A stretch of DNA of 64,000 nucleotides from Acidobacteriaceae bacterium. GTDB lineage: Bacteria; Acidobacteriota; Terriglobia; Terriglobales; Acidobacteriaceae. How positions within the stretch are numbered: position 1 is the stretch's first letter; every line of letters starts with the position of its first letter. This document shows, in pieces, positions 1 to 64,000 of the stretch. The notes under the pieces are model-generated. The model did no database searches. It was not told the DNA's origin and saw only the letters and a program-made list of their open reading frames with translations. The stretch spans positions 62,001 through 126,000 of the forward strand of contig PLHW01000035.1 in NCBI GenBank assembly GCA_003139095.1, written 5' to 3'. A program made the position numbers and the translations under genes.

Positions 1-1
1 G

Positions 2-526
2 CTGGCGACCGTGTATGGAATTGTGAAGCAAAACGGCGGCCTGGTCCTGGTCTACAGCGAGCCCAATCGAGGCACAACTTTCAAGATCTATCTTCCCACC
101 GCCGACCACAAACTTGGCGCGAGCCCAAAGTCCGAACCTGAGGCGTTGCCCCCAAAAGCGCGCGGAGAAACGGTTTTGCTGGTCGAGGACGACCCTTTAA
201 TGCGCACCCTGACTCGGCAGATGCTGGAACAGCACGGCTATCGCGTCGTCGAGGCCGAGGATGGCGCCGCGGCGCTTATGCACTTGCGCTCAAACGCGCA
301 GCCCATCGATGTGACTTTAACCGATGTTGTGATGCGCGGCATGAGCGGCCCCGAGTTGGCCCTCCAGATCATGGACCTCTATCCCGCGACGAAAGTGGTC
401 TATATGTCGGGGTACACGGGAGAATTAATCGGGCAGGAAGGCGGAATCAAGCCCGGTATGCCGCTCCTCGAAAAGCCATTTAGTCGCGCCTCATTACTCA
501 AAGCCATTCAATCCGCAGTGGCTTAA
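2..526 (+). CDS. C-terminal part of a hybrid sensor histidine kinase with receiver domain
   Basis: The gene begins before the window; the reading frame is open to base 2. The first ~30 residues are the end of a HATPase_c domain (L-A-T-V-Y-G-I-V, then the typical G-T-T-F-K-I-Y-L-P end strand). A ~25-residue linker leads into a response-regulator receiver domain starting V-L-L-V-E-D-D, with the probable phospho-acceptor Asp near residue 105 in T-L-T-D-V-V-M, a T/S switch region (V-V-Y-M-S-G-Y) and the conserved Lys in L-E-K-P-F. Such proteins autophosphorylate on His and pass the phosphate to their own receiver. The input domains lie outside the window, so the stimulus is unknown. Confidence 0.9.
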   Translation: MATVYGIVKQNGGLVLVYSEPNRGTTFKIYLPTADHKLGASPKSEPEALPPKARGETVLLVEDDPLMRTLTRQMLEQHGYRVVEAEDGAAALMHLRSNAQPIDVTLTDVVMRGMSGPELALQIMDLYPATKVVYMSGYTGELIGQEGGIKPGMPLLEKPFSRASLLKAIQSAVA

Positions 527-923
527 GCTGGCTTCCTCGTCCCGAACGCATGCTCAAACCACAACAACAGGAGCCTTTCGTGTATCGTCGGAAGAAGGCA
601 AAACGAGGGGCGCTTCAACCTCGATTTTACGAATTCCGGAAATTTGGAGGAGAGCAAAGGCGCAAAGTGGCAAGGAAGCGAAAGCCGAACGTGCGATGTC
701 TGGCAAAAATGTCGCTCAACTGCTAGGTTTTTCCGTTACAAAAGCCGAACATTCATGTTGAAAAGTGCTGCAGAAACTTGGTATAAGCATGCACAGGGCC
801 TCTACTGAGTTCTGCGGTGATCCAATCAGCACAGATCCTTTTGTCAGGTCCTCAGCTTTCTCCGCGGCTGATCGCAAGCATCTTCAGTGAGCCGGAATCT
901 GCACCCCATAGGTGGGAGTGGAA
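527..923. other. gene-free stretch between the kinase and the XRE regulator
   Basis: About 400 bases with no convincing coding frame on either strand. It presumably holds the promoter of the downstream regulator gene. A TGGCA-N8-CGCT-like element at 701-716 has the GG-N10-GC spacing of a sigma-54 promoter but deviates from the consensus, and I do not call it. No strong hairpin was seen. Confidence 0.5.
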
Positions 924-1808
924 ATGCTATCGGCAGGCATCGACTTACGTAAAATTCGCGACCGGCTCGGCCTCACCATGAGGGACGTCGAATACGCCAG
1001 TCAGACCATTGCGCAAAAGCATGGCAGCGAAGAGTACCTCATTCCGCCCAGCCGACTTTCCGACATTGAGACCAAGGGCATTGTGCCCAGCGTCTACCGC
1101 TTTTATTCTCTGGCCGTAATCTACCGGAAGTCCGTTCCCGCGCTCCTCCGGCTCTACGCCATCGATCTGGATCGCATCACCTCCGACTGGTCCGCCTCGC
1201 AACCCGCCAAGTCTCATATCCTCGAACTGGACCAGACTACATCCAGCGTTCCGGTCAAGCTCGATCCCGGCTTCGATTTAAATGCCACTTCGGACCTGGG
1301 CCGAATGGTGCAGCAGTGGGGAACATTCCCGCTTGCCATGTTGAGCCATCTCGCTTCCCAGGATTACACCTACGCCTTCATTGGCAATGAAGACTACACC
1401 ATGTATCCCATCCTCCAGCCCGGCTCGTTTGTCCAGGTGGATGAGGCCAGAACCCGCGTCATCGAGCGGCAATGGCGTTCCGAGTACGAGCGCCCCATTT
1501 ACTTCGTGGAAACCCGCGATGGATTCACCTGCTGCTGGTGCTCGTTCCGGCTCAACTCGCTCGTCCTTCAGCCCCATCCCTTGTCTCCGGTCTCGGTTCG
1601 TGTCCTGAAGCATCCCCAGGAGGCGGAAGTGATTGGTCAGGTGATTGGAATTGCAATGCGGATTGGGGATTTGGCGCCTGCGAATCTTGAAGAATCGAAA
1701 GAACTCTCAACACCGAAGCCAGGTGTAGTTCCGTCGCCTTCGAACATCCTGAAGGCAATAAACGGTACAGATCTCCCGTCAACTTCCGCACGTAAGAAGC
1801 TGAGCTAA
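924..1808 (+). CDS. XRE-family helix-turn-helix transcriptional regulator
   Basis: A 294-residue soluble protein whose first ~80 residues form a lambda-repressor-like DNA-binding domain (I-R-D-R-L-G-L-T-M-R-D-V-E, then S-R-L-S-D-I-E-T-K-G-I-V-P-S). Unlike many XRE proteins, the HTH has an inserted loop between the helices. The remaining ~200 residues have no domain I can name; the middle (F-I-G-N-E-D-Y-T-M-Y-P-I-L-Q-P-G-S-F-V) faintly resembles a LexA/S24-type sensor fold, but I see no catalytic Ser-Lys pair. ATG at 924 is preferred over GTG 912 because a GGTGGGAG Shine-Dalgarno lies just upstream. Target genes cannot be inferred from position. Confidence 0.8.
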   Translation: MLSAGIDLRKIRDRLGLTMRDVEYASQTIAQKHGSEEYLIPPSRLSDIETKGIVPSVYRFYSLAVIYRKSVPALLRLYAIDLDRITSDWSASQPAKSHILELDQTTSSVPVKLDPGFDLNATSDLGRMVQQWGTFPLAMLSHLASQDYTYAFIGNEDYTMYPILQPGSFVQVDEARTRVIERQWRSEYERPIYFVETRDGFTCCWCSFRLNSLVLQPHPLSPVSVRVLKHPQEAEVIGQVIGIAMRIGDLAPANLEESKELSTPKPGVVPSPSNILKAINGTDLPSTSARKKLS

Positions 1809-2070
1809 CTCCCTCGACTCGCCGGGAATGCTCGACGTCGTCCACAAGTAAGCGCAGGCGCGTCCGCAGAATGGTCCCAACCAGCGACTGATGCGCGCGC
1901 GCGAACGCGTTGCGGGCAGTTACTGTCCCGTGTTTGCGTTCAAATCCCCAGTGCTCATAACCGGCTTCGGTGGAGCGGCGGTCCGCGACATACACTAACT
2001 TCCCCCAAACACCTTCAATCTTCGCCAGAGTTCTTTCCCGAAGATCGTCGTAAGCCGATTTCAACCCCAT
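1552..2070 (-). CDS. Conserved-looking hypothetical protein, convergent with the XRE gene
   Basis: A 172-residue frame. The first ~115 residues are rich in Arg, Leu and Glu with a regular helical pattern (L-R-E-R-T-L-A-K-I-E-G-V-W-G-K-L-V-Y-V) and look like a real protein. The last ~60 residues (rich in Pro, Ser and Asp) run antisense through the 3' end of the XRE gene and look less natural. No known domain is recognised. The start is ATG with no strong ribosome site. Either the gene is real with a long tail-to-tail overlap, or the natural stop has been lost and the C-terminus is read-through. Confidence 0.5.
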   Translation of the reverse strand: MGLKSAYDDLRERTLAKIEGVWGKLVYVADRRSTEAGYEHWGFERKHGTVTARNAFARAHQSLVGTILRTRLRLLVDDVEHSRRVEGVSSASYVRKLTGDLYRLLPSGCSKATELHLASVLRVLSILQDSQAPNPQSALQFQSPDQSLPPPGDASGHEPRPETRDGAEGRAS

Positions 2071-2196
2071 AACGCACCTTTTTTCTCCCAGCTACATTTT
2101 CCGGAAGGCCAAAGAAAATCAGTTTTTCCTCTCGCGGGCAGCTTTCAGCCCGAAACTACGCCCACGAAGAATTCACTTCACCCTGAGAGGATACCC

Positions 2197-2337
2197 GTGA
2201 AATCACTGAAAGCAAAGCTCGCTCTGCTCCTGCTCGTACTCGCAACCGTGTCCGCCATCCCTGTGCAATTGATGGCCGACGGCAACCCAATTCCAGTCTG
2301 CGGCGACAAGTATTGCCCGCCACCACCTGCCCAGTAA
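2197..2337 (+). CDS. Small secreted peptide, 46 residues
   Basis: GTG start at 2197, six bases after a GAGAGG ribosome site. The product has a basic N-terminus (K-S-L-K-A-K), a hydrophobic core (L-A-L-L-L-L-V-L-A-T-V) and a short mature tail with two Cys (V-C-G-D-K-Y-C) and a Pro-rich end. This is the layout of a Sec-exported small peptide. The two Cys could form a disulfide or bind metal. Function unknown. Confidence 0.55.
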   Translation: MKSLKAKLALLLLVLATVSAIPVQLMADGNPIPVCGDKYCPPPPAQ

Positions 2338-2396
2338 ATTCCACACTTGAGCGCTACTGCCTGAGATGATACATTCTCGACAGTAGCGCTCATAAC

Positions 2397-3158
2397 ATGA
2401 GTTTGCAACAAATCCACTGGCTTTATAACTACTTGTGGGTCGCCCCACACCTACTCCTCATCCCGGTGGCTGCCGTCATGTTTCGCCGGGGATTACACAA
2501 GAAATTTCCTATTTTCTTCTCGTATCTCCTCTTTGAGTTTTCCCAGTTTGCTTTCCTCTTTTTCTTGCACGACATTAAGATAAGCCCAGCTTCTTACACC
2601 AATATCGATTTATTCTTCCGTATCGGAAGCATCGCGCTAAGATTCGGGATCTTGCAGGAAGCTCTGGAGGCGTCGCTCGGCCAGAATATGCCCCTCCGCC
2701 GAGCCATGGCGAGAGTCATGAACTGGGCCACTTTCTTTCTGGTCGCGGTGGCATCCATCTTCATCGTCTCCCTCTACTACAGCATCCTTAACCACCGGAC
2801 GTTCGTGGCTTACGTCATCGTCCAGGCATTGAACACGGCGCAATGCGGCTTGCTCGCTCTGGTGTTTGCGTGGCACCGCTTTCTCGGCCTGCGTATGTCT
2901 CCGATGGTGTTCGGAATTCTCTTCGGCATGGGCCTGGCAATTGGCGCCGAGCCGCTCATTATGGCGCTAAAGGACACTTTCGGCATTCCAGGTTCCACCA
3001 TCACGGATCTCGCGCAATTCGCGGCCTTCCACATTGCCGCGGTCAGTTGGCTTTACTTCGCCCAAGTCCGGGAAAAAGTCTCCTGGGCCACGGAAACCTC
3101 CGCTCTGCCCGATTTGCGGCAGTGGGCGGCCGATATGGGAAGGATCGCGCAACTATGA
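2397..3158 (+). CDS. Multi-pass integral membrane protein of unknown function
   Basis: A 253-residue protein with about seven hydrophobic segments (for example A-T-F-F-L-V-A-V-A-S-I-F-I-V and F-G-I-L-F-G-M-G-L-A-I-G-A) separated by short loops, so an inner-membrane location is likely. No catalytic motif or named family is recognised. Its stop overlaps the next start (ATGA at 3155-3158), so the two genes are probably translationally coupled and may work together. Confidence 0.7.
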   Translation: MSLQQIHWLYNYLWVAPHLLLIPVAAVMFRRGLHKKFPIFFSYLLFEFSQFAFLFFLHDIKISPASYTNIDLFFRIGSIALRFGILQEALEASLGQNMPLRRAMARVMNWATFFLVAVASIFIVSLYYSILNHRTFVAYVIVQALNTAQCGLLALVFAWHRFLGLRMSPMVFGILFGMGLAIGAEPLIMALKDTFGIPGSTITDLAQFAAFHIAAVSWLYFAQVREKVSWATETSALPDLRQWAADMGRIAQL

Positions 3159-3661
3159 TTCCCCTGATTATTCTCGCGATATTCACTCTGGTCCTGATCG
3201 GTTTCCTGGTGTTTCAGGTTCGCTCTCGGTACTCTGCGCCTAGCCGCACACCGGGTTCCAGCCAGCTTCTACCGGTCGATCTGGAAGCCTTCGACAATCT
3301 GACCGATCCCGAGGAAGAACAATTCTTGCGGTCGAATCTTTCCCCGCCCCAGTTCCGGAGCGTGCAGCGCTCCCGCATTCGCGCAGCTCGGGCTTATGTC
3401 GCAATTCTGTCGAAAAATGTCGGCGTGCTGGTCTCGGTCGGCCAATCCGCCCGTTATCATCCGGATCCCCAGATCGCGGCCTCCGGCCAGGACCTTATGC
3501 AGCGTGCGATCAGTCTCAAAATGTGGTGCCTGCTTTCTTTGTTGCGCATGAACGCTGCGTTTCTCTTCCCGGCGCTCTTATCCCCTTCCAACCGAATCAC
3601 CAATCAATACCTGATGGTGACCTACATGGCCACCAACTTGCCAGACAAGATCGCAGCCTGA
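3155..3661 (+). CDS. Single-pass membrane protein, coupled to the preceding gene
   Basis: 168 residues from the ATG that overlaps the upstream stop codon. Residues 1-22 form an N-terminal membrane anchor (I-P-L-I-I-L-A-I-F-T-L-V-L-I-G-F-L-V-F). The rest is a soluble, mainly helical domain with a second hydrophobic patch near residues 120-145. I chose 3155 over upstream in-frame starts because of the ATGA coupling and because upstream sequence is antisense-like to the neighbour. No family is recognised. Confidence 0.65.
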   Translation: MIPLIILAIFTLVLIGFLVFQVRSRYSAPSRTPGSSQLLPVDLEAFDNLTDPEEEQFLRSNLSPPQFRSVQRSRIRAARAYVAILSKNVGVLVSVGQSARYHPDPQIAASGQDLMQRAISLKMWCLLSLLRMNAAFLFPALLSPSNRITNQYLMVTYMATNLPDKIAA

Positions 3662-3693
3662 GGGGAAGGCGAATGAGGGAAACAACCCGGGCA

Positions 3694-3800
3694 GGGCTTC
3701 CCGGGACGGTCTTGCCCAGGGAGAACTGGGGAAGGGCTTTCCCGGGATAGTCTTGCTCAGGGATAGCCGGGGAAGGGCTTTCCCGGGAGAGCCTTGGGCA
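3694..3800. repeat. Three degenerate ~40-bp tandem repeats
   Basis: Units begin at 3694, 3734 and 3775, each opening with GGGCTT(T)CCCGGGA and containing a YCTTG core. The first two are about 40-41 bp and the third is truncated. They are noncoding and lie between the stop of the preceding membrane-protein gene and the parS region. Each unit holds a CCCGGG palindrome. Confidence 0.75.
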
Positions 3801-3961
3801 TTCTCTTCGGCGGGGGCGGATTCCGCTTTGAGGGGGTACAATTACGCGGTCCGCCCCGCCTCATACTGCGCGAGGATTGTAGCCATCATCGTCCAGAATA
3901 TTTTGGGCAACTTCTTCTTGTTACGGAAACCGTACAAACTCTAATAAATTGCCCTTTGGGG

Positions 3962-3980
3962 GTGTTGAATTTTTCAACAC
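3962..3980. other. Short perfect inverted repeat
   Basis: GTGTTGAA and TTCAACAC are separated by three T residues. The repeat is AT-rich in a GC-rich region and lies 370 bp from the parS sites. It could be a protein-binding site or a weak hairpin; function unknown. Confidence 0.4.
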
Positions 3981-4349
3981 TTTCTTCCCCTTGTTGCAGT
4001 TGTTTGTGACGCGCTGGGGGATCAGATTCGGATCGCGCACCGGTCGGATCTGGCGACGGTGGATTCCTACTGAGCAAACGGCCCCCGCCGTCCCACTCCG
4101 CCCGGGAAACACGATCGTCTTCGCCCCCGGAAGCCGTCTCACCCGCCCCGGGAAACCGTCCCGTGCCCCTAAAGCCGTTTCAGGTCACCGGAAGCCGTCC
4201 CGTGCCCCCGGAAATTCGCATTCGCCACCACCCGGTTTTTGCCTGGGTTGCAGGTCGTTGTTGCGCTTTCCGTTCCTAACCCTCATCATTACTTCCACTT
4301 ATGAGATATATCCATATATAAATATACGTACAATAAAACATGCACAAAA

Positions 4350-4365
4350 TGTTCCACGTGAAACA
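4350..4365. promoter_or_regulatory. parS site 1 (ParB binding)
   Basis: The sequence TGTTCCACGTGAAACA is identical to a well-known form of the bacterial parS centromere bound by ParB/Spo0J. It lies in a gene-free region just after an AT-rich tract (about 4290-4345). parA and parB themselves are not in the window. Confidence 0.85.
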
Positions 4366-4372
4366 CTCACGA

Positions 4373-4388
4373 TTTTCCACCGGAAACA
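4373..4388. promoter_or_regulatory. Degenerate parS-like site
   Basis: TTTTCCACCGGAAACA matches the parS consensus at 13 of 16 positions and sits between the two good sites. It may be a weak ParB site or a decayed copy. Confidence 0.4.
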
Positions 4389-4398
4389 TTGGACCGAA

Positions 4399-4414
4399 TG
4401 TTCCACGTGGAACA
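4399..4414. promoter_or_regulatory. parS site 2 (ParB binding)
   Basis: TGTTCCACGTGGAACA is a perfect 16-bp palindrome differing from site 1 at one base. It lies 49 bp from site 1 (start to start). Clustered parS copies nucleate ParB spreading and condensin loading near oriC in many bacteria. Confidence 0.8.
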
Positions 4415-4634
4415 CTCCCGGAAGGGAGCTAGACCACCTCTTGGCCGAGGACGGCTCGCCCCACCCGCCTCACCCGGAGCGCGACTCCAGCGGGCTAACC
4501 CATAGTAACCATTACACGACGCCACTTAGGGCCATTACCTAAGGGCCCCCCAATCCCTTCTTTTGGGCCATGTACTTTCGTGTGTATACGCGTTAGTCTA
4601 ACTACAGAAGTAGATCCCGCCTCTGGAGGCACCC

Positions 4635-5042
4635 TTGAAATCTTTCCTTTGCGCGATCCTTATGCTGTGCGCCATGGCCCAGGCGGAGAATCTTGCCACG
4701 ACGCCCGCTCCTTCACCCGACGCGCCTTCGCGGCCATCCTTCTGGACTTTTGAGAACAAGCTTGATCTCGGCCTGCTTGCGAGCCTGGTTACCGCCGACG
4801 CCATTACGACGCAACGCGGATTGAGCCAGGGTTTCCATGAGGCGAATCCCCTGATGCGGCCCTTTGTTACCCGCGGCGCGGCCGGCGAGGCCGCTGGCTC
4901 TGCGCTTGGATTTGGCGCCGGGCTTGGCACTACATATCTGCTCCACCGCACTCACCACTATAAGGCTGAACACATCGCCATGCGATTGATGGTGGGCACC
5001 GAGGGCGCGGTCGTGGCGCATAATTTCATAGTGCTTCACTAA
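4635..5042 (+). CDS. Secreted or membrane protein of unknown function
   Basis: 135 residues from a TTG start preceded by GGAGG at 4625-4629. Residues 1-17 are a signal peptide ending A-Q-A. The mature part has a Pro-rich spacer followed by two or three hydrophobic segments (L-L-A-S-L-V-T-A-D-A-I-T-T and A-A-G-S-A-L-G-F-G-A-G-L-G-T), with polar motifs such as N-P-L-M-R-P-F between them. The layout resembles small membrane proteins common in Acidobacteria. No enzymatic motif is seen. Confidence 0.65.
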   Translation: MKSFLCAILMLCAMAQAENLATTPAPSPDAPSRPSFWTFENKLDLGLLASLVTADAITTQRGLSQGFHEANPLMRPFVTRGAAGEAAGSALGFGAGLGTTYLLHRTHHYKAEHIAMRLMVGTEGAVVAHNFIVLH

Positions 5043-5154
5043 CCGGCGCGCGATTCCGACTCTCCACTTCGCGCATTGGCAGCTGGCAAGGGGCTATGCG
5101 ATACTGAGATCGCCTCAGGTGCAAAAGTCACCGATTAAGCGTGCGCAATCCTAA

Positions 5155-5241
5155 GCCGGGATGGCGGAACTGGCAGACGCAGCGGACTCAAAATCCGCCG
5201 GGCTTCGGCCCTTGGGGGTTCAACTCCCCCTCCCGGCACCA
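5155..5241 (+). tRNA. tRNA-Leu (anticodon CAA)
   Basis: Acceptor arms GCCGGGA/TCCCGGC pair fully. The anticodon stem is GCGGA/TCCGC with loop CTCAAAA, giving CAA (reads UUG). A long variable arm is present, as expected for a class II tRNA, and there is a normal T arm. CCA is encoded at 5239-5241. It is the boundary of the minus-strand sulfur gene cluster. Confidence 0.95.
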
Positions 5242-5428
5242 GCAGACTTGGTTTCAAGCGGTTACGCTCGTTGCCTAGTACTCTCCTAGGGGAACTTTTG
5301 CCTGCACCGTTAGACAATGCCGACGCCGGTCTTCCGAGCCTTCCGGCCACAATGGCGCCAGAGATGCGACGCAGGCGATGGCACCGATGCCAACTAGGAG
5401 AGTTCTTCGCGAGCAACTCAGGGCGCAC

Positions 5429-5818
5429 CTACCGGTGAAAAACCGGGGGAACGTTTGCCGAGTAAAAATGACAGTCGAAACAATCGGGACGCAGATTCAC
5501 AGAGTTGTGGCACTTGTCGCAGAACTGAGCTTTGTCGTTGTGGCAATGGCTGCAACTGCGCAAGGTGACCTCGTTGCGGATTCCCTCGCGCACAGTTTTG
5601 TCGCGGAGTTCCCGGAGAAAAACCCGGTGGTTTTGGCGCATCCAGACTGGGTCGCGAACGCAGCGCTGGGAGGGATCGGCGGTAGCCTGCAAGAACGGCT
5701 TGGGGGAGGAGAAGATCGAGGCCCAGGCGAAGCGTCCCACGCTATAGGCGAATGGAGACAGAATAACGATACCCGCGACGACGAGGAGGAGCCAGGCGTG
5801 CGTTCTATTCGAACTCAC
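5429..5818 (-). CDS. dsrJ: DsrJ-like periplasmic triheme cytochrome c
   Basis: 129 residues from a GTG start with GGGAGG five bases upstream, overlapping the end of qmoC by 14 bp. Residues 9-30 are an N-terminal membrane anchor or uncleaved signal. Three CxxCH haem sites lie at 89-93, 100-104 and 113-117. Cys53 in the C-V-x5-M-R-x2-H context matches the Cys that gives DsrJ one unusual His/Cys-ligated haem. DsrJ normally works in DsrMKJOP, moving electrons or sulfur species between periplasm and membrane during sulfite/sulfide metabolism. Here no dsrM, K, O or P is adjacent; it is the last gene of apr-qmo. Family assignment is from motif pattern; partner choice is inferred. Confidence 0.8.
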   Translation of the reverse strand: MSSNRTHAWLLLVVAGIVILSPFAYSVGRFAWASIFSSPKPFLQATADPSQRCVRDPVWMRQNHRVFLRELRDKTVREGIRNEVTLRSCSHCHNDKAQFCDKCHNSVNLRPDCFDCHFYSANVPPVFHR

Positions 5819-7064
5819 TTGGACCTCCCTGCCGCTGCCGTCCCGTATGCGCGGCGTACACCATGGCTGTGGCGCGGTAAATCATGTGGGCGAACTTGGA
5901 GTAGGGCAGCAGCACGATTAGCGCGAACACCGTTGCGAGGTGGACGACGTACACCATGTATCTGAGTGGATCGACGCGGGCATAGTGGAGGATCTCGCAT
6001 CCGAAACCTGTGAGCACGGTAGCCAGCGCCAAACCTAGAAACATCCAATCGAACCAGGTTCCTTTAAACAATGTTCCTTTGAACAGTGTTCCTTTGAACA
6101 GTGTTCCTTCGTACAACGTACCGGCAGGGGTGCTGTGAACCGTTCGATCGCGAACCATGAGGGAACACCCGAGGAGCATGGCGCCGCCCGCCAGATTCGC
6201 GAGGATTTTCCACGGGCTCCAGAAGTTAAAGGGATAGACAAAGGCATCCTTCAGCAGCGGATTGAATCGAACCGTGAGCACCCACAGATCAACGACGAGC
6301 AACCCCACAAAGCCGAAAAGCACGAACCGATGGGAGTTCATTCGCGGATGATTGAAAGTGCAGCGATCGAAATCCTCGTGAAGGAGGATGTTGCGCAGCG
6401 TGGTTCGAATGCTTGCGGCGATAGATTGCTTTTCGTGCTCCCGATTGTCTGCAAATCCCATTGCCTGGCCGCGGGCGTTCAGGTCGCGCCAAAAGCGGGA
6501 AACGCCGAGGATGATCACCACCGCATCGAGCAGCACAAGTGTCGCGAAGAATGCGATGAGAAGCCATTGCGGCAGTTGGCTCCAGTAGGAAATGATGATT
6601 CGATTCGAGCTGGTGGAAGCGGCAAACAGCTTTTCCAGCGGTCTGCTTCCCCATGCAACCAAACCCAGCAGCACGCACGGCAATAGCAGGAGGAACGGCA
6701 GACAATGGGGTTGGCTCACGCAATTGCCCAACCATTGCGGGGCACTGTAGTGGAGAATAGCCTCTCTGCGAACCGCGGCCATGACATCTCCAGGCCGGGC
6801 GCCACGCGGGCAACGTGAGGTGCAGTCGTTACAGTGATGGCAGAGCCAAATGTCCACATCCGCGAGCAACCGGTCCTTCAAGCCCCACTGCGCCCATAGC
6901 ATCTCTTTTCGCGGAAAAGGCTGACGGGCGGTTGAAAGTTCGCACACCACGGAGCAAGTGGCGCACTGGAAGCATTTCTTTAGATCCTCGCCGCCGCTTG
7001 CGATAAGGCGGTTGCGAAAACCCCGGTCGGGCTGGACAGCAGCGGGAGTGGGTATCGCTGTCAT
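5805..7064 (-). CDS. qmoC: QmoC, membrane iron-sulfur/cytochrome b subunit of the quinone-interacting oxidoreductase
   Basis: 419 residues from the ATG four bases after the qmoB stop, with an AAGGG ribosome site. The N-terminal HdrC-like part has two [4Fe-4S] motifs (Cys31, 34, 37, 41 and Cys75, 78, 81, 85, the second followed by P-R-G). The C-terminal part has about six membrane helices with histidines, as in NarI-type dihaem cytochrome b. QmoABC links the menaquinone pool to APS reductase. Oddly, a cytoplasmic loop near residues 316-335 carries a G-T-L-F-K pentapeptide repeated three to four times, encoded by 15-bp tandem repeats at 6059-6113. An upstream in-frame start at 7124 would overlap qmoB more and is less likely. 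Confidence 0.93.
   Translation of the reverse strand: MTAIPTPAAVQPDRGFRNRLIASGGEDLKKCFQCATCSVVCELSTARQPFPRKEMLWAQWGLKDRLLADVDIWLCHHCNDCTSRCPRGARPGDVMAAVRREAILHYSAPQWLGNCVSQPHCLPFLLLLPCVLLGLVAWGSRPLEKLFAASTSSNRIIISYWSQLPQWLLIAFFATLVLLDAVVIILGVSRFWRDLNARGQAMGFADNREHEKQSIAASIRTTLRNILLHEDFDRCTFNHPRMNSHRFVLFGFVGLLVVDLWVLTVRFNPLLKDAFVYPFNFWSPWKILANLAGGAMLLGCSLMVRDRTVHSTPAGTLYEGTLFKGTLFKGTLFKGTWFDWMFLGLALATVLTGFGCEILHYARVDPLRYMVYVVHLATVFALIVLLPYSKFAHMIYRATAMVYAAHTGRQRQGGPSEFE
6059..6113. repeat. 15-bp tandem repeat inside qmoC
   Basis: Three to four copies of GTTCCTTTGAACAGT (as read on the plus strand), the outer ones slightly diverged. The repeat is in frame and encodes G-T-L-F-K units, so copy number can change without a frameshift. 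Confidence 0.85.
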
Positions 7065-7068
7065 TTTG

Positions 7069-9333
7069 TCAGCCCTTGAACGGATTGAGGCCAATCTCTT
7101 CGATCTGTGCGGCAAATTCGTCAATGAGCGCCGGCAGCCGCTGGTAGTCGGACAAAGCGATCTGCTCGATGCGGACGCGCTCCTCTTCGAGCGCGAGCTG
7201 CACGAGTTTTTGCCGGATGTTTTCGCTGCGCGTGCCCATCAACTCGCTGCCGCGAATGAAGTGGCACTGGTAGTCGTCGCCCGACTTGCATCCCAGCAGC
7301 AATATGCCGTCGAACCCGCGGGCCAGCGCGTCGGCGATCCAGATCACGTTGACCGCGCCCAGGCAGCGCACCGGGATCACGCGGACAAAAGGACTGTAGC
7401 GGAGTCGAGCAACGCCCGCGGCCTCGAGTGCGGGCAAGGCATCGTTTTCACAGGCAAGCACCAACAGCCGCGGTTTCTCCTCGAATTCGTCAGGAACCTT
7501 CACGGCCTTGATCATCGAGGAGATCACGTCGATCGAGTAGTCGCCAAAGGAAATGATGCGTTCCGGGCAGGCGCCTAAGCAGATGCCGCAGCGGCGGCAA
7601 CGACCTGGATTCGGCAGCGGAGTTCCCTTCTGATCTTCATCGAGACTGCCGAAAGGACATTCCTCGGTGCAGCGTTTGCACTGCGTGCAGCGCTGCATCT
7701 GAAAATCCGGAACAGTCCGATCTTCCCAACGCGGATGCAACGTTGCGCCGCGCGCTGTCAGTTCGATGCACTGAATCGCCTTGAGCACGGCGCCCTGGGC
7801 ATCGGCGATGCAACCCTCAATGTCATTGGGCGCCCGCATGCAGCCCGCCGCGTAGATGCCGGTTCGCCGTGTTTCATACGGGAAACAGATGAAGTGGGAA
7901 TCGGGAAATCCGTTGTTCAGGACCGGAAGGTCGGGGCCCTGCCGATAAGTCAAGTGGAGCAGGTCTGTGCCCTCGAGGTGCCCCCGGTCGGCGATAAGCT
8001 GGCGAGCTGCGTCGAGTTGAGGACCCTGCTCTCCTTTGTTAATGATGGCCTTGGCGTCGCGCAGGTTGCGGATTACTTCGCCGTCGGCGGCGACCGGTAC
8101 CATGCCCGTCGCCAGAACTACAAGATCAGCCTCGACCGCAATTGACGGCCCAAGGAGAGTGTTCTCGACGTTGACTCGAAGCGGTTCGCGGCTTCCGGCA
8201 TCGGCTGCTGCAACTGAGACCACATCTCCCTTTAGCATGGATATGCCGGGGTCCTCTTGAGCACGCCGATAGAAGTCTTCGGATTGCGCCGGTGTGCGGA
8301 TGTCTTTGTAGAAGATGTAGGTTTCGACTTCAGGGTCGAGTTCACGCGCCCAAAGCGCCTGTTTCAGAGACGCTCGGCAGCACACAGCCGAACAGTAAGG
8401 AAGATGGGCTTGGTCGCGCGAGCCAGCGCACTGGATGAAGGCAATTCTCTTTGGCGGACGGCCATCGGAGGGGCGGTGGATTTTGCCGGTGGCTGACAAA
8501 CGTTCCATCTCAACATTTGTGATTACGTCGGGACTGCGGCCGTAGCCAAGATGGCCCAGCCGCGAGGCGTCATACGGCTTCCAGCCCGTGGCCTGAACAA
8601 TGGCGCCCGCCTTGGTCTGAATTGCGGAACCATTGACCTCCAACTCAATTTCGAACTGCCCTGGCTGGCCACTGATACTGTTGATCGCGGCGGACCGGTA
8701 GATTTGGATGTTTGGGTCGTTCTCCAATTCGCGGATCTGTCTGTCGAGATCGATACTCTCCAAATCACGGTAAGGGGCGCTCTTGGGAAACTGTCTTTTG
8801 AAAGTGCGGAGCCATCCTCCGAGGTCGGCTTCCTTTTCGACCAGCACCACTCGAAATCCGGCACGGCTCGCGTCGCGCGCAGCAGCCATGCCGCTGGGCC
8901 CTCCTCCAACCACCAGGATGGTCGGCTCGGCGGCGAGTTTGGCCGGCTCTCGCATTTCCGCCTTGAGCGCTCGCGCCATTCCCATGCGCAGGTTATCTTC
9001 GGCGAGCATCTGCGTGTCTTCGTTGCCGGGTTCATGACTCCAGACCACCAGTTCGCGCAAATTCACTCTTTCGACGAAACAAGAATCGGAGGCAAAGGTC
9101 TGGGAATGGAATCGGCCGGAGCAGGCGGCGACGACCAGCGACGTGACGCCGGACTGAACGCTCTCTTTGATCTGTGCAACTCCCTCGTCACCACAAAGAA
9201 ATGGATGCGAGCGGCACACAGAGACACTGCGCTCCTCACGTGCGACTTTTTCGAGAGCTTCGATATCAAGCGCAGCTCCGATGTCGCAACCGCGACAGAG
9301 AAAGACCGCGACGTTCTTCTTCTCGTCAGCCAC
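7069..9333 (-). CDS. qmoB: QmoB, HdrA-like flavoprotein with MvhD-like domain
   Basis: 754 residues. After an N-terminal domain with several Cys (F-L-C-R-G-C-D-I-G), an FAD-binding Rossmann fold begins near residue 135 (V-V-G-G-G-P-S-G-M). Two ferredoxin clusters follow near residues 545-595 (C-T-Q-C-K-R-C-T-E-E-C-P and C-R-R-C-G-I-C-L-G-A-C-P). The C-terminal ~140 residues resemble MvhD (L-L-L-G-C-K-S-G-D-D-Y-Q-C-H-F). This matches QmoB of sulfate reducers and HdrA of methanogens. It forms the soluble part of Qmo with QmoA and may confurcate or relay electrons to AprBA. It overlaps qmoA by 8 bp, which fits translational coupling. Confidence 0.93.
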   Translation of the reverse strand: MADEKKNVAVFLCRGCDIGAALDIEALEKVAREERSVSVCRSHPFLCGDEGVAQIKESVQSGVTSLVVAACSGRFHSQTFASDSCFVERVNLRELVVWSHEPGNEDTQMLAEDNLRMGMARALKAEMREPAKLAAEPTILVVGGGPSGMAAARDASRAGFRVVLVEKEADLGGWLRTFKRQFPKSAPYRDLESIDLDRQIRELENDPNIQIYRSAAINSISGQPGQFEIELEVNGSAIQTKAGAIVQATGWKPYDASRLGHLGYGRSPDVITNVEMERLSATGKIHRPSDGRPPKRIAFIQCAGSRDQAHLPYCSAVCCRASLKQALWARELDPEVETYIFYKDIRTPAQSEDFYRRAQEDPGISMLKGDVVSVAAADAGSREPLRVNVENTLLGPSIAVEADLVVLATGMVPVAADGEVIRNLRDAKAIINKGEQGPQLDAARQLIADRGHLEGTDLLHLTYRQGPDLPVLNNGFPDSHFICFPYETRRTGIYAAGCMRAPNDIEGCIADAQGAVLKAIQCIELTARGATLHPRWEDRTVPDFQMQRCTQCKRCTEECPFGSLDEDQKGTPLPNPGRCRRCGICLGACPERIISFGDYSIDVISSMIKAVKVPDEFEEKPRLLVLACENDALPALEAAGVARLRYSPFVRVIPVRCLGAVNVIWIADALARGFDGILLLGCKSGDDYQCHFIRGSELMGTRSENIRQKLVQLALEEERVRIEQIALSDYQRLPALIDEFAAQIEEIGLNPFKG

Positions 9334-10600
9334 GATGAGAACTCACACAACTCTGAAGCGCTTTGAGCGCGGCGCTAGTCGCATCGCGCACGCACGACGC
9401 AACATCCATCGGCTGCCGGGCACACCCCGCCGCAAAATGACCGGGCAGCAGCTGAGCGTTCGACAAAAACCCATGAGGATCCCGGCTGAGCATGGACGAG
9501 GGCGAAGCCGAGTGGTTCCGCAGCGCGGGGACCATGCCAGTCGCCAACACCACGAGGCTCACTTTTTGCCGAATGCTGCGCTCGGCCATTACGTCCTCGG
9601 CTGCGACGATAAGGTCGCCGGACGTTCCATCCTCGGTCACTTTTGCCACTTTGCCTTTGACGAGATGGAGCCTTTCATCCTGTTGGGATTCGGCAAGAAA
9701 CAACTCCTGGCGGCCGGGGGAACGGAGATCGATGTAATAAACGTAAATGTCGGCGTTCGGGTACTGCGCCCGCACATATCGAGCCTGCTTGAGCGACGCC
9801 ATACAGCAGACGCTAGAGCAGTGTTTGAGATGGTTCTCGTCACGCGACCCGGCACACTGCACGAAGGCGACGCTTTCGATCTCTTTGCCATCGGAGGGGC
9901 GAAGAATGCGGCCTTTTGTTGGGCCGGTGGGCGCAGCCAGTCGCTCCATCTGGACGTTGGAGATCATGTTGGAATGGAGACCCAGTCCGTCGACCACGCT
10001 CGCGTCGAAAGGCTCCCAGCCGGTGGCCCAAATCACAGACTGTACTTCGAACTCGCGGCGTTGCGCCGTCATCTTCAGATCGATCGCGCCGTATGCGCAA
10101 GCGGGAAGGCACTTTCCACATTGCTCGCCGGGACATGCTGCGGGATCGATTGTGTGACGGAAAGGCCAGGCAAGATCGGTGGGAAGGTAAATGGCGCGGG
10201 TCGTTCCCATGCCGTAGTTGAACGAGTCAGAGCGCGATTCCGGACAGGCCGCGACACATGCTCCGCAGGCCGTACATCGCTCATTCACAAACCTGGGCCG
10301 TTGCTCAACTGTCACCCGGTGCCACCCGTCGCTCGCCTGGACCTCAACGACTTCGGACAAAGTGAGGCAGCGAATGCGAGGGCTGGTGCGAATGCGGCGC
10401 AGGTTGATTTCGAGACCGCAGACCGGTGGGCAGAGTTTCGGAAAGTACTGATGCATCTGCGCCACGCGCCCGCCGAGATAGGCGCTGCGCTCGACGAGAA
10501 TGACGTCGCAACCGGCCTCAGATGCTTCGATGGCAGCGGTGATTCCGGTAATCCCGCCGCCGACGACCATCACTCGGCCGCGGCTATCGGCTTCGCTCAT
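9326..10600 (-). CDS. qmoA: QmoA, HdrA-like FAD and iron-sulfur subunit
   Basis: 424 residues with an N-terminal FAD motif (V-V-G-G-G-I-T-G-I-T) and the HdrA-type segment L-G-G-R-V-A-Q-M, a single ferredoxin-like motif (C-T-A-C-G-A-C-V-A-A-C-P) near residues 92-103, a second Cys set around C-P-G-E-Q-C-G-K-C-L-P-A-C, and the C-A-G-S-R-D signature near residue 250 shared with HdrA and QmoB. QmoA is thought to contact AprBA and pass electrons to or from the Qmo membrane subunit. It lies 82 bp downstream of aprA and overlaps qmoB. Length agrees with known QmoA proteins. Confidence 0.92.
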   Translation of the reverse strand: MSEADSRGRVMVVGGGITGITAAIEASEAGCDVILVERSAYLGGRVAQMHQYFPKLCPPVCGLEINLRRIRTSPRIRCLTLSEVVEVQASDGWHRVTVEQRPRFVNERCTACGACVAACPESRSDSFNYGMGTTRAIYLPTDLAWPFRHTIDPAACPGEQCGKCLPACAYGAIDLKMTAQRREFEVQSVIWATGWEPFDASVVDGLGLHSNMISNVQMERLAAPTGPTKGRILRPSDGKEIESVAFVQCAGSRDENHLKHCSSVCCMASLKQARYVRAQYPNADIYVYYIDLRSPGRQELFLAESQQDERLHLVKGKVAKVTEDGTSGDLIVAAEDVMAERSIRQKVSLVVLATGMVPALRNHSASPSSMLSRDPHGFLSNAQLLPGHFAAGCARQPMDVASCVRDATSAALKALQSCVSSHRG

Positions 10601-10682
10601 GGGTCAACGCCTGCCTCCGGGGAGAACGGAGCCCGTTTAGATGACGCCCCGTGGCACGAACAGCCGCCCGTGGACGAGCCCG

Positions 10683-12593
10683 TCACTTTGCGGCGCTCCC
10701 AATACCGACGAGATACTTCACCGGCCGTTTGATCATTTTCCACTCGCCAGTGGCGTGATCGAATACGCAGTTGCAGAACGCAAGCCAGTCTTTGTTGTCG
10801 AGAGCGGGCTTGTCGGTGCGGAAGTAATAACCGGGCCAACGCGTCTCCTCGCGGAAGTGAATCGAGTTCACATGGGCCTCGGCCTGGTGCATGCGATGCA
10901 CACTCTCCCAGCAGCGCATGAGTTCATTCAGGTTCTCGGCGCCGAGATGCGCTGCATCGCCGCGCAAGAACGCCAGCAGTTCTTTGCCCTTCTCGAGCAG
11001 TGTGCCGCTGGTTTTGAACTGACTTGAGACGCCACCGGCATACTCATCCATGATCTTCTGCATGCGATACATGAACTGCCTGGGACGAATGTAGGCGGGG
11101 TTAATATCGGCATCGGTCGTGTTCCCGCGATTTGCCTCGAATGTACTCAGCGGTTTGAGAATCTCGGCCTTCAGCGATTCAACCAGGGCCGGGTCAATTT
11201 GTGGCGCCGTGTTGTGATCAACGACGTAGGCGATCGCTCCTTTTGCAGCAATGCGTCCCTCGGTGAACGAGCCCGAAGAGAACTTGTGGCTCGATGCTCC
11301 GGAGGCGTCGCCGGCGGCAAACAGGCCGCCGACAGTCGTCATATTGGGATAGCCCCAGAAATAATCTGACTTGGTTGCGTCCGTCTGCAGATCGGAAGGT
11401 CCGGAGACCCAGGCTCCGGATGCGCCGGAGTGCGAACCGATGAAATACGGCTCGCATGCCATGATCTCCGACGGCTTGACCTCTGGTTCGACATTGGTAG
11501 CAGCCCAGAGGCCCGCTTGCGCGATCGTCATATCCAGAAAGTCTTCCCACGCTTCCGATTCAAGCTCCTTCAGCTTCTTCTTCGCGGTCTTCTCGTCGGG
11601 CGATTCTTTGGCGATGCGCTGGATGGCATCCGCCGTTTGCATGTAGATCGGCCCCTTGCCGGCCATCACATCAAGCATCATGAGCCAGTTGCGCAGATTC
11701 GCAGGGATGGGTTTGGCGCGGCTGTACGGTTCCCACTTGGCAAGTTCAGCGGCATTCTCAACCATGTAGTCTTTGCCTTCGGCATTGGTTGCGAGAGCCT
11801 TGAAGAGCAGGAACCACGCGCCCACGGGGCCGTAAGCATCTTTGAAGCGAACCGGAATAAACCGCACTTCCTGGCAGGTCATTTCGGCCCCGGCGTAGAG
11901 CGTGAAGAACGCGCTTCCCGCCGAATTGAAGGGGGGATACCAGGAGCGACCGAATCCTTCTCCCGTGGAGCGGGGCTTGAAGACATGTACCGCGCCGCCC
12001 ATTGCCACCAGTGTGGCTTTGGCCTCGAACACGTAGACAGTGTTGTCACGAGTGCTAAAACCGATCGCACCCACACAGCGGTCGCCATCCATTAAAGGAT
12101 GGGTGATGAACACTCTTTCGAAATACTGCCCTCCGGTTTCGGCCAGCGCATTCTTGGCGGCTTCCGCCACGATGACCTTGTACGATTCTCCGTTGATCAT
12201 CAGCTGCCAGCGCCCTTCATGCACGTATTTTCCGTCTTTGTCTTTCCAGATGGGCAGTCCCCACTTTTCAAACAGGTGAACAGTTGAGTCAACGTGGCGC
12301 GCGATATTGGCAACGAGATCCTCGCGCGTGATACCCATCAGGTCATTGCGGACGTAATCAACGTAGTCTTTCACCGTGTTCTGTCCGCCATTGAGATCGA
12401 CGTACATGTTGATGGCCGACAGTCCCATGGCGACGGCGCCGGAGCGCTCCATGGCCGCCTTGTCGACCAACGTGACTTTCAGCCCGTGCTGGCGCGCCCA
12501 ATAGCTGGCTTCGATGGCGGCGCCGCACGCGGCCATACCGCCTCCACAAACGAGTAAATCCGTCTTGACGACTACGGTTTTGAAATCCGCCAT
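10683..12593 (-). CDS. aprA: Adenylylsulfate (APS) reductase alpha subunit
   Basis: 636 residues with an N-terminal FAD-binding fold (L-V-C-G-G-G-M-A-A-C-G-A), the M-G-L-S-A-I-N segment, a flavin-domain G-G-L-F-A-A-G-D-A-S-G-A-S-S-H-K-F-S-S-G motif near residue 430, and the long helical C-terminus of AprA. The enzyme interconverts APS with sulfite and AMP on FAD, in the cytoplasm. It is 35 bp downstream of aprB with a GGAGA ribosome site. Direction of catalysis cannot be told from sequence; the Qmo partner is typical of sulfate reducers but also occurs in some sulfur oxidisers. sat is not in the window. Confidence 0.95.
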   Translation of the reverse strand: MADFKTVVVKTDLLVCGGGMAACGAAIEASYWARQHGLKVTLVDKAAMERSGAVAMGLSAINMYVDLNGGQNTVKDYVDYVRNDLMGITREDLVANIARHVDSTVHLFEKWGLPIWKDKDGKYVHEGRWQLMINGESYKVIVAEAAKNALAETGGQYFERVFITHPLMDGDRCVGAIGFSTRDNTVYVFEAKATLVAMGGAVHVFKPRSTGEGFGRSWYPPFNSAGSAFFTLYAGAEMTCQEVRFIPVRFKDAYGPVGAWFLLFKALATNAEGKDYMVENAAELAKWEPYSRAKPIPANLRNWLMMLDVMAGKGPIYMQTADAIQRIAKESPDEKTAKKKLKELESEAWEDFLDMTIAQAGLWAATNVEPEVKPSEIMACEPYFIGSHSGASGAWVSGPSDLQTDATKSDYFWGYPNMTTVGGLFAAGDASGASSHKFSSGSFTEGRIAAKGAIAYVVDHNTAPQIDPALVESLKAEILKPLSTFEANRGNTTDADINPAYIRPRQFMYRMQKIMDEYAGGVSSQFKTSGTLLEKGKELLAFLRGDAAHLGAENLNELMRCWESVHRMHQAEAHVNSIHFREETRWPGYYFRTDKPALDNKDWLAFCNCVFDHATGEWKMIKRPVKYLVGIGSAAK

Positions 12594-12628
12594 GATTGCG
12601 TTCTCCTAAAACTTTCCATTCCGACGTC

Positions 12629-13096
12629 CTAGAGTGTTGGGATCTTGTCGAACTTCACCGGCCCGACTTCGTTGTTCAGCCCGGCGGGTTCACTCATCAG
12701 CGTCGGGCTCTTGAGGTCGGCATCTCCAGTTGGGAAATGATCGAAAGGCTGCGCCTTGCCCTCGGCAACACCACGCCGCGTCGGAAACTTGAAGCGCTTG
12801 GGTTTGATCTCTTTGTTGCGAAACTGGACCGTCCACAAGATGTCCTCGCTGCTCCGCATAGGCGTCACACTGGCGCCGAGAGGAACAAAGTCGGCATAGC
12901 CGCGGACTTCAATGGCCTGCGTGGGGCAGATCTTTACGCAGCTGTAGCATTCCCAGCACATCGAGGGATCGCGGTTGTAGGCCTTCATGAGCTGGGAGTT
13001 CAGCGTCATGAGGTCGTTGGGACAGATGTACTGGCAGGCGGTCTTGTCGAGCGCCTTACATCCATCGCATTTACTGGCAATGACGAAACTGGGCAT
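12629..13096 (-). CDS. aprB: APS reductase beta subunit (ferredoxin-type)
   Basis: 155 residues from ATG 13096, chosen because GGAGG lies eight bases upstream and because AprB proteins begin M-P-x-F-V; an in-frame ATG 18 bases earlier lacks this support. Two [4Fe-4S] sites are visible: C-D-G-C-K-A-L-D-K-T-A-C-Q-Y-I-C-P near residue 10 and C-W-E-C-Y-S-C-V-K-I-C-P near residue 47. The C-terminal tail that wraps around AprA is present (residues ~85-155). AprB passes electrons to the FAD of AprA. First gene of the apr-qmo-dsrJ operon. Confidence 0.95.
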   Translation of the reverse strand: MPSFVIASKCDGCKALDKTACQYICPNDLMTLNSQLMKAYNRDPSMCWECYSCVKICPTQAIEVRGYADFVPLGASVTPMRSSEDILWTVQFRNKEIKPKRFKFPTRRGVAEGKAQPFDHFPTGDADLKSPTLMSEPAGLNNEVGPVKFDKIPTL

Positions 13097-13132
13097 TTTG
13101 CCTCCAGAACTCACGAGAATGACTTGGACAAG

Positions 13133-13186
13133 CTATGTCGTCTGCAGGTCACTGAGCACACGCTTAGCAGTCCTATTGCGACATAG
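13133..13186 (-). promoter_or_regulatory. Structured leader hairpin before aprB
   Basis: Perfect 8-bp outer arms CTATGTCG/CGACATAG enclose 38 bases that continue the fold on the minus strand (AGG/CCT, ACTG/CAGT, then AGC-GTGT-GCT as the tip, with small bulges). About 18 bp pair over 54 bases, ending 37 bases before the aprB start. No U-run follows, so it is not an intrinsic terminator. It may stabilise or regulate the mRNA. Confidence 0.45.
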
Positions 13187-13348
13187 AAACGCCGGGGGAT
13201 AATACAGAACCTCTCGATGCCAGCCCAATAATGGATCATCTCAAGCATCGGAATATGAGAGGCGATTCTTACTTAGACCGTCGGTTGAACTTCATGCTCG
13301 ACGATCAACAATCTCGATAAACTCTATAAGGAAAGGAAGACTACCGTC

Positions 13349-13364
13349 TGTGATTCGTGTCACG
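13349..13364. promoter_or_regulatory. CRP/FNR-family operator upstream of aprB
   Basis: TGTGATTCGTGTCACG is a TGTGA-N6-TCAC palindrome, the form recognised by CRP/FNR-superfamily regulators. It lies about 255 bp upstream of aprB and 270 bp from the end of the mtrB-like gene. A close relative lies upstream of the universal stress gene at 26779-26794. Confidence 0.5.
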
Positions 13365-13637
13365 TCCGTATGTAACAGATAATGCCGGCGTTGTGGATGA
13401 CTGTAGGCGTTTTCTGAGGTGTTTCAGCCAGGGACCGGTCCGCCAGCTGGAATCCACACAAAGGAGTTTGCAGCGGTTTTTGGATCTGAGATAACGCGAG
13501 ACAGCTACATGCGGTGTTTCCTGGGGTTGGCGGCAGAGACGGGCAGAAACTCGCTTGGAAACACGTCGCCCAAATGCGAAATGAATACGAAGCCCTTGCC
13601 GTCGTTGATCCGATATCGGAGCCTGCTCCGGATACCC

Positions 13638-15899
13638 TCAGAATGCGTAACGCAGGGACTCGGTCAGCGAGTTGGCGTGAAAGTAGCGCGGCGCTGTCGG
13701 GCCGACAAACGAACCTTCGCCGTACTGGTAATAATTCCAGCCCATGTTGTAGGCCAGTTTGTGGCCCAAATCCACGCTCAGGTTGGCCAAGGGCTGCTGG
13801 TACTTGTACTGCACCGAGCCGAGAGGCTGCAGAATGTTGAACTGCGGCACACTGCCATCAACACTGGTGATACTGTAGCCGACGTTGGCCATCACTCGCT
13901 TCGCCGCCTTGAACCGGATAGCAGCCATTCCGAAATTAGCGTGGTTGGTGTAGTACGAGTTGGCGAGCAGTGGATTGTTCGGGTCGTTCGCTGCACAAGA
14001 GGCGGCAGTGGCCACGAAGGGGAGGGTCACTCCGGTTGGCGGAGTATCGTTGAAGCAGATCAGAGCATTCTGGATTACGCTGTTGAAGTTGTACGCCAGA
14101 TCCAGTCCGAAGCGTTCGCGCGGTGCGAGTGAGGCGGTCAGGCCGTAGTTTTGGTTGTGGCCCACGTACTGGGTTTGTGCGTCGGCGTTTGATTGTTGCA
14201 AGATATTGATGGACCCGCCCAGGATCGCCCAGGGTCGCGGCGTGTAGGTGGTCTGGAAACGGTAGCGCCCTTCCTTGCGTGGCGACATGCGGACGAAGAC
14301 GCCGTTGTAGTTGGTGTGCTCCAGATCGAAATTCAATCGCAGGGAATGGGTGGGCCGCGCCCAGAGCCCGAAGAGCGCCGTTTTCTCCAGGCCTACGAAA
14401 TGGTCCAAGTCTCCGGGCAAATAATCATTGAAGTGGTTGAAGTCCCTGTCGCCATAGCGGTACCCGATGCGTGCCCCGGCTTTTTTCGAAATGTCCCAGG
14501 CCAGTTCGGTCTGATTCCTCTTCCAGTCCTGGTTGAAGGACGATTGAATCAGCGTGTTGGTCGTGGTTGGGGTAGTGAGCGGCGTACTAAGTAGCGTGCA
14601 TGGTAGCATTGCACAGCTATAGTCGCTCTCGCTGAAATTCCCGTTCTGCGGAATGCGGTAAGCCCAAAAATAAAACTTTTCAATCAAGCGCAGATGTTGA
14701 GTAAGGTGCAGGGTGGCCTCGAGATCCAGCACGTCGGAAATGCGGTTGGCAGCGGCAGTTCCGGTGCCGGTGAAGGCGAGGGTATTGGTACGCGTGATCA
14801 GGCCGCTGAAAGACTCGTCCAACGGCGTGCTTGAAGTTGCGGAACTATACGAAAAAGAACCGAGCACTTCCAACTTCCGGAAGTAATTGCTGCGCAGGCT
14901 GAGGCGTTCGGTGGGCGTGGAGGTGCGGATCCGCTGCTCGCGCGCGTAGCTGAAGTACGCGCTGCACTTGATATTGGTCAGAATTCCGTTGACAACCAAG
15001 CTGGGTTGCCCTGCCGGTACGGCGCACGGTTCTTTGTTCGCTGTATCGATGGATAAGCCCAGCTCAACCGGGCCTACTCCCGGCGCGGGGAGTTGCGCCG
15101 GCGCGAAGGAGGCCAGGGAAGTGTCCGTGTCTCCCTTGTAGTAATCGAGGAATTGATCGTAGCTAAGGACGGTTTGCGGCGCGAGCCTCAAGTCTACGCC
15201 CATGCGATAGGAGTTCATGGTCATATTAATTGGCTGCAACAGCAGTGCGTCCGTTCCTTCATGGATGCTACTGAAAGAAGGCCCGGTCATGTTGTTATGC
15301 GAATATCCGAGCCGAAAGCTCACGCGGGATTGAGGAAGCAGCGTGAGGTCAACGTCGCTCATGCGTCGCGTTGTATCGAATAAGTGAGGCGAGTTCAGCA
15401 CCGGAATTGATGGAGTGGAAGTTGGGGGATTCAGGGGGTTCGCCAACAAGTCGAAGTCGGAGAAACTCTGGTCGCGGCGGAAGCTGCTTTGCAGGTTGTA
15501 CCACTTGTTCTTGTCGGCGCGCAGGCGCAGGTAGTTGTTGGGATCGCCTCCCCACCCCGAACTGTTGACGTAGAGATTGTCGAACAGCAGGCCCATGTGA
15601 TCGAGCGACTGCATCGACAGGGTCTGGTCAAGAATTCGAGGGCCGGTTTGCAGATTCACCAGGGTGTCGTACATGTCGCCGCTGCCGGTTACATCGTTGG
15701 AGCGATAGCCGGCCTCGACCGACGAGTGAATCAGATAACCGCCGCGGTTGACGCCATCGGGTTCTGCGGGCGGGACAGGGGCTGGGGGGGCGGTGGGGGT
15801 CTGTGCAACGAGCGCGCCGGGTGACAACACGATTGCGGCGCACACAAGCATCGCTAGAACTATCGCTCTTCGACATCTGCTATGACCAAGCTGCGCCAT
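13638..15899 (-). CDS. MtrB/PioB-like outer-membrane beta-barrel protein
   Basis: 753 residues: a signal peptide (residues 1-32, cleaved near V-A-Q), a Pro-rich linker, then a long run of amphipathic strands rich in aromatic residues (Y-L-R-L-R-A-D-K-N-K-W-Y, F-R-L-G-Y-S-H-N), ending in the aromatic residue typical of barrel proteins (R-Y-A-F). Size and strand pattern fit the decaheme-associated MtrB/PioB family, which sheathes a multihaem cytochrome through the outer membrane. It begins 9 bp after the decahaem gene, the classical pairing. The N-terminal CxxC of Shewanella MtrB is absent. Assignment rests on pattern and context, not on a catalytic motif. Confidence 0.8.
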   Translation of the reverse strand: MAQLGHSRCRRAIVLAMLVCAAIVLSPGALVAQTPTAPPAPVPPAEPDGVNRGGYLIHSSVEAGYRSNDVTGSGDMYDTLVNLQTGPRILDQTLSMQSLDHMGLLFDNLYVNSSGWGGDPNNYLRLRADKNKWYNLQSSFRRDQSFSDFDLLANPLNPPTSTPSIPVLNSPHLFDTTRRMSDVDLTLLPQSRVSFRLGYSHNNMTGPSFSSIHEGTDALLLQPINMTMNSYRMGVDLRLAPQTVLSYDQFLDYYKGDTDTSLASFAPAQLPAPGVGPVELGLSIDTANKEPCAVPAGQPSLVVNGILTNIKCSAYFSYAREQRIRTSTPTERLSLRSNYFRKLEVLGSFSYSSATSSTPLDESFSGLITRTNTLAFTGTGTAAANRISDVLDLEATLHLTQHLRLIEKFYFWAYRIPQNGNFSESDYSCAMLPCTLLSTPLTTPTTTNTLIQSSFNQDWKRNQTELAWDISKKAGARIGYRYGDRDFNHFNDYLPGDLDHFVGLEKTALFGLWARPTHSLRLNFDLEHTNYNGVFVRMSPRKEGRYRFQTTYTPRPWAILGGSINILQQSNADAQTQYVGHNQNYGLTASLAPRERFGLDLAYNFNSVIQNALICFNDTPPTGVTLPFVATAASCAANDPNNPLLANSYYTNHANFGMAAIRFKAAKRVMANVGYSITSVDGSVPQFNILQPLGSVQYKYQQPLANLSVDLGHKLAYNMGWNYYQYGEGSFVGPTAPRYFHANSLTESLRYAF

Positions 15900-15908
15900 G
15901 GCTACTCC

Positions 15909-16901
15909 CTACTTGAAAAACACATCGCTGAAGTTGGACCCATGGATCTGGTTGTGACACATGGTGCAGGCCTGGTACTTCGCCGATTGATTGTGTACCG
16001 GCCCGCTGGGGCCGCCGGCCGTCAACTGGGTCGAGAAGGTGTGGCACTGGAGACAGAGCATGTTGACCGGCATCACTTTGAGCAGCCGTGGATTGGTGGA
16101 GCCGTGGGGGGTGTGGCAACTGGTGCAGCCCTCGGTCTTGACCGGCACATGCTCGTAGATGAAGGGCCCCTGTTTGTCGACGTGGCACTTGTAGCAAACC
16201 GCATCGCCGCTTGGCAGAGAGCGCACCTGACGGATCGTCGCCGTCCCATGCGGGTTGTGGCAGTCATTACATTGGACCATGCCTTCGTTGACTCGATGGT
16301 GATAAGGTTTGGCAAAATCTGCCTTGGCCGACGTGTGGCATCCATAGCACAACTGGGGCTGGTCCTGGACGAGCAAGAATTCCTTTTCCTTGGCGTGATG
16401 GGGAGAGTGGCAGTCGAGGCAGCCGACCTCGCTACTGGAGTGCGCGGATTCTGCAAAATGCGACTGCTGGTGACTTTCGCCGTGGCAGGTCAGACATCGA
16501 GCACTGGTTTCCTGTCGCGACTGCCCTTCGAATACAAAAATCTTGGTCTTGTCGCCGCCACCAGCAACGTGGTCGGCGCCGGGACCGTGGCAGCCCTCAC
16601 AGCCCTGGTGTGACGGGCCGCCTTGCTTATCTAATGTGGTCTTCCAGTGCGGCGTTTTCTCCCACTCGTTATAGATTTCCTCATGACAGGTCTTGCAGGT
16701 TTCGGCTCCCACGTATTTGGATGCGTCGGATGAAAGCGCACTGGCGGCGGGTGGGTGGGCGGGCGGAGTGTTCTTGTCGGCAACCTGCTGGCGAGCCTGG
16801 CCGGAAGCAATGGTGGCGACGAGTGTAAGAAGGCACACTACCGGGAACTGCAAACCTCGAGAGGCTCTGCAACTTCTTGCCACCAGGATTAGTTTTCGCA
16901 T
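15909..16901 (-). CDS. Decahaem c-type cytochrome, MtrA/DmsE-like
   Basis: 330 residues from ATG 16901, chosen for the AGGAGG ribosome site just upstream; an in-frame ATG at 16970 lacks one. Residues ~1-35 are a signal peptide. Ten CxxCH motifs follow in order: CKTCH, CEGCH, CLTCH, CLDCH, CYGCH, CNDCH, CYKCH, CTSCH, CLQCH, CTMCH. Count and size match the periplasmic MtrA/DmsE/PioA family that carries electrons from the inner membrane or periplasm through an MtrB barrel. The next gene is that barrel. No outer-surface MtrC-type cytochrome is seen nearby, so the electron donor or acceptor is unknown. Confidence 0.92.
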   Translation of the reverse strand: MRKLILVARSCRASRGLQFPVVCLLTLVATIASGQARQQVADKNTPPAHPPAASALSSDASKYVGAETCKTCHEEIYNEWEKTPHWKTTLDKQGGPSHQGCEGCHGPGADHVAGGGDKTKIFVFEGQSRQETSARCLTCHGESHQQSHFAESAHSSSEVGCLDCHSPHHAKEKEFLLVQDQPQLCYGCHTSAKADFAKPYHHRVNEGMVQCNDCHNPHGTATIRQVRSLPSGDAVCYKCHVDKQGPFIYEHVPVKTEGCTSCHTPHGSTNPRLLKVMPVNMLCLQCHTFSTQLTAGGPSGPVHNQSAKYQACTMCHNQIHGSNFSDVFFK

Positions 16902-17375
16902 GCCCCCTCCTCGACACGGGCCCATCAACATGACAAAAAGAGTTTGGCCGCTCACGTTGCGAAGTCGCACATGTTCATCTCACTACCACTCCCATTTCAT
17001 GAGTAAGCGATGTTAAGAGGACTGACAATGCAAAAACTGTTCAAGATTGCACACTTTCGACGATAAAAAATCAGACCTTTCAGGATGCTGCCAGGCCGCG
17101 AATGAGCTGTTTATTCCCCTGCACAAGTAGAGCGTAGCGAAGACCGCGCGGGTTTGCAGTGATTACTGAACTCGAAATTTGTGATAAATCCAGCCGGGGC
17201 AGCGCATAACTCGCCTGGCTTGTCTTCGCGGAAGACAACAAGCTCGTTCATTGGTAAGTAACGCTGCTGCGCCCGCCGGCGGCTCCACAGCCACGCTTCG
17301 TGGATGCTGATGGCTCGAATCCGGCAAGCCGAACGTGACGAGACAAATCCGGCGCCATTCCCGGATTGTCCAGAA
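16902..17375. other. Gene-free stretch upstream of the decahaem gene
   Basis: About 470 bases with no believable gene. It must hold the promoter of the cytochrome-barrel operon and the 3' end of the dinB-like gene. One inverted repeat, TTGTCTTC-GCG-GAAGACAA, lies near 17219-17238 without a T-run. Confidence 0.5.
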
Positions 17376-17894
17376 TTACTTCTTGGCAGTGGGTGGGGTC
17401 AGTCCGTTCAAGCGGAGATACATGGCGGCTTCGGCGTAGTGATCGGCCCAGTTGCTGGCGATGCCCAGAGCGAAGCGGGCGCGCGACATATCCTGGCCGC
17501 CGAATCCTTTGGTCATCTCGCCGAGTTTCGAATCGTCCATCCTGGAGATCGCGTCGCCGCAGAAATCGAACGAGGCCTTGAGAGCGGCGACGAGCTTGTC
17601 CTTCGGATCGGTGTCTTTCGCTTCGTCTACCTTGGGCGCCGGAACCGCGGCAGCGTTGCCGCATAGAACATAGTTGGCCTCAACCATGTGCGCCACAAGA
17701 TGGCCGAACGTCATCTGGTCGGCACTGGGTTTGTAGCTGAACTTGTCGGCGGGCATGGCTTCGACGGCCTCGATCGTATTCTTCTGGCGATTGGGAAGCA
17801 CCTCTTTGAGCGCGGTTGCAATCGGGTTCTTAACTTGCGCCGCCGCTGAGGCGACAAGCACGAGCAGAGCTACAACGAGGTGAGTCAATTTCAT
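17376..17894 (-). CDS. DinB-family protein with signal peptide
   Basis: 172 residues from ATG 17894 with GGAGG six bases upstream. Residues 1-19 are a signal peptide (L-V-V-A-L-L-V-L-V-A-S-A-A-A). The rest is a four-helix DinB/YfiT-like domain with metal-ligand-type histidines (F-G-H-L-V-A-H-M-V near residue 65 and N-W-A-D-H-Y near residue 150). DinB-like proteins are metal-dependent, and members acting on thiols such as bacillithiol are known; a secreted form is common in Acidobacteria. Substrate unknown. Confidence 0.8.
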   Translation of the reverse strand: MKLTHLVVALLVLVASAAAQVKNPIATALKEVLPNRQKNTIEAVEAMPADKFSYKPSADQMTFGHLVAHMVEANYVLCGNAAAVPAPKVDEAKDTDPKDKLVAALKASFDFCGDAISRMDDSKLGEMTKGFGGQDMSRARFALGIASNWADHYAEAAMYLRLNGLTPPTAKK

Positions 17895-18016
17895 AGCCAT
17901 CCTCCATGGTGCTGCAAGAATAACCCGCGCGAAGGCTATGGCGCTACTCGCAGACCCGGATACAACTTCTGGCGCGCGAAGGGTTCGAGCGGGCACAGGT
18001 GCGCTATCCTTAATGT

Positions 18017-18964
18017 ATGCACGCGCACGGCGCTCACGGGTATTCGCATGGTCCCGGACATTCGCATGGCCACGCGCACGCGACGAGCCGCGTGCTGCGA
18101 ATTTCACTCGGCGTAACCGCGGTGTACATTGCGCTGCTCGTGGTGGCGGGCATTCGCGCGCATTCGTTGGCGCTGCTGTCGGAAGCGGCGCACAATCTCT
18201 CCGATTTGCTGGCGTTGCTTCTGTCGCTGGTCGCGGTGTATTTGGAAGGACGTCCGCCGAGCGCGACGAAAACCTACGGCTATCGCCGGGCAGGAGTGCT
18301 TGCGGCGCTGGTCAACTCGGCCTCGTTGGTACTGGTTTCATTCCTGATCTTCTTCGAGGCATTCCGCCGCGTGCAACATCCGGAACATGTGCGCGCGGGA
18401 CTAATGATGTGGGTTGCAGCGGCGGGAGTCGTGATGAATGGCGCGATTGCACTGCTGTTGTGGCGCTCGGGAAACGATGTCAACGTGCGGAGCGCGGTGC
18501 TGCACGAGGTCGGAGACACGGTTTCGACGGCGGCAGTCATTTTCGGCGGTTGGGCGATTCTTTGGACGGGCCAATATTGGATCGACTCGGCGCTGTCGTT
18601 CGGGATCGGCGCGCTGATTTTGTGGTCGAGTTTTGGCATTCTGCGCGAGACTTTGAATATTCTGCTGGAGGGAACTCCGCGCGGAATGAACCTGGACGAG
18701 ATTGAACGCGCGGTGCGCGCGATTGCGGGAGTGAGCGATGTGCACGATCTGCATGTTTGGAGTATTGGATCGGAAAATCATGCGCTCTCGGCGCACGTGA
18801 AAATTTCCGACATGCAGACCTCGGAGAGCGATGCGATTCTGCGCGAGATCAACGAGAAACTGGGGCGCAGTTTTGGCATTCAGCATACGACGATTCAGCT
18901 TGAGCACGAGGTGTGCGAGACGGCTCATGCCTGCGTGATCGCGGTGCGGGAAGAGGGTCGTTAG
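18017..18964 (+). CDS. CDF-family divalent metal cation efflux transporter
   Basis: 315 residues. The N-terminus is His-rich (H-A-H-G-x-H-G, G-H-S-H-G-H-A-H), followed by six membrane helices carrying the CDF metal site (H-N-L-S-D in helix 2 and a matching H-E-V-G-D in helix 5) and a cytoplasmic C-terminal domain (V-H-D-L-H-V-W-S). It exports Zn or related divalent ions in exchange for protons. It is divergent from the dinB-like gene. A TATCCT box ends six bases before the ATG, so the transcript may be leaderless. Confidence 0.92.
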   Translation: MHAHGAHGYSHGPGHSHGHAHATSRVLRISLGVTAVYIALLVVAGIRAHSLALLSEAAHNLSDLLALLLSLVAVYLEGRPPSATKTYGYRRAGVLAALVNSASLVLVSFLIFFEAFRRVQHPEHVRAGLMMWVAAAGVVMNGAIALLLWRSGNDVNVRSAVLHEVGDTVSTAAVIFGGWAILWTGQYWIDSALSFGIGALILWSSFGILRETLNILLEGTPRGMNLDEIERAVRAIAGVSDVHDLHVWSIGSENHALSAHVKISDMQTSESDAILREINEKLGRSFGIQHTTIQLEHEVCETAHACVIAVREEGR

Positions 18965-19238
18965 CGTTGGTCGTTCGGTCCTCGTCTTCGGGGCCCCGGC
19001 ACTGTAACCCTTGACGGCTCGCCTCCACGGAGGGAGAATTGCGCCGAGTTCTGACTGACTCCTTTTTGCATCTGGTTTGTATCTGGCCACCGCCCCTTTT
19101 CAAACAGGAAGGAGTCGGTGCGACGGCGCGTGCGACGGCCTTTGGGGCGTGCCTCGTACGAAGGTAGCCCGGGCCCAGCAACGCAATACCGACCGAACGG
19201 GGAATCAGGGGAAAGACAAATCAATTAAGGAGGGGACT

Positions 19239-20528
19239 ATGCATTCGCCAAGGACAAGCGGCGGAACGGGAGGCCGTTGGAACGTTTTGGAAGCGGGGCC
19301 GAGATTCGGCTCGACGAAACTGGCTGCGGCGCGCGGCGCGTTGGCGTTGGCGACGCTGTCGGCACTGCTACTGATTACTCCTACACGGGCGGGTGCCCAA
19401 ACCGAAACCGTGCTCTACAGTTTTTGCGCGCAATCGGGGTGCACGGACGGCAACCACCCTGAGGCGCGCCTGGTGCTGGACCCGAGCGGGAATCTATATG
19501 GGACGACCGACGTGGGCGGCGCGAACGCGTTGGGCACGGTGTTTGAGGTGAGCGCGAGCGGGAGCGAGACCGTGCTCTACAGCTTTTGCTCCCTGCCGGA
19601 TTGTGACGATGGCGACCACCCGAGAGCCGGGCTGATCCTGGACGCGGAGGGGAACCTGTACGGGGGGATCTACGATGGCGGCACCCACGATGGGGGCATA
19701 GTGGCTGAGTTCAGCCCGACTGGCGCCGAAACCGTGCTCTATGACTTTTGCAGCAAGCCGGCTTGCCGGGACGGGTACTATCCCCACTCCGACCTGGTGA
19801 TGGACAAGAACGGCAACCTTTACGGCACGACGCAATATCGTGGCGCGTACACAGGGGGCAATGTGTATGAGGTGAGCTCGAACGGAACTGAAAGCGTGCT
19901 CTACGGCTTTTGCCAGCAATCGGGCTGCACAGATGGCAACGCTCCGAAAGCGGGCCTCGTCCTGGACGGGAACGGCAACCTTTACGGCACGACATACAAG
20001 GGTGGCGCGAACGGAGAGGGCGTGGTGTACGAAGTCAGCCCGAGCGGGATCGAAACCGTGCTGTACAGCTTTTGCGCGCAAACGGGATGCAAGGACGGCT
20101 CCAACCCTGAAGCGGACCTGGTGCTGGATACTGAGGGGAACCTTTACGGCACGACCTACAAGGGCGGCGCGCACGGAAAGGGGACGGTGTTTGAAGTGAG
20201 CGCGAGCGGGATCGAGACCGTGCTGTACAGTTTTTGCGCGCAAGCGGGATGCAAGGACGGCTCCAGCCCGGAAGCAGGCCTGGTACTGGATGCGAAGGGC
20301 AACCTCTACGGCACGACCTACTCTGGCGGCGGCCCGAAGAAGAGGGGCACGGTATTTGAGGTAAGCCCGAGCGGAACCGAGACCGTGCTCCACAGCTTCA
20401 ACGCAAAAGGGACGGACGGCTACAATCCTTCCGCGAGCCTGGTGATGGACGCAAAGGGAAACCTGTACGGCACGACGTACGCAGGCGGCGCGCACGGAGG
20501 GGGCACGGTGTTTGAAGTGACTCCGTAG
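19239..20528 (+). CDS. Secreted GloVer tandem-repeat protein
   Basis: 429 residues from ATG 19239 with an AAGGAGGGG ribosome site. A signal region (about residues 25-55, ending A-G-A-Q) precedes about eight ~54-residue repeats, each with G-N-L-Y-G-T-T, G-G-x-x-G-x-G-T-V-F-E-V and E-T-V-L-Y-S-F-C motifs. This is the GloVer repeat family, abundant in Acidobacteria and predicted to form beta-propeller-like surface or secreted proteins. Many repeats hold a conserved Cys pair (S-F-C-x-x-x-G-C). Function unknown. The DNA repeats are recognisable at ~160-bp period. Confidence 0.88.
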   Translation: MHSPRTSGGTGGRWNVLEAGPRFGSTKLAAARGALALATLSALLLITPTRAGAQTETVLYSFCAQSGCTDGNHPEARLVLDPSGNLYGTTDVGGANALGTVFEVSASGSETVLYSFCSLPDCDDGDHPRAGLILDAEGNLYGGIYDGGTHDGGIVAEFSPTGAETVLYDFCSKPACRDGYYPHSDLVMDKNGNLYGTTQYRGAYTGGNVYEVSSNGTESVLYGFCQQSGCTDGNAPKAGLVLDGNGNLYGTTYKGGANGEGVVYEVSPSGIETVLYSFCAQTGCKDGSNPEADLVLDTEGNLYGTTYKGGAHGKGTVFEVSASGIETVLYSFCAQAGCKDGSSPEAGLVLDAKGNLYGTTYSGGGPKKRGTVFEVSPSGTETVLHSFNAKGTDGYNPSASLVMDAKGNLYGTTYAGGAHGGGTVFEVTP

Positions 20529-20733
20529 GAGAGGTTTGACGCGCAACGGGCGGAGGGCGGATTGCAGAAAGGAATCGCGGAGGGCGGGGGCTCGGGCTGT
20601 CTGAAAAGCGAGCTGAACTGGCTAATTCGCTGAAGGGGCGATAGATAGCGGGCGGCGATTGGGGTTGGTGGGCGGGGCTTCTGTGGTACCCTAATCGGAG
20701 GAGTCGTCCCACCCCGAAGGGCATCAAATATCT

Positions 20734-21738
20734 ATGCGACGTTGGCGGCTATTTTTGCGGTTTTTGGCGATGGTGCAACTGCTCCCGGCACTGGAGAGCG
20801 GGGAGGAGACCACGCTGGTGGGGGGACAGGCGGTGCTGGAGGGCGTGATGATGCGCTCGCCGCACGCGTGGGGGATCGCCGTACGCAAGCCGTCGGGCGA
20901 AATTGTGAAGCATAGCGAGCCGCTGGAGCGGCCGTCGGAGAAGCACAAGTGGATGGGCTGGCCGGTGATTCGCGGGGTGATAACGCTGGGGCATGCGATG
21001 AAGCTGGGATTCCGGGCGCTGAAATTTTCGGCGAATGCGGTGCTGGAAGAGATTTCGGTGGGTGAGCCGGGCGGGAAAGAGCCGGGCAAGAAGATGGAAA
21101 TTACGGGATGGATGGCGACGCTGAACATGATTTTTTCCATCCTGTTTTTTATCTTCATGTATAAGTACCTGCCGCTACTGGCGACGACGGAGCTGAAGCG
21201 GGTGAACCCGATTTTTGGCGAGCAATTTTTGTTTAACTTCGTGGATGGGGTGATCCGGATCGCGATGTTCCTGCTGTTTGTGTGGGGGGTTTCGCTGTGG
21301 AAGGACATCCGGCGGGTGTACGAGTATCACGGGGCGGAGCACAAGACGGTATTTGCGTTTGAGAATGGCGATCCGCTGGAGACAGCGGCGGTGCAGAAGT
21401 ATTCGACGTACCATCCGCGGTGCGGGACAAGCTTTCTGATGACGGTGATGATCATTTCGATGGTCGTCTATATGTTCATTCCGGTGACGACGTTCTGGGC
21501 GAGGTTTGCGGAGCGGATTGCGCTGCTGCCGGTGATTGCGGGAGTTTCGTACGAAATTATTCGCTTTGCCGCCAAGAACCGGAGTTCGCTGTTTGCGGTG
21601 ATGACGGCGCCGGGGCTGTGGCTACAACGCATCACGACCAAAGCTCCCGATGACCGCGAAGTGGAATGCGCGATTGTGGCACTGGATGAGGCGATGGCAC
21701 TGGAGAAGCAGCATGGCGGTGAGTTGGTGATTGCGTAG
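20734..21738 (+). CDS. YqhQ-like DUF1385 membrane protein
   Basis: 334 residues with the hallmark G-G-Q-A-V-L-E-G-V-M-M-R-S-P near residue 30 and the Y-H-G-A-E-H-K motif followed by H-P-R-C-G-T-S-F, which contain conserved His, Glu and Cys residues. About four membrane helices are predicted. Members are found next to prfA and prmC in many bacteria, as here, but the biochemical role is unresolved. The start lacks an obvious ribosome site; an alternative start a few residues in is possible. Confidence 0.85.
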   Translation: MRRWRLFLRFLAMVQLLPALESGEETTLVGGQAVLEGVMMRSPHAWGIAVRKPSGEIVKHSEPLERPSEKHKWMGWPVIRGVITLGHAMKLGFRALKFSANAVLEEISVGEPGGKEPGKKMEITGWMATLNMIFSILFFIFMYKYLPLLATTELKRVNPIFGEQFLFNFVDGVIRIAMFLLFVWGVSLWKDIRRVYEYHGAEHKTVFAFENGDPLETAAVQKYSTYHPRCGTSFLMTVMIISMVVYMFIPVTTFWARFAERIALLPVIAGVSYEIIRFAAKNRSSLFAVMTAPGLWLQRITTKAPDDREVECAIVALDEAMALEKQHGGELVIA

Positions 21739-21741
21739 CGG

Positions 21742-21771
21742 GTCGTTCGTCGTTGGTCGTTAGTCGTTCGG
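21742..21771 (+). repeat. Left 30-bp inverted repeat flanking the four-helix-bundle gene
   Basis: Built of GTCGTT units; it matches the reverse complement of 22260-22289 at 28 of 30 positions. It starts just after the yqhQ stop codon. Confidence 0.85.
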
Positions 21772-21893
21772 GACTCGCATTGGCTCTCTGCGGTGCCCAA
21801 TCCTTCCAATCTTGGAAATATCACAATTTGAATGTTCACTGGTCCTTGGGGGGCTTGGAATCAACGCGTAGCTTTAGGGCGGAGGTATTTGCA

Positions 21894-22271
21894 ATGCCAG
21901 CGCCTTCAACCTTTCGAGATCTTCGAGTGTGGCAAGACGCGATGACGTTGACCGAGGAAATTTACCGCGCGACTGCCGAGTTTCCCAAGCACGAACTATA
22001 TGGTCTCACTTCGCAAATGCGACGGGCGGCGGTCTCAGTCCCCAGCAACATTGCCGAGGGGAAAGGACGGCACTCGGCGCCCGATTTTGTGCGCTTTCTC
22101 TTTCACGCCCGAGGGTCTTTATTGGAGCTGCAAACGCAGGTTCTACTTGCTGGGCGGTTACAATACTTGTCGGAAGAGAAGTGCGTGGGACTTGGGGAGT
22201 GTAGCGATGGCGTCGGCCGCGGGTTAAACGCGCTGATCAACCGGTTCAACGCGGGAAGGCCGAACGACTGA
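21894..22271 (+). CDS. Four-helix-bundle protein of the S23/IVS-encoded family
   Basis: 125 residues from ATG 21894 with GGAGG upstream. The F-R-D-L-x-V-W-Q-D-A-M start, the [19 protein letters not shown] motif (residues 40-58) and the following F-L-x-x-A-R-G-S-L-x-E-L are diagnostic. Relatives are encoded in intervening sequences of 23S rRNA and, as here, as stand-alone genes; a pentameric RNA- or DNA-binding role is suspected. It is unusual in being bracketed by 30-bp inverted repeats, the right one covering its own stop codon and reaching the prfA start. Confidence 0.9.
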
Positions 22272-22289
22272 CGACCAACGACTAACGAC
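22260..22289 (-). repeat. Right 30-bp inverted repeat flanking the four-helix-bundle gene
   Basis: Reverse-complement partner of 21742-21771 (28 of 30). It includes the TGA stop of the bundle gene (22269-22271) and ends one base before the prfA ATG, so prfA has no visible Shine-Dalgarno. Confidence 0.85.
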
Positions 22290-22290
22290 A

Positions 22291-23370
22291 ATGTTTGAAC
22301 GACTGGACCAAATCGAAGCGCGGTATGAGGAGCTGACGAACGCGCTGGCGTCGCCGGAGATCACGAATGACTCGGCGAAATACCAGAAGAGTGCCAAGGC
22401 GCACAGCGAACTTGTGCCGGTGGTGGAGAAGTATCGCGAATTTAAAGACCTGAGGCGAGGGATTGCGGAGAGCAAAGGCTTGTTGGCCGAAGAGACCGAC
22501 GCCGAGATGCGGGCGTACGCGGAAGAGGAACTGGCGAAGCTGGAAGGGCGCGTGGTCGGCGTGGAAGAAGAGTTGAAGGTGCTGCTGCTACCGAAGGATC
22601 CGAATGACGAGAAGAACGTGATCCTGGAAATCCGCGCGGGCACCGGGGGAGACGAGGCGACATTATTTGCGGCGGAAGTTTTCCGGATGTATAACCGCTA
22701 CGCCGAGAGCCAAAAGTGGAAGGTGGAAGTGCTTTCGACGTCGGAGTCGTCGGCGGGCGGGCTGAAGGAAGTGATTGCGATGATTGAAGGCGAGCGGGTG
22801 TTCTCGCGGCTGAAGTACGAGAGCGGCGTACACCGCGTGCAGCGCGTGCCGGAGACGGAGCAGCAGGGGCGGGTGCATACGTCGGCGATTACGGTGGCGG
22901 TGCTGCCGGAAGCGGAAGACGTGGACGTGAAGATTGAGGCGAAAGATTTGCGGATCGATACGTTCTGCTCGTCGGGGCCGGGCGGGCAGTCGGTGAATAC
23001 GACGTATTCGGCGGTGCGCATCACGCACATTCCAACGAATACGGTGGTGAGCTGCCAGGACGAGAAGTCGCAGATCAAGAACCGCGAAAAGGGCATGCGT
23101 GTGCTGCGGTCGAGGCTGTACGAACTGGAAATGCAGAAGCAGCAGGATGCGCTGGCGAAAGAGCGCAAGCAGATGGTGGGGTCGGGGGATCGATCGGAGA
23201 AGATTCGGACGTACAATTTTCCGCAGAACAGGCTGACGGACCATCGCATCGGATTTACGATTCATCAACTGGAGCAGGTGATGGATGGGAAGCTGCAACC
23301 GCTGATTGACGCGCTGATTACGCATTATCAGGCGGAGAAACTGAAGCACGAGACGGCGGGAGTGGCGTGA
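22291..23370 (+). CDS. prfA: Peptide chain release factor 1
   Basis: 359 residues, normal RF1 length. The catalytic GGQ is at 231-233 within [10 protein letters not shown]. The stop-codon-reading P-x-T motif is P-E-T at 187-189. The coiled N-terminal domain is intact. RF1 ends translation at UAA and UAG, and its GGQ glutamine is methylated by PrmC, encoded 1.5 kb downstream. The start follows the right inverted repeat directly, so initiation may depend on coupling with the upstream gene. Confidence 0.98.
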
Positions 23371-23406
23371 GGGGAGTCAGAAGTTAGAAGGTAGAAGTGG
23401 TCGGCG

Positions 23407-23428
23407 GTCGTTAGTCGTTGGTCGTTCG
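23407..23428 (+). repeat. GTCGTT-type dispersed repeat after prfA
   Basis: GTCGTTAGTCGTTGGTCGTT lies in the gap between prfA and the next gene. It is the same family as the inverted repeats around the four-helix-bundle gene and as copies at 18958-18982, 48011-48105 and 58735-58790. Confidence 0.7.
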
Positions 23429-23448
23429 CGAGACCATAGAGAACTGCG

Positions 23449-24096
23449 ATGGATCGGCTATCGCTAGCGCTGCTGTGCGGTTCAGGTTTGTCCGCCCTCG
23501 ATGCGATCTTGCTCGGAGGTCCCGCTTGGGTCGCCCTGCCGGCCTCGTTCCTATTATTTCCCGGTGGATTTTTTGTTGAGATTCTTCTGCACTCGGATTC
23601 GCCGTTTGCCATCATCGCGGGAAACGCCTTAATTTACTCGGGACTGGTCTACGTCTTCCTTCTCTTGCGGCGTGATCTCAGCGCGCGTTTTCTGCGGCTT
23701 GCGTCAATCTCCATGATCTTTCCAGCCGCCCTGTTTATAGCCCTAGCCTCGACGCCCAAGTTCGATGCGCTGTTTCCGAGGGGATTGGTGGAACTGACGC
23801 GACAGGAGAACGACCTGCGAAGCGACTTTCCTGACAACATGGAGATAGGGCAAGCGCGCGCCGCGCTCAAGGCGAGGAACATCCAGTTCTTCGAGAGTGC
23901 ACCATCGGTTGGCCGTGTTGCGCAGCGCGAAGGTATGGACATGCGAGCGGCGTCCGGCGACCATCTCATTTACAGCCGGTTCCCAAGCACTGCGAGCCAG
24001 TTTCCCTGCGGCTTTGACATGGAGGTTTATCTGCTATTCGATGCTTCCGCCAAGCTAAAGCAGAGCTATGTCCGGCGCTTCAGGATCTGCCCGTAA
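23449..24096 (+). CDS. Hypothetical membrane-anchored protein
   Basis: 215 residues. The first ~105 residues contain three to four hydrophobic helices (V-A-L-P-A-S-F-L-L-F-P-G-G-F-F-V-E-I-L-L and similar), followed by a ~110-residue soluble domain with an alpha-beta pattern (A-R-A-A-L-K-A-R-N-I-Q-F-F). No named family. It separates prfA from prmC together with the VapBC-like pair, suggesting later insertion into an ancestral prfA-prmC arrangement. Confidence 0.65.
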   Translation: MDRLSLALLCGSGLSALDAILLGGPAWVALPASFLLFPGGFFVEILLHSDSPFAIIAGNALIYSGLVYVFLLLRRDLSARFLRLASISMIFPAALFIALASTPKFDALFPRGLVELTRQENDLRSDFPDNMEIGQARAALKARNIQFFESAPSVGRVAQREGMDMRAASGDHLIYSRFPSTASQFPCGFDMEVYLLFDASAKLKQSYVRRFRICP

Positions 24097-24125
24097 CTTG
24101 AGTCCGTGCCGGGGGCAGATCGCTA

Positions 24126-24149
24126 TGCTATAATGGCGCCATCATGATG
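24126..24149 (+). promoter_or_regulatory. Extended -10 promoter and palindrome at the vapB start
   Basis: TGCTATAAT at 24126-24134 is an extended -10 element. CATCATGATG at 24140-24149 is a perfect palindrome over the start codon and is a plausible operator for the ribbon-helix-helix antitoxin. The expected transcription start is within a few bases of the ATG. Confidence 0.55.
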
Positions 24150-24419
24150 TCACGTACGCAAATTACGCTCGAGGGACAGGCGCACCGGCGGGCTCGCCAG
24201 CGCGCCAGTGAACTCGGGGTTTCTCTGGCTGAGTACATGCGCCGACTGGTGGCGCGCGATCTTGCAGAGCCGCAGGCCAAAGGGGATGTGGCTTGCATAT
24301 TCGACTTGGGAATCTCGGGTGGTTCTGACGTTGCGAAAAACAAGGATGCGATGATCGCTGACGCATTCCAGGGATCGCGCGAGAAGTCAGGGCGGCGCGT
24401 GGGTCGTTCCCCCAGATGA
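24144..24419 (+). CDS. Ribbon-helix-helix antitoxin (VapB-like)
   Basis: 91 residues. The N-terminal R-T-Q-I-T-L-E-G-Q-A-H-R-R-A-R-Q-R-A-S-E region, then L-G-V-S-L-A-E-Y-M-R-R-L-V, is the beta-strand plus two-helix pattern of MetJ/Arc-type repressors. The polar C-terminal half would wrap the toxin. It overlaps the PIN-domain gene by 4 bp. Together they form a type II toxin-antitoxin operon, expected to repress itself. Confidence 0.8.
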   Translation: MMSRTQITLEGQAHRRARQRASELGVSLAEYMRRLVARDLAEPQAKGDVACIFDLGISGGSDVAKNKDAMIADAFQGSREKSGRRVGRSPR

Positions 24420-24829
24420 GTCTTTTCGTCGACACGTCGGTGTGGTACGCCGCGGCCGATTCTTCCGACTTGAACAACCATCGAAGTAAAGACATCCTGG
24501 CAGGCGGCGAACGGCTAGTGACGACGGACCACGTGCTGTTGGAAACTTGGACCCTTCTGCGCTGGCGGATCCATCGGCGCGCTGCCGAGAGATTTTGGGA
24601 AGGGCTCCGGAATGGCACTGCATCGGTCGCACCGGTCGGTACGGCGGACCTCGAAGCTGCCTGGCAAATTGGACTCGCCTTCCGCGACCAAGACTTTTCT
24701 TTGGTTGACCGGACAAGTTTCGCGGTAATGCAGCGTCTCGGGATTGATCGCGCTGCGTCGTTTGACGATGACTTCGCGGTTTTTCGGTTTGGTCCGAAAC
24801 GGCGGCATGCGTTTGTCATCGTTAGTTGA
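24416..24829 (+). CDS. PIN-domain ribonuclease toxin (VapC-like)
   Basis: 137 residues. Acidic PIN active-site residues are visible: Asp6 (F-V-D-T-S), Glu43 (L-L-E-T-W), Asp98 (S-L-V-D-R-T-S) and the D-D-D cluster at 117-119. VapC toxins cut tRNA or rRNA in a Mg-dependent way and are held by their antitoxin, here the overlapping upstream gene. The active site looks intact, so the toxin is probably functional. Confidence 0.88.
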   Translation: MSLFVDTSVWYAAADSSDLNNHRSKDILAGGERLVTTDHVLLETWTLLRWRIHRRAAERFWEGLRNGTASVAPVGTADLEAAWQIGLAFRDQDFSLVDRTSFAVMQRLGIDRAASFDDDFAVFRFGPKRRHAFVIVS

Positions 24830-24898
24830 GGCCGGTCCGGCCCAAAAATCTTGTTCACATTCTCCCTGCTTGTCTCGTGTCCGTGGTGAAATAAGAGC

Positions 24899-25861
24899 GT
24901 GCAATTGAGACAGGCCCTTCATGCGGCGATCCAGCGGCTTGGGGTGGAGGGCGTTCCTTCGCCGCGGATGAATGCCGAGCTGCTGATTATGTTTACGCTG
25001 GATTGCGATCGCGCGTATTTGTATGCGCATCCGGAGCGGGAGTTTAGTGCGGACGAAGTGGCACGTTACGATGCGGCGCTGGCGCGGCGGGCGGCGGGCG
25101 AGCCGGCGCAGTACATTACCGGGCACCAGGAATTCTGGGGGATGGATCTGATTGTGTCGCCGGCGGTGCTTATCCCGCGGCCGGAGACGGAGCATGTGGT
25201 GGAGGCGGTGCTGGAGTTGGTCTCGGCGGTGGGACGAACGCGAGATCAAGGGCAAGAGCAAGATCTAAAGCAAGATCTAGAGCAAGAGCAAGAGCAAGAT
25301 CAAAATCAAGAGCAAAAGCAAGATCAACGGCCGCGGACAGGAGTGTCCGCGCCACACATTCTACGTATCGTCGATGTTGGGACTGGGTCGGGGGCGATTG
25401 CGTTGGCGCTGGCTCGGGAAATGCCGTGGGCTGAGATTTACGCTACCGACATTTCGGCGGAGGCGCTGGAAGTGGCGCGAGCCAATGCGGCTCGGCACGA
25501 GTTGACTTCGCGAATCATATTTCATAGAGCGGATTTGCTGAATGGGTTTCCGCCCAAGCATTTCGATTTCGTGGTTTCGAATCCTCCTTATGTTGGCGAA
25601 TCGGAGGAAGACGAGGTTCAGCTTGAGGTACGCAAGTTCGAGCCGGGTGGAGCCGTGTTTGCGGGGCCGACCGGGCTTGAGGTGATTGAGCGGCTGATTC
25701 CGCAGGCGTGTGAGGCGTTGCGGCCCGGCGGCTGGCTGGTGTTTGAAATCAGCGGGACGATTGCGGATGGAGTGCGCGGGCTGCTGGCGGGATGGGATGA
25801 GGTTCGGATCAAGAACGATTTGCAGGGAATTCCGCGGGTGGCGGTAGCGAGGAAGCGGTGA
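24899..25861 (+). CDS. prmC: Release factor glutamine methyltransferase
   Basis: 320 residues from GTG. The N-terminal helical substrate domain ends near residue 112; the SAM-binding Rossmann domain begins V-D-V-G-T-G-S-G-A-I-A-L at 158; the catalytic N-P-P-Y is at 228-231. It methylates the GGQ Gln of RF1/RF2. Unusually, residues 116-147 form a low-complexity insertion of Gln, Glu, Asp and Lys (Q-E-Q-D-L-K-Q-D type), coded by imperfect 6-bp repeats at about 25244-25330, lying between the two domains. The typical protein is ~280-290 residues, so the insertion explains the extra length. Confidence 0.95.
   Translation: MQLRQALHAAIQRLGVEGVPSPRMNAELLIMFTLDCDRAYLYAHPEREFSADEVARYDAALARRAAGEPAQYITGHQEFWGMDLIVSPAVLIPRPETEHVVEAVLELVSAVGRTRDQGQEQDLKQDLEQEQEQDQNQEQKQDQRPRTGVSAPHILRIVDVGTGSGAIALALAREMPWAEIYATDISAEALEVARANAARHELTSRIIFHRADLLNGFPPKHFDFVVSNPPYVGESEEDEVQLEVRKFEPGGAVFAGPTGLEVIERLIPQACEALRPGGWLVFEISGTIADGVRGLLAGWDEVRIKNDLQGIPRVAVARKR
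25244..25330. repeat. Hexanucleotide microsatellite inside prmC
   Basis: Imperfect CAAGAG/CAAGAT/CAAAAT six-base units repeated about fourteen times. Length changes by whole units keep the frame, so it can vary without inactivating prmC. Confidence 0.85.
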
Positions 25862-26021
25862 TTTCGATTTGTCGTCGCAGAAGAATAGTGCCCGCCCAGA
25901 AGATTAGTGTCTGGACGAAGTGATAACGCGATGGAGGAGATTTGCCTTGGGAGTTGTATGGTGCCGATGCGCAACGCGCGACGCTTGAGGGACGAGGAAT
26001 AGTGGTAGAGTTTGAGGAAGC

Positions 26022-26098
26022 GGCCCCGTAGCTCAACTGGATAGAGCATCAGTCTTCGGAACTGAGGGTTGGGGGTTCGAGCCCCTCCGGGGTCGCCA
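26022..26098 (+). tRNA. tRNA-Arg (anticodon TCG)
   Basis: Acceptor GGCCCCG pairs with CGGGGTC (one G-U). The anticodon stem is TCAGT/ACTGA with loop CTTCGGA, giving TCG. The T loop is GTTCGAG, discriminator G, and CCA is encoded at 26096-26098. Confidence 0.95.
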
Positions 26099-26239
26099 AA
26101 GACCTGCTGAATTGGGGCGGGCGATTGGGCTTTATTCGACCAATGAGTCTGATCGGGATGTTACGCTACCAATCCGCAAGTGGCGCGTTACGGTTCGCGT
26201 GAACAGCCGATTCGCGGCAGCAAGATCAGTTACGGGTGC

Positions 26240-26671
26240 TTACGCTGGAATCCGCACAATCTGTACAGAGCAGCGGGCGTGGCGGGCTACAGCTTCTGAA
26301 ACGCTGCCGAGGAAGAAACGTCCCAGCCCCTTGCGTCCATGGGAGCCCAGGATAATTAAGTCCGCGTGCCATTCCGCAGCCTCCTCCAAAATGACGCTTC
26401 TCGCGTCGCCTGTCTTGACTGACGTGGTCACTCGGAAACCAGCAGCGGAGAGCGTTTTGGCCACGCGATCTACGACTTCGCGTGCTCGCGGGAGTTGGTC
26501 CTCCAGTTCGGGATAGTATCCCGGAGACATCTGTGGAGGCTCAAGGACTACGATCGGCTCAACGACGTGCAGCACCCGGACTTCAGTGTCCTCAGGCCGG
26601 AACTGGCCGGAGAGGGCCTTCTCCGCTGCTTCTGAGAACTTGGAATCATCAATTGCCAGTAGGGTTTTCAT
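26240..26671 (-). CDS. Universal stress protein (UspA family)
   Basis: 143 residues from ATG 26671 (M-K-T-L-L-A-I-D-D-S-K-F). The ATP-binding signature G-S-H-G-R-K-G-L-G-R-F-F-L-G-S-V-S lies near residues 110-126, so it is of the nucleotide-binding Usp type. Usp proteins are induced by starvation, hypoxia or stress. A CRP/FNR-like palindrome lies ~110 bp upstream and resembles the one before aprB, pointing to redox or anaerobic control. An in-frame start at 26827 would extend through that site and is unlikely. Confidence 0.9.
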   Translation of the reverse strand: MKTLLAIDDSKFSEAAEKALSGQFRPEDTEVRVLHVVEPIVVLEPPQMSPGYYPELEDQLPRAREVVDRVAKTLSAAGFRVTTSVKTGDARSVILEEAAEWHADLIILGSHGRKGLGRFFLGSVSEAVARHARCSVQIVRIPA

Positions 26672-27064
26672 GAGTTCCTGCCTTGTGCCAGGCACCGGCC
26701 ACACAGCGACGGCCATCAAGCACGCAGACCCAGGATGGGATGCGACTATCAGCTTAATACCAGGGGGTCGCATGACGCTGTGATTCTTATCACTTAGCGG
26801 CGCGGCACACCTAATCTGTCCCATCAAGACATCGATAGCGGGAGGACCATGCTGAGCGGGAAGCCCGATAAATCGACGGTGCGGCGGATGACGTTGGTTG
26901 GCACGATAGATAGATTTCGGCGGCGAGCATGGGGATTCTGAAGATCTTGCGGGCGGTTGTCAGTTGACTGCTACTCGGCGCGGGGTCGGCCCCGCATTTT
27001 GCCTGGGCCGGGATCGGCTGCCTCACACTTACGCGCCACTTTCCGAGCGACACGTGAGAGCGTT
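26672..27064. other. Gene-free stretch between usp and pgsA
   Basis: About 390 bases. Apart from the CRP/FNR-like palindrome near 26780 I see no gene, tRNA or strong hairpin. Apparent frames here lack ribosome sites and natural composition. Confidence 0.5.
26779..26794. promoter_or_regulatory. CRP/FNR-family operator upstream of the usp gene
   Basis: TGTGATTCTTATCACT is a TGTGA-N6-TCAC palindrome. It shares TGTGATTCnTnTCAC with the site before aprB and lies 108-123 bp before the usp start codon. Confidence 0.55.
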
Positions 27065-27643
27065 TCAGCTTTTCAGTTCGGGGACGTGTCCGTGCTGACG
27101 GAGCCGGTGCTGCACTAGAAACGCGTAGTGGACCGCGGAGACGACCGTGAACAGAAACGTGGCGCGCAGGAATGTGGTGCGGGCGATCCAGACCCAACGG
27201 AGGGGCGCGACTAGCAGCAGCAGGGCGAAAAAGATGGCGCCGATTTGCGCCGCGGTGTTGGCCTTGCCGAAGATGCTGGGGCGGAAATCGCGCAGGCCAA
27301 CGATCATGAAGAGCACGCCGCTGATGATGAGAATGGAGATGTCTCGGCTGAAGACGACGATGGTGTATTTCCAGGGGATCTGGCGCTCGATGGAGAGCAC
27401 GAGAAACATGGTGCTCATGAGGAGTTTGTCGGCGATGGGATCGAGATATTGGCCGAGCACGGTTTGCTGGTGAAGGGTGCGGGCGAGCAAGCCGTCGAGG
27501 CCGTCGCTAAGGCCGGCGAGGACGAAAAGCGCGAGCGCCCACTTGTAATCGTGCTTGACCAGATTGATGACGATGAAGGGGAGAAAAATCATGCGCAGCA
27601 GCGTGAGCTGATTGGGCGCGGTGAGGATTTGGCGGAGGCTCAA
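27065..27643 (-). CDS. pgsA: CDP-alcohol phosphatidyltransferase, probably PGP synthase
   Basis: 192 residues with about five membrane helices. The family motif D-G-x2-A-R-x8-G-x3-D-x3-D is complete (Asp50, Gly51, Ala54, Arg55, Gly64, Asp68, Asp72). The enzyme joins glycerol-3-phosphate to CDP-diacylglycerol to make phosphatidylglycerol phosphate; a cardiolipin-synthase-type relative is possible. The start overlaps the upstream gene's stop by 4 bp. It is the last gene of a minus-strand operon. Confidence 0.88.
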   Translation of the reverse strand: MSLRQILTAPNQLTLLRMIFLPFIVINLVKHDYKWALALFVLAGLSDGLDGLLARTLHQQTVLGQYLDPIADKLLMSTMFLVLSIERQIPWKYTIVVFSRDISILIISGVLFMIVGLRDFRPSIFGKANTAAQIGAIFFALLLLVAPLRWVWIARTTFLRATFLFTVVSAVHYAFLVQHRLRQHGHVPELKS

Positions 27644-28134
27644 CGGGGGGAGTCTCCGGGGGGGCGTTTCGGCGTTGGGTAATCTTTGGCGTTTTCTTTT
27701 CGCTCAATGGCGTCTGCCGTGTTGCGCATCTCGTCTTCGGTTGGAGGCGGAAGAAATTCGCTGACGAGGATGGGGGCGGGGTCCTGTCCGGTTTTTTGGG
27801 CGAAGCGCTGGGCGAGGGACGGGAGGCTGCCCTCGGGGAGATCGAGTTCAAGGCGCTCGACGCGGTGCATAGGAAAGAACATTACACTGGCGGCGAAGGG
27901 CTCGCCGTTGCGAATCTGGGCGGCGAAATCGTCGAAGGAGGAAAGATCGACACCGCGCAGGCTGAGGCCGGTGGGTGAGAGATGAAGAATTGCGCCCCAG
28001 AATTTTTCGCGGGGATTGGCGAGTGTGGCGAGGACGAGGGCTCCGGGACGAAAAGGCGCGGCGGGCTGACGGGCTTCGTAAAAGCTGGTGCTGGGCACAA
28101 AGGGATTGTCGTCTGGAGGGTGGGAAAAATGCAA
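27640..28134 (-). CDS. Hypothetical PilZ-like or DUF protein
   Basis: 164 residues, soluble, without signal peptide. The centre (P-G-A-L-V-L-A-T-L-A-N-P-R-E-K-F-W-G-A-I-L-H-L) reads as a small beta barrel, somewhat like a PilZ or Tudor fold, but the RxxxR motif of PilZ is absent. The C-terminus is charged and Pro-rich. It lies 12 bp after the NtrC-like gene and overlaps pgsA, so it is in the same operon. Function unknown. Confidence 0.65.
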   Translation of the reverse strand: MHFSHPPDDNPFVPSTSFYEARQPAAPFRPGALVLATLANPREKFWGAILHLSPTGLSLRGVDLSSFDDFAAQIRNGEPFAASVMFFPMHRVERLELDLPEGSLPSLAQRFAQKTGQDPAPILVSEFLPPPTEDEMRNTADAIERKENAKDYPTPKRPPGDSPR

Positions 28135-28145
28135 ACGCGGAGCGC

Positions 28146-29546
28146 TTAGCGCTCCTGGCGATCGGTCTCGCTTCGAACTGTTTTCAAATCAATCCCAACC
28201 TGCTCGGCTTTCTTATAAAGATGAGAGCGCTCGAGGCCGAGGGCGCGCGCGGTGTTGGAGATTTGATTGTGGTTGCGCTTGAGTTCGGCTAGGATCGTCT
28301 GCTTCTCGAAAGCGCGGACGCGGTCGGCTAGCGGGCCTGATCCGGCGTTAGTGGAGTCGGGGCCGAGTCTACCGGCCGCGGGCGTGGGCAGCGCCAAGGC
28401 TACCGTTTCGGCGGTGACTTCATTCGCGGTCGCCAGCAGCATGAGGCGCTCGACGGCGTTGCGCAGTTCGCGGATGTTGCCGGGCCAGGCGTATTGCTGG
28501 AGGGCGGCGATGGCGTCGGCCGTGAAGGGCATTGGCTTCCAGTTGTTGGTCGCGGCGACCTGGGCGGCGAAATGTTCGACCAAGGCGGGGATATCCTCGC
28601 GGCGCTCGCGCAGGGGCGGCAGACGCAGGGGGAAAACGTAAATGCGATGAAAGAGATCCTGGCGGAATTTGCCGTCGCGGGTGAGGGCTTCGAGATCGTG
28701 GTGCGTGGCGACGATGACGCGGACGTCGACGGCGATGGCGCGGTCGCCGCCGATGCGTTCGACTTCGCCTTCTTCAAGCACGCGCAGCAGTTTGGCCTGC
28801 ATGGTGAGGGGCATGTCGCCGATCTCGTCGAGGAAAATGGTGCCGTGCTGGGCCTGCTCGAATTTGCCGAGATGGCGGGCAGCGGCGCCGGTGAACGATC
28901 CTTTTTCGTGGCCGAAAAGTTCGGACTCGATGAGTTCGGCGGGGACGGCGGCGCAGTTGAGCGTGACGAAAGGGGCGGCGGCGCGCGGGCTGCGGTCATG
29001 GAGCGTCCGGGCGACGAGTTCCTTGCCGGTGCCGGTTTCTCCGAGGATGGCCACGCGGGTTTCGCTGGAGGCGACGCGCTCGACCTGCGCCATGACGCGG
29101 CGCATGGTTTCGCCTGTCCACACAATTTCGTGCTTACCGAGGCGGATCTGCAGGTCGCGGTTCTGGCGCTCGAGGCGGCCGAGTTTGAGAGCGTTTTCGA
29201 CGGTGAGCAGGAGTTTGTCGGTGGAGATGGGCTTTTCGAGGAAATCGAGCGCGCCGAGGCGAGTGGCGCGAACGGCCATCTCGATGTGCGCCTGGCCGGA
29301 CATCATGACGACGGGGGTGGGGACGCCTTGCGATTTCAGCTCTTCGAGCAGCGCGAGGCCGTCTTTATTGGGCATGACGACGTCGGAGAGGATGAGGTCG
29401 AAGGGCTGGGTGGTGGCGAGTTCGAGAGCCTTCGCGGCGTTGTCGCAGACGGTGGCCTGGTGGCCCTCAAGGCGAAAGGCGCGGGAGAGCGAGGCGAGCG
29501 TGTTGGGTTCGTCGTCGACAATGAGCAGGTGGGCTTTTTGCGGCAC
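28146..29546 (-). CDS. Sigma-54-dependent response regulator, NtrC family
   Basis: About 466 residues from a GTG preceded by GAGGT; a TTG start 33 bases earlier is possible. The receiver domain has L-L-I-V-D-D-E-P and the phospho-acceptor in L-I-L-S-D-V-V-M-P. The AAA+ domain has Walker A G-E-T-G-T-G-K-E, the sigma-54 contact loop as G-S-F-T-G-A (Ser in place of the usual Ala), and Walker [12 protein letters not shown] Fis-type HTH ends the protein ([16 protein letters not shown]). The NtrY-like kinase encoded just upstream is its probable partner. Confidence 0.93.
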
Positions 29547-29590
29547 GGTGTGGACCTCGACATTTACTGGTTCAAGCAAAAAACAAATCT

Positions 29591-29662
29591 ACCGCAGAGA
29601 CGCGGAGTGCGCCGAGAAAAGCCAAGCCAAATCTTCCTCGGCGATCTCTGCATCTCGGCGGT
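29591..29662. repeat. Imperfect inverted repeat between kinase and regulator genes
   Basis: Two 28-base arms (29591-29618 and 29635-29662) pair at 22 of 28 positions around a 16-base loop. The arms begin ACCGCAGAGACG on one side and end TCGGCGGT on the other. It could be a dispersed palindromic element or an mRNA hairpin that lowers read-through. Confidence 0.65.
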
Positions 29663-29689
29663 GAGATTGAGATGTCATGACTCGATTCA

Positions 29690-31567
29690 CTAATCCTCTG
29701 CGGCAGCCTGTGAACTTTGGGGCGCGCTGCAAGGCAATTCGATGTGAAACGTGGAGCCATTTTCTTTTGTGCTCTCGACGGAAATTTTTCCGCCGTGATC
29801 GCTAACGACCGATTGCACGATGGCGAGGCCAAGGCCGGTGCCATGCTGCTTGGTCGTGTAATACGGGGTGAAAAGGCGCGCGCACGCTTCGGGCGTGAGG
29901 CCGGAGCCGGTGTCAGAGACGGAGATTACAACGCGATCGGGAGTGGCCCCTTGCGCAGACGCGCCGTCAAGCGCAGCGGTGCGGAGCGTGAGTTCGCCGC
30001 CCTGCGGCATGGCGTCGATGGCGTTGAGCACGAGGTTCGAAAGCGCGCGATGGAGCAGATCGGGGTCGGCGGAAATCTCGGGCAGATCGGGGGCAAGCTC
30101 GGTGCGGACGTGAATGCGATTATTGGCCGTGAGTTGCGCTTGGAAGACGCGCAGGACCGAGAGCACAAGTTCGTTGACCCGGACGGGGCGGCGTTGCGGT
30201 TGCGGCATTTTCGAGAATTCGCTGAAGCGGCCGACGATGGTTTTCAGGTTATTGATTTCGGCGAGCAAGGTCGCGGTGCTTTCGCTAAATACTTCTTCAA
30301 ATATTTCTGGAGATTTTTGTTTGGCGCGGAGGAGATTTTCTACCGTCACTTGCAAGGGAAAGAGCGGATTTTTGAGTTCGTGCGCGAGGCGGCGGGCGAG
30401 TTCGCGCCAGGCGGCGACGCGCTCGGCCTGCACGGCGCGATCTTTTTCGCGCAGCAGGTCTTCCGTCATGCGGTTGAAGGAGGCAGCAAGTTCGCCGAGC
30501 TCGTCGGAGGACTCGACGTCGACCTTGGCGGCGAGATCGCCGGCGGCGACGCGGCGCGCGGCTTCGGCGAGGGAGACGACGGGCCGCGTGACGCGAGCGG
30601 CGAACCACAAGCTGGCGAGCACGGCGACGAGGATTCCGATGCCACCGACGAAGAGGGCGGTGGAGACAATGCGGCGCTGCAATTCAATGAGCGGGCGGCG
30701 CGAACTGGCGACGAGCAGGACGCCCATCAGCTGCTGGTTTGGGCCAGGCTGGTCAGAGCTGTGCTGGTCAGATCCGAAAAGTGGGATAGCGTGGAAGACT
30801 TCGGCGTCGGCGGAATCGGAGCTCCAATGAATGGCAGACTGCGCTTCCTGTCCGCTGCTTCTGACTTTTTCGACGAGGGGCGCGATGCGGTCGGCACCGG
30901 CGGCGGGACCGTTTAGATCAAGCAGCGACTGCGGATTCCATTTGGTGTCGAGATTCTGATAGAGAAGCACGCGCGTGCCGGCGGGAATGTCGAGGCGGGA
31001 AAGGAAGCCCTGATCGAGGCGCTCGCCGCCGATGACGAACAGGGGTTGCTCGCCGATGGGAACGGAGCGTATGGCAAACAGGCCGAGGGTCGGGCCATTT
31101 GGCAGGTCCTCGCGCTTGAGGAATGCGCCGGCAGGGGCGGTGGAAGAGGCAATGGCCGGCTCGGGATAGCCAAACTTCGCCTGCCATTGAGCGGAGGACA
31201 GGATGGTGCCCTGGTGGTCGACGAGTTCGAGAAAATCGAGTTGCTGCTGGGAGGCGAGTGCGCGCGCTTCGCTTGGATAGCCGCTGCTGTTGGGGGCGGC
31301 GCCTTCGGCGGGTGCGACGCTGCGATTGAGTTCGAGCGCGATGCGCTGTACGGTTTCGCCGGCGGCAATCGCATCGACCTTGCGTACGACGTCGTCGGCG
31401 CGGCGCTGGAATTCGGAGCGAAACTCGGCGGCGATGGAATTGGCGCGGTCCAGATTGGCCTGCTCGAACGAGGCGCGCATGGTGCTGTAGACCGAGACCG
31501 CCATAACGACGACGCAAGTGAGGACGGTGGCGGCGAAGAGCAAAAGAAGTTTTTGGCGGAAACTCAT
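29690..31567 (-). CDS. NtrY-like membrane sensor histidine kinase
   Basis: 625 residues. One membrane helix (residues ~7-28), a ~280-residue extracytoplasmic sensor domain, a second helix near 300-325, HAMP, then the dimerisation helix with His in A-R-R-L-A-H-E-L-K-N-P-L, as in NtrY, and the ATPase boxes N-A-I-D-A-M-P, D-T-G-S-G-L and G-T-G-L-G-L-A-I-V. Start has GGAGG upstream and overlaps the binding-protein gene by 4 bp (ATGA). Ligand unknown; the coupling suggests the binding protein may feed its sensing. Confidence 0.92.
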   Translation of the reverse strand: MSFRQKLLLLFAATVLTCVVVMAVSVYSTMRASFEQANLDRANSIAAEFRSEFQRRADDVVRKVDAIAAGETVQRIALELNRSVAPAEGAAPNSSGYPSEARALASQQQLDFLELVDHQGTILSSAQWQAKFGYPEPAIASSTAPAGAFLKREDLPNGPTLGLFAIRSVPIGEQPLFVIGGERLDQGFLSRLDIPAGTRVLLYQNLDTKWNPQSLLDLNGPAAGADRIAPLVEKVRSSGQEAQSAIHWSSDSADAEVFHAIPLFGSDQHSSDQPGPNQQLMGVLLVASSRRPLIELQRRIVSTALFVGGIGILVAVLASLWFAARVTRPVVSLAEAARRVAAGDLAAKVDVESSDELGELAASFNRMTEDLLREKDRAVQAERVAAWRELARRLAHELKNPLFPLQVTVENLLRAKQKSPEIFEEVFSESTATLLAEINNLKTIVGRFSEFSKMPQPQRRPVRVNELVLSVLRVFQAQLTANNRIHVRTELAPDLPEISADPDLLHRALSNLVLNAIDAMPQGGELTLRTAALDGASAQGATPDRVVISVSDTGSGLTPEACARLFTPYYTTKQHGTGLGLAIVQSVVSDHGGKISVESTKENGSTFHIELPCSAPQSSQAAAED

Positions 31568-32925
31568 CGCGAGTCCTCCAGCCAGATTTCTTGCAGGTTC
31601 AAAGAGCCGAGTTGATCGGGCGCCCAGCGGCGGACGCGCGGGCCGGCGGCGGTGGCGACGGGAAGATGGAAAAGCGGAATTACCGCGTTGTTCGAGAGCA
31701 GCGCGCGCTCAGCCTGGTAAAGATCTTCGACCGAATTGCCGCGCAAGGCAGGCGCAGGGAGGTAGAGTTCGCGCGCGGCTTCGAGAAGCGCGAGCGCGGG
31801 ATCGGGCGTAGGAAGGGCGATGCGGACGAGGCGAAGGTCTTCGGGACCGGAGAGCGAAACCTGCAACGTGATGCCGGCCTCGCGGGCGTTGAGGGCGATG
31901 CGCTCGGCAATGAGTTGAGACTGGGGATCGCGCGCATCGTAGCTGAGGGTGAGTGCAGGCGGGTGGGAATCGACAAGCAGGGCCTTGGCTTGTTGCAGGT
32001 TGGGCTGCGTGGGAAAGGCGGCGCTGTAGCCTGTCATCCAGTTGGGAAGGATGCTGGCGGCGGGTTCGGCGGCACCTTTGAGGAGCACGGATTGAATGGG
32101 CTTGCGATCGATGGAGAGAGCGAGAGCGTCGCGCAGGCGCGGGTCCTGAGCTTTGGAATTCGAACTGAAGACAAGCGCCATTAGTTCGATGGGGAGCGAC
32201 GACGAGGTGCGAATGCGGGACGAGGCCGCGGGCTGTGGAATGGCTTCGACGATGTCGAGTCTTCCGACTTCGAGGGCGAGGGACTGGTCGCGAAGGGATT
32301 TGCCGAATTCGATTTCAATGAAGTCGACGAAGGGTCGGCCGGACCATGCGTCTTCACTGGCGGCGAGTTTGAGAGATTTGCCGGGCTGAAATTCGGCGAC
32401 GCGGAAGGGGCCGGTGCCGATGGGGATTGCGGCGCTGTTGTGCGTGAGGATCAGATTGCGCGGCAGCGCGAGTTCGGCGAGGAGGGAGGGCGACGGATTT
32501 TCGGTTTCGATCACGAGCAGATCGGGGCTCGGAGAGGCGGAGGCGGCACGGACATTCCAGTCGGGATGAAGAGCGGCAAGGATTTGTGCGACGGCGGCGA
32601 CGGCGGCGGTACCGTCATGAAATTTAATTCCGGGACGCAAAGTGAATTGCCAGTGACGGGCGGTCGAGTCGTGCTGCCAGTAGACGGCGAGAGCGGGCTG
32701 AGGGCGACCGGTGGCGCCGATGGTGACGAGAGTGTCGGCGACGAGCGAAAGGATGCCGGCCATTTCCCAGTAATCGGTGGGTGAGGAGTAGGCGGGAAGC
32801 TCAAGCGCGGTGGGCGCGGATTGCACGGCTACACGCAAAGTACCGCCATAGCGCGGGCGCGTGGCGGATTGCGCGGTGCCCGCGAGGCTAATGAGCGCAA
32901 GAAATAGTAATGCGATTCGCTTCAT
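31564..32925 (-). CDS. Extracellular solute-binding protein, family 5 type
   Basis: 453 residues from ATG 32925. The signal peptide (residues 1-21) ends Q-S-A. The mature N-terminus R-Y-G-G-T-L-R-V-A and motifs W-Q-F-T-L-R-P-G-I-K-F-H-D-G and G-T-G-P-F-R-V are typical of oligopeptide/nickel-binding SBP_bac_5 proteins. No permease or ATPase follows; instead the next gene is a histidine kinase overlapping by 4 bp. This suggests a sensory role rather than uptake, or a transporter encoded elsewhere. Confidence 0.88.
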   Translation of the reverse strand: MKRIALLFLALISLAGTAQSATRPRYGGTLRVAVQSAPTALELPAYSSPTDYWEMAGILSLVADTLVTIGATGRPQPALAVYWQHDSTARHWQFTLRPGIKFHDGTAAVAAVAQILAALHPDWNVRAASASPSPDLLVIETENPSPSLLAELALPRNLILTHNSAAIPIGTGPFRVAEFQPGKSLKLAASEDAWSGRPFVDFIEIEFGKSLRDQSLALEVGRLDIVEAIPQPAASSRIRTSSSLPIELMALVFSSNSKAQDPRLRDALALSIDRKPIQSVLLKGAAEPAASILPNWMTGYSAAFPTQPNLQQAKALLVDSHPPALTLSYDARDPQSQLIAERIALNAREAGITLQVSLSGPEDLRLVRIALPTPDPALALLEAARELYLPAPALRGNSVEDLYQAERALLSNNAVIPLFHLPVATAAGPRVRRWAPDQLGSLNLQEIWLEDSR

Positions 32926-34177
32926 ACCAACCTGTATCTGCACGTTTGACGATGGCGACGGCGCTGGCGAGGGCGGCGTTGGGCCAGAGAGCGCTGATGG
33001 TTCCGTCGAATTCCAGCGGCGAAGTGACGGCCACGGGATCGCGATCAGGAATTTCGAAGGCGCGCAGACTGTCACGATCGGAGTCGCCGCTTTCCGAAAC
33101 GAGAAGCTGCGTGCCCGCGCCACACGTGGAGCGAATGGCGGCGAGGTCGCTTCCAGAACGCGCTGAGCGGATGGCCTGATCGGTAACACCGTCGATTTCG
33201 TGGATGGAGCCATCGACCGTAGCCAGAACCCAGAGCGTGTAGTTGGAGCGTGCGAGGGGCGCGGCAGAATAGAACGAGGGCGCGTTGGAAATTTTGCCGA
33301 TGCCGGGCGAAAGCGCGCCGGTGAAAAAGTTGCGCGCGGGCGCATAGAAGGCGCGGACTGCGTTGGGACCGATTTCGTCGGAGGTGAGCGGCCAGGGATC
33401 GTCGCTGCGGGCGCAGTTCATGGTGAGGGGCGCGGCGGAACTGGAGCGGCAGAATGCGCCGGGAAGGTAGGCGTCGAAGAGGTGATCGCGACGGAGGAAG
33501 AGGCGCCCGCGAACGTCGCGCGGGAAAACGCGCGAAACATTGATGGGGAGCGAGGTTTCGAGATCCCAGTGGCCCGATTGCTGGCGATAGACAACGACGC
33601 GGGCGGGCTCGAGAACAAGAAGGCGCGCGCCTGCGGGGATTGTGGCGACTCCCTCGGCAAGCATTCCACCGGAAGCGTCGATGAGAGCAGCGTCGAGAAT
33701 GGGCTGCTCGTTGGAGAAAAGCAGAGTCTTCTTCAGAGTGAGAGGGAATGCGGGAGCGAAAGGCGCGGCGGGCGGGCGCGGCGAGGAGACGAGGACCGTG
33801 CGCGGCGGGTCGGCGCCGATCGCAATGACGGCAGTCCAAACAAACTCGCGCAGGCTTTCGGAGAGGATAACGTTGACGCTGCCAACGGATTGGTCGGCGG
33901 CAACGGCATGCACGCCCTTGATGCGCAACTCGGCTTGGATTGCGCTGCGAACTTCTTTTGCGGACTTGTCGTCGAGCGAGGAGCGGTTGGCGACTTCGAG
34001 CGTGATGGAACCGGGACCGGTTGTGGAAGCGATGCGATCGGCGAGTTGGCGAGCGGCGGTGTCGAGATTGGATGCGCGTAACGACGGCGCCGCGAGAGAC
34101 AAGCCGAGAAATAAGCAGGCGAGCGATAACGAGGCTTTACGTGACAGCCGCGCGAGCATGGCGAAGCGCGATTTCAT
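32888..34177 (-). CDS. Secreted hypothetical protein, first gene of the kinase operon
   Basis: 429 residues from ATG 34177. A basic N-terminus and hydrophobic core (residues ~12-32, L-S-L-A-C-L-F-L-G-L-S-L-A-A-P) form a signal peptide. The rest is mostly beta-strand, with W-D-L-E-T-S-L-P-I-N-V-S-R and later W-V-L-A-T-V-D-G-S-I-H-E-I-D segments that resemble propeller-blade repeats. It overlaps the solute-binding-protein gene by 38 bp. No family is recognised; location suggests it works with the sensor system. Confidence 0.65.
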   Translation of the reverse strand: MKSRFAMLARLSRKASLSLACLFLGLSLAAPSLRASNLDTAARQLADRIASTTGPGSITLEVANRSSLDDKSAKEVRSAIQAELRIKGVHAVAADQSVGSVNVILSESLREFVWTAVIAIGADPPRTVLVSSPRPPAAPFAPAFPLTLKKTLLFSNEQPILDAALIDASGGMLAEGVATIPAGARLLVLEPARVVVYRQQSGHWDLETSLPINVSRVFPRDVRGRLFLRRDHLFDAYLPGAFCRSSSAAPLTMNCARSDDPWPLTSDEIGPNAVRAFYAPARNFFTGALSPGIGKISNAPSFYSAAPLARSNYTLWVLATVDGSIHEIDGVTDQAIRSARSGSDLAAIRSTCGAGTQLLVSESGDSDRDSLRAFEIPDRDPVAVTSPLEFDGTISALWPNAALASAVAIVKRADTGWYEANRITISCAH

Positions 34178-34289
34178 TTGCCGGATGCGCCGATTATAGC
34201 GTGCGAGATGGGAGTGGAATTCCATGCCGGTTGCCGAGTGCGGATCGGGTCGATGATTCGGGGCGCGGGGGAGCTGCCTTAGTTTGAGC

Positions 34290-34331
34290 GCCCATCCTGA
34301 CGGTCGAAGAGACACGACAGTCAGGATGGGC
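34290..34331. other. Strong hairpin downstream of the SPFH gene
   Basis: A perfect 12-bp stem (GCCCATCCTGAC with GTCAGGATGGGC) plus an inner GTCG/CGAC stem. It lies just after the stop of the minus-strand SPFH gene. No U-run follows, so it may be a 3'-end-protecting or Rho-assisted structure rather than a classical terminator. Confidence 0.6.
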
Positions 34332-34346
34332 TCGCGACTGACGTAG

Positions 34347-35666
34347 TCATTTCGATTCGGAGTCGGCTGCGTCCTCCGACTGGCTGACGTGATTGGCGCC
34401 GCTCATGCCGCGCAGGACGTCGTTGGTGAAGAAAAATTTGCCGTCGGCGGGAACCATCATGATCTGGAGTTTGTCGGAGAGGCGCTCGGCGACGATTTTA
34501 TTGATGAGGAGCGGGTTCTGCTTGAGGATAGCGCTTTCGCTGGTCATGCGCTCGGCGTCGGCGGAGGCAGTGAGGCGGATGCGTTCGGCTTCGGCCTGGG
34601 CGAGTAGTTTGCGGCGCTCCATCTCGGCCTTGCTGTCAATGAGCTTGGCTTCGCCGGCGGCTTCGGCGTTTTTCACCGTGGATTCCTTGCGCGCCTCGGC
34701 TTCGAGCTTCGATTGCTGAATCTGTTTCTCCTTTAGCGGCAGCAGGTATTGCATGGCATCAGACTCGCCCTTGGCTTGTAACACGCGCACGGCGGCTTGC
34801 CCTTCGGCCTGCTTGACCTCCTGCACCTTTTGCGCTTCGGCATCGGCTTCGGCGACCTTCACCTGCTTCACATGGATTTCCGTTTCCACGCCCATGCGAT
34901 CATTTTCCTGCTCTTTCAGCAGAAGGGATTCGAGGCCCTTGGCATATTCCTGGGGAAGGTCGATGTCGCGCAGCATGACCTCTTTGACGACGATGCCATC
35001 GACGGCGAGACGTTTGCGAATGAGTTCGGCTGCGCGTTGGCGAACCTCTTCGCGTTTGGCGGAGAAGACTTCGCACACGGTGTAATTCGGGACGAGTTCG
35101 CGCCAGGTAGTGGCGACGACGGGCGGCACGATTTCTTTTTCCAGAGGCTGCGGAAGATTCGCTTCGACGTAGTCGAGGCGCTTGGGATCGAGCTGGTAGC
35201 GAACCGTGATGGCGAGGCCGAGGGTGAGTCCTTCTTTGGCCTGCACGTGGAGCGGCTCGCCCTTGACGGCGCCTGTCACGAGCGAATCCTCGGTAATGCC
35301 GGTGGTGAAGAGCTGGTCGCGCGTGTTGAAGAGTTCGACGCGCTCGACGAGGGGGACGACAAAATGCACGCCGGGATAGAGAGTTCCGGCGAGCGTGCCG
35401 CGCGTCTGGCTGACGCGGATGCCACCCATTCCGGCGGGCACGATGACGATGGCAGCCGAGATGAGCAGCGGCGCCCAGGCGAGCATGACGAGAGCGACGG
35501 GAATGCGCCAGCGGACGGACGGTTCGGGGGTTGGCACGCTGCCTTCGGGATAAGCAAGACGGCGGCGATAGGCGATGAACAGGTAAGTGTCGAAGGACAG
35601 AATGGCGGCGGCGATAACGAACATTCCGATGCCGGCGCTCAGCAGCAGGTACTTGACGAATAGCAT
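34347..35666 (-). CDS. SPFH/Band 7 (prohibitin-like) membrane protein
   Basis: 439 residues. Two hydrophobic segments (residues ~5-28 and ~55-80) precede the SPFH domain (about 80-270; G-V-H-F-V-V-P-L-V-E-R-V-E and V-R-Y-Q-L-D-P-K). The C-terminal part is a long Ala/Glu-rich coiled coil (V-A-E-A-D-A-E-A-Q-K-V, K-A-E-M-E-R-R-K-L-L-A-Q). Such proteins form ring-like membrane scaffolds that often regulate membrane proteases. The following membrane peptide gene lies just upstream and may be co-transcribed. Confidence 0.88.
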   Translation of the reverse strand: MLFVKYLLLSAGIGMFVIAAAILSFDTYLFIAYRRRLAYPEGSVPTPEPSVRWRIPVALVMLAWAPLLISAAIVIVPAGMGGIRVSQTRGTLAGTLYPGVHFVVPLVERVELFNTRDQLFTTGITEDSLVTGAVKGEPLHVQAKEGLTLGLAITVRYQLDPKRLDYVEANLPQPLEKEIVPPVVATTWRELVPNYTVCEVFSAKREEVRQRAAELIRKRLAVDGIVVKEVMLRDIDLPQEYAKGLESLLLKEQENDRMGVETEIHVKQVKVAEADAEAQKVQEVKQAEGQAAVRVLQAKGESDAMQYLLPLKEKQIQQSKLEAEARKESTVKNAEAAGEAKLIDSKAEMERRKLLAQAEAERIRLTASADAERMTSESAILKQNPLLINKIVAERLSDKLQIMMVPADGKFFFTNDVLRGMSGANHVSQSEDAADSESK

Positions 35667-35682
35667 GGGTGTGCTCCTTTTC

Positions 35683-35763
35683 TAGCTCTTAGCTCTTAGC
35701 TCTCAGTTCTCAGTTCTTCGTCCTTACGACAGTTCTTTGTTTTGGCCAGGGACCTGAGAACTG
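35683..35763. repeat. AGCTCTTAGCTCTCAGTTCTCAG-type repeat with inverted arm
   Basis: Near-tandem AGCTCT(T/C)AG and CAGTTCTCAG units at 35683-35716, with CTGAGAACTG at 35754-35763 in opposite orientation. A related copy lies at 37915-37944. Confidence 0.6.
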
Positions 35764-35906
35764 GGATTGGACCGAGAACTCGAAGTGCGGCGGACGAAGG
35801 CCAGGCGGACGATGCGACCGAAGATTAATTCTTCGATCAGAAGCGACGCGGCGAGCGAGAACGTCAATCCGCCGACGATGACCAGAGCTTGCAGCATTGT
35901 CTCCAT
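35724..35906 (-). CDS. Small single-pass membrane protein
   Basis: 60 residues. AAGGAGG lies six bases before the ATG, an unusually good ribosome site. Residues 5-22 form one membrane helix (A-L-V-I-V-G-G-L-T-F-S-L-A-A-S-L-L-I), followed by a charged stretch. The last ~15 residues are coded by the CTGAGAAC repeat element and may be an accreted tail. It sits 57 bp upstream of the SPFH gene on the same strand. Confidence 0.6.
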   Translation of the reverse strand: METMLQALVIVGGLTFSLAASLLIEELIFGRIVRLAFVRRTSSSRSNPSSQVPGQNKELS

Positions 35907-36210
35907 GATGTCCTCCTTCGGCGCGCTCCGCGGCCGCCATTTGGCTTAGGCCGGCTACCTACGCATTCGGAAAAGCACTTGGGGGGCCAGCGATAGGAAG
36001 CTGAAAATATTGGACTTAAGGCTAGGCGGAGACAGGTAAGCTGTGTCTTGCCAACGGGTGTGTATCCGCGCTGACACGCGGGAGGCGAGCAATGATGCGA
36101 TGGAATTTCTTGCCCGAATCCGCGGCGAGGACGGGCTCGTACCTGTTTGTAGCTTTACTCTCGCATCTTCATCTAACTGTGATAAGGTCGGCAGACTGCG
36201 GGGTGCTTCG
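35907..36210. other. Divergent promoter region
   Basis: About 300 bases between the minus-strand membrane peptide gene and the plus-strand molybdoenzyme gene. Frames upstream of 36211 are open but of poor composition. I see no tRNA, riboswitch or strong hairpin. Confidence 0.45.
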
Positions 36211-36936
36211 ATGATCGAGCAAATGAAGGATGGTGAGCTCCGGCGCCGGAGCCGGCGGCAGTTGTTGAAGCTGGCGCCGGTGGCGGCACTGGGCGTGTTT
36301 GCGTTTCCGAAGGCGAGCGATTGGCTGGTGACGGAGGGAGTGCGGTTCAGCGATTGGGCGGCGGGCGAATTGTTCCGCGGGCAGCACCTGGCGCAGACGT
36401 TCTCGAATGCGCAGGTCGCGCCCTTCGAAAAATTTCCCTACAACGGGTACGACGTGCTCGATCCCGAGGTGGACCTGGAGAATTGGACGCTGACGGTCGA
36501 AGGTGATGTGCAGCATCCGGGCGAGTACAAGCTATCGCAGATCACGGCGCTGCCGAAGATCAATCAGAATACGCGGCACATCTGCGTGGAAGGCTGGGAC
36601 GTGATTGGGGCATTCGGCGGGACGCGCATCTCCGATTTTATGACGCTGGTGGGAGGGAATGAGTCGGCGCGTTTTATCGAGGTCGAGTGCGCCGACGATT
36701 ATTACGAGTCGATCGATATGGCGTCGGCGCTGCATCCGCAGTCGCTGCTCTGCTATGAGATGTATGGGCATCCACTCGATCGCAAGCATGGCGCGCCGCT
36801 GCGTCTGCAAATGCCTACCAAACTCGGCTACAAGCAAGCGAAATATCTCGACACATTGCGCGTGACCAGCGTGCTGAAGCCCGGCAAGACAGGCTATTGG
36901 GAAGACCAGGGCTACAGCTGGTTTGGAGGGCTGTGA
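36211..36936 (+). CDS. YedY/MsrP-like molybdopterin oxidoreductase, Tat-exported
   Basis: About 241 residues from ATG 36211 (an in-frame start at 36043 would add an unlikely leader). The N-terminus has a twin-Arg signal (S-R-R-Q-L-L-K-L followed by A-P-V-A-A-L-G-V). The molybdenum ligand Cys lies in H-I-C-V-E-G-W-D, and D-D-Y-Y-E-S-I-D-M follows, as in sulfite-oxidase-fold proteins. Relatives reduce oxidised Met or S-oxides, or oxidise sulfite, in the periplasm. The TGATG overlap with the cytochrome b gene implies a two-subunit electron-transfer pair. It needs Mo-cofactor; moaA is nearby. Confidence 0.9.
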   Translation: MIEQMKDGELRRRSRRQLLKLAPVAALGVFAFPKASDWLVTEGVRFSDWAAGELFRGQHLAQTFSNAQVAPFEKFPYNGYDVLDPEVDLENWTLTVEGDVQHPGEYKLSQITALPKINQNTRHICVEGWDVIGAFGGTRISDFMTLVGGNESARFIEVECADDYYESIDMASALHPQSLLCYEMYGHPLDRKHGAPLRLQMPTKLGYKQAKYLDTLRVTSVLKPGKTGYWEDQGYSWFGGL

Positions 36937-37910
36937 TGACGGACGGCCAGGAGAAGGATAAGAAGATTGAACCGACGCTGGAGAGTGCGCAGCCGGCAAA
37001 GAATGCTGCCTCCGAGCCGCCAGCTTCAACAGTCGCCGCGGAGGGCAAAACCATCCATGAGGCTGAGACCGCGCCCTTCCCGGCTCTGACGGACGAGGCT
37101 GCGTCCCAGCAGAGGCCGGCGCAATCGGTCGAGGTCACTCCATCTGTTCAGGCGATTAAATCTCCGGCGGCGAAGAGCGTGACGTCTGCATCGGCGGAAA
37201 CCGCGGCCGCAGCACGTGCGGTGCGCGCCGAGGCCGAGGCGGAAAAGAAGACTGCGTCCGAGCCGGACCTGGTGCGTGCGGCTTACGAGCATCCGTTCGC
37301 AATCCGACTGACGCACTGGGTGAACGCGGTGAGCGTGTTTGTGCTGGTGACCAGCGGTCTGCGAATCTTTCGCGCGTTTCCGAGCTTTGGGCCGAAAATT
37401 CCGCAGCAGAATCTGATCGACATTCCGAAGGCGCTCACGCTGGGCGGATGGCTGGGCGGCGCGCTGCAATGGCATTTCACATTCATGTGGCTGTTCGCCG
37501 CAAGCGGCGTGATTTATCTCTCGTATCAATTCCTGAGCGGCCATTACCGCGCCGTGCTGTTCACGCCCAAAGACATTCCCGGAGTGTGGCCGATGGCGCG
37601 GCACTACTTCTTTTTTGGACCGAAGCCCGCCGCGACCGGGCAATACAATGCGCTGCAAAAACTGGCGTACACTTCGACCGTCGGATTCGGGGTGCTGTCG
37701 CTGCTGACCGGGCTGGTGATGTACAAGCCTACGCAATATTCGTGGCTGGCGTTTCTGTTTGGCGGATTCCACCTGACGCGCATCTGGCATTTTGCGTCGA
37801 TGTGCGGGTTCGTCGCGTTCGTGCCGGGGCATCTGATCATGGTCGCGCTGCACGGGTGGTCGAACTTCTTCTCGATGCTCTCGGGATGGAAGCGGGAGCC
37901 GGAGTATTAG
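36936..37910 (+). CDS. Cytochrome b partner of the molybdoenzyme
   Basis: 324 residues from ATG 36936, overlapping the previous stop. The first ~115 residues are charged and Ala/Glu/Pro-rich, predicted disordered and cytoplasmic. From residue ~120 the protein has four membrane helices with paired His residues (I-R-L-T-H-W-V-N-A, L-Q-W-H-F-T-F-M-W, R-I-W-H-F-A-S-M, V-P-G-H-L-I-M-V-A-L-H-G-W), a cytochrome b561/NarI-like dihaem pattern. It would pass quinol electrons to the periplasmic molybdoenzyme. The long disordered N-terminus is unusual for this family. Confidence 0.88.
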   Translation: MTDGQEKDKKIEPTLESAQPAKNAASEPPASTVAAEGKTIHEAETAPFPALTDEAASQQRPAQSVEVTPSVQAIKSPAAKSVTSASAETAAAARAVRAEAEAEKKTASEPDLVRAAYEHPFAIRLTHWVNAVSVFVLVTSGLRIFRAFPSFGPKIPQQNLIDIPKALTLGGWLGGALQWHFTFMWLFAASGVIYLSYQFLSGHYRAVLFTPKDIPGVWPMARHYFFFGPKPAATGQYNALQKLAYTSTVGFGVLSLLTGLVMYKPTQYSWLAFLFGGFHLTRIWHFASMCGFVAFVPGHLIMVALHGWSNFFSMLSGWKREPEY

Positions 37911-37914
37911 AAAC

Positions 37915-37944
37915 CAGCTCTCAGCTATCAGCTCTCAGTTCTCA
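37915..37944 (+). repeat. Dispersed CAGCTCTCAG repeat copy
   Basis: Near-tandem CAGCTCTCAG, CTATCAG and CTCAGTTCTCAG units start right after the cytochrome b stop. Same family as 35683-35716. Confidence 0.6.
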
Positions 37945-38067
37945 GGAAAACCGGCCTCGGTTTGCGGCGCGGCGATTGGTCCTTTATGAGAGACTTGGAA
38001 GGCTGGGCATGCCTTATGTGCCTACCGTAACTTGCGGACTAGTTACCTTTAGCACACACTTTCCTGC

Positions 38068-38559
38068 ATGCGGGCTTCAAAGGCTCATTTTGTAATTGCG
38101 TTCGGTGTGGCCGGCCTGCTGCTGTTTTCTTTTCTCGGATATTTGTACTGGCTGAGCAATCAGCCGCCGGTGCTGGCGCGCTCGGAAGAGCGCGACCCTT
38201 TGACGAATCTACCCATCAGCATCACGATGAACCCGCTGCGCGATCGCACGATTGAGCGCACCGCCAGCGACTTTATTAAGCAGATGCGCGACGGCGACTG
38301 CCGCGTGCTGCTCGCGGATTGGGAGAAAGATTACCGCAGGAAGCGTGCGGAGTTTATTTGCGATTCCGAGACGCAACACCCGCTGATCGGATGGAACCTG
38401 GTCGAGTGGGAAGATGCGCCGCCGCTGATCATTCTGCACTATAAGGGCGAACGATATTCGACCACGGCGCAGCGCTCGACTTACAAAGACTTGTTTTCAG
38501 TTACAGAAGAGAAGAAGGCGGGCGGCTGGGTGGTTACAAAGTACGATTCCTTCTACTGA
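38068..38559 (+). CDS. Hypothetical single-pass membrane protein
   Basis: 163 residues with one N-terminal anchor (residues 8-29, F-V-I-A-F-G-V-A-G-L-L-L-F-S-F-L-G-Y) and a ~130-residue exported domain. A regularly spaced pattern of charged residues and the C-E(D)-W segments near residues 90-125 (C-R-V-L-L-A-D-W, I-G-W-N-L-V-E-W) are visible. No family is recognised. It stands alone between the cytochrome b gene and moaA. Confidence 0.6.
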   Translation: MRASKAHFVIAFGVAGLLLFSFLGYLYWLSNQPPVLARSEERDPLTNLPISITMNPLRDRTIERTASDFIKQMRDGDCRVLLADWEKDYRRKRAEFICDSETQHPLIGWNLVEWEDAPPLIILHYKGERYSTTAQRSTYKDLFSVTEEKKAGGWVVTKYDSFY

Positions 38560-38665
38560 CTCTCAAAACTCCGCTATCCCACAACGCCTCCAGGAGTGAC
38601 TCACACCTGCGCCACGTTGGTGCCGCAGCGCGGGCAAAAACGATCGCCGGTCTTCGGGGCGATCC

Positions 38666-39781
38666 TTAGCCGCCGATGTGTACCATTGTGCGCGATGCGG
38701 GCACAAAGCCGGGCTCGCCGATGTGATGGCGCTCTTCCTTCTTGTTGACGACGGCCTCAATGAACTCGGCTAACTTGTCGTCGGGCTCGCCGCGGCGCAT
38801 GAGTTCGTGCAAATCATGGTCCCAGACGGAGAACAAGCACGTGCGTAACTTGCCGTCGGAGGTGATGCGGATGCGGCTGCAATGGCCGCAGAATGGGCGC
38901 GAGACGGGGGCGATGATTCCGATTTCGCCGACGCCGTCCGAAAAACGATAGCGGCGCGCGGTTTCGCTGGGGGCGCGCTCGATCTCAACCAGCGGGCGAT
39001 ACTCGGACATGCGCGCGACAATCTCGTCGAGCGTGACCACGACCTCGGGCGTCCACACGCGACCTTCTTCGAGCGGCATGAACTCGATGAAGCGGACGAT
39101 CACCCCCTCGTCGCGGGCGAACATGCCGAAGGGGATGACTTGATCTTCGTTGAAGCCACGCAGCAGAACGCAATTCACCTTCACCGGGTCGAGGCCGGCG
39201 CGCTGCGACGCTCGAACGCCCGCCAGCACGCTGTCATATCCGTTCGGCACGCGCGTGATGCGCGCAAAGCGCTCGGGATCGACCGCATCCATGCTGACGC
39301 TGACGCGATCGAGGCCCGCATCTTTGAGCGGCTGCGCGATCTCGGCGAGGAGGTGGCCGTTGGTGGTGAGCGCAATTTCCGGCTTCTTGCCCTGGAGAGT
39401 GCGCAGCTTGGACAGATCGCGCACGAATTCGACGATGCCCTTGCGCAGCAGCGGCTCGCCGCCGGTGAGGCGGATTTTGGTGATGCCAAGTCCGATGAGC
39501 ACGCGCGCCATGCGCAGGTAGTCGTCGAACGGCAATTCGGCGAAGGCGGCGCCATTGGTACCAGTGCGGCAGTACACGCAGCGATAGTTACAGCGGTCGG
39601 TGATCGAGATCCGCAGATCGTGAATGGTACGGCCGAATTTGTCGGTAAGAGGCACGTCGCTAATTTTCTCCGGCTGCGCGCCGGCGGGCGTTTGCAAGTC
39701 AGTCGAGTTTACTTGGATTCCGAAAGCTGAGGAAGGAAGCACGGCACGGGAAGAAATCCTGCGCGAGCGTTTCCTTTCCAA
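38666..39781 (-). CDS. moaA: GTP 3',8-cyclase (molybdenum cofactor synthesis)
   Basis: Radical-SAM enzyme that converts GTP to 3',8-cyclo-GTP, the first step of molybdopterin synthesis. The SAM cluster motif C-N-Y-R-C-V-Y-C, the L-T-G-G-E-P-L segment and the C-terminal second cluster C-G-H-C-S-R-I-R-I-T are present, and the protein ends with the functional Gly-Gly (M-V-H-I-G-G). The frame begins at TTG 39781, giving ~42 extra residues; GTG 39655 gives a 329-residue protein of normal length and may be the true start. Its product serves the molybdoenzyme at 36211. Confidence 0.95.
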   Translation of the reverse strand: MERKRSRRISSRAVLPSSAFGIQVNSTDLQTPAGAQPEKISDVPLTDKFGRTIHDLRISITDRCNYRCVYCRTGTNGAAFAELPFDDYLRMARVLIGLGITKIRLTGGEPLLRKGIVEFVRDLSKLRTLQGKKPEIALTTNGHLLAEIAQPLKDAGLDRVSVSMDAVDPERFARITRVPNGYDSVLAGVRASQRAGLDPVKVNCVLLRGFNEDQVIPFGMFARDEGVIVRFIEFMPLEEGRVWTPEVVVTLDEIVARMSEYRPLVEIERAPSETARRYRFSDGVGEIGIIAPVSRPFCGHCSRIRITSDGKLRTCLFSVWDHDLHELMRRGEPDDKLAEFIEAVVNKKEERHHIGEPGFVPASRTMVHIGG

Positions 39782-39949
39782 GCACGGGAGGCGCGGGCGT
39801 TTCCACCAGCACCCTCAGATTCGCCGATTACCCGGCTCATCCTCGCTTCCGTAGCCGGAGTATTCTCCCATGGCCGCGGAAGTCGGAAACTCGATCTCAT
39901 TATATGCGAGGCCGCCTCTGAGACGGTCGCTCAAGCCTTGCGGCTCAAC

Positions 39950-39955
39950 TACAAT
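39950..39955 (+). promoter_or_regulatory. TACAAT box six bases before the quinone oxidoreductase start
   Basis: TACAAT ends at 39955 and ATG is at 39962. A -10 element at this distance would start transcription at or next to the ATG. Confidence 0.45.
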
Positions 39956-39961
39956 TGCCCC

Positions 39962-40912
39962 ATGAAAGCTCTGATGATTACGCGCTTTGGCGGACCCGAA
40001 GTACTCGAGATCCAAAACGTGCCCGATGCGCATGCCGGTCCCGAGCAGCAACTGATCAAGGTGGAAGCCGGCGGATTGAACTTCGCCGACCTGATGACCG
40101 CGCAGGGCGGGTATGCGGGCACGCCGAAGCCGCCGCTGATCGCGGGCCGTGAGTTCGCGGGTCTGGACGCATCGGGCCGACGCGTCATGGGCTACACGCA
40201 ATGGGCGGCCTTCGCCGAACAGACCGTCGCGTCGCGCGCGCTGCTTTGGCCAGTGCCCGCGCAGTGGACGGCCGAGCAAGGCGCCGCCTTCCCGGTTAAT
40301 TTCTTCACCGCATATTTCGCCTTCTGGAAGGCTGGCCTCATTGACAAGCCGGCTGGCACGCGCGTCCTTATTCATGCGGTCGCGGGCGGAGTGGGAACGG
40401 CGGCGGTGCAAATCGGAAAGATTCTAGGCGTCGAAATGTACGGCACTTCGTCGTCGGAGGAAAAGCTGGCGCGCGTGCGCGAACTCGGGCTACAACACGG
40501 AATCAACTACAAGCAAAAAGACTACGTGGAAGCGATCAAGGAGATGACGAACGGGCAAGGCGTGGACGCCGTGTTTGAAATGCTGGGGGGCGAGCACGTC
40601 GGCAAGAGTGTGCGCTGCGTGCGCGACTTCGGGCGCGTCATCGTCTACGGCGCAGCCACGGGAGAGCCGCCCACGCTCGACACGCGGATGCTTTATGCCA
40701 AGGGCGCAAGCGTGCATGGGCTCTGGCTTACGTACCTGAGCCAGAATCGCGCGCTGATGGAATCGGCGTGGAAGCAGCTTTCCGAGTGGCTGGCGGCCGG
40801 CAAGCTCAATCCGGTAATTGGAAAAGTTTTCCCGCTGGAGGAGGCGCGCGCCGCTTATACGTTCATACAGCAAGGCAAGAACTACGGCAAGATTGTGCTG
40901 AAGATTGCGTGA
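39962..40912 (+). CDS. Quinone oxidoreductase, zinc-independent MDR family
   Basis: 316 residues from ATG 39962. N-terminal GroES-like fold (F-G-G-P-E-V-L-E-I), then the NADPH-binding fold with V-A-G-G-V-G-T-A-A-V-Q. Structural-zinc cysteines are absent, as in QOR-type enzymes. It likely reduces quinones or enones with NADPH in the cytoplasm. It stands convergent with the kinase gene; the two are close together (12 bp). Confidence 0.9.
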   Translation: MKALMITRFGGPEVLEIQNVPDAHAGPEQQLIKVEAGGLNFADLMTAQGGYAGTPKPPLIAGREFAGLDASGRRVMGYTQWAAFAEQTVASRALLWPVPAQWTAEQGAAFPVNFFTAYFAFWKAGLIDKPAGTRVLIHAVAGGVGTAAVQIGKILGVEMYGTSSSEEKLARVRELGLQHGINYKQKDYVEAIKEMTNGQGVDAVFEMLGGEHVGKSVRCVRDFGRVIVYGAATGEPPTLDTRMLYAKGASVHGLWLTYLSQNRALMESAWKQLSEWLAAGKLNPVIGKVFPLEEARAAYTFIQQGKNYGKIVLKIA

Positions 40913-40924
40913 GCGGCCGGGAGA

Positions 40925-43771
40925 TTATTGCAGCTTGGCGTACTCTGCCTTGGCTTCGTGCAACAACGGCACATCGGCATCGGCATCTTTCCAGGCCGCG
41001 AGAAAATTCTGATAGGCGATGCGGGCTTTGGCCGTGTCGCCTTCCTTCTGATAGACGCGACCCAATTCGAGTTGCGCGACCGAGACGATCACGTCCGGAC
41101 CCATCCAGGGATTCAGGTCGAGAATTTGTTGCAGATCCTGTTGCGCTTCCGGGTAGTGCCGGGTCGCCATGTAAGCCATGCCGCGCCCGAAGAGGATACC
41201 GGGATTGACCCGCGCATAGAGGGCGGCAGAATTGAGAAGGTCGATTGCTTTGGCGGGATTCGCCTTGGCCGGGTTCGCAGGTCGTAACATCACCAGGGCG
41301 CGAATGGTGGGAACGGCGATGTTCTGCGCGACTGTGTCATTCGGCCGGGTGCGCTGGATTTCATCCGCCAGGGCAAGCGCTTTTTGTTCCTGACGCTCGA
41401 TGGCGAGGATGTTGGCAGCACCGAACATCACGTCAAAGGTGCGCGACTCGGCCAGCGACTGATTGGCGTCTTTGATCGCATCGGCATCGTTGCCCACGAG
41501 CGCGTTTATACCCCCAAGCTGGGTGTCAATCATGGCCTGCTTTTCGTGAAGGTGAAGGCCGGCAAGCGCTTCCTTAACCCGCGTGGCCAGTTCCCGCGAC
41601 GTGCGTATTTGACCGCGGCTTCCGGCAAGCGCCGCGCGAAATCCCTCGGCACCCATCGCGGCCTCGGGATCGGCGGATGCCAACTGGAGTTCTTTCTCCA
41701 TCTCGGCGTCTTTCCCTTCGAGCCAGTCGTACTGAGCGAGGTGAACGTGGAAGACCGGCGGCGCAACTTTCCTTTCGAAGGCTGCGTTAACCGTGGCGCG
41801 CGCCTCCTCCACGCGCTTTAGCCCGCTATACGCGCTGGCCAGATTCTCATACGCGGCCACCATGTCCGGGTCGAGTTCGAGCGCGCGTTTCGCATTCACC
41901 AGCGCGTTGTCGAATTGTCCAAGGTTGTTATAAATGTTTGCCAGATTGTTGAACGGAGTCGAATCGTGGGGATAGGTTTGCTTGAACAATTCCAGCGCCG
42001 TGATGCCCTTGTCGAGCTGGCCGCTGTCCGCGTAGTAGTGCGACATGATGTAGAGTTTTTCGCGTTCGCTGGCGCGGTCGCGGAGTTCGAAGGCTTTCTG
42101 GCGATTCTGCTCCGATAGTTCGGTTTGGCCGAGGTTGTTGTAGACAGCGCCCAGGCGGGCGTAGGCCATGGCGAAGTTGGGATCGAGTTCAATGGCGCGC
42201 TGGTAATTGGGGATCGCGCCCCTCTCGTCGCTGACATTGTGCTTGGCATCTCCCAGGCTGAGCGCTTTCAGCGCGTCAAGGGATGACGTCGTGGCTTGCG
42301 ACAGACCCATGTCATATTTCTGCACGGTGGCCAGCGACTCGCCGAGTTGACGGCGGAGTTCGGACGCCGCGTTGTGCAGCGCATCCAACACTTTTTCTTT
42401 GCTGTTCGCTTCCGCTTGCTGGCGGCCGAGCGAATCGCCCGAAGAAGCGTTGGTCGCCTCCAGCGTAATCACGTACTGGCCCCCGACGCTGTCGATAGTA
42501 CCGCCCAGCATGGCCTTAATGCCGTCGCGCAGGCAAATCTCGCGCCCGACGTCGTTCGTCACTCTGTCATCCGGTTTGCGCCCCATGAACTGGAGCGTTT
42601 GGCGGATCTTCTGCTCGGGGAAGACGTTGAGATAGGGCGACTGGCCCAGGTCGACGGCGAGGGCTTTTTTCAGCGTGCCGTCGAAGACCGGGTCGGCGGT
42701 GGTATTGACGAAGTCGGTAATCAGAATCGCGTCTTTCTCGGTGAGCGCATGAGTGCGGCGAGAGAGCACGAACGAAATGCCCGCGGCAACCAGCAGGACG
42801 ATGACGGCGGGAATCAGCCAGCCTGGAATATGGCGCTTGGTTCCGACGGGGCGGCGCAAAGTTGCACTTGAGGAGGTCGCGGCGAGGATCGTTCCCGATT
42901 GCGAGTCGCGGCGCAGGCGCTTCAAATCAGACCGGACTTCCGCAGCGCTTTGGTAGCGCAGATCGCGGTCCTTCTCCAGTAGCTTGTTGAGCACGTCTTC
43001 CAGTTGCAGCGGAAGATCGGGGTTGAGGCGCAGCGGGGGCGCAGGAGGCCGATTGAGGATCGCGTCGAAGATTACCGCTGAGGTGTCGCCGCGAAAGGGA
43101 ATGGCGCCAGTGGCCATTTCGTAGAGGACGGCGCCGAATGAAAACAGGTCGGTGCGCGCATCCAGGTCCTTGCCGCGCGCCTGCTCGGGAGACATGTAGG
43201 CGACGGTCCCAACCGTCGAACCGGGACTGGTGAGGAACGCATTTTCGACCGTTACCGCAGAGCCGACTGTCGCGGCGGAAAGCGGCGACGGGCCAGTGGC
43301 CTGCTTCGCTAGCCCGAAGTCGAGGATTTTTGCCTGTTTGCGATTGGTTACAAAGATGTTGGGGGGCTTGATGTCGCGGTGGATGATGCCCTTGGCGTGG
43401 GCCGCGTCGAGCGCGTCGGCGATTTGGATGCCGAGGTCGAGCAGCAGTTCCAGTTCCATGGGCCGTCCGTGGATGAAACTCTTCAGGGTCTCGCCTTCCA
43501 GCAACTCCATGGCGATGAAATGGCGGCCGTTATCCTCGCCGACCTCATAGATGGTGCAGATGCCGGGATGGTTCAGGGCGGAAGCGGCGCGGGCCTCACG
43601 CTGGAAGCGCTCCAGGGCGGCGGGATCCTTTTCCGTCTCGGGAGGCAGGAATTTGAGCGCGACGTGGCGGCCCAGGCTGAGGTCTTCGGCTTCATAGACC
43701 ACGCCCATTCCACCGCCCCCGAGTTGAGACAGCACACGGTAATGAGAGATGGTCTGGCCGATAATCTCCAA
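40925..43771 (-). CDS. Ser/Thr protein kinase with membrane helix and TPR domain
   Basis: 948 residues. The N-terminal kinase has the Gly loop G-G-G-G-M-G-V-V-Y, catalytic Lys in V-A-L-K-F, the H-R-D-I-K loop and D-F-G-L-A-K. One membrane helix is near residues 318-336 ([14 protein letters not shown]). The outside part begins with a TolB/adenylate-cyclase-associated segment ([11 protein letters not shown]) and continues as about ten TPR units. This Pkn-type architecture is expanded in Acidobacteria. The TPR part may bind extracytoplasmic partners. Target proteins unknown. Confidence 0.93.
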
Positions 43772-44423
43772 AGCGCACTCCTGGGAAGTTCGATGTTAGG
43801 CGTCCCGGTTCGGACAAGTCAAACCTTGCGGACGAAGTGGCAACCTCTTTATCAATCTGTACGACGCCGGGCTGAGGAAAGTTCAGTTGGGGGCTGGATG
43901 GACGGGCAAACGCGGCCGAGCTTCACGTTTTGTCCGGGCCCGTCTGGTCGCTGAGTCGCATCGAACCCTTGGCCCGGCAGAAGGCGGAGAAGTATACCGA
44001 GGGCGGCCGGAGCCTGACCGCTGTCGAGCACTGGGATCTGAATCAGAATCGATGAGTGAACGCGGGAAAGACGGAGATTCGCGGCGTTTTGTGTTGCGAT
44101 CCGCATCAAGCGCTGTTGTGAAATGTTACGGCGCGGCATCGTGCTCTAAGTTATTGTTTCTGCATGTCATAGTTATGTCGTCGCTCATTACGGGGCGTTA
44201 CCTCGGAGAAATGGGCGATGCAATTCTCATCAAAACGCTGTTGAGATTCTCAGCAGATTTAGCTGCGCCGCTCGGCGCCTTCCCGCCGAACACTCTCATT
44301 TTCATTCACTTGCACGTGCGCGACAACTTTGTTCCTAGGCGCGGCGAGTTTGGCATGGCGAATGCCTTTAGCAATGGTGGCGAGCGGCCTTAAAAGAAAG
44401 AGCCCTCGAAATAAAGGTGGGTT
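43772..44423. other. Gene-free stretch after the kinase start
   Basis: About 650 bases between the minus-strand kinase and the GcvH-like gene. Apparent frames lack ribosome sites and natural composition. It contains the promoters of both genes. No tRNA or repeat was noted. Confidence 0.45.
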
Positions 44424-45098
44424 ATGACAGTCATTCTGGTTCTCTTCACATTCGCGAGTTTCCTTCTCATCGATCACTTCCACAGCAAAAAGCAAGTCAT
44501 TGTGCAGCCGGTGCTGGCAAAGGCGCCGAAGGTCGAAAAAGCGGTTCGTCCGACTCCAGAACTCGTCAACGGATTCCGGGTCCCCGAAAATCTCCGCTAT
44601 CATCCCGGCCACACATGGGCGCTCAGTGAGAGCCCCAGCCTGGTGCGGGTTGGCATGGATGAGTTCGCCTCCAAGCTGATCGGCAAAATCGACCGCCTGA
44701 CGCTGCCGCAGCGCGGCCAGTGGATCCGCCAGGGACAGAAGATTGCGACGTTCTTCCGCGACGGGGCGAGCGTAGACATGGTTTCGCCGATCGAAGGCAG
44801 CATCGCCGACGTGAACGACGGCGTCTCGCAGGATCCGAAGCTGGCGCAGAACGATTGCTACGGCGAAGGCTGGCTGGTAACGGTTCAGTCTCCCGATGCC
44901 AAGACCAACTTCCGCAACCTGCTCGGTGGCGCACTGGCCCGCTGGTGGACCGAAGAGTCAGCCAGCCGTTTGCAGAGAAAGATGCCGATGTTCGCGGGCG
45001 CACTGGCGCAGGACGGCGGCTTGGCAGTCGGCAACCTGACCGAACAGATTCCAGACAAGGAATGGGCATCGATCACCAAAGAATTCTTCCTGTCCTAA
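44424..45098 (+). CDS. Membrane-anchored GcvH-like (biotinyl/lipoyl-fold) protein without lipoyl lysine
   Basis: 224 residues with a GGTGG ribosome site. Residues 2-17 form an N-terminal anchor, followed by a short linker. From residue ~60, H-P-G-H-T-W-A matches the start of the glycine-cleavage H-protein fold, and the hairpin S-P-I-E-G-S-I-A-D-V-N matches its core. The turn that normally carries the lipoylated Lys (residues 111-130) has no Lys at all (F-R-D-G-A-S-V-D-M-V). So it cannot be lipoylated at the usual site. A scaffold or binding role is more likely than catalysis. Confidence 0.8.
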   Translation: MTVILVLFTFASFLLIDHFHSKKQVIVQPVLAKAPKVEKAVRPTPELVNGFRVPENLRYHPGHTWALSESPSLVRVGMDEFASKLIGKIDRLTLPQRGQWIRQGQKIATFFRDGASVDMVSPIEGSIADVNDGVSQDPKLAQNDCYGEGWLVTVQSPDAKTNFRNLLGGALARWWTEESASRLQRKMPMFAGALAQDGGLAVGNLTEQIPDKEWASITKEFFLS

Positions 45099-45148
45099 GC
45101 AGGACAGAGGGCTCTGAGTAAGGCTCTCGCCAACCGCGCTAAGAGAAT

Positions 45149-45186
45149 CCACCGCCCGGAAAAACCGATCCGGGCGGTGGTTTTTT
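45149..45186 (+). terminator. Rho-independent terminator
   Basis: Perfect 12-bp GC-rich stem (CCACCGCCCGGA with TCCGGGCGGTGG), 8-base loop, followed by TTTTTT. Terminates the GcvH-like gene. Confidence 0.95.
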
Positions 45187-45200
45187 GTTTGGGAATCTTT

Positions 45201-45229
45201 TTAGATTGCGCCGCCGCAAGAGGTATAAT
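45201..45229 (+). promoter_or_regulatory. Sigma-70-type promoter of the metallophosphoesterase gene
   Basis: TTAGAT at 45201-45206, a 17-base spacer, and TATAAT at 45224-45229. The gene starts at 45303 with AGGAG upstream. Confidence 0.6.
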
Positions 45230-45302
45230 CACGCCACTTCCCGGGAATTGGGCCCTCGTCACCTGCGTCAACATCCAAAATTGAGTAAGTCAGGAGCACA
45301 AC

Positions 45303-46502
45303 ATGCCTGCCCGCAAAGTAACGAATATTGACCCTTCTCGCTTTCGTTGCGCGCCTCGTCACCCCACGCCGCGGGGAACGCGATCGTTCGGCGCCGAGCG
45401 CTTGCCTCAGGCCTTTCAAGTCGTCATTGATCCAACCAAAGACCCACAGCAGCCCTGGCGCGATCTGCCGCCGCCCACGGGCCTGCCGCCATTTCGCCTG
45501 TCGCTCGAGAGCATCCTTGCGCCCGCTTCCATCGCTGCCATCAACAGTTCGGGCAAACTCGTCTTCCATGCGGTCGGAGATACGGGCGGTGTGAACACGC
45601 CGACGCAGATCGAGAACGTCGCGACCTACATGGAGTCGGACTTTAGCGGCGCGGACATCACCGCGCATCCGGCGTTTTTCTATCACCTCGGGGACGTGGT
45701 GTACTACGACGGCGAGTTGGCCAACTACTATCCCGAGTTCTATGAGCCGTACATGCACTATCCGGGGCCCATCGTCGGCATTCCCGGCAATCATGACGGA
45801 GACATTGACCCGAAGACCGGCGAGACGAGCCTGGAAGGTTTTGTGCGCAACTTCTGCGCGCAGACTGCGACGCGCACTCCCGAGGCGAAGGATGCGCCGC
45901 GCACCGCCATGACGCAGCCGAATGTTTATTGGACACTGCTCACGCCGCTCGTCACCATCGTCGGCCTCTACAGCAATTGCCCCGAAGGGGGACAGCTAAG
46001 CCAGGCGCAGATCGATTGGTTCGAGTCGGAGTTGAAAGCGGCGCCTACCGATCGCGCGGTGATTTTGGCCGTGCATCATCCGCTGTATTCCGCGTATGGG
46101 CCCAAGCCCGGGAGCCAGGTAATGCACGGCGTGATCGACAATGCGGCACAGGCGGCGGGCCGCGTGCCCGAGTTGGTGCTCGGCGGGCACGTGCATGATT
46201 ACCAGCGCTTCACCGGCCAACTTGCCGGGAAGGATGTTCCGATGATCATCGCCGGCGCCGGCGGCTACAACGCGGCGCTGCACGTGCTGGATCCAGCTTT
46301 TCACAAGGCGAAGCTGCCATTGACGCTGGGCAACGGTGGCGGCACGCTGGAGAATTTCAATGACAGCCAGCACGGCTATCTGCGAATCACCGTGACGAAA
46401 AAGTCGATTGTGGTGGAATATGTCGCGGTCCCAGACCCGAGCAAGCCCGCCAAGGGCCCGCTGAAGGCGTTTGATACGCTGACCATAAAGACGGGATACT
46501 AG
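45303..46502 (+). CDS. Calcineurin-like metallophosphoesterase
   Basis: 399 residues without a signal peptide. All metal-binding blocks are present: G-D-T-G-G near residue 92, H-L-G-D-V-V-Y-Y-D, G-N-H-D near residue 160, A-V-H-H-P-L-Y-S and G-G-H-V-H-D-Y. Such enzymes split phosphate esters or phosphodiesters with two metal ions. Substrate unknown. It has its own promoter and stands alone. Confidence 0.9.
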   Translation: MPARKVTNIDPSRFRCAPRHPTPRGTRSFGAERLPQAFQVVIDPTKDPQQPWRDLPPPTGLPPFRLSLESILAPASIAAINSSGKLVFHAVGDTGGVNTPTQIENVATYMESDFSGADITAHPAFFYHLGDVVYYDGELANYYPEFYEPYMHYPGPIVGIPGNHDGDIDPKTGETSLEGFVRNFCAQTATRTPEAKDAPRTAMTQPNVYWTLLTPLVTIVGLYSNCPEGGQLSQAQIDWFESELKAAPTDRAVILAVHHPLYSAYGPKPGSQVMHGVIDNAAQAAGRVPELVLGGHVHDYQRFTGQLAGKDVPMIIAGAGGYNAALHVLDPAFHKAKLPLTLGNGGGTLENFNDSQHGYLRITVTKKSIVVEYVAVPDPSKPAKGPLKAFDTLTIKTGY

Positions 46503-46536
46503 AAGGGGCGAATAGTGGTTATGAAAAATGGGGACA

Positions 46537-46564
46537 GTGGGGCGGGCGAATCGTTCGCCCCCAC
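46537..46564. terminator. Hairpin between convergent genes
   Basis: GTGGGG and CCCCAC arms with GGCGAA/TTCGCC inner stem (a 3-base bulge on one side) and a 3-base loop. It lies between the metallophosphoesterase and hslU, which converge here. No long T-run, so probably a bidirectional but weak terminator. Confidence 0.5.
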
Positions 46565-46585
46565 GTTTGCCAACTTCCTGGTTGG

Positions 46586-48010
46586 TTACAGGATGTAGCG
46601 CGACAAATCCTGGTCCTTGACGATCTCGCTAAGCATTTTCTGAACGTACTCGGCGTCGACGGTGAACTGCTGCCCTTTTCTCTCAGGAGCTTCAAAACTG
46701 ATCTCGTCAAGCACGCGCTCCATGATGGTGTGCAGGCGGCGCGCGCCGATATTCTCCGTTCCTTCGTTCACGCGAAAGGCAAAACGCGCGACCTCTTCCA
46801 GCGATTCCTTCGTGAATTCCAGCTTCACGCCTTCGGTTTCCAGCAACGCCGTATATTGCTTGGTGAGCGACGACTTCGGTTCGGTCAGGATGCGGATGAA
46901 GTCTTCCATCGTCAGCGACTGCAACTCGACGCGAATCGGGAAGCGGCCTTGCAGCTCGGGAATCAAATCGCTCGGCTTGGAAACGTGAAACGCTCCCGCG
47001 GCCACAAACAAAATATGGTCGGTGCGCACCATGCCGTAGCGTGTGTTGACGGTGGTGCCTTCGACGATAGGCAGGATGTCGCGCTGCACGCCTTCGCGCG
47101 AAACGTCGGGCCCATGGCCGCTTTCGCGCCCCGCGATCTTGTCGATCTCGTCGAGGAAAATGATGCCCGAGTTTTCCACGCGGTCAATCGCGGTGCGCGT
47201 CACCTGCTCCATGTCGATGAGGCGCTGCTCTTCTTCCTGAATCAGATATTCGAACGCCTCATTCACCTTCATCTTCCGCTTCTTGGTGCGCTGGCCGAAG
47301 ATGTTGGGCAGCATGTCCTTGATGTTGACGTCCATCTCCTCGACGCCCTGGTTGGAGATGATTTCAAACGACGGGTAATTGCGCTCGCGCGTTTCGATTT
47401 CGACCATGCGGTCGTCGAGCTTGCCTTCGCGCAACTGCTGGCGCAGTTTTTCGCGCGTGCGATTCGACGACTCGGCAAGGCTGGTGCTGGCGTCGATGAC
47501 GACGCCCCCGGATGCGGCTGCGGCGGCCGCGGAATCGCTGCGGGGCGGGCTGGGCGGCAGCAGAATATCGAGCAATCGCTCCTCGGCGTTGAGTTCGGCC
47601 TTATCGGCGACGTCCTCCAGACGTTCTTCGCGAATCATTTCGATGGCAATCTCGACCAGATCGCGGATCATGGATTCCACGTCGCGGCCGACGTAGCCGA
47701 CTTCCGTAAACTTCGACGCCTCGACTTTCAAAAACGGAGAGTTGGCGAGTTTGGCTAGCCGGCGGGCGATCTCGGTCTTGCCCACGCCGGTCGGCCCGAT
47801 CATGATGATGTTTTTGGGAATGACTTCTTCGGCCAGTTCAGGCGCGAGCTTCTGGCGGCGCATACGATTGCGCAGGGCGATCGCCACCGCGCGCTTGGCG
47901 TCCTTCTGCCCGACGACATACTTGTCAAGCTCGGCGACAATTTCGCGCGGCGTTAGTTCGTCGAGCGCGACTTGTTCTTCTTCGGCGGTTCCGGGTAAAT
48001 AAATAGCCAT
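46586..48010 (-). CDS. hslU: HslU ATPase/unfoldase of the HslVU protease
   Basis: 474 residues. Walker A G-P-T-G-V-G-K-T at 72-79, the pore motif G-Y-V-G-R-D near residue 93, Walker [10 protein letters not shown], and a C-terminus ending D-L-S-R-Y-I-L that docks into HslV. It unfolds substrates and feeds them to the HslV chamber. hslV lies just upstream in the same direction. The variable intermediate domain contains an Ala/Ser-rich segment with low complexity (about residues 160-172). Confidence 0.97.
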
Positions 48011-48105
48011 AAATGCGTCGTTGGTCGTTGGTTGCTAGTCGTTAGGAAAAGCTGGCATCGTCCGCGGTCTCGGAACGACTAACGACTGACCACCATCGAC
48101 CGTTA
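48011..48105. repeat. GTCGTT-family inverted repeat between hslV and hslU
   Basis: GTCGTTGGTCGTTGG-type sequence at 48018-48042 and its partner in opposite orientation at 48076-48100 (AACGACTAACGACTGACC). The gap between hslV and hslU is filled by this element. Confidence 0.65.
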
Positions 48106-48690
48106 TCACAACTCCTCAATCGTCACCTTATCATTCGTGTAGATGCACATGCGGCCGGCAATCTTCATTGCTTCCTCGGCAATTTCGCGCGCCGAGAGCG
48201 TGGTATGGTCGGCCAGCGCCTGCGCGGCAGCCTGCGCAAACGGCCCGCCCGACCCGATGGCCGCGATGCCGCTATCGGGTTCGATGACGTCGCCCTGACC
48301 GCTCAACAGGAATGTCTGTTCTTTGTCGGCGACGAGAAGTAACGCTTCGAGGTGGCGAAGAAACTTGTCCGTGCGCCAGTCTTTGGCAAGCTCAACGGCG
48401 GAGCGGCCAACGTTGCCGTGATACTGCTCAAGCTTCGATTCGAACCGGCTGAAGAGCGAGAACGCATCGGCCGTCGAGCCCGCGAATCCCGCCAGAATCT
48501 TGTCCTGATACAGCCGCCTGATTTTCTTCGCCCCATGCTTGATCACCGACTCGCCGAGCGTCACCTGCCCGTCGCCCGCCATAACGACCTTGTCGTCGCG
48601 GCGCACGCAGAGCACGGTAGTCGAACGAATCAGCCGCGCGGGACGCGGGGGATCTTCACGATCGGCCGTGATTGCAAAGTTTCTTGTCAT
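48106..48690 (-). CDS. hslV: HslV peptidase subunit
   Basis: 194 residues. The active-site Thr lies in S-T-T-V-L-C-V-R-R, matching T-T-I-V at the N-terminus of E. coli HslV, but is Thr24 here. The first 23 residues ([14 protein letters not shown]) are an extension that must be removed for activity. The rest ([20 protein letters not shown]) is canonical. TGTATAAT lies ~14 bases before the start, giving a short leader. It forms a protease with HslU. Confidence 0.95.
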
Positions 48691-48775
48691 GAGCGCAATC
48701 TTTTATTATACAGGCCCGCAACAGCAGACGGACCGACCCTGCCCGTGCGCACCTGTGCCGAAGCAATTTGGGAGC

Positions 48776-49786
48776 CTAGCCCCGTACGGTCGCACCGTCG
48801 AAAATATTCAGGAATTCGACTTTCTTTTCGGTGGGCAGAAACGACGCCTCGAAAGAATTACGCGCCAGTTCGCGCAGGTGATCGTTGGAAAAACTGAAAT
48901 GTTCCTGGACGAGCTGGTATTCCTCGACAATTGACGTTCGGAACATCGCGGGATCGTCCGTGTTGAGCGTGAGCATCAGGCCCTGATCAAAGTAACGCCG
49001 CACGGGGTGCACCGCCAGTTGGCTACAGCATGCGGTACGAAGATTACTCGTCACGCAAATTTCAATAGGAATCTGACGCCGGGCCAGCTCATCCATTAGT
49101 TCGGGATCCTGCTCGGCGGTCAGTCCGTGCCCGATGCGTTCGGCTTTCAAGTTCAGCGCGCCCCAAATCGATTCCGGCCCAGCGGTCTCGCCCGCATGCG
49201 CGGTCAGGTGCAGGCCGTGATCGGCGGCGCGCGCAAAGACCGCCGCGAACAGCTCGGGCGGTCCCTTGATTTCGTCGCCGCCAATGCCGAAGGCGACCAC
49301 GTTGCGATCGCGGAACTGAATCGCGAGGTCGAGCACCCTCTGCGCTTTCTCCGCACCGAACTGTCGGATGGCGTCGAAAATCCACAACAGAGAAATGCCG
49401 AAGTCGCGCTCGCCGCGCTGGCGACCGCGTTCCAGGCCTTCAAAGATCGCGGCGAAATCCTGCTTCCGCCAAAGGCACACGCCCGCAGAAACTGTCACCT
49501 CGGCGTGCAAAACATTCTGCGATTTCAATCGCTCCATCAGCCGGTACGTGATCAGTTCATAATCGTCGGGCGTGAGCAGGTGCGCGGTAATGTCTTTGAA
49601 GGCCAGCAGGAATCCCGCGAAATCGGTGAACTGGTAGAGCGGTTCGACCTCAGCCAGCGTCGCGGTCTCCTCGCCGCGCCGATGCCGCAACTCCAGCAGC
49701 GTCGCCGGCTCGATCGAGCCTTCGAGGTGCAGATGAAGCTCGGCTTTCAGAAGTGAATGAAGAAACGGGGAAGGCTCGGAGGACAT
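48776..49786 (-). CDS. add: Adenosine deaminase
   Basis: 336 residues. Metal and catalytic motifs: E-L-H-L-H-L-E-G near residue 16, T-A-H-A-G-E near 200, R-I-G-H-G near 220, and N-T-D-D-P-A near 275. It deaminates adenosine to inosine; with the purine nucleoside phosphorylase at 58818 it supports purine salvage. Adenine or aminodeoxyfutalosine deaminases share this fold, so the substrate is not certain. A TAGAAT box ends six bases before the ATG, suggesting a leaderless mRNA. Confidence 0.9.
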   Translation of the reverse strand: MSSEPSPFLHSLLKAELHLHLEGSIEPATLLELRHRRGEETATLAEVEPLYQFTDFAGFLLAFKDITAHLLTPDDYELITYRLMERLKSQNVLHAEVTVSAGVCLWRKQDFAAIFEGLERGRQRGERDFGISLLWIFDAIRQFGAEKAQRVLDLAIQFRDRNVVAFGIGGDEIKGPPELFAAVFARAADHGLHLTAHAGETAGPESIWGALNLKAERIGHGLTAEQDPELMDELARRQIPIEICVTSNLRTACCSQLAVHPVRRYFDQGLMLTLNTDDPAMFRTSIVEEYQLVQEHFSFSNDHLRELARNSFEASFLPTEKKVEFLNIFDGATVRG

Positions 49787-49792
49787 GAGGTG

Positions 49793-49798
49793 ATTCTA
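49793..49798 (-). promoter_or_regulatory. TAGAAT box six bases before the add start
   Basis: On the minus strand TAGAAT is followed by CACCTC and then ATG (49786). This spacing fits a -10 element with transcription beginning at or beside the ATG. Confidence 0.45.
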
Positions 49799-49868
49799 AA
49801 TCGGGCGATCGGGTTGATCCGACTTCCAAACTGGAAATCGGCATCGCCGAATCGCCCGATGGACCCAA

Positions 49869-51452
49869 TTATCCGATCGCGCGATTCTTCTTGCAGAACT
49901 CGCTGTGATGGCGGCTGTAGAAGATGTAGATCACGAGTCCCAGCGCGAGCCAGATCACGAAGCGCAGCCAGGTAATCAGGGTCAGCCCCAACATCAGGCC
50001 GCCGCAGAGAACAACCGAAATCAGCGGGAACCACGGCACAAAGGGGACGCGGAAGGCGCGCTTGCGGTCGGGCTGTCTGCGGCGAAGAAGAATCACGCCC
50101 AGCGAGACCAGCACGAAGGCAAATAGCGTCCCAATGTTGGCGAGGTCGGCCGCATCCCCAATATCCACAAGGCCAGCGGGAATGCCCACGGCAAAACAGG
50201 CGATCCACGTCGACCAATGCGGCGTCTTGTATTTCGGATGCACGGCCGAGAACAACTTCGGCAGCAGGCCGTCGCGCGACATTGCGTACCAGATGCGCGC
50301 CTGCCCATATTGGAAGACAAGCAGCGACGAGATCATTCCCGTCAGCGCACCAATCACGATCACCGAGCGAAAGAAAGGATGTACGCCCAGGTACTTCATC
50401 GCGTAAGCCACGGGAGCTTCGGCGGCTTCTCCGGAAACGAAGGTCGTGTACTTCATCATGCCAAGCAGCACGACGGCGACGCCGACATACAGCAGAGTGC
50501 AGATGATCAGCGACATGATGATGCCGAAAGGCAAATCTTTTTGCGGATTGCGCGATTCCTCCGCCGCGGTCGAGACTGAATCGAATCCAATGTAGGTAAA
50601 AAAAACGATGGCGCCGCCGGTGACAATTCCGGCAAAGCCAGAGGGCGCAAACGGCTTCCAGTTTGCGGGCTTCACCAGCATGCCGCCGACGACGAGAAAC
50701 GTGAGGATGGCGCCAATCTTGACGGCGACCATGATGTTGTTGGTCTCGGCCGATTCCTTCACGCCGCGCACCAGCAGCAGCGTGAGAATGAAAACGATCA
50801 GGAAGCCCGGCAGGTTAAAGTAAGCGCCCGTCCACTGCCCCGACGCCCAAACAGGGCTGGCCCACTTGTCCGGCAAGTTGAGACCGAAGGCCGCCAGTTG
50901 TGCTTTTGTGTAGCCGGCAAAACCGACCGCCACGGCAACATTGCTGACGACGTATTCGAGGATCAGGTCCCAGCCGATGATCCAGGCGAAAATTTCTCCG
51001 AGCGTCGCGTACGAGTAGGTGTATGCGCTGCCCGCAATCGGAATCATCGACGCCAGTTCGGCGTAGCACAATCCGGCAAAACTGCACGCAACCGCGACCA
51101 GCAAGAACGAAATCGCAATCGACGGGCCCGCCGGTGGACGACCGTGCATCAGCGCTCCGGCCGTGCTGCCGGTGCGCAGAAAATTCATAATGACGTCGAG
51201 CGCCTGCGCGTGCAGAAGGGATGGGGCTCGGAAATATTCGCCGGCAGCCGCTGTGCCGGTAAGGATGAAGATACCCGAGCCGATGATGGCGCCGATGCCG
51301 AGCGCCGTCAGCGACCACGGGCCGAGCGTCTTGCTCAGCCGGTGGTGCGGGTTCTCCGAATCGGAGATCAGCTTGTCGATGGATTTGCAGCACAGAAGCT
51401 GACTGCCGGATTGTTGCCCCGCTAAATTGTCATCCGTCACCGGTTGGGCCAA
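49869..51452 (-). CDS. APC-superfamily amino acid permease
   Basis: 527 residues with about twelve to fourteen membrane helices. The first helix shows G-I-G-A-I-I-G-S-G-I-F, the substrate-binding signature of APC transporters, and a later helix has F-F-T-Y-I-G-F-D-S-V-S-T-A-A-E-E. The length and pattern fit the cationic amino acid transporter group (YfnA/CAT-like). Cytoplasmic Cys-rich N-terminus (L-C-C-K-S) is unusual. The exact substrate is unknown. Confidence 0.9.
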   Translation of the reverse strand: MAQPVTDDNLAGQQSGSQLLCCKSIDKLISDSENPHHRLSKTLGPWSLTALGIGAIIGSGIFILTGTAAAGEYFRAPSLLHAQALDVIMNFLRTGSTAGALMHGRPPAGPSIAISFLLVAVACSFAGLCYAELASMIPIAGSAYTYSYATLGEIFAWIIGWDLILEYVVSNVAVAVGFAGYTKAQLAAFGLNLPDKWASPVWASGQWTGAYFNLPGFLIVFILTLLLVRGVKESAETNNIMVAVKIGAILTFLVVGGMLVKPANWKPFAPSGFAGIVTGGAIVFFTYIGFDSVSTAAEESRNPQKDLPFGIIMSLIICTLLYVGVAVVLLGMMKYTTFVSGEAAEAPVAYAMKYLGVHPFFRSVIVIGALTGMISSLLVFQYGQARIWYAMSRDGLLPKLFSAVHPKYKTPHWSTWIACFAVGIPAGLVDIGDAADLANIGTLFAFVLVSLGVILLRRRQPDRKRAFRVPFVPWFPLISVVLCGGLMLGLTLITWLRFVIWLALGLVIYIFYSRHHSEFCKKNRAIG

Positions 51453-51531
51453 GAGACTGCGTCTCCTTTAAATTTTGAAGGCACGGGAATTAGCGCCCGC
51501 GCCTCCATCATTTACCGCTCGCCAAAACGCC

Positions 51532-51693
51532 TTACCGCTTGGACTGTCCGCGCACCATCTTTTTCACTTTGCGCTTCTTCGATCCGCGCGCGTAATCGCG
51601 GGTTTTCTTCGGCTTTTCGGTTTTAATCTTCTTGCGCGCGGTGCGCTTGGCTTTCTTGCGTTCGTCGGTGCTCAGAGTTTTTGTATTTGCCAT
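51532..51693 (-). CDS. Small very basic protein
   Basis: 53 residues from ATG 51693. More than one third of residues are Lys or Arg (K-K-A-K-R-T-A-R-K-K-I-K-T-E-K-P-K-K). It has no hydrophobic helix. Composition suggests RNA or DNA binding, perhaps ribosome-associated. It starts before a long inverted repeat. No family is recognised. Confidence 0.6.
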   Translation of the reverse strand: MANTKTLSTDERKKAKRTARKKIKTEKPKKTRDYARGSKKRKVKKMVRGQSKR

Positions 51694-51729
51694 GAATGCT
51701 TTCTCTCTCGATTTTGTGATTTGCCAATC

Positions 51730-51785
51730 GGGTAATTTTGCAATTTGCCCAGGGACGAGGAGGGATCGAAATTGCAAAATTACCC
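51730..51785. repeat. Perfect 17-bp inverted repeat, AT-rich
   Basis: GGGTAATTTTGCAATTT at 51730-51746 and its exact reverse complement at 51769-51785, with partly matching flanks on both sides. It lies between uvrD and the small basic gene, both on the minus strand. It contrasts with the GC-rich surroundings and could end transcription of uvrD or be a mobile palindrome. Confidence 0.8.
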
Positions 51786-51816
51786 AATTACCAAATTACA
51801 CACTACCAGATGCTGC

Positions 51817-54537
51817 TTACGCCCTCTCCAGCTGCGCGTACTTCTCCACCAACTTCTTCAAACCGAAGCGAGGGAATTGTACCGTAATCTTCGCATCTTC
51901 CCCATCCCCTTCGCGCCGAAAAACCGTTCCCTCGCCATATTTCGGGTGTTTTACCTTCTGCCCCGGACGGAATCCGCGCTTGCCGGCCGGCTCTTCCACT
52001 TGCATTTTGGGCCGGCTGAATTTCTTTCCTCGCGACGCAAAAAACTCGGCAATGTTGTCGATCGAGTTGTAGCTCTGCAACGGCCGCGCCGGTGTGGGCC
52101 TGACCCGCGCCGGATTCCAACTCGCGCTTTGATCCTCATCCTCGTATGCATAGTGTGGCGCGGGCACTCTTGTCCGCGCAGCCGCACCCCGATCCGACGA
52201 GTAACGATCATAATCACGGGAGGCCCGCGAAGAATCCTCCCGCCCACCCCGTCGCCGCGATCCGCCCAGTTCCTCCACCAGTTCGCCCGGCACCTCTTCC
52301 AGGAAGCGCGACGGCACGCTCGCCTCCGGCATGTCGGACCCATAGCGGCGGCGATACACCGCTCGCGAAAGCACCAGCGTATCCATCGCTCGCGTCATCC
52401 CGACATAACAGAGCCGCCGTTCCTCCTCAATCTGATCGGGCTCAATCAAAGTGCGCGAATGCGGAAATAGCCCTTCTTCCATGCCGGCGAGCACGACCAG
52501 CGGAAATTCCAGACCCTTGGCCGCATGCAGCGTCATCAGCGTGATCTGCGCGCGCTCGTCGTACTGATCAGCGTCGCTGACCAGCGCCGCGTGATCGAGA
52601 AACTGGTCAAGCGTCTCGCCGCGGTCGCGCGAGTCCATGGCCGCATTCACCAACTCGCGCAGATTTTCGATCCGCGAAAAAGCCTCCGGCGTGTCTTCCT
52701 CTTCCAGCAACTTGATGTAGCCCGTGCGATCGATGAGAAACTTAAGCAACTCGGCAGTAAACGCCGCTTCGCCCGATGCGCGAAATCCCTCCACCGCGTC
52801 CTCGGGGTTGAGACCGGATTCGTGCGTGACGGCAAATTCCTCTATGGCAGCGGACTCTGGCGTGGGAGCAGGCGACTCGCCTCCTCGCTCGTCCGCGTCC
52901 TCTGCATTCGCTCCGAAATCGAAGCTGAAGTTGGCGGGATCAAAATCGGTCTCGTCGCTCTGCTCAACCTTCGCGGGGACAGCCGCGGCCGCCTTTCCAA
53001 CCGAGCGTGGCTCAACAGCGGCACCGTCCTTATTAGTAGCTCCTGCGGTCGCATCGAACCGCGAGCCGAACGTCCCCGCCAGCATCGCCCGCCCATCTTC
53101 AATTAGTTCCCGAAACGCCTTCAGCGCCGCACAGGCCCGCGCCGGCAGCAACTGCCGCGAGATCGCCTCGCCCGTCGCGCCCCACAGCGACAAGCCGGTC
53201 TCCAGTGCCAGCCGCTCCATCGTCTCCAGCGTCGTCTTCCCAATTCCGCGCGCCGGCGTATTGATCACGCGCAGCAGCGAAACCGAATCGTCCGGATTCT
53301 GAATCACCTTCAGATACGAGATCATGTCCTTGATCTCGGCCCGCTCGTAAAACGAAAACCCGCCCACCACGTGGTATTTCAACTGGTAGCGCCGCATCGC
53401 CTCTTCAAACAATCGCGACTGCGAATTGGTACGATAAAGTACCGCCGCGCGCGCCGCCGCGCCCTCCTCGAACGCCGCCTTCATATATCGGCTGATCGTG
53501 TCCGCGGCAAACAGCGCCTCGTTCTCCCCGTCCGGCGCCTCGTAGTAGCCAATCTTCGCTCCGCCCTGCCGCGACGTCCAAAGAGTCTTTCCCTTGCGCC
53601 GCACGTTGTTCGAGACCACCGCCGACGCCGCCCCGAGAATGTTCTGCGTCGAGCGGTAGTTCTGTTCCAGCCGCACAATCTTCGCCTCGGGAAAATCGCG
53701 CTCGAACTCCAGAATGTTCCGGATATCCGCCCCGCGCCACGAATAAATCGACTGATCCTCGTCGCCCACCGCGCACACGTTGTGCCGCTCGCCCGCCAGC
53801 AGCCGCATCAGTTCATATTGCGGACGGTTCGTATCCTGGTACTCATCCACCAACAAATATTGAAAACGCCGGTTGTAATACTCCCGCACCGCCGCCACCG
53901 ACTTCAGTAATCGCGCCGCTTCCAGCAGCAGGTCGTCGAAGTCCATGGCATTGGCCTTGCGTAGCTCCTTGCGATACGCCTCGTAAATGTGCGCGATCCG
54001 CTCCGTCTTCGGATCGGCCGACTGCAGATAAATTTCCTGCGGGTCGAGCATGTGATTCTTGGCCCACGAAATTCGCGACAGCACCGTGCGCGGCGTCAGT
54101 TCCTTGTCGTCGAGCCCAAGCCGTCGCATCACGCTCTTCACCACCTGCTGCTGGTCGGCCTCGTCGTAGATGACAAAATTCTTCGTAAGCCCGATCGGCG
54201 GCTGCCCCGGCACCGCCGATGGAATGCGCAGCGCCTCGACGTCCCGCCGCAGCACGCGCACACAAAATGAATGGAACGTCGAAATCACCGGCTTGGCCAC
54301 GCTCAGGCCGCCCACCAGCTTTTCCACGCGCTCGGCCATTTCGCTGGCGGCCTTGTTGGTGAAGGTCACCGCCAGAATCGATTCCGGCATCACGCCCATT
54401 TTCTCGATCAGATAGGCGATCCGGTAGGTGATGACGCGCGTCTTGCCGCTCCCAGCACCGGCCAGAATCAGCACCGGCCCTTCCGTGGTTTCAACCGCCT
54501 CGCGTTGTTGTGGGTTTAACTCGTCCAGAAACGACAA
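51817..54537 (-). CDS. pcrA: UvrD/PcrA-type DNA helicase
   Basis: 906 residues from a TTG start with GGAG nine bases upstream. Walker A G-A-G-S-G-K-T near residue 31, motif II D-E-Y-Q-D-T-N, Q-x-Y-R-S-T motif and motif VI C-Y-V-G-M-T-R-A. Superfamily 1A, 3'-5' helicase used in excision repair and replication restart. A long acidic insertion (about residues 490-590) and a C-terminal Tudor-like segment (K-V-K-H-P-K-Y-G-E-G-T-V) typical of PcrA, which can bind RNA polymerase, support the PcrA name. Confidence 0.95.
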   Translation of the reverse strand: MSFLDELNPQQREAVETTEGPVLILAGAGSGKTRVITYRIAYLIEKMGVMPESILAVTFTNKAASEMAERVEKLVGGLSVAKPVISTFHSFCVRVLRRDVEALRIPSAVPGQPPIGLTKNFVIYDEADQQQVVKSVMRRLGLDDKELTPRTVLSRISWAKNHMLDPQEIYLQSADPKTERIAHIYEAYRKELRKANAMDFDDLLLEAARLLKSVAAVREYYNRRFQYLLVDEYQDTNRPQYELMRLLAGERHNVCAVGDEDQSIYSWRGADIRNILEFERDFPEAKIVRLEQNYRSTQNILGAASAVVSNNVRRKGKTLWTSRQGGAKIGYYEAPDGENEALFAADTISRYMKAAFEEGAAARAAVLYRTNSQSRLFEEAMRRYQLKYHVVGGFSFYERAEIKDMISYLKVIQNPDDSVSLLRVINTPARGIGKTTLETMERLALETGLSLWGATGEAISRQLLPARACAALKAFRELIEDGRAMLAGTFGSRFDATAGATNKDGAAVEPRSVGKAAAAVPAKVEQSDETDFDPANFSFDFGANAEDADERGGESPAPTPESAAIEEFAVTHESGLNPEDAVEGFRASGEAAFTAELLKFLIDRTGYIKLLEEEDTPEAFSRIENLRELVNAAMDSRDRGETLDQFLDHAALVSDADQYDERAQITLMTLHAAKGLEFPLVVLAGMEEGLFPHSRTLIEPDQIEEERRLCYVGMTRAMDTLVLSRAVYRRRYGSDMPEASVPSRFLEEVPGELVEELGGSRRRGGREDSSRASRDYDRYSSDRGAAARTRVPAPHYAYEDEDQSASWNPARVRPTPARPLQSYNSIDNIAEFFASRGKKFSRPKMQVEEPAGKRGFRPGQKVKHPKYGEGTVFRREGDGEDAKITVQFPRFGLKKLVEKYAQLERA

Positions 54538-54666
54538 AAGGGATGGCTCCGCAAGCGCTCGTTTAATTTTACACGTTCGGATTCTAGCCGCCGCCGCCCG
54601 CTCTCCGCCGTCCGCCCGTCACATTCCTCTGTGCATCCGTCACACGCCAATGTTTTTCCGCTCGCC

Positions 54667-54672
54667 TATAAT
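54667..54672 (+). promoter_or_regulatory. TATAAT box eight bases before the carboxylase start
   Basis: TATAAT ends at 54672; ATG is at 54681. Transcription from this -10 would begin within about two bases of the ATG. No clear -35 was seen. Confidence 0.5.
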
Positions 54673-54680
54673 GTCTCGCT

Positions 54681-56279
<1,599 letters not shown>

Positions 56280-56291
56280 GACAGCCCCATT

Positions 56292-56633
56292 TTAAGGGTA
56301 CTGAAGTTGCTGCTCATCGGGTTCCAACGGAAGCATGGACCCATGCCGAACGTGCAGTACGTAGACCGATCCTTTCTCTTGCAAAACGAGAAAGAGGACA
56401 CGATACGTGCCGCGATTTCCCGAGCCGAAAAGCAATTCGCGGATCGGTCGTTCGAGCGAGGCGCTTTCGGGTGCTGTTGAACAGCGCTCGGGATGTTGAG
56501 AGAGGGTTCGAATACTCAAACGGGCTCGACGAATCCAGTCCCGAGCGGCCCGTGGCGCCTCCTTGCGAATGTAGCGATAAGCAGCGCGAAGATCGGCATC
56601 GGCCCTGGGAGTAAGGACAACCCGATAAATCAT
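56292..56633 (-). CDS. RelE/ParE-family toxin
   Basis: 113 residues. The pattern R-A-D-A-D-L-R-A-A-Y-R-Y-I and later I-R-E-L-L-F-G-S-G-N-R-G-T-Y-R-V-L-F matches RelE/ParE toxins. ParE-type members block gyrase and RelE-type members cut mRNA; the type cannot be settled here. It lies 9 bp after its antitoxin gene, in the same operon. The C-terminal end is longer than usual. Confidence 0.8.
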   Translation of the reverse strand: MIYRVVLTPRADADLRAAYRYIRKEAPRAARDWIRRARLSIRTLSQHPERCSTAPESASLERPIRELLFGSGNRGTYRVLFLVLQEKGSVYVLHVRHGSMLPLEPDEQQLQYP

Positions 56634-56642
56634 CGCCGGAGT

Positions 56643-56912
56643 TCAACCCTCCCGTTCCATTTCATCGAAAACGTCGTCCGCCAATCGACCCTCGCCGCGT
56701 AGCGCTTGGGCAAGCCCCTCTCGTATGCTCGCAACTGTGTCGAGATGCTCGGCAACGTCGCGGTAGGCGGCTGCGTCAAGCACTATGGCCTCGGCTTTTC
56801 CGTTCACAGTCAGCACCAGAGGACGTCCAGTCTTCTTCATTTGTTTCATCAGCCCCGAGGAATTGCGCTTGAAGGTAGTCAGGGAATGAATATCTTGGGT
56901 GACATCGATCAT
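56643..56912 (-). CDS. Phd/YefM-family antitoxin
   Basis: 89 residues. The N-terminal L-T-T-F-K-R-N-S-S-G-L-M-K-Q-M-K-K-T-G-R segment followed by P-L-V-L-T-V-N-G-K-A-E-A-I-V-L is the Phd/YefM DNA-binding fold; the polar C-terminus would bind the toxin. The TACAAT at 56919-56924 ends six bases before the ATG, and GCGAT/ATCGC half-sites around 56916-56937 could be the operator. Confidence 0.88.
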   Translation of the reverse strand: MIDVTQDIHSLTTFKRNSSGLMKQMKKTGRPLVLTVNGKAEAIVLDAAAYRDVAEHLDTVASIREGLAQALRGEGRLADDVFDEMEREG

Positions 56913-56918
56913 GATGCG

Positions 56919-56924
56919 ATTGTA
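56919..56924 (-). promoter_or_regulatory. TACAAT box before the antitoxin
   Basis: Minus-strand TACAAT ends six bases before the ATG (56912), implying a leaderless or near-leaderless transcript. Confidence 0.45.
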
Positions 56925-56992
56925 GCATTAATATCGCATAGTATTCAGCGCTGACGCAATGAGGAAATCGCGCCCCGTGGAAGTGTCTTTTA

Positions 56993-57022
56993 TTGACTTA
57001 ATACAACTATAGACGACATAAT
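56993..57022 (+). promoter_or_regulatory. Promoter at the start of the HTH-nuclease gene
   Basis: TTGACT at 56993-56998, an 18-base spacer, and CATAAT at 57017-57022. The -10 abuts ATG 57023, so transcription would start near 57029, where a second ATG lies. This favours the start at 57029 and a leaderless mRNA. Confidence 0.5.
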
Positions 57023-58060
57023 ATGTTTATGAAAGATGTTTCTGATGTTTACTTGACGCCAGAAGACGTTGCCGAAAAACTCAGTTTGAACGTGGAAACG
57101 ATTTATCGCTGGCTCCGAAGGAGGAAGCTCCGCGGTAGCCGCATTAGTCACAAGGCATGGCGCATTCCTGAGCGAGAGCTTACATCGTTCGTCAGGCGGC
57201 AGAATGTATCCGAGTTGTTGTTCGAGGAGTACGCGGAGCAATATAACCTCGGCGCACCGGAACACGAACCGCCGGTTCCTGGAGCGTCCAGCCTAGTTGA
57301 CTATCGGCTGAACCACCGGGGTCAGGCGCTTTGGTTTGAGGTGAAAGAGTTCGATGTAAACCCGTCTCTTACGGGAACGGGCGGCGGAGCTTTCGATCCG
57401 CACGTTGGCATTCGCTCAAAGATCGACAAGGCGAAGAAAAAATTCCGCGACTACAACAACGAGTGCTGCTCGCTGGTTCTATTCAATGAGGCTTTCAATC
57501 TCGTGCACATTTGCACTCCGCGAATTGTGCTCGGTGCAATGCTCGGCAGCGTTGGGTTTAGAGTTCCATACGATCCAGCCACCGAAAGTTACACTGGTCC
57601 GATTGAAGACAACATCTTCATGGACGGCGGCAAGCTAATTCATCCACACCTTAAAACGCCACAGAACACGACGATTAGCGCACTGATCGCTTTGGAGCGT
57701 TTCACTGTGGGGCAGTCCGAACTTCAGATCGCGGTAGAGCGACGGGAACTGGCGGAGCAGCGCGTGCTCCCCTACGAAGAGCACTTCAAGATGCTCGAAG
57801 AAAACCGCGAGATGTACTCGCGTCGGGTTCTGAGAACAATCGTCTATGAGAATCCACACGCTAATAAGGAACTCCCACGTGACATCTTCGTTGGGCCGTT
57901 CGATGAGCGATGGGGACAAGAAGGAGATGTGATCAAGCAAGTGTTCATCGGGCAGGAACTCCAGAAGCTAAAGGAATCGGAACACAATCTTGGGCTTGAT
58001 CAGGGACCGTTCGTGCGCCATGCGCGGAGACGAGCGCGTAAGGCGCAGGCCGACAAATAA
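57023..58060 (+). CDS. Excisionase-type HTH fused to a PD-(D/E)XK-like nuclease domain
   Basis: 345 residues. Residues ~10-58 are a MerR/excisionase-type winged HTH (L-T-P-E-D-V-A-E-K-L, then I-Y-R-W-L-R-R-R-K-L-R-G). Next, residues 80-110 contain Glu80/Glu82, Asp93 (L-V-D-Y-R-L) and Glu106-x-Lys108 (W-F-E-V-K-E-F), the arrangement of a restriction-endonuclease-fold core. The remaining ~230 residues are unfamiliar. Base use is less GC-rich than the neighbours, and it is divergent from a toxin-antitoxin pair, so it may be acquired. Function inferred only: DNA-binding nuclease, perhaps defence or mobile-element-related. Confidence 0.65.
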   Translation: MFMKDVSDVYLTPEDVAEKLSLNVETIYRWLRRRKLRGSRISHKAWRIPERELTSFVRRQNVSELLFEEYAEQYNLGAPEHEPPVPGASSLVDYRLNHRGQALWFEVKEFDVNPSLTGTGGGAFDPHVGIRSKIDKAKKKFRDYNNECCSLVLFNEAFNLVHICTPRIVLGAMLGSVGFRVPYDPATESYTGPIEDNIFMDGGKLIHPHLKTPQNTTISALIALERFTVGQSELQIAVERRELAEQRVLPYEEHFKMLEENREMYSRRVLRTIVYENPHANKELPRDIFVGPFDERWGQEGDVIKQVFIGQELQKLKESEHNLGLDQGPFVRHARRRARKAQADK

Positions 58061-58817
58061 TTAGAAGGGCGCACAAATAGAGAGTCCCGAGGTGATGTTG
58101 GGCTTATTCGTCTCGGCCAGTAGCTCGCGTTTAGACCCTTGCTGACCTTATTCCTGCCGCTCCCTTGCGGGTGCATTGCAGGCCGATCTTGCTCGGGCTC
58201 CGGGCTCACCGCCAACCGGATAAATCAGTCCAACGCCTCGGGACTCTATCCTGCCTTCGACATGGGTTCCTGTTCGCCTCAACCAGCGCTCAGCTATAGA
58301 CCCTTGCTCGCCCTCTCAAACTCGCCTCGCGGCGGCCTGAGTGACTCCGCTTGAGCCCCGGACCTTGCACCAACCGGGAAAACTTCAGAACGTGTCAAAG
58401 AACGATTATGGTTTTACCACGCTCATTTCTGGCGTCAATCAAATTGATGAATTTGTAAATGCTTGTTTGTCAATACAGTGCAGACCATCCACAACGGGGT
58501 GAAACGATAATTGTGCAATTGCCGCGAAAGAATTCGGAAAACGAGCAGTATTCATGCGGCTTCTCGCGAATTTCTTGAAATCATGCAAACTCGTCCCGCC
58601 CCGTATCAGCCGGCGCCGCGTTGTGCAAATCCAGTCAGAATGCAGCAGCGGCGCGGCATCTGCTGGCCCCTGGCCTCAGGCACTTAACTCCTCGTTAGTT
58701 TCTGGGCCGCGAATCGTTGCCACCGACTCGCGAACGGCTAACGACCGACGGCTAACGACCACCGACCGACGACGAACGCCCAACGCCGCCCTCATCCATT
58801 ACAATGCAGCCTGAAAA
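58061..58817. other. Gene-free stretch after the HTH-nuclease gene
   Basis: About 750 bases with no convincing gene. It holds the diverged repeat cluster (58076-58385), an AT-richer middle part and a GTCGTT-family copy in reverse orientation near 58735-58790, just before the nucleoside phosphorylase gene. Confidence 0.6.
58076..58385. repeat. Cluster of diverged direct and inverted repeats
   Basis: Two ~110-bp units (about 58112-58223 and 58277-58383) share TAGACCCTTGCT near their starts and CCAACCGG near their ends. ATAGAG(AG)TCCCGAGG at 58075-58092 recurs inverted at about 58237-58252. All noncoding. They look like remnants of a structured mobile or recombination-site array. Confidence 0.55.
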
Positions 58818-59660
58818 ATGACGCCCGATATTTTCACCTGCGCCGAATTCGCCGCTGCCTTCATCCTCTCGCAGACGAACCTCCGCCCGCGCATTGGCCT
58901 CGTCCTCGGCTCCGGCCTCGGTGCCTTTGCCGACGACCTCACCGATCCTATCCGCATCCCCTACGCGCAGATTCCGTCCTTTCCGCGCTCGACCGCCATC
59001 GGCCACGCCGGCCAACTCGTCATCGGAAAATCCGCCGGCATCCCCGTCGCAGTCATGCAGGGCCGCGTTCATCTCTATGAAGGCTACTCGGCCGCCGAAG
59101 TTGCGTTCCCTTCGCGCGTACTCGGCCGCATGGGCATTCGCGCGCTTGTCCTCACCAACGCCGCCGGCGGCATCAACCTCGAATACGGTCAGGGCGCGCT
59201 CGTCGTTCTGCGCGACCACATCAATCTCCAGGGCCAGAATCCGCTCACCGGCCCGAACGACGACCGCTTCGGCCATCGCTTCCCCGACATGACCTATGCC
59301 TACTCTCCCCGCTTCCGCCAGATCGCGCTCGAAGAGGCGCAGCGGCTCTCGATCGCGCCGCGCGAGGGCGTCTATGCCGCGCTCGCCGGCCCGAGCTACG
59401 AAACGCCGGCGGAGATTCGCTACCTGCGCGCCATCGGCGCTGACCTCGTCGGCATGTCGACGGTCTCCGAGACCATCGCCGCGCGCCACATGGGAATCGA
59501 AGTCCTCGCAATTTCCTGCGTCACCAACATGGCCGCCGGCATCTTAGATAAGGCGCTCGATCACGAAGAAGTTTTGGAAGTCGGCCGCCGCGTGATGGGG
59601 CAGTTCGTCGCTCTGCTGCGCGCGGTGCTGCCGCGCCTCGCGAACGAAACTGGCGCATAG
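58818..59660 (+). CDS. Purine nucleoside phosphorylase, trimeric family
   Basis: 280 residues. Phosphate and base-binding motifs L-G-S-G-L-G near residue 31, G-H-A-G near 63, G-R-x-H-x-Y-E-G near 82, T-N-A-A-G-G-I-N near 113, A-G-P-S-Y-E-T near 194 and G-M-S-T-V-S-E near 215. It releases purine base and ribose-1-phosphate from nucleosides. Adenosine deaminase at 48776 supplies inosine. TACAAT lies 12 bases before the start. No SD visible. Confidence 0.95.
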   Translation: MTPDIFTCAEFAAAFILSQTNLRPRIGLVLGSGLGAFADDLTDPIRIPYAQIPSFPRSTAIGHAGQLVIGKSAGIPVAVMQGRVHLYEGYSAAEVAFPSRVLGRMGIRALVLTNAAGGINLEYGQGALVVLRDHINLQGQNPLTGPNDDRFGHRFPDMTYAYSPRFRQIALEEAQRLSIAPREGVYAALAGPSYETPAEIRYLRAIGADLVGMSTVSETIAARHMGIEVLAISCVTNMAAGILDKALDHEEVLEVGRRVMGQFVALLRAVLPRLANETGA

Positions 59661-59699
59661 CGAGCGGGCCGCGATTGGTTCCGCCCCCGCGCCGCCGAC

Positions 59700-59705
59700 T
59701 ATAAT
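59700..59705 (+). promoter_or_regulatory. TATAAT box of the PPOX-family gene
   Basis: TATAAT about 34 bases before the ATG; a GAGGAG ribosome site follows, so this gene has a normal leader. Confidence 0.5.
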
Positions 59706-59739
59706 CGAAGCTGCAAATTCATTCGAGGAGAAGCCAGCG

Positions 59740-60138
59740 ATGTCGAACGTCATCCCTGAGAAGTACCAGGATCTTTTTCAGAAGAAGGCTTTTGCCAGCC
59801 TTGGAACCTTGATGCCCGACGGCCGCCCGCAAGTGACGCCCGTGTGGTGTGACTTCGACGGCGAGCATGTCATCTTTAACTCCGCCCGTGGCCGTCAAAA
59901 AGATAAAAATGTGCGCCGCGATCCGCGCGTTGCGCTCGCCGTCATCGATCCCGACAATCCCTATCGCTATATTGAAATTCGCGGCAAGGTCGTCGAAATT
60001 ACCGAAGAGGGCGCCGACAAGCACATCGACAAGATGGCCAAGAAATATCTGGGACAGGACAAGTATCCCTTTGGCCAGCCCGGCGAAGTGCGCGTGCTTT
60101 ATAAGATCAAGCCCGAGCACACCACGGTTATGGGATAG
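59740..60138 (+). CDS. PPOX-class F420-dependent or FMN flavoprotein
   Basis: 132 residues. Split-barrel fold as in pyridoxamine 5'-phosphate oxidase: A-S-L-G-T-L-M-P-D-G-R-P-Q-V-T-P-V-W, then R-Q-K-D-K-N-V-R-R-D-P-R-V-A-L-A-V. This resembles the short PPOX class F420-dependent subfamily. The family uses F420 or FMN for reductions. The native substrate is unknown. A GAGGAG ribosome site precedes it. Confidence 0.88.
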   Translation: MSNVIPEKYQDLFQKKAFASLGTLMPDGRPQVTPVWCDFDGEHVIFNSARGRQKDKNVRRDPRVALAVIDPDNPYRYIEIRGKVVEITEEGADKHIDKMAKKYLGQDKYPFGQPGEVRVLYKIKPEHTTVMG

Positions 60139-60417
60139 TGCCCGACACTAGCCGATTGCCACTTGCTCGTCGTTGAGTTCGATACTGTCCCGCTGGCGCA
60201 GCCCCCGCTTGCGTTCAGCGCGGACAGTCTCTGACGACTAACAGTCCACAGACGTCTGCTTTCCTTTTTCCGCCCCACTCGTCTAAAACGTACTGGAAGT
60301 AGTTGCCAAGACTGGGGACGCTTCGTTCGGGAACTTCGCGGCGCACTTTCCCGTATTAAAGAGTGGGTGGAAGGCGGGCGACGGTCGGTTCCTTTTCTGT
60401 TCCTGCCGGGAGGTTTT

Positions 60418-60936
60418 ATGGAAGTCGCCAGCAACAACCACGAAAGCCTGCGCGAGGTGCGCGCAGTTCCGCACGATGCGTCGATCCACCAGGTCGTTCA
60501 GGCCGCGCACGATGAACTGCGCCAACTACTTCAGCAGCGCGCCGAAATCATGAAGCGCATCGGCACGGTGAAGCAAACCATCACCGGTCTCGCCGACCTC
60601 TTCGGCGAAGACGCCCTCGGCCCCGAACTCCTCGACCTCATCGACCGCAAGCCCAACGGCCGCCAGCCCGGATTTACCAAGGCCTGCCGCCGCGTGTTAA
60701 TGGAGATGCGCCGTCCCATGGGAGCGCGCGAAGTGTGCGTGGAACTAGAGCGGCAGGCGCCCGCGATTCTCGCGCGCCACAAAGACCCACTGGCCTCGGT
60801 CACCACGGTTCTTAATCGGCTGGTCGATTACGGCGAAGCCCGCAGCCTCTCGAACGATCGCGGGCGCCGCGTGTGGGAGTGGGTCAGCGAAGCCGAGCAG
60901 CCTGCGATGGCAATGCCGGCGCGCATTCCGGCGTAG
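60418..60936 (+). CDS. Winged-helix domain protein of unknown function
   Basis: 172 residues from ATG 60418 with GGGAGG upstream. The N-terminal half is a helical, probably coiled-coil segment (L-R-Q-L-L-Q-Q-R-A-E-I-M-K-R-I-G). The C-terminal half (F-T-K-A-C-R-R-V-L-M-E-M, A-R-E-V-C-V-E-L-E-R, V-T-T-V-L-N-R-L-V-D-Y-G-E-A) is winged-helix-like. It may be a small DNA-binding regulator. No partner gene is evident. Confidence 0.7.
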   Translation: MEVASNNHESLREVRAVPHDASIHQVVQAAHDELRQLLQQRAEIMKRIGTVKQTITGLADLFGEDALGPELLDLIDRKPNGRQPGFTKACRRVLMEMRRPMGAREVCVELERQAPAILARHKDPLASVTTVLNRLVDYGEARSLSNDRGRRVWEWVSEAEQPAMAMPARIPA

Positions 60937-60988
60937 TGCGGGGGCACAAAGCTAATTGTCGTCCGGTCGGAGCGAAGGCCCGCCGCGG

Positions 60989-61705
60989 CTATGCTGGCAG
61001 CAACTGCCCCTTCTCCAGATGCCGCGTCACGTGCGCATACCCGGCCGCATGCGGATCGTGCGTCACCATCACAATGGTCTTGTGAAAGCTCTCATTCAGG
61101 CGCTTCAAAATCTCCAGAATTTCCGTCGCCGAATGACTGTCTAAATCGCCGGTCGGCTCGTCCGCCAGAATCAGCGTCGGATCGCTCACAATCGCCCGCG
61201 CAATCGCCACGCGCTGCTCCTGCCCGCCCGATAGTTGCTTCGGCAGATGATTCACCCGCTCCTCCAAGCCCACTAGCTTGAGCGCGGTCATCACGTGATC
61301 GCGGCGCTGCTGCGGCGTCATCTTCGTCAGCAGCAGCGGCAACTCAACATTCTCAAACGCGGTCAGCACCGGAATCAGGTTGAACGTCTGAAACACATAT
61401 CCGACGTGAGTATTCCGCCAGCGCGCCGACTGCGTATCGTTGAGCCGGAAAATATTCTCGCCCATCACCAGCAACTCGCCCGACGTGGGCCGGTCAATGG
61501 CGGCAATCATATTAAGCAGCGTCGTCTTGCCTGAGCCCGACGGCCCCATCAGCGCCAGAAATTCCCCGGCCGCGATGTCGATGGAAACGTTGTCGAGCGC
61601 CGTTACTTCGAAGGCGTCGCGTTTGAAAATTTTGCTCACGCCGCGCGCCTGCACCACCTTCCCGGTCACCGCGGTTTGGTTTGGAGTTGCTGTCGCCACA
61701 CTCAT
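60989..61705 (-). CDS. ABC transporter ATPase, MacB/LolD type
   Basis: 238 residues. Walker [10 protein letters not shown]-loop, signature L-S-G-G-Q-E-Q-R and Walker [13 protein letters not shown]. Drives an efflux or lipoprotein-release pump with the membrane-fusion protein just upstream and the FtsX-type permease before that. Start overlaps the preceding gene by 4 bp. The substrate (drug, siderophore, lipid) is unknown. Confidence 0.93.
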
Positions 61706-63078
61706 GATTGCCCCTTGATGCGAATCTTTTGCCCGTCCGTTAGATTGTCGGGCGCGGTGGTAATCACACTCTCCCCGCCCACCAGCGAATCCACCAGATA
61801 TCCGTCCGTCCGCTGCCCCTGCACGTGAACATTGCGCCGCAGCGCCTTGCCGTCGAACGCAATCAAAACGTATTTCTTTCCATCTTTATCGCGCAGCGCG
61901 GCCGTCGGCACAAACACGAACGTCTGCTTTGCGGCGCTCTTGTCGTCTTTCACCACCGGCGCCTTGAACTGCACCGTCGCGTTCATCTCCGGCCGCAAAT
62001 ACGAATCCGGTTGCAGGATCTGCACCTTCACCTGCACCGTCGCCTTCTGGCGATTCGCCTCTGGCGACATCTCCGCAATCTCGCCCTTATACGAACGATC
62101 TTTGAACGCGTCCAGCGTCACCACGCCTTCCTGGTGCGGCGACAACTTCGCAAAATCGTCCTGCGCAATGTCGAGTTCCACCTGAATATCGTTCAAATCC
62201 GCGAGCGCAACCACCGATCCGCGCGGCCCGCCTTCCGCCCCGCTGGCAAACTGTGCCGTCACCAGCTCGCCTTTTTCCGCCGTGCGTTCCAGAATCGTGC
62301 CGCTTACCGGCGCCCGAATCACCGTTGCATCGAGCTGCGACTTGGCGTAATCCATCTGCCCTTTCGCTGTCTCCACGTCGGCGCGCGCCCGGTCAATCTG
62401 CTCCACGCGCGGCCCGATCTTCATCATCTTGGACGATTGCTCGAGCGAGTTGGCCTTTTGCTCATCCGCGTCATAACGCGCCTGCGCATCGTCCAGGCTC
62501 TGCTTCGAGACCACACCCTGCGCAAACAGATCGCGCGTGCGGTCCAGCGTGATCTTGTCGTTCGCTGCCGTCGCTCGCGCCTCGGCCAGATTGTGATCCG
62601 CCTGCTGAATTTCCTCCGGACGCGATCCGTGCTCCATTTCCGCCAGCCGCGCCTTTGCGCTGTCCCAGTTTCCCCGCGCCTGCTCGTACATCGCGCGAAA
62701 CTCTTCATCTTCGAGCCGCACCAGCACCTGGCCCTCTTTGACCTTGTCGCCTTTTTCGACGCCAATCCATGCGACGCGCCCAGTGACCTTTGAGTTCACG
62801 CTGATCTTGTGATGCGCCACGATGTAACCGCTCGCCGAAAGAACCGTGCTTCCCGCCGCGTTTCCCACTTCCGCCGTAGCGCGCGCCACCTCAACCTCTG
62901 GCGTGCTGGAAGCCAGTGCCCGGTAACCGAGCGCCACAACTCCGAGCAGAATCACCACCGCAATCCCGCCGATAATTATCCGCCGCGACCAAGCCGGCGG
63001 TTCGCCGCCGCCATCGCGCAACGAATGGTCAATGCGCAGGCTCTGCAACTCGTCGTGTTTAGTATCCGCAGGCATCAA
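61702..63078 (-). CDS. Membrane-fusion (HlyD/AcrA-like) periplasmic adaptor
   Basis: 458 residues. One N-terminal membrane helix (residues ~32-52), a split biotinyl-lipoyl domain ([13 protein letters not shown] and [10 protein letters not shown]), a long coiled-coil hairpin (residues ~140-235) and a beta-barrel domain. Such adaptors link an inner-membrane MacB-like pump to an outer-membrane channel. Gene order permease, adaptor, ATPase is normal for a tripartite efflux operon; no outer-membrane factor is in the window. Confidence 0.92.
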
Positions 63079-63293
63079 TCTTTATCCGCACCCATCAAGC
63101 AATATCGTCGGTCAATCCATCCGATGCTGTCGCCGCAATTCCGCTCCAAACTCTATGCCCGTCGTATTAGAGGATTGTTAAGATGCAGCGCCGGAGTGCT
63201 CGCCGGCTGTTGCGCGGGGCATCCCCCCATCCACACTCTGCGTCCTCCGCGTACTCTGCAGTTAAGAGCTCTTCGCCTGCAGAAAGGGAAACT

Positions 63294-64000
63294 CTACGCC
63301 CGCAACGAGGTCAAAATATCCTGCCGCGCCGCTTGCCACGCCGGCGCAAACCCGCCCGCCAAGCCCATCACCAGTGCAAACACCACTGCCGTAATCACGA
63401 CCTTCCACGTCAGTTGCAAACTGAAAACCGTCTCGCTGAAAGTGAGCGAATTCCCAATCCCCGTCGTCATCCCGTTAAACGGCAGAATCAGCACGATCCC
63501 AACAATCGCGCCCAGCAGCGACAGCAGTAGCGCCTCGATCACAAACGACGTCAAAATGCTCGGTTGCGAAAATCCAATAATCCGCAATGTCGCAATCTCC
63601 CGCGACCGGTACGATACTGCCGCATACATAGTATTCATGGCCGCAAAGCTCGACCCGATCGCCATGATGATTGCCACCACGAATCCGATGAACTTGATCG
63701 CCCCTCCCGAACTCGTCTGCTTCTCGTAGTATTCGGTCTCCAGCGTGCCGTCCAGTTTCAGCCGCTGATCGTCCGATACGCGATGTCTTAGCGCGTCCGC
63801 CGCAATCGCATCCGTCGCCCGCAAATACGCCGACGCATATCCGCCCTGCCGGTCGAAATCCACCGCGATCTGATTCACGTCGCCCCAAATCTCCGAGTCA
63901 TACGCGGTCCCGCCGTCATCGAAAACGCCCACTACCTTCCACTGCCCTTTGGCAAAATCCATCGTGTCGCCGACATTCGCTCCGGCAAACCGGTCGTGGA
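63294..64000 (-). CDS. FtsX/MacB-type ABC permease, partial
   Basis: Only the C-terminal ~235 residues are present; the frame stays open past the window edge. A periplasmic MacB-like domain (G-Q-W-K-V-V-G-V-F-D-D-G-G-T-A-Y-D-S-E) is followed by three membrane helices and the conserved FtsX core (E-I-A-T-L-R-I-I-G-F). It is the permease of the efflux operon continuing with the adaptor and ATPase, separated from the adaptor by 215 bases. Confidence 0.9.
   Translation of the reverse strand, partial: HDRFAGANVGDTMDFAKGQWKVVGVFDDGGTAYDSEIWGDVNQIAVDFDRQGGYASAYLRATDAIAADALRHRVSDDQRLKLDGTLETEYYEKQTSSGGAIKFIGFVVAIIMAIGSSFAAMNTMYAAVSYRSREIATLRIIGFSQPSILTSFVIEALLLSLLGAIVGIVLILPFNGMTTGIGNSLTFSETVFSLQLTWKVVITAVVFALVMGLAGGFAPAWQAARQDILTSLRA

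Follow-up and report, generated by a model that had tools for sequence, protein, structure and literature searches.

A decahaem-barrel pair beside a foreign-type aprBA-qmoABC-dsrJ operon in an acidobacterium: probably neighbours by chance

There are several described systems against which the locus considered here can be set. Outer-membrane conduits of the MtrAB/DmsEF type are known from Shewanella (6R2Q; excerpted text of PMC7198977), and what our locus has in common with them is an MtrA/DmsE decahaem cytochrome beside a barrel-type protein of ~750 residues with a remote similarity of barrel profiles; the barrel itself, however, lies outside the MtrB_PioB profile. On the sulfur side, AprBA and QmoABC are common to it and to the peatland Acidobacteria SbA2, SbA3 and SbA7, with dsrAB, dsrC and dsrMKJOP at other sites of the genome, and the excerpted text of PMC6018796 reports the known metal-reduction genes as absent from peatland sulfur Acidobacteria except for one complex in SbA2. 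The differences are an apr clade foreign to the family, a dsrJ behind qmoC, sat on other contigs, and aprA and qmoA without a YkgJ-like gene between them. With DsrMKJOP the likeness is a DsrJ with three haem motifs, whose relatives keep the J-O-P order, but here dsrJ is tied to qmoC and not to dsrMK, belongs to a separate DsrJ clade and stands in a window without O and P. A further comparison is with the GSU2203/GSU2204-type pair of NCBIfam, its prefix presumably denoting Geobacter: the decahaem protein scores 217.6 bits (cut-off 325 not reached), and the barrel, which has no CXXCH, matches weakly over residues 540-615 (32.1 bits, cut-off 350 not reached).

The window is a stretch of 64,000 nucleotides from an Acidobacteriaceae genome (GCA_003139095.1), and its minus strand carries a run of eight genes with all frames intact (Table 1; the start codons of the decahaem gene at 16901, of aprB at 13096 and of qmoC at 7064 were picked by eye). 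That decahaem, barrel, aprB, aprA, qmoA, qmoB, qmoC and dsrJ follow one another on one strand at these coordinates had been claimed in an earlier note, and so they do. Its further proposal of a single joint operon fares badly, given the gap in the middle and the company that the pair keeps in relatives, which is that of a NapC-type cytochrome. Nine bases separate decahaem from barrel, and aprB through dsrJ are at most 82 bases apart or overlap, whereas 541 bases lie between barrel and aprB; this suggests two units rather than one operon, presumably transcribed separately. The gene caller gave no gene in the 541-base spacer, nor is there a start-to-stop ORF of 80 aa in it, the longest same-strand frame fully within it being 98 codons, stop to stop. 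A promoter and terminator scan returned sites no more numerous than in shuffles.

Table 1. Features of the decahaem-barrel and apr-qmo-dsrJ region (window coordinates)
Feature	Position	Strand	Basis or remark
DinB-like gene	17376..17894	-	label from look of sequence; last genus-backbone gene before breakpoint
Rearrangement breakpoint region	16971..17375	.	end of G536 DNA similarity at 16992; backbone begins at DinB-like gene
Decahaem c-type cytochrome, MtrA/DmsE family	15909..16901	-	TIGR03508; 6r2q_A profile match; 10 CXXCH
Putative outer-membrane barrel, remote MtrB/PioB relative	13638..15899	-	profile-profile match; no Pfam match
Spacer between two units	13097..13637	.	541 bases, GC 0.51, no gene called
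aprB, APS reductase beta	12629..13096	-	TIGR02060
aprA, APS reductase alpha, clade foreign to host family	10683..12593	-	TIGR02061; tree
qmoA	9326..10600	-	HdrA-type matches; similarity to qmoA of closest apr type
qmoB	7069..9333	-	HdrA2-type matches and FlpD domain; similarity to closest apr type
qmoC	5805..7064	-	NF038018, above cut-off
dsrJ, Qmo-linked clade	5429..5818	-	NF038038 below cut-off; tree; neighbours; 3 CXXCH

With 271.6 bits against TIGR03508 (NCBIfam; cut-off 192.2) and ten CXXCH, the decahaem protein belongs to the MtrA/DmsE family; its profile matches 6r2q_A in the PDB at E 1.1e-64, 6R2Q being the Mtr complex entry, and it is the only above-cut-off TIGR03508 match in its own genome. 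For the barrel, a Pfam search with the window protein gave no match, none of 20 members of its family matches the MtrB_PioB profile (PF11854) at E 1 or better, and a PF11854 search of the window's own genome was likewise without a match. When the family was set against MtrB_PioB by hhalign, the partner alignment being of 18 acidobacterial proteins drawn from PF11854 matches (L270 and L271 were left out, the longest ORF picked having been the wrong one), the result was 98.5%, E 1.5e-15, over 635 columns with 14% identity, which makes it a remote, wide-sense relative. The ‘MtrAB-like’ of the earlier note is thus right for the decahaem and for a remote MtrB/PioB relation; a barrel outside the MtrB/PioB profile is one of the two outcomes that the note had set against its own reading, and it was borne out in part. 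Two other approaches to the barrel were rejected: a structure predicted from the single sequence was unusable (mean pLDDT 30.3), and its profile gave three matches to PDB sequences at E ~0.9, named DUF1887 family protein. Apart from the decahaem and dsrJ, no frame in the window carries more than one CXXCH, so no MtrC-like gene stands beside the pair; for the gene of that kind which the earlier note would have sought elsewhere there is a candidate on another contig of the same genome, C61, in a 19-haem protein with an MtrC/MtrF-domain match of 54.3 bits. Together, decahaem and barrel would be a two-gene conduit for electrons through the outer membrane.

Among acidobacteria the decahaem-barrel cassette is common. 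In a sample of 396 Acidobacteriota genomes the decahaem family is present in 186 and relatives of the barrel in 83, and the two adjoin in 19 of the 19 fetched relatives that hold both (20 decahaems; the loci were hand-chosen). Within the host family a NapC/NirT-type multihaem cytochrome, MHC6, is found in 22 of 25 pair-bearing genomes as against 4 of 24 pairless ones, G560 being counted as pair-bearing although its barrel is in pieces. It lies at most 15 kb from the pair in 12 of those 25, with no such link in the other 13 and MHC6 missing from three; in G073 and G121 the pair that shares its contig is one of MtrB_PioB type, and G536, the congener with the closest pair (78-80% to that of the window), has only a 44% relative of it. 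The order in another congener, G503, is crp-crp-pair-MHC19-cytb-MHC13 with MHC6 beyond, and the same type of MHC19-cytb-MHC13/MHC6 module occurs on C61 of the genome studied here, without the pair. The window pair is far less like that of G503 (decahaem ~59-60%, barrel 50-54% identical) than the shared module is (72-95%), so that the module may originally have had a different pair.

The second unit has the membership of AprBA-QmoABC. AprB (TIGR02060, 191.3 bits, cut-off 135.65), AprA (TIGR02061, 849.2 bits, cut-off 641.75) and QmoC (NF038018, 351.4 bits, cut-off 300) all score above their thresholds; QmoA and QmoB match HdrA models of NCBIfam below cut-off, but other apr loci have matching qmoA and qmoB genes in the same order, the window's QmoB carrying an FlpD domain besides its HdrA2-type matches. 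These scores and this order uphold the gene identities first proposed. In the AprA tree, from which matches spanning <500 residues were left out, the window's protein falls in a clade of 12 (SH-aLRT 100) that is foreign to the host family. Across the 12 loci whose apr type is closest, qmoA stands at 57-62% to the window's, and qmoB at 58-68% in 11, the twelfth (L023) being cut by a contig end. A recent arrival of apr-qmo was also considered but not borne out by composition, codon use and GC being within the host range. Both sat and dsrAB, which the earlier note would have sought elsewhere in the genome, are there: sat on other contigs, the copy on C1 being 80-84% to the host family's own, and dsrAB, dsrC and dsrMKJOP away from the locus, with a full DsrMKJOP set on C8.

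The sulfate genes of the window represent a variant that has drawn little notice and includes an additional haem protein; the literature yielded no printed name for the qmoABC-dsrJOP arrangement and we name it QmoABC-DsrJOP here. The window DsrJ reaches 68.9 bits with NF038038 (cut-off 100 not reached), covering profile positions 9-121 of 121, and in the DsrJ tree, made without the cut DsrJ of L045, it sits on a long branch in a separate five-member clade (support 100/99). Upstream of dsrJ is qmoC in 6 of 6 matches above 100 bits, the window's included; behind dsrJ, the other five loci have dsrO in every case and dsrP in four, one contig ending first. Two Planctomycetota show the order aprBA-qmoABC-dsrJOP, and in four genomes (G104, G164, G113 and G156) qmoC-dsrJ is set apart from aprBA-linked qmoAB, so that the two sets are not always inherited together. 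A DsrMKJOP cluster would have dsrM, K, O and P alongside; here there is qmoC upstream, and no O or P was found downstream. The window operon looks like a reduced form of aprBA-qmoABC-dsrJOP, the change having presumably been one of loss.

Is dsrJ then a functionless leftover of a lost dsrJOP set, beside what is an ordinary QmoABC? The failure to find dsrO or dsrP behind it (in window 1-5428 the search for remnants got no lower than E 2, and the few matches at that level were on the plus strand), its long branch and its score under the NCBIfam cut-off are what one might then see, but the frame is intact and overlaps qmoC, the three CXXCH are in place, and the protein keeps all 26 residues that do not vary across the five-member alignment, Cys53, Met60, Arg61 and His64 among them; we consider a mere relic unlikely. 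The best matches of the dsrO/dsrP search (down to E 2e-5) lay inside qmoB and another was to the Fe-S protein of a hydrogenase cluster on C31; these were rejected.

On the right of the pair the genus backbone resumes. The DinB-like gene is beside the same right-hand neighbours in five of seven congeners, where it is followed not by the pair but by a ligA-like gene (in G536 after one extra ORF). DNA similarity to the pair of G536, a genome without AprA, stops at the pair's own ends, one of them at window position 16992. No counterparts of the genes to the left of dsrJ turned up next to the congener backbone, nor did the ligA-like neighbours within C31:1-126000.

The earlier note envisaged one coupled circuit, with electrons of APS/sulfite passing to or from an outside partner via Qmo, DsrJ and the decahaem-barrel pair; on that view the adjacency would be the product of selection. 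The genes are indeed adjacent, on the same strand and intact, a DsrJ without its usual DsrOP partners would leave a periplasmic haem exit, and genomes with AprA hold the decahaem family more often than the rest (20 of 24 as against 166 of 372 others, p 2e-4, relatedness ignored). There is a precedent in ANME-partner sulfate reducers, which are fed outside electrons by another conduit, OetABI (excerpted text of PMC10553843). Nevertheless, the co-localisation that had been proposed as a check is wanting: in 106 apr loci elsewhere, 77 with 4.5 kb or more of sequence upstream of aprA, neither member of the pair is nearby, and so the second outcome that the note had set against its reading is likewise borne out in part. 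Five AprA-bearing kin (G007, G345, G425, G477 and G492) have pair and apr on different contigs. With the 541-base gap, a pair that tracks the NapC-type cytochrome instead and a breakpoint that adjoins it, the comparisons lend such an APS-to-outside circuit no support, and we think it very doubtful. Equally doubtful to us is a more elaborate version, with the Qmo of these bacteria a wired QmoABC-DsrJ(OP) that would trade electrons both with quinones and with periplasmic cytochromes; in the present species, with DsrOP lost, DsrJ would give electrons from sulfite oxidation to the adjacent conduit or take them for APS reduction, linking the APS step to minerals, humics or other cells. The adjacency has been seen in one genome, and a recent functional coupling would look like chance there; by itself it is probably chance. 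The earlier impression that no such combination had been described agrees with the literature, judged mostly by title, in which no title was found on apr-qmo with an MtrA/DmsE conduit in Acidobacteria.

That an assembly error joined unrelated stretches at the junction could be entertained for a draft of 75 contigs with a contamination estimate of 2.56% and an arrangement seen once, but this is highly improbable with the eight genes no outliers in GC or codon use among 38 other genes of the window (~1.5 sd at most), a contig of 131 kb with genus backbone on its right, and G536 holding the pair as well.

The reading we prefer, at a probability of about three in four, is of two independently inherited systems side by side, an outer-membrane conduit and a foreign-type APS-reductase operon. 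The decahaem would sit in its MtrB-like barrel and carry respiratory electrons over the outer membrane, with periplasmic and NapC/NirT-type multihaem cytochromes as the source and the module on C61 as a likely partner. The aprBA-qmoABC-dsrJ operon would serve sulfate/sulfite metabolism as its APS-reductase arm, with Qmo handing quinol electrons to cytoplasmic AprBA, or the reverse, and the DsrJ-type trihaem cytochrome may dock on the membrane part of QmoC as DsrJ does on DsrM in DsrMKJOP. Pair and apr-qmo could share the quinone pool of the same cell.

If the adjacency is chance, a search for a sulfur-to-mineral operon is spared. What the locus offers is, on the one hand, a divergent MtrB-like barrel, missed by the standard profile, that marks a conduit in those 83 sampled Acidobacteriota genomes and that a search by MtrB_PioB would overlook. 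On the other, dsrJOP occurs a second time, behind qmoC, which suggests that the JOP part is interchangeable, able to go with either DsrM or QmoC as its membrane subunit; if true, this would open the periplasmic side of APS reduction to testing.

In the window, which spans C31:62001-126000, the earlier note took eight genes (a decahaem cytochrome, a barrel protein, aprBA, qmoABC and dsrJ) for one operon that could exchange electrons between sulfur compounds and the outside. All eight are there, in that order and on the minus strand. AprB, AprA, QmoC and the MtrA/DmsE-family decahaem score above curated cut-offs; DsrJ matches its profile at 68.9, short of the cut-off of 100, and the barrel matches no Pfam family. 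From aprB to dsrJ the genes overlap or are at most 82 bases apart, and 9 bases part the decahaem from the barrel. In the 541 bases between barrel and aprB the gene caller gave no gene; the longest same-strand frame wholly within is 98 codons, stop to stop, and there is no start-codon ORF of 80 amino acids. Since predicted promoters and terminators were no more frequent than in shuffled sequence, it is the spacing that suggests separate transcription of the decahaem-barrel pair and the apr-qmo unit.

Locations of the features discussed (C, contig of the genome under study; G, sampled genome; L, fetched locus)
Feature	Location	Remark
Decahaem	window 16901-15909	minus strand
Barrel	window 15899-13638	minus strand
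aprB to dsrJ	window 13096 to 5429	minus strand
NiFe hydrogenase cluster	C31:47731-53378	left of the window
C61 cluster	L020:4642-13023	Crp-like regulators, 19-haem, cytochrome b, 13-haem, NapC-type; no pair
sat	L018:7580-8854	amid no recognised sulfur genes; family-type (80-84% identity), unlike the foreign-type apr-qmo of the window
DsrJ of C8	L014:8224-8628	two CXXCH, CXXXCH in place of the third
Nine-haem protein	L130:16795-18756, L131:16822-18870	G294, G078
YkgJ-like protein	L022:4801-5688, L030:12348-13241, L143:11296-12120, L127:5583-6428	
Pair in another setting	L246:7504-13566	G417

A joint operon we judge unlikely. The AprA scan, in which 80 named loci were kept of 170 relatives, together with 26 further acidobacterial loci (at least one genome, with L090 and L250, being in both sets), gave 106 other apr loci, and in none was the decahaem or barrel found at E 1e-3 in the stretches scanned, which in 77 include 4.5 kb or more upstream of aprA (55 of the 80 and 22 of the 26). 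Five other AprA-bearing members of the host family, among 200 genomes sampled, have the pair on a different contig from apr, and AprA is absent from all seven congeners among those 200. Most likely apr-qmo would belong to the sulfur pathway and the pair to a quinol-oxidising chain of the NapC type. Counting against this two-system reading, the decahaem family is found in 20 of 24 AprA-bearing genomes versus 166 of 372 others (p 2e-4, relatedness ignored).

The decahaem family, TIGR03508, is widespread: 186 of the 396 genomes sampled from the phylum have a match with an E of 1e-40 or lower, and 157 have one above the cut-off; barrel relatives occur in 83. Both genes adjoin in all 19 fetched relatives where both were found (loci of our choosing from the decahaem and barrel matches), and all 20 decahaems of fetched relatives have ten haem motifs. 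A profile of the decahaem picks out 6r2q_A at E 1.1e-64, a chain that the search table labels cystathionine beta-synthase; in the part of PMC7198977 consulted, 6R2Q is the Mtr complex. The likening of the barrel to MtrB/PioB stands only as a remote kinship: the MtrB_PioB profile fails in 20 of 20 family members, but profile-profile comparison with 18 acidobacterial MtrB_PioB proteins aligned 635 columns (98.5%, E 1.5e-15, 14% identity). The MtrB_PioB profile itself, PF11854, is matched in 45 of 149 genomes and has no match in the genome studied here; G121 and G147 have both kinds of pair. MtrA/DmsE-type decahaems have already been taken to hint at iron reduction in Acidobacteria (PMC3669403, in part), and for peatland sulfur Acidobacteria the portion of PMC6018796 consulted reports known metal-reduction genes as absent, except one complex in SbA2.

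The usual company of the pair is seen in the congener G503, where two Crp-like genes, decahaem, barrel, a 19-haem protein, cytochrome b and a 13-haem protein are followed, further on, by MHC6, a multihaem cytochrome with a NapC/NirT domain. Contig C61 holds this module at 72-95% identity, without the pair. The window's pair is less like that of G503 (decahaem 59-60%, barrel 50-54%) than the module is, which may mean that a separate copy has replaced the original one. Of 49 host-family genomes chosen, 25 have the pair, and MHC6 is in 22 of these versus 4 of the 24 without it (p 5e-7); leaving out congeners and AprA-chosen genomes, the counts are 15 of 18 versus 2 of 21 (p 4e-6), relatedness being ignored in both tests. 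In 12 of the 25 the distance from MHC6 to the pair is no more than 15 kb. MHC6 is missing from three of the pair-bearing genomes; G536, which has the pair most similar to the window's, holds just a 44% relative; and G560, its barrel in pieces, also counts against the association. Since in G073 and G121 MHC6 shares a contig with an MtrB_PioB-type pair instead, its association seems to be with outer-membrane conduits as a class. Another quinol-oxidising setting is that of G417, with the pair behind genes resembling, by look, those for Rieske, cytochrome b and nine-haem proteins.

The pair sits at a breakpoint, because congener gene order differs beside it and DNA similarity to the pair of G536, running from window position 13638, ends at 16992. 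Genes to its right (cation efflux, prfA and others, named by look) recur in all seven congeners, and the adjoining DinB-like gene in five, where a ligA-like gene follows, in G536 after one extra ORF. G548 has the ligA-like gene without the DinB-like one, the G520 contig differs, and C31:1-126000 has no match to the ligA-like gene. The window's AprA groups in a 12-member clade (SH-aLRT 100 in a quick tree made without bootstrap) with Planctomycetota, Gemmatimonadota, Latescibacterota, Fibrobacterota, a record titled Desulfobacteraceae and G090, an acidobacterium of another family, apart from AprA of five host-family members. The sat on C1 shares 80-84% identity with that near the family's own apr-qmo operons, which fits a foreign apr-qmo having replaced the old one; GC content and codon use of apr-qmo give no sign of recent arrival.

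The sulfur genes that the earlier note proposed seeking elsewhere in the genome, a 5.53 Mb draft of 75 contigs, were there. C8 carries, above cut-off, dsrA, dsrB, dsrC and the complete dsrMKJOP set, with a gene termed DsrL-like from its position and a glutamate-synthase-type family match, and there are two sat genes, one fused to APS kinase. A NiFe hydrogenase cluster near the sulfur genes, with a hypF-like gene to its right, is a possible electron donor system. An active sulfate-reducing acidobacterium has been described (PMC10564751, in part), as have, in the part of PMC10553843 consulted, sulfate reducers with another conduit, OetABI. The pair's chain and apr-qmo could be joined through the quinone pool, as would hold for any cell that has the two.

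There remains the dsrJ behind qmoC. Fourteen DsrJ were found in 108 scanned sources, five of them behind qmoC, the window's included; in the other four loci (L025, L030, L127 and L128) dsrO and dsrP then follow. In a tree of 13 DsrJ (12 different) the five form a clade (100/99) apart from the eight others, the C8 copy among them, with the caution that the window's branch is long. Those eight have dsrK upstream in seven cases, the eighth (L076) beginning at a contig end. An alignment of the five, searched against 199 acidobacterial genomes, matched 27 places at E 1e-8 or better, 19 with dsrK upstream; two, L311 and L316, are ambiguous. All six places above 100 bits have qmoC upstream, five have dsrO downstream and four also dsrP (one contig ends), and in the window alone neither was found; each of the six genomes has a further DsrJ, behind dsrK. 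The order of qmoC, distinct dsrJ and dsrO, mostly with dsrP, is seen in the acidobacterial loci L293, L294, L296, L297 and L298 and in the planctomycetotal L025 and L030.

Judged from gene order, the qmoC-dsrJ set would often be a second Qmo set, because those of L127, L128, G113 and G156 lie apart from the qmoAB adjoining aprBA; in L025, L030 and the window, qmoC-dsrJ is inside the apr cluster itself. Invariant residues of the five-member alignment, kept in the window's copy by the alignment's construction, include three CXXCH, Cys53 and His64. One DsrJ haem is ligated by Cys. Another multihaem Qmo neighbour is the acidobacterial nine-haem protein directly behind qmoC. In four loci a cysteine-rich protein, YkgJ-like by look, lies between aprA and qmoA; it has no match on C31:1-126000. 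Name searches found no paper on a qmoC-dsrJOP arrangement, which is not proof of its being unpublished, and sections 8 and 9 of PMC10504309 do not mention qmoC-dsrJ. In our judgement it is the Qmo-linked DsrJ, rather than the joint operon, that is the part worth following.
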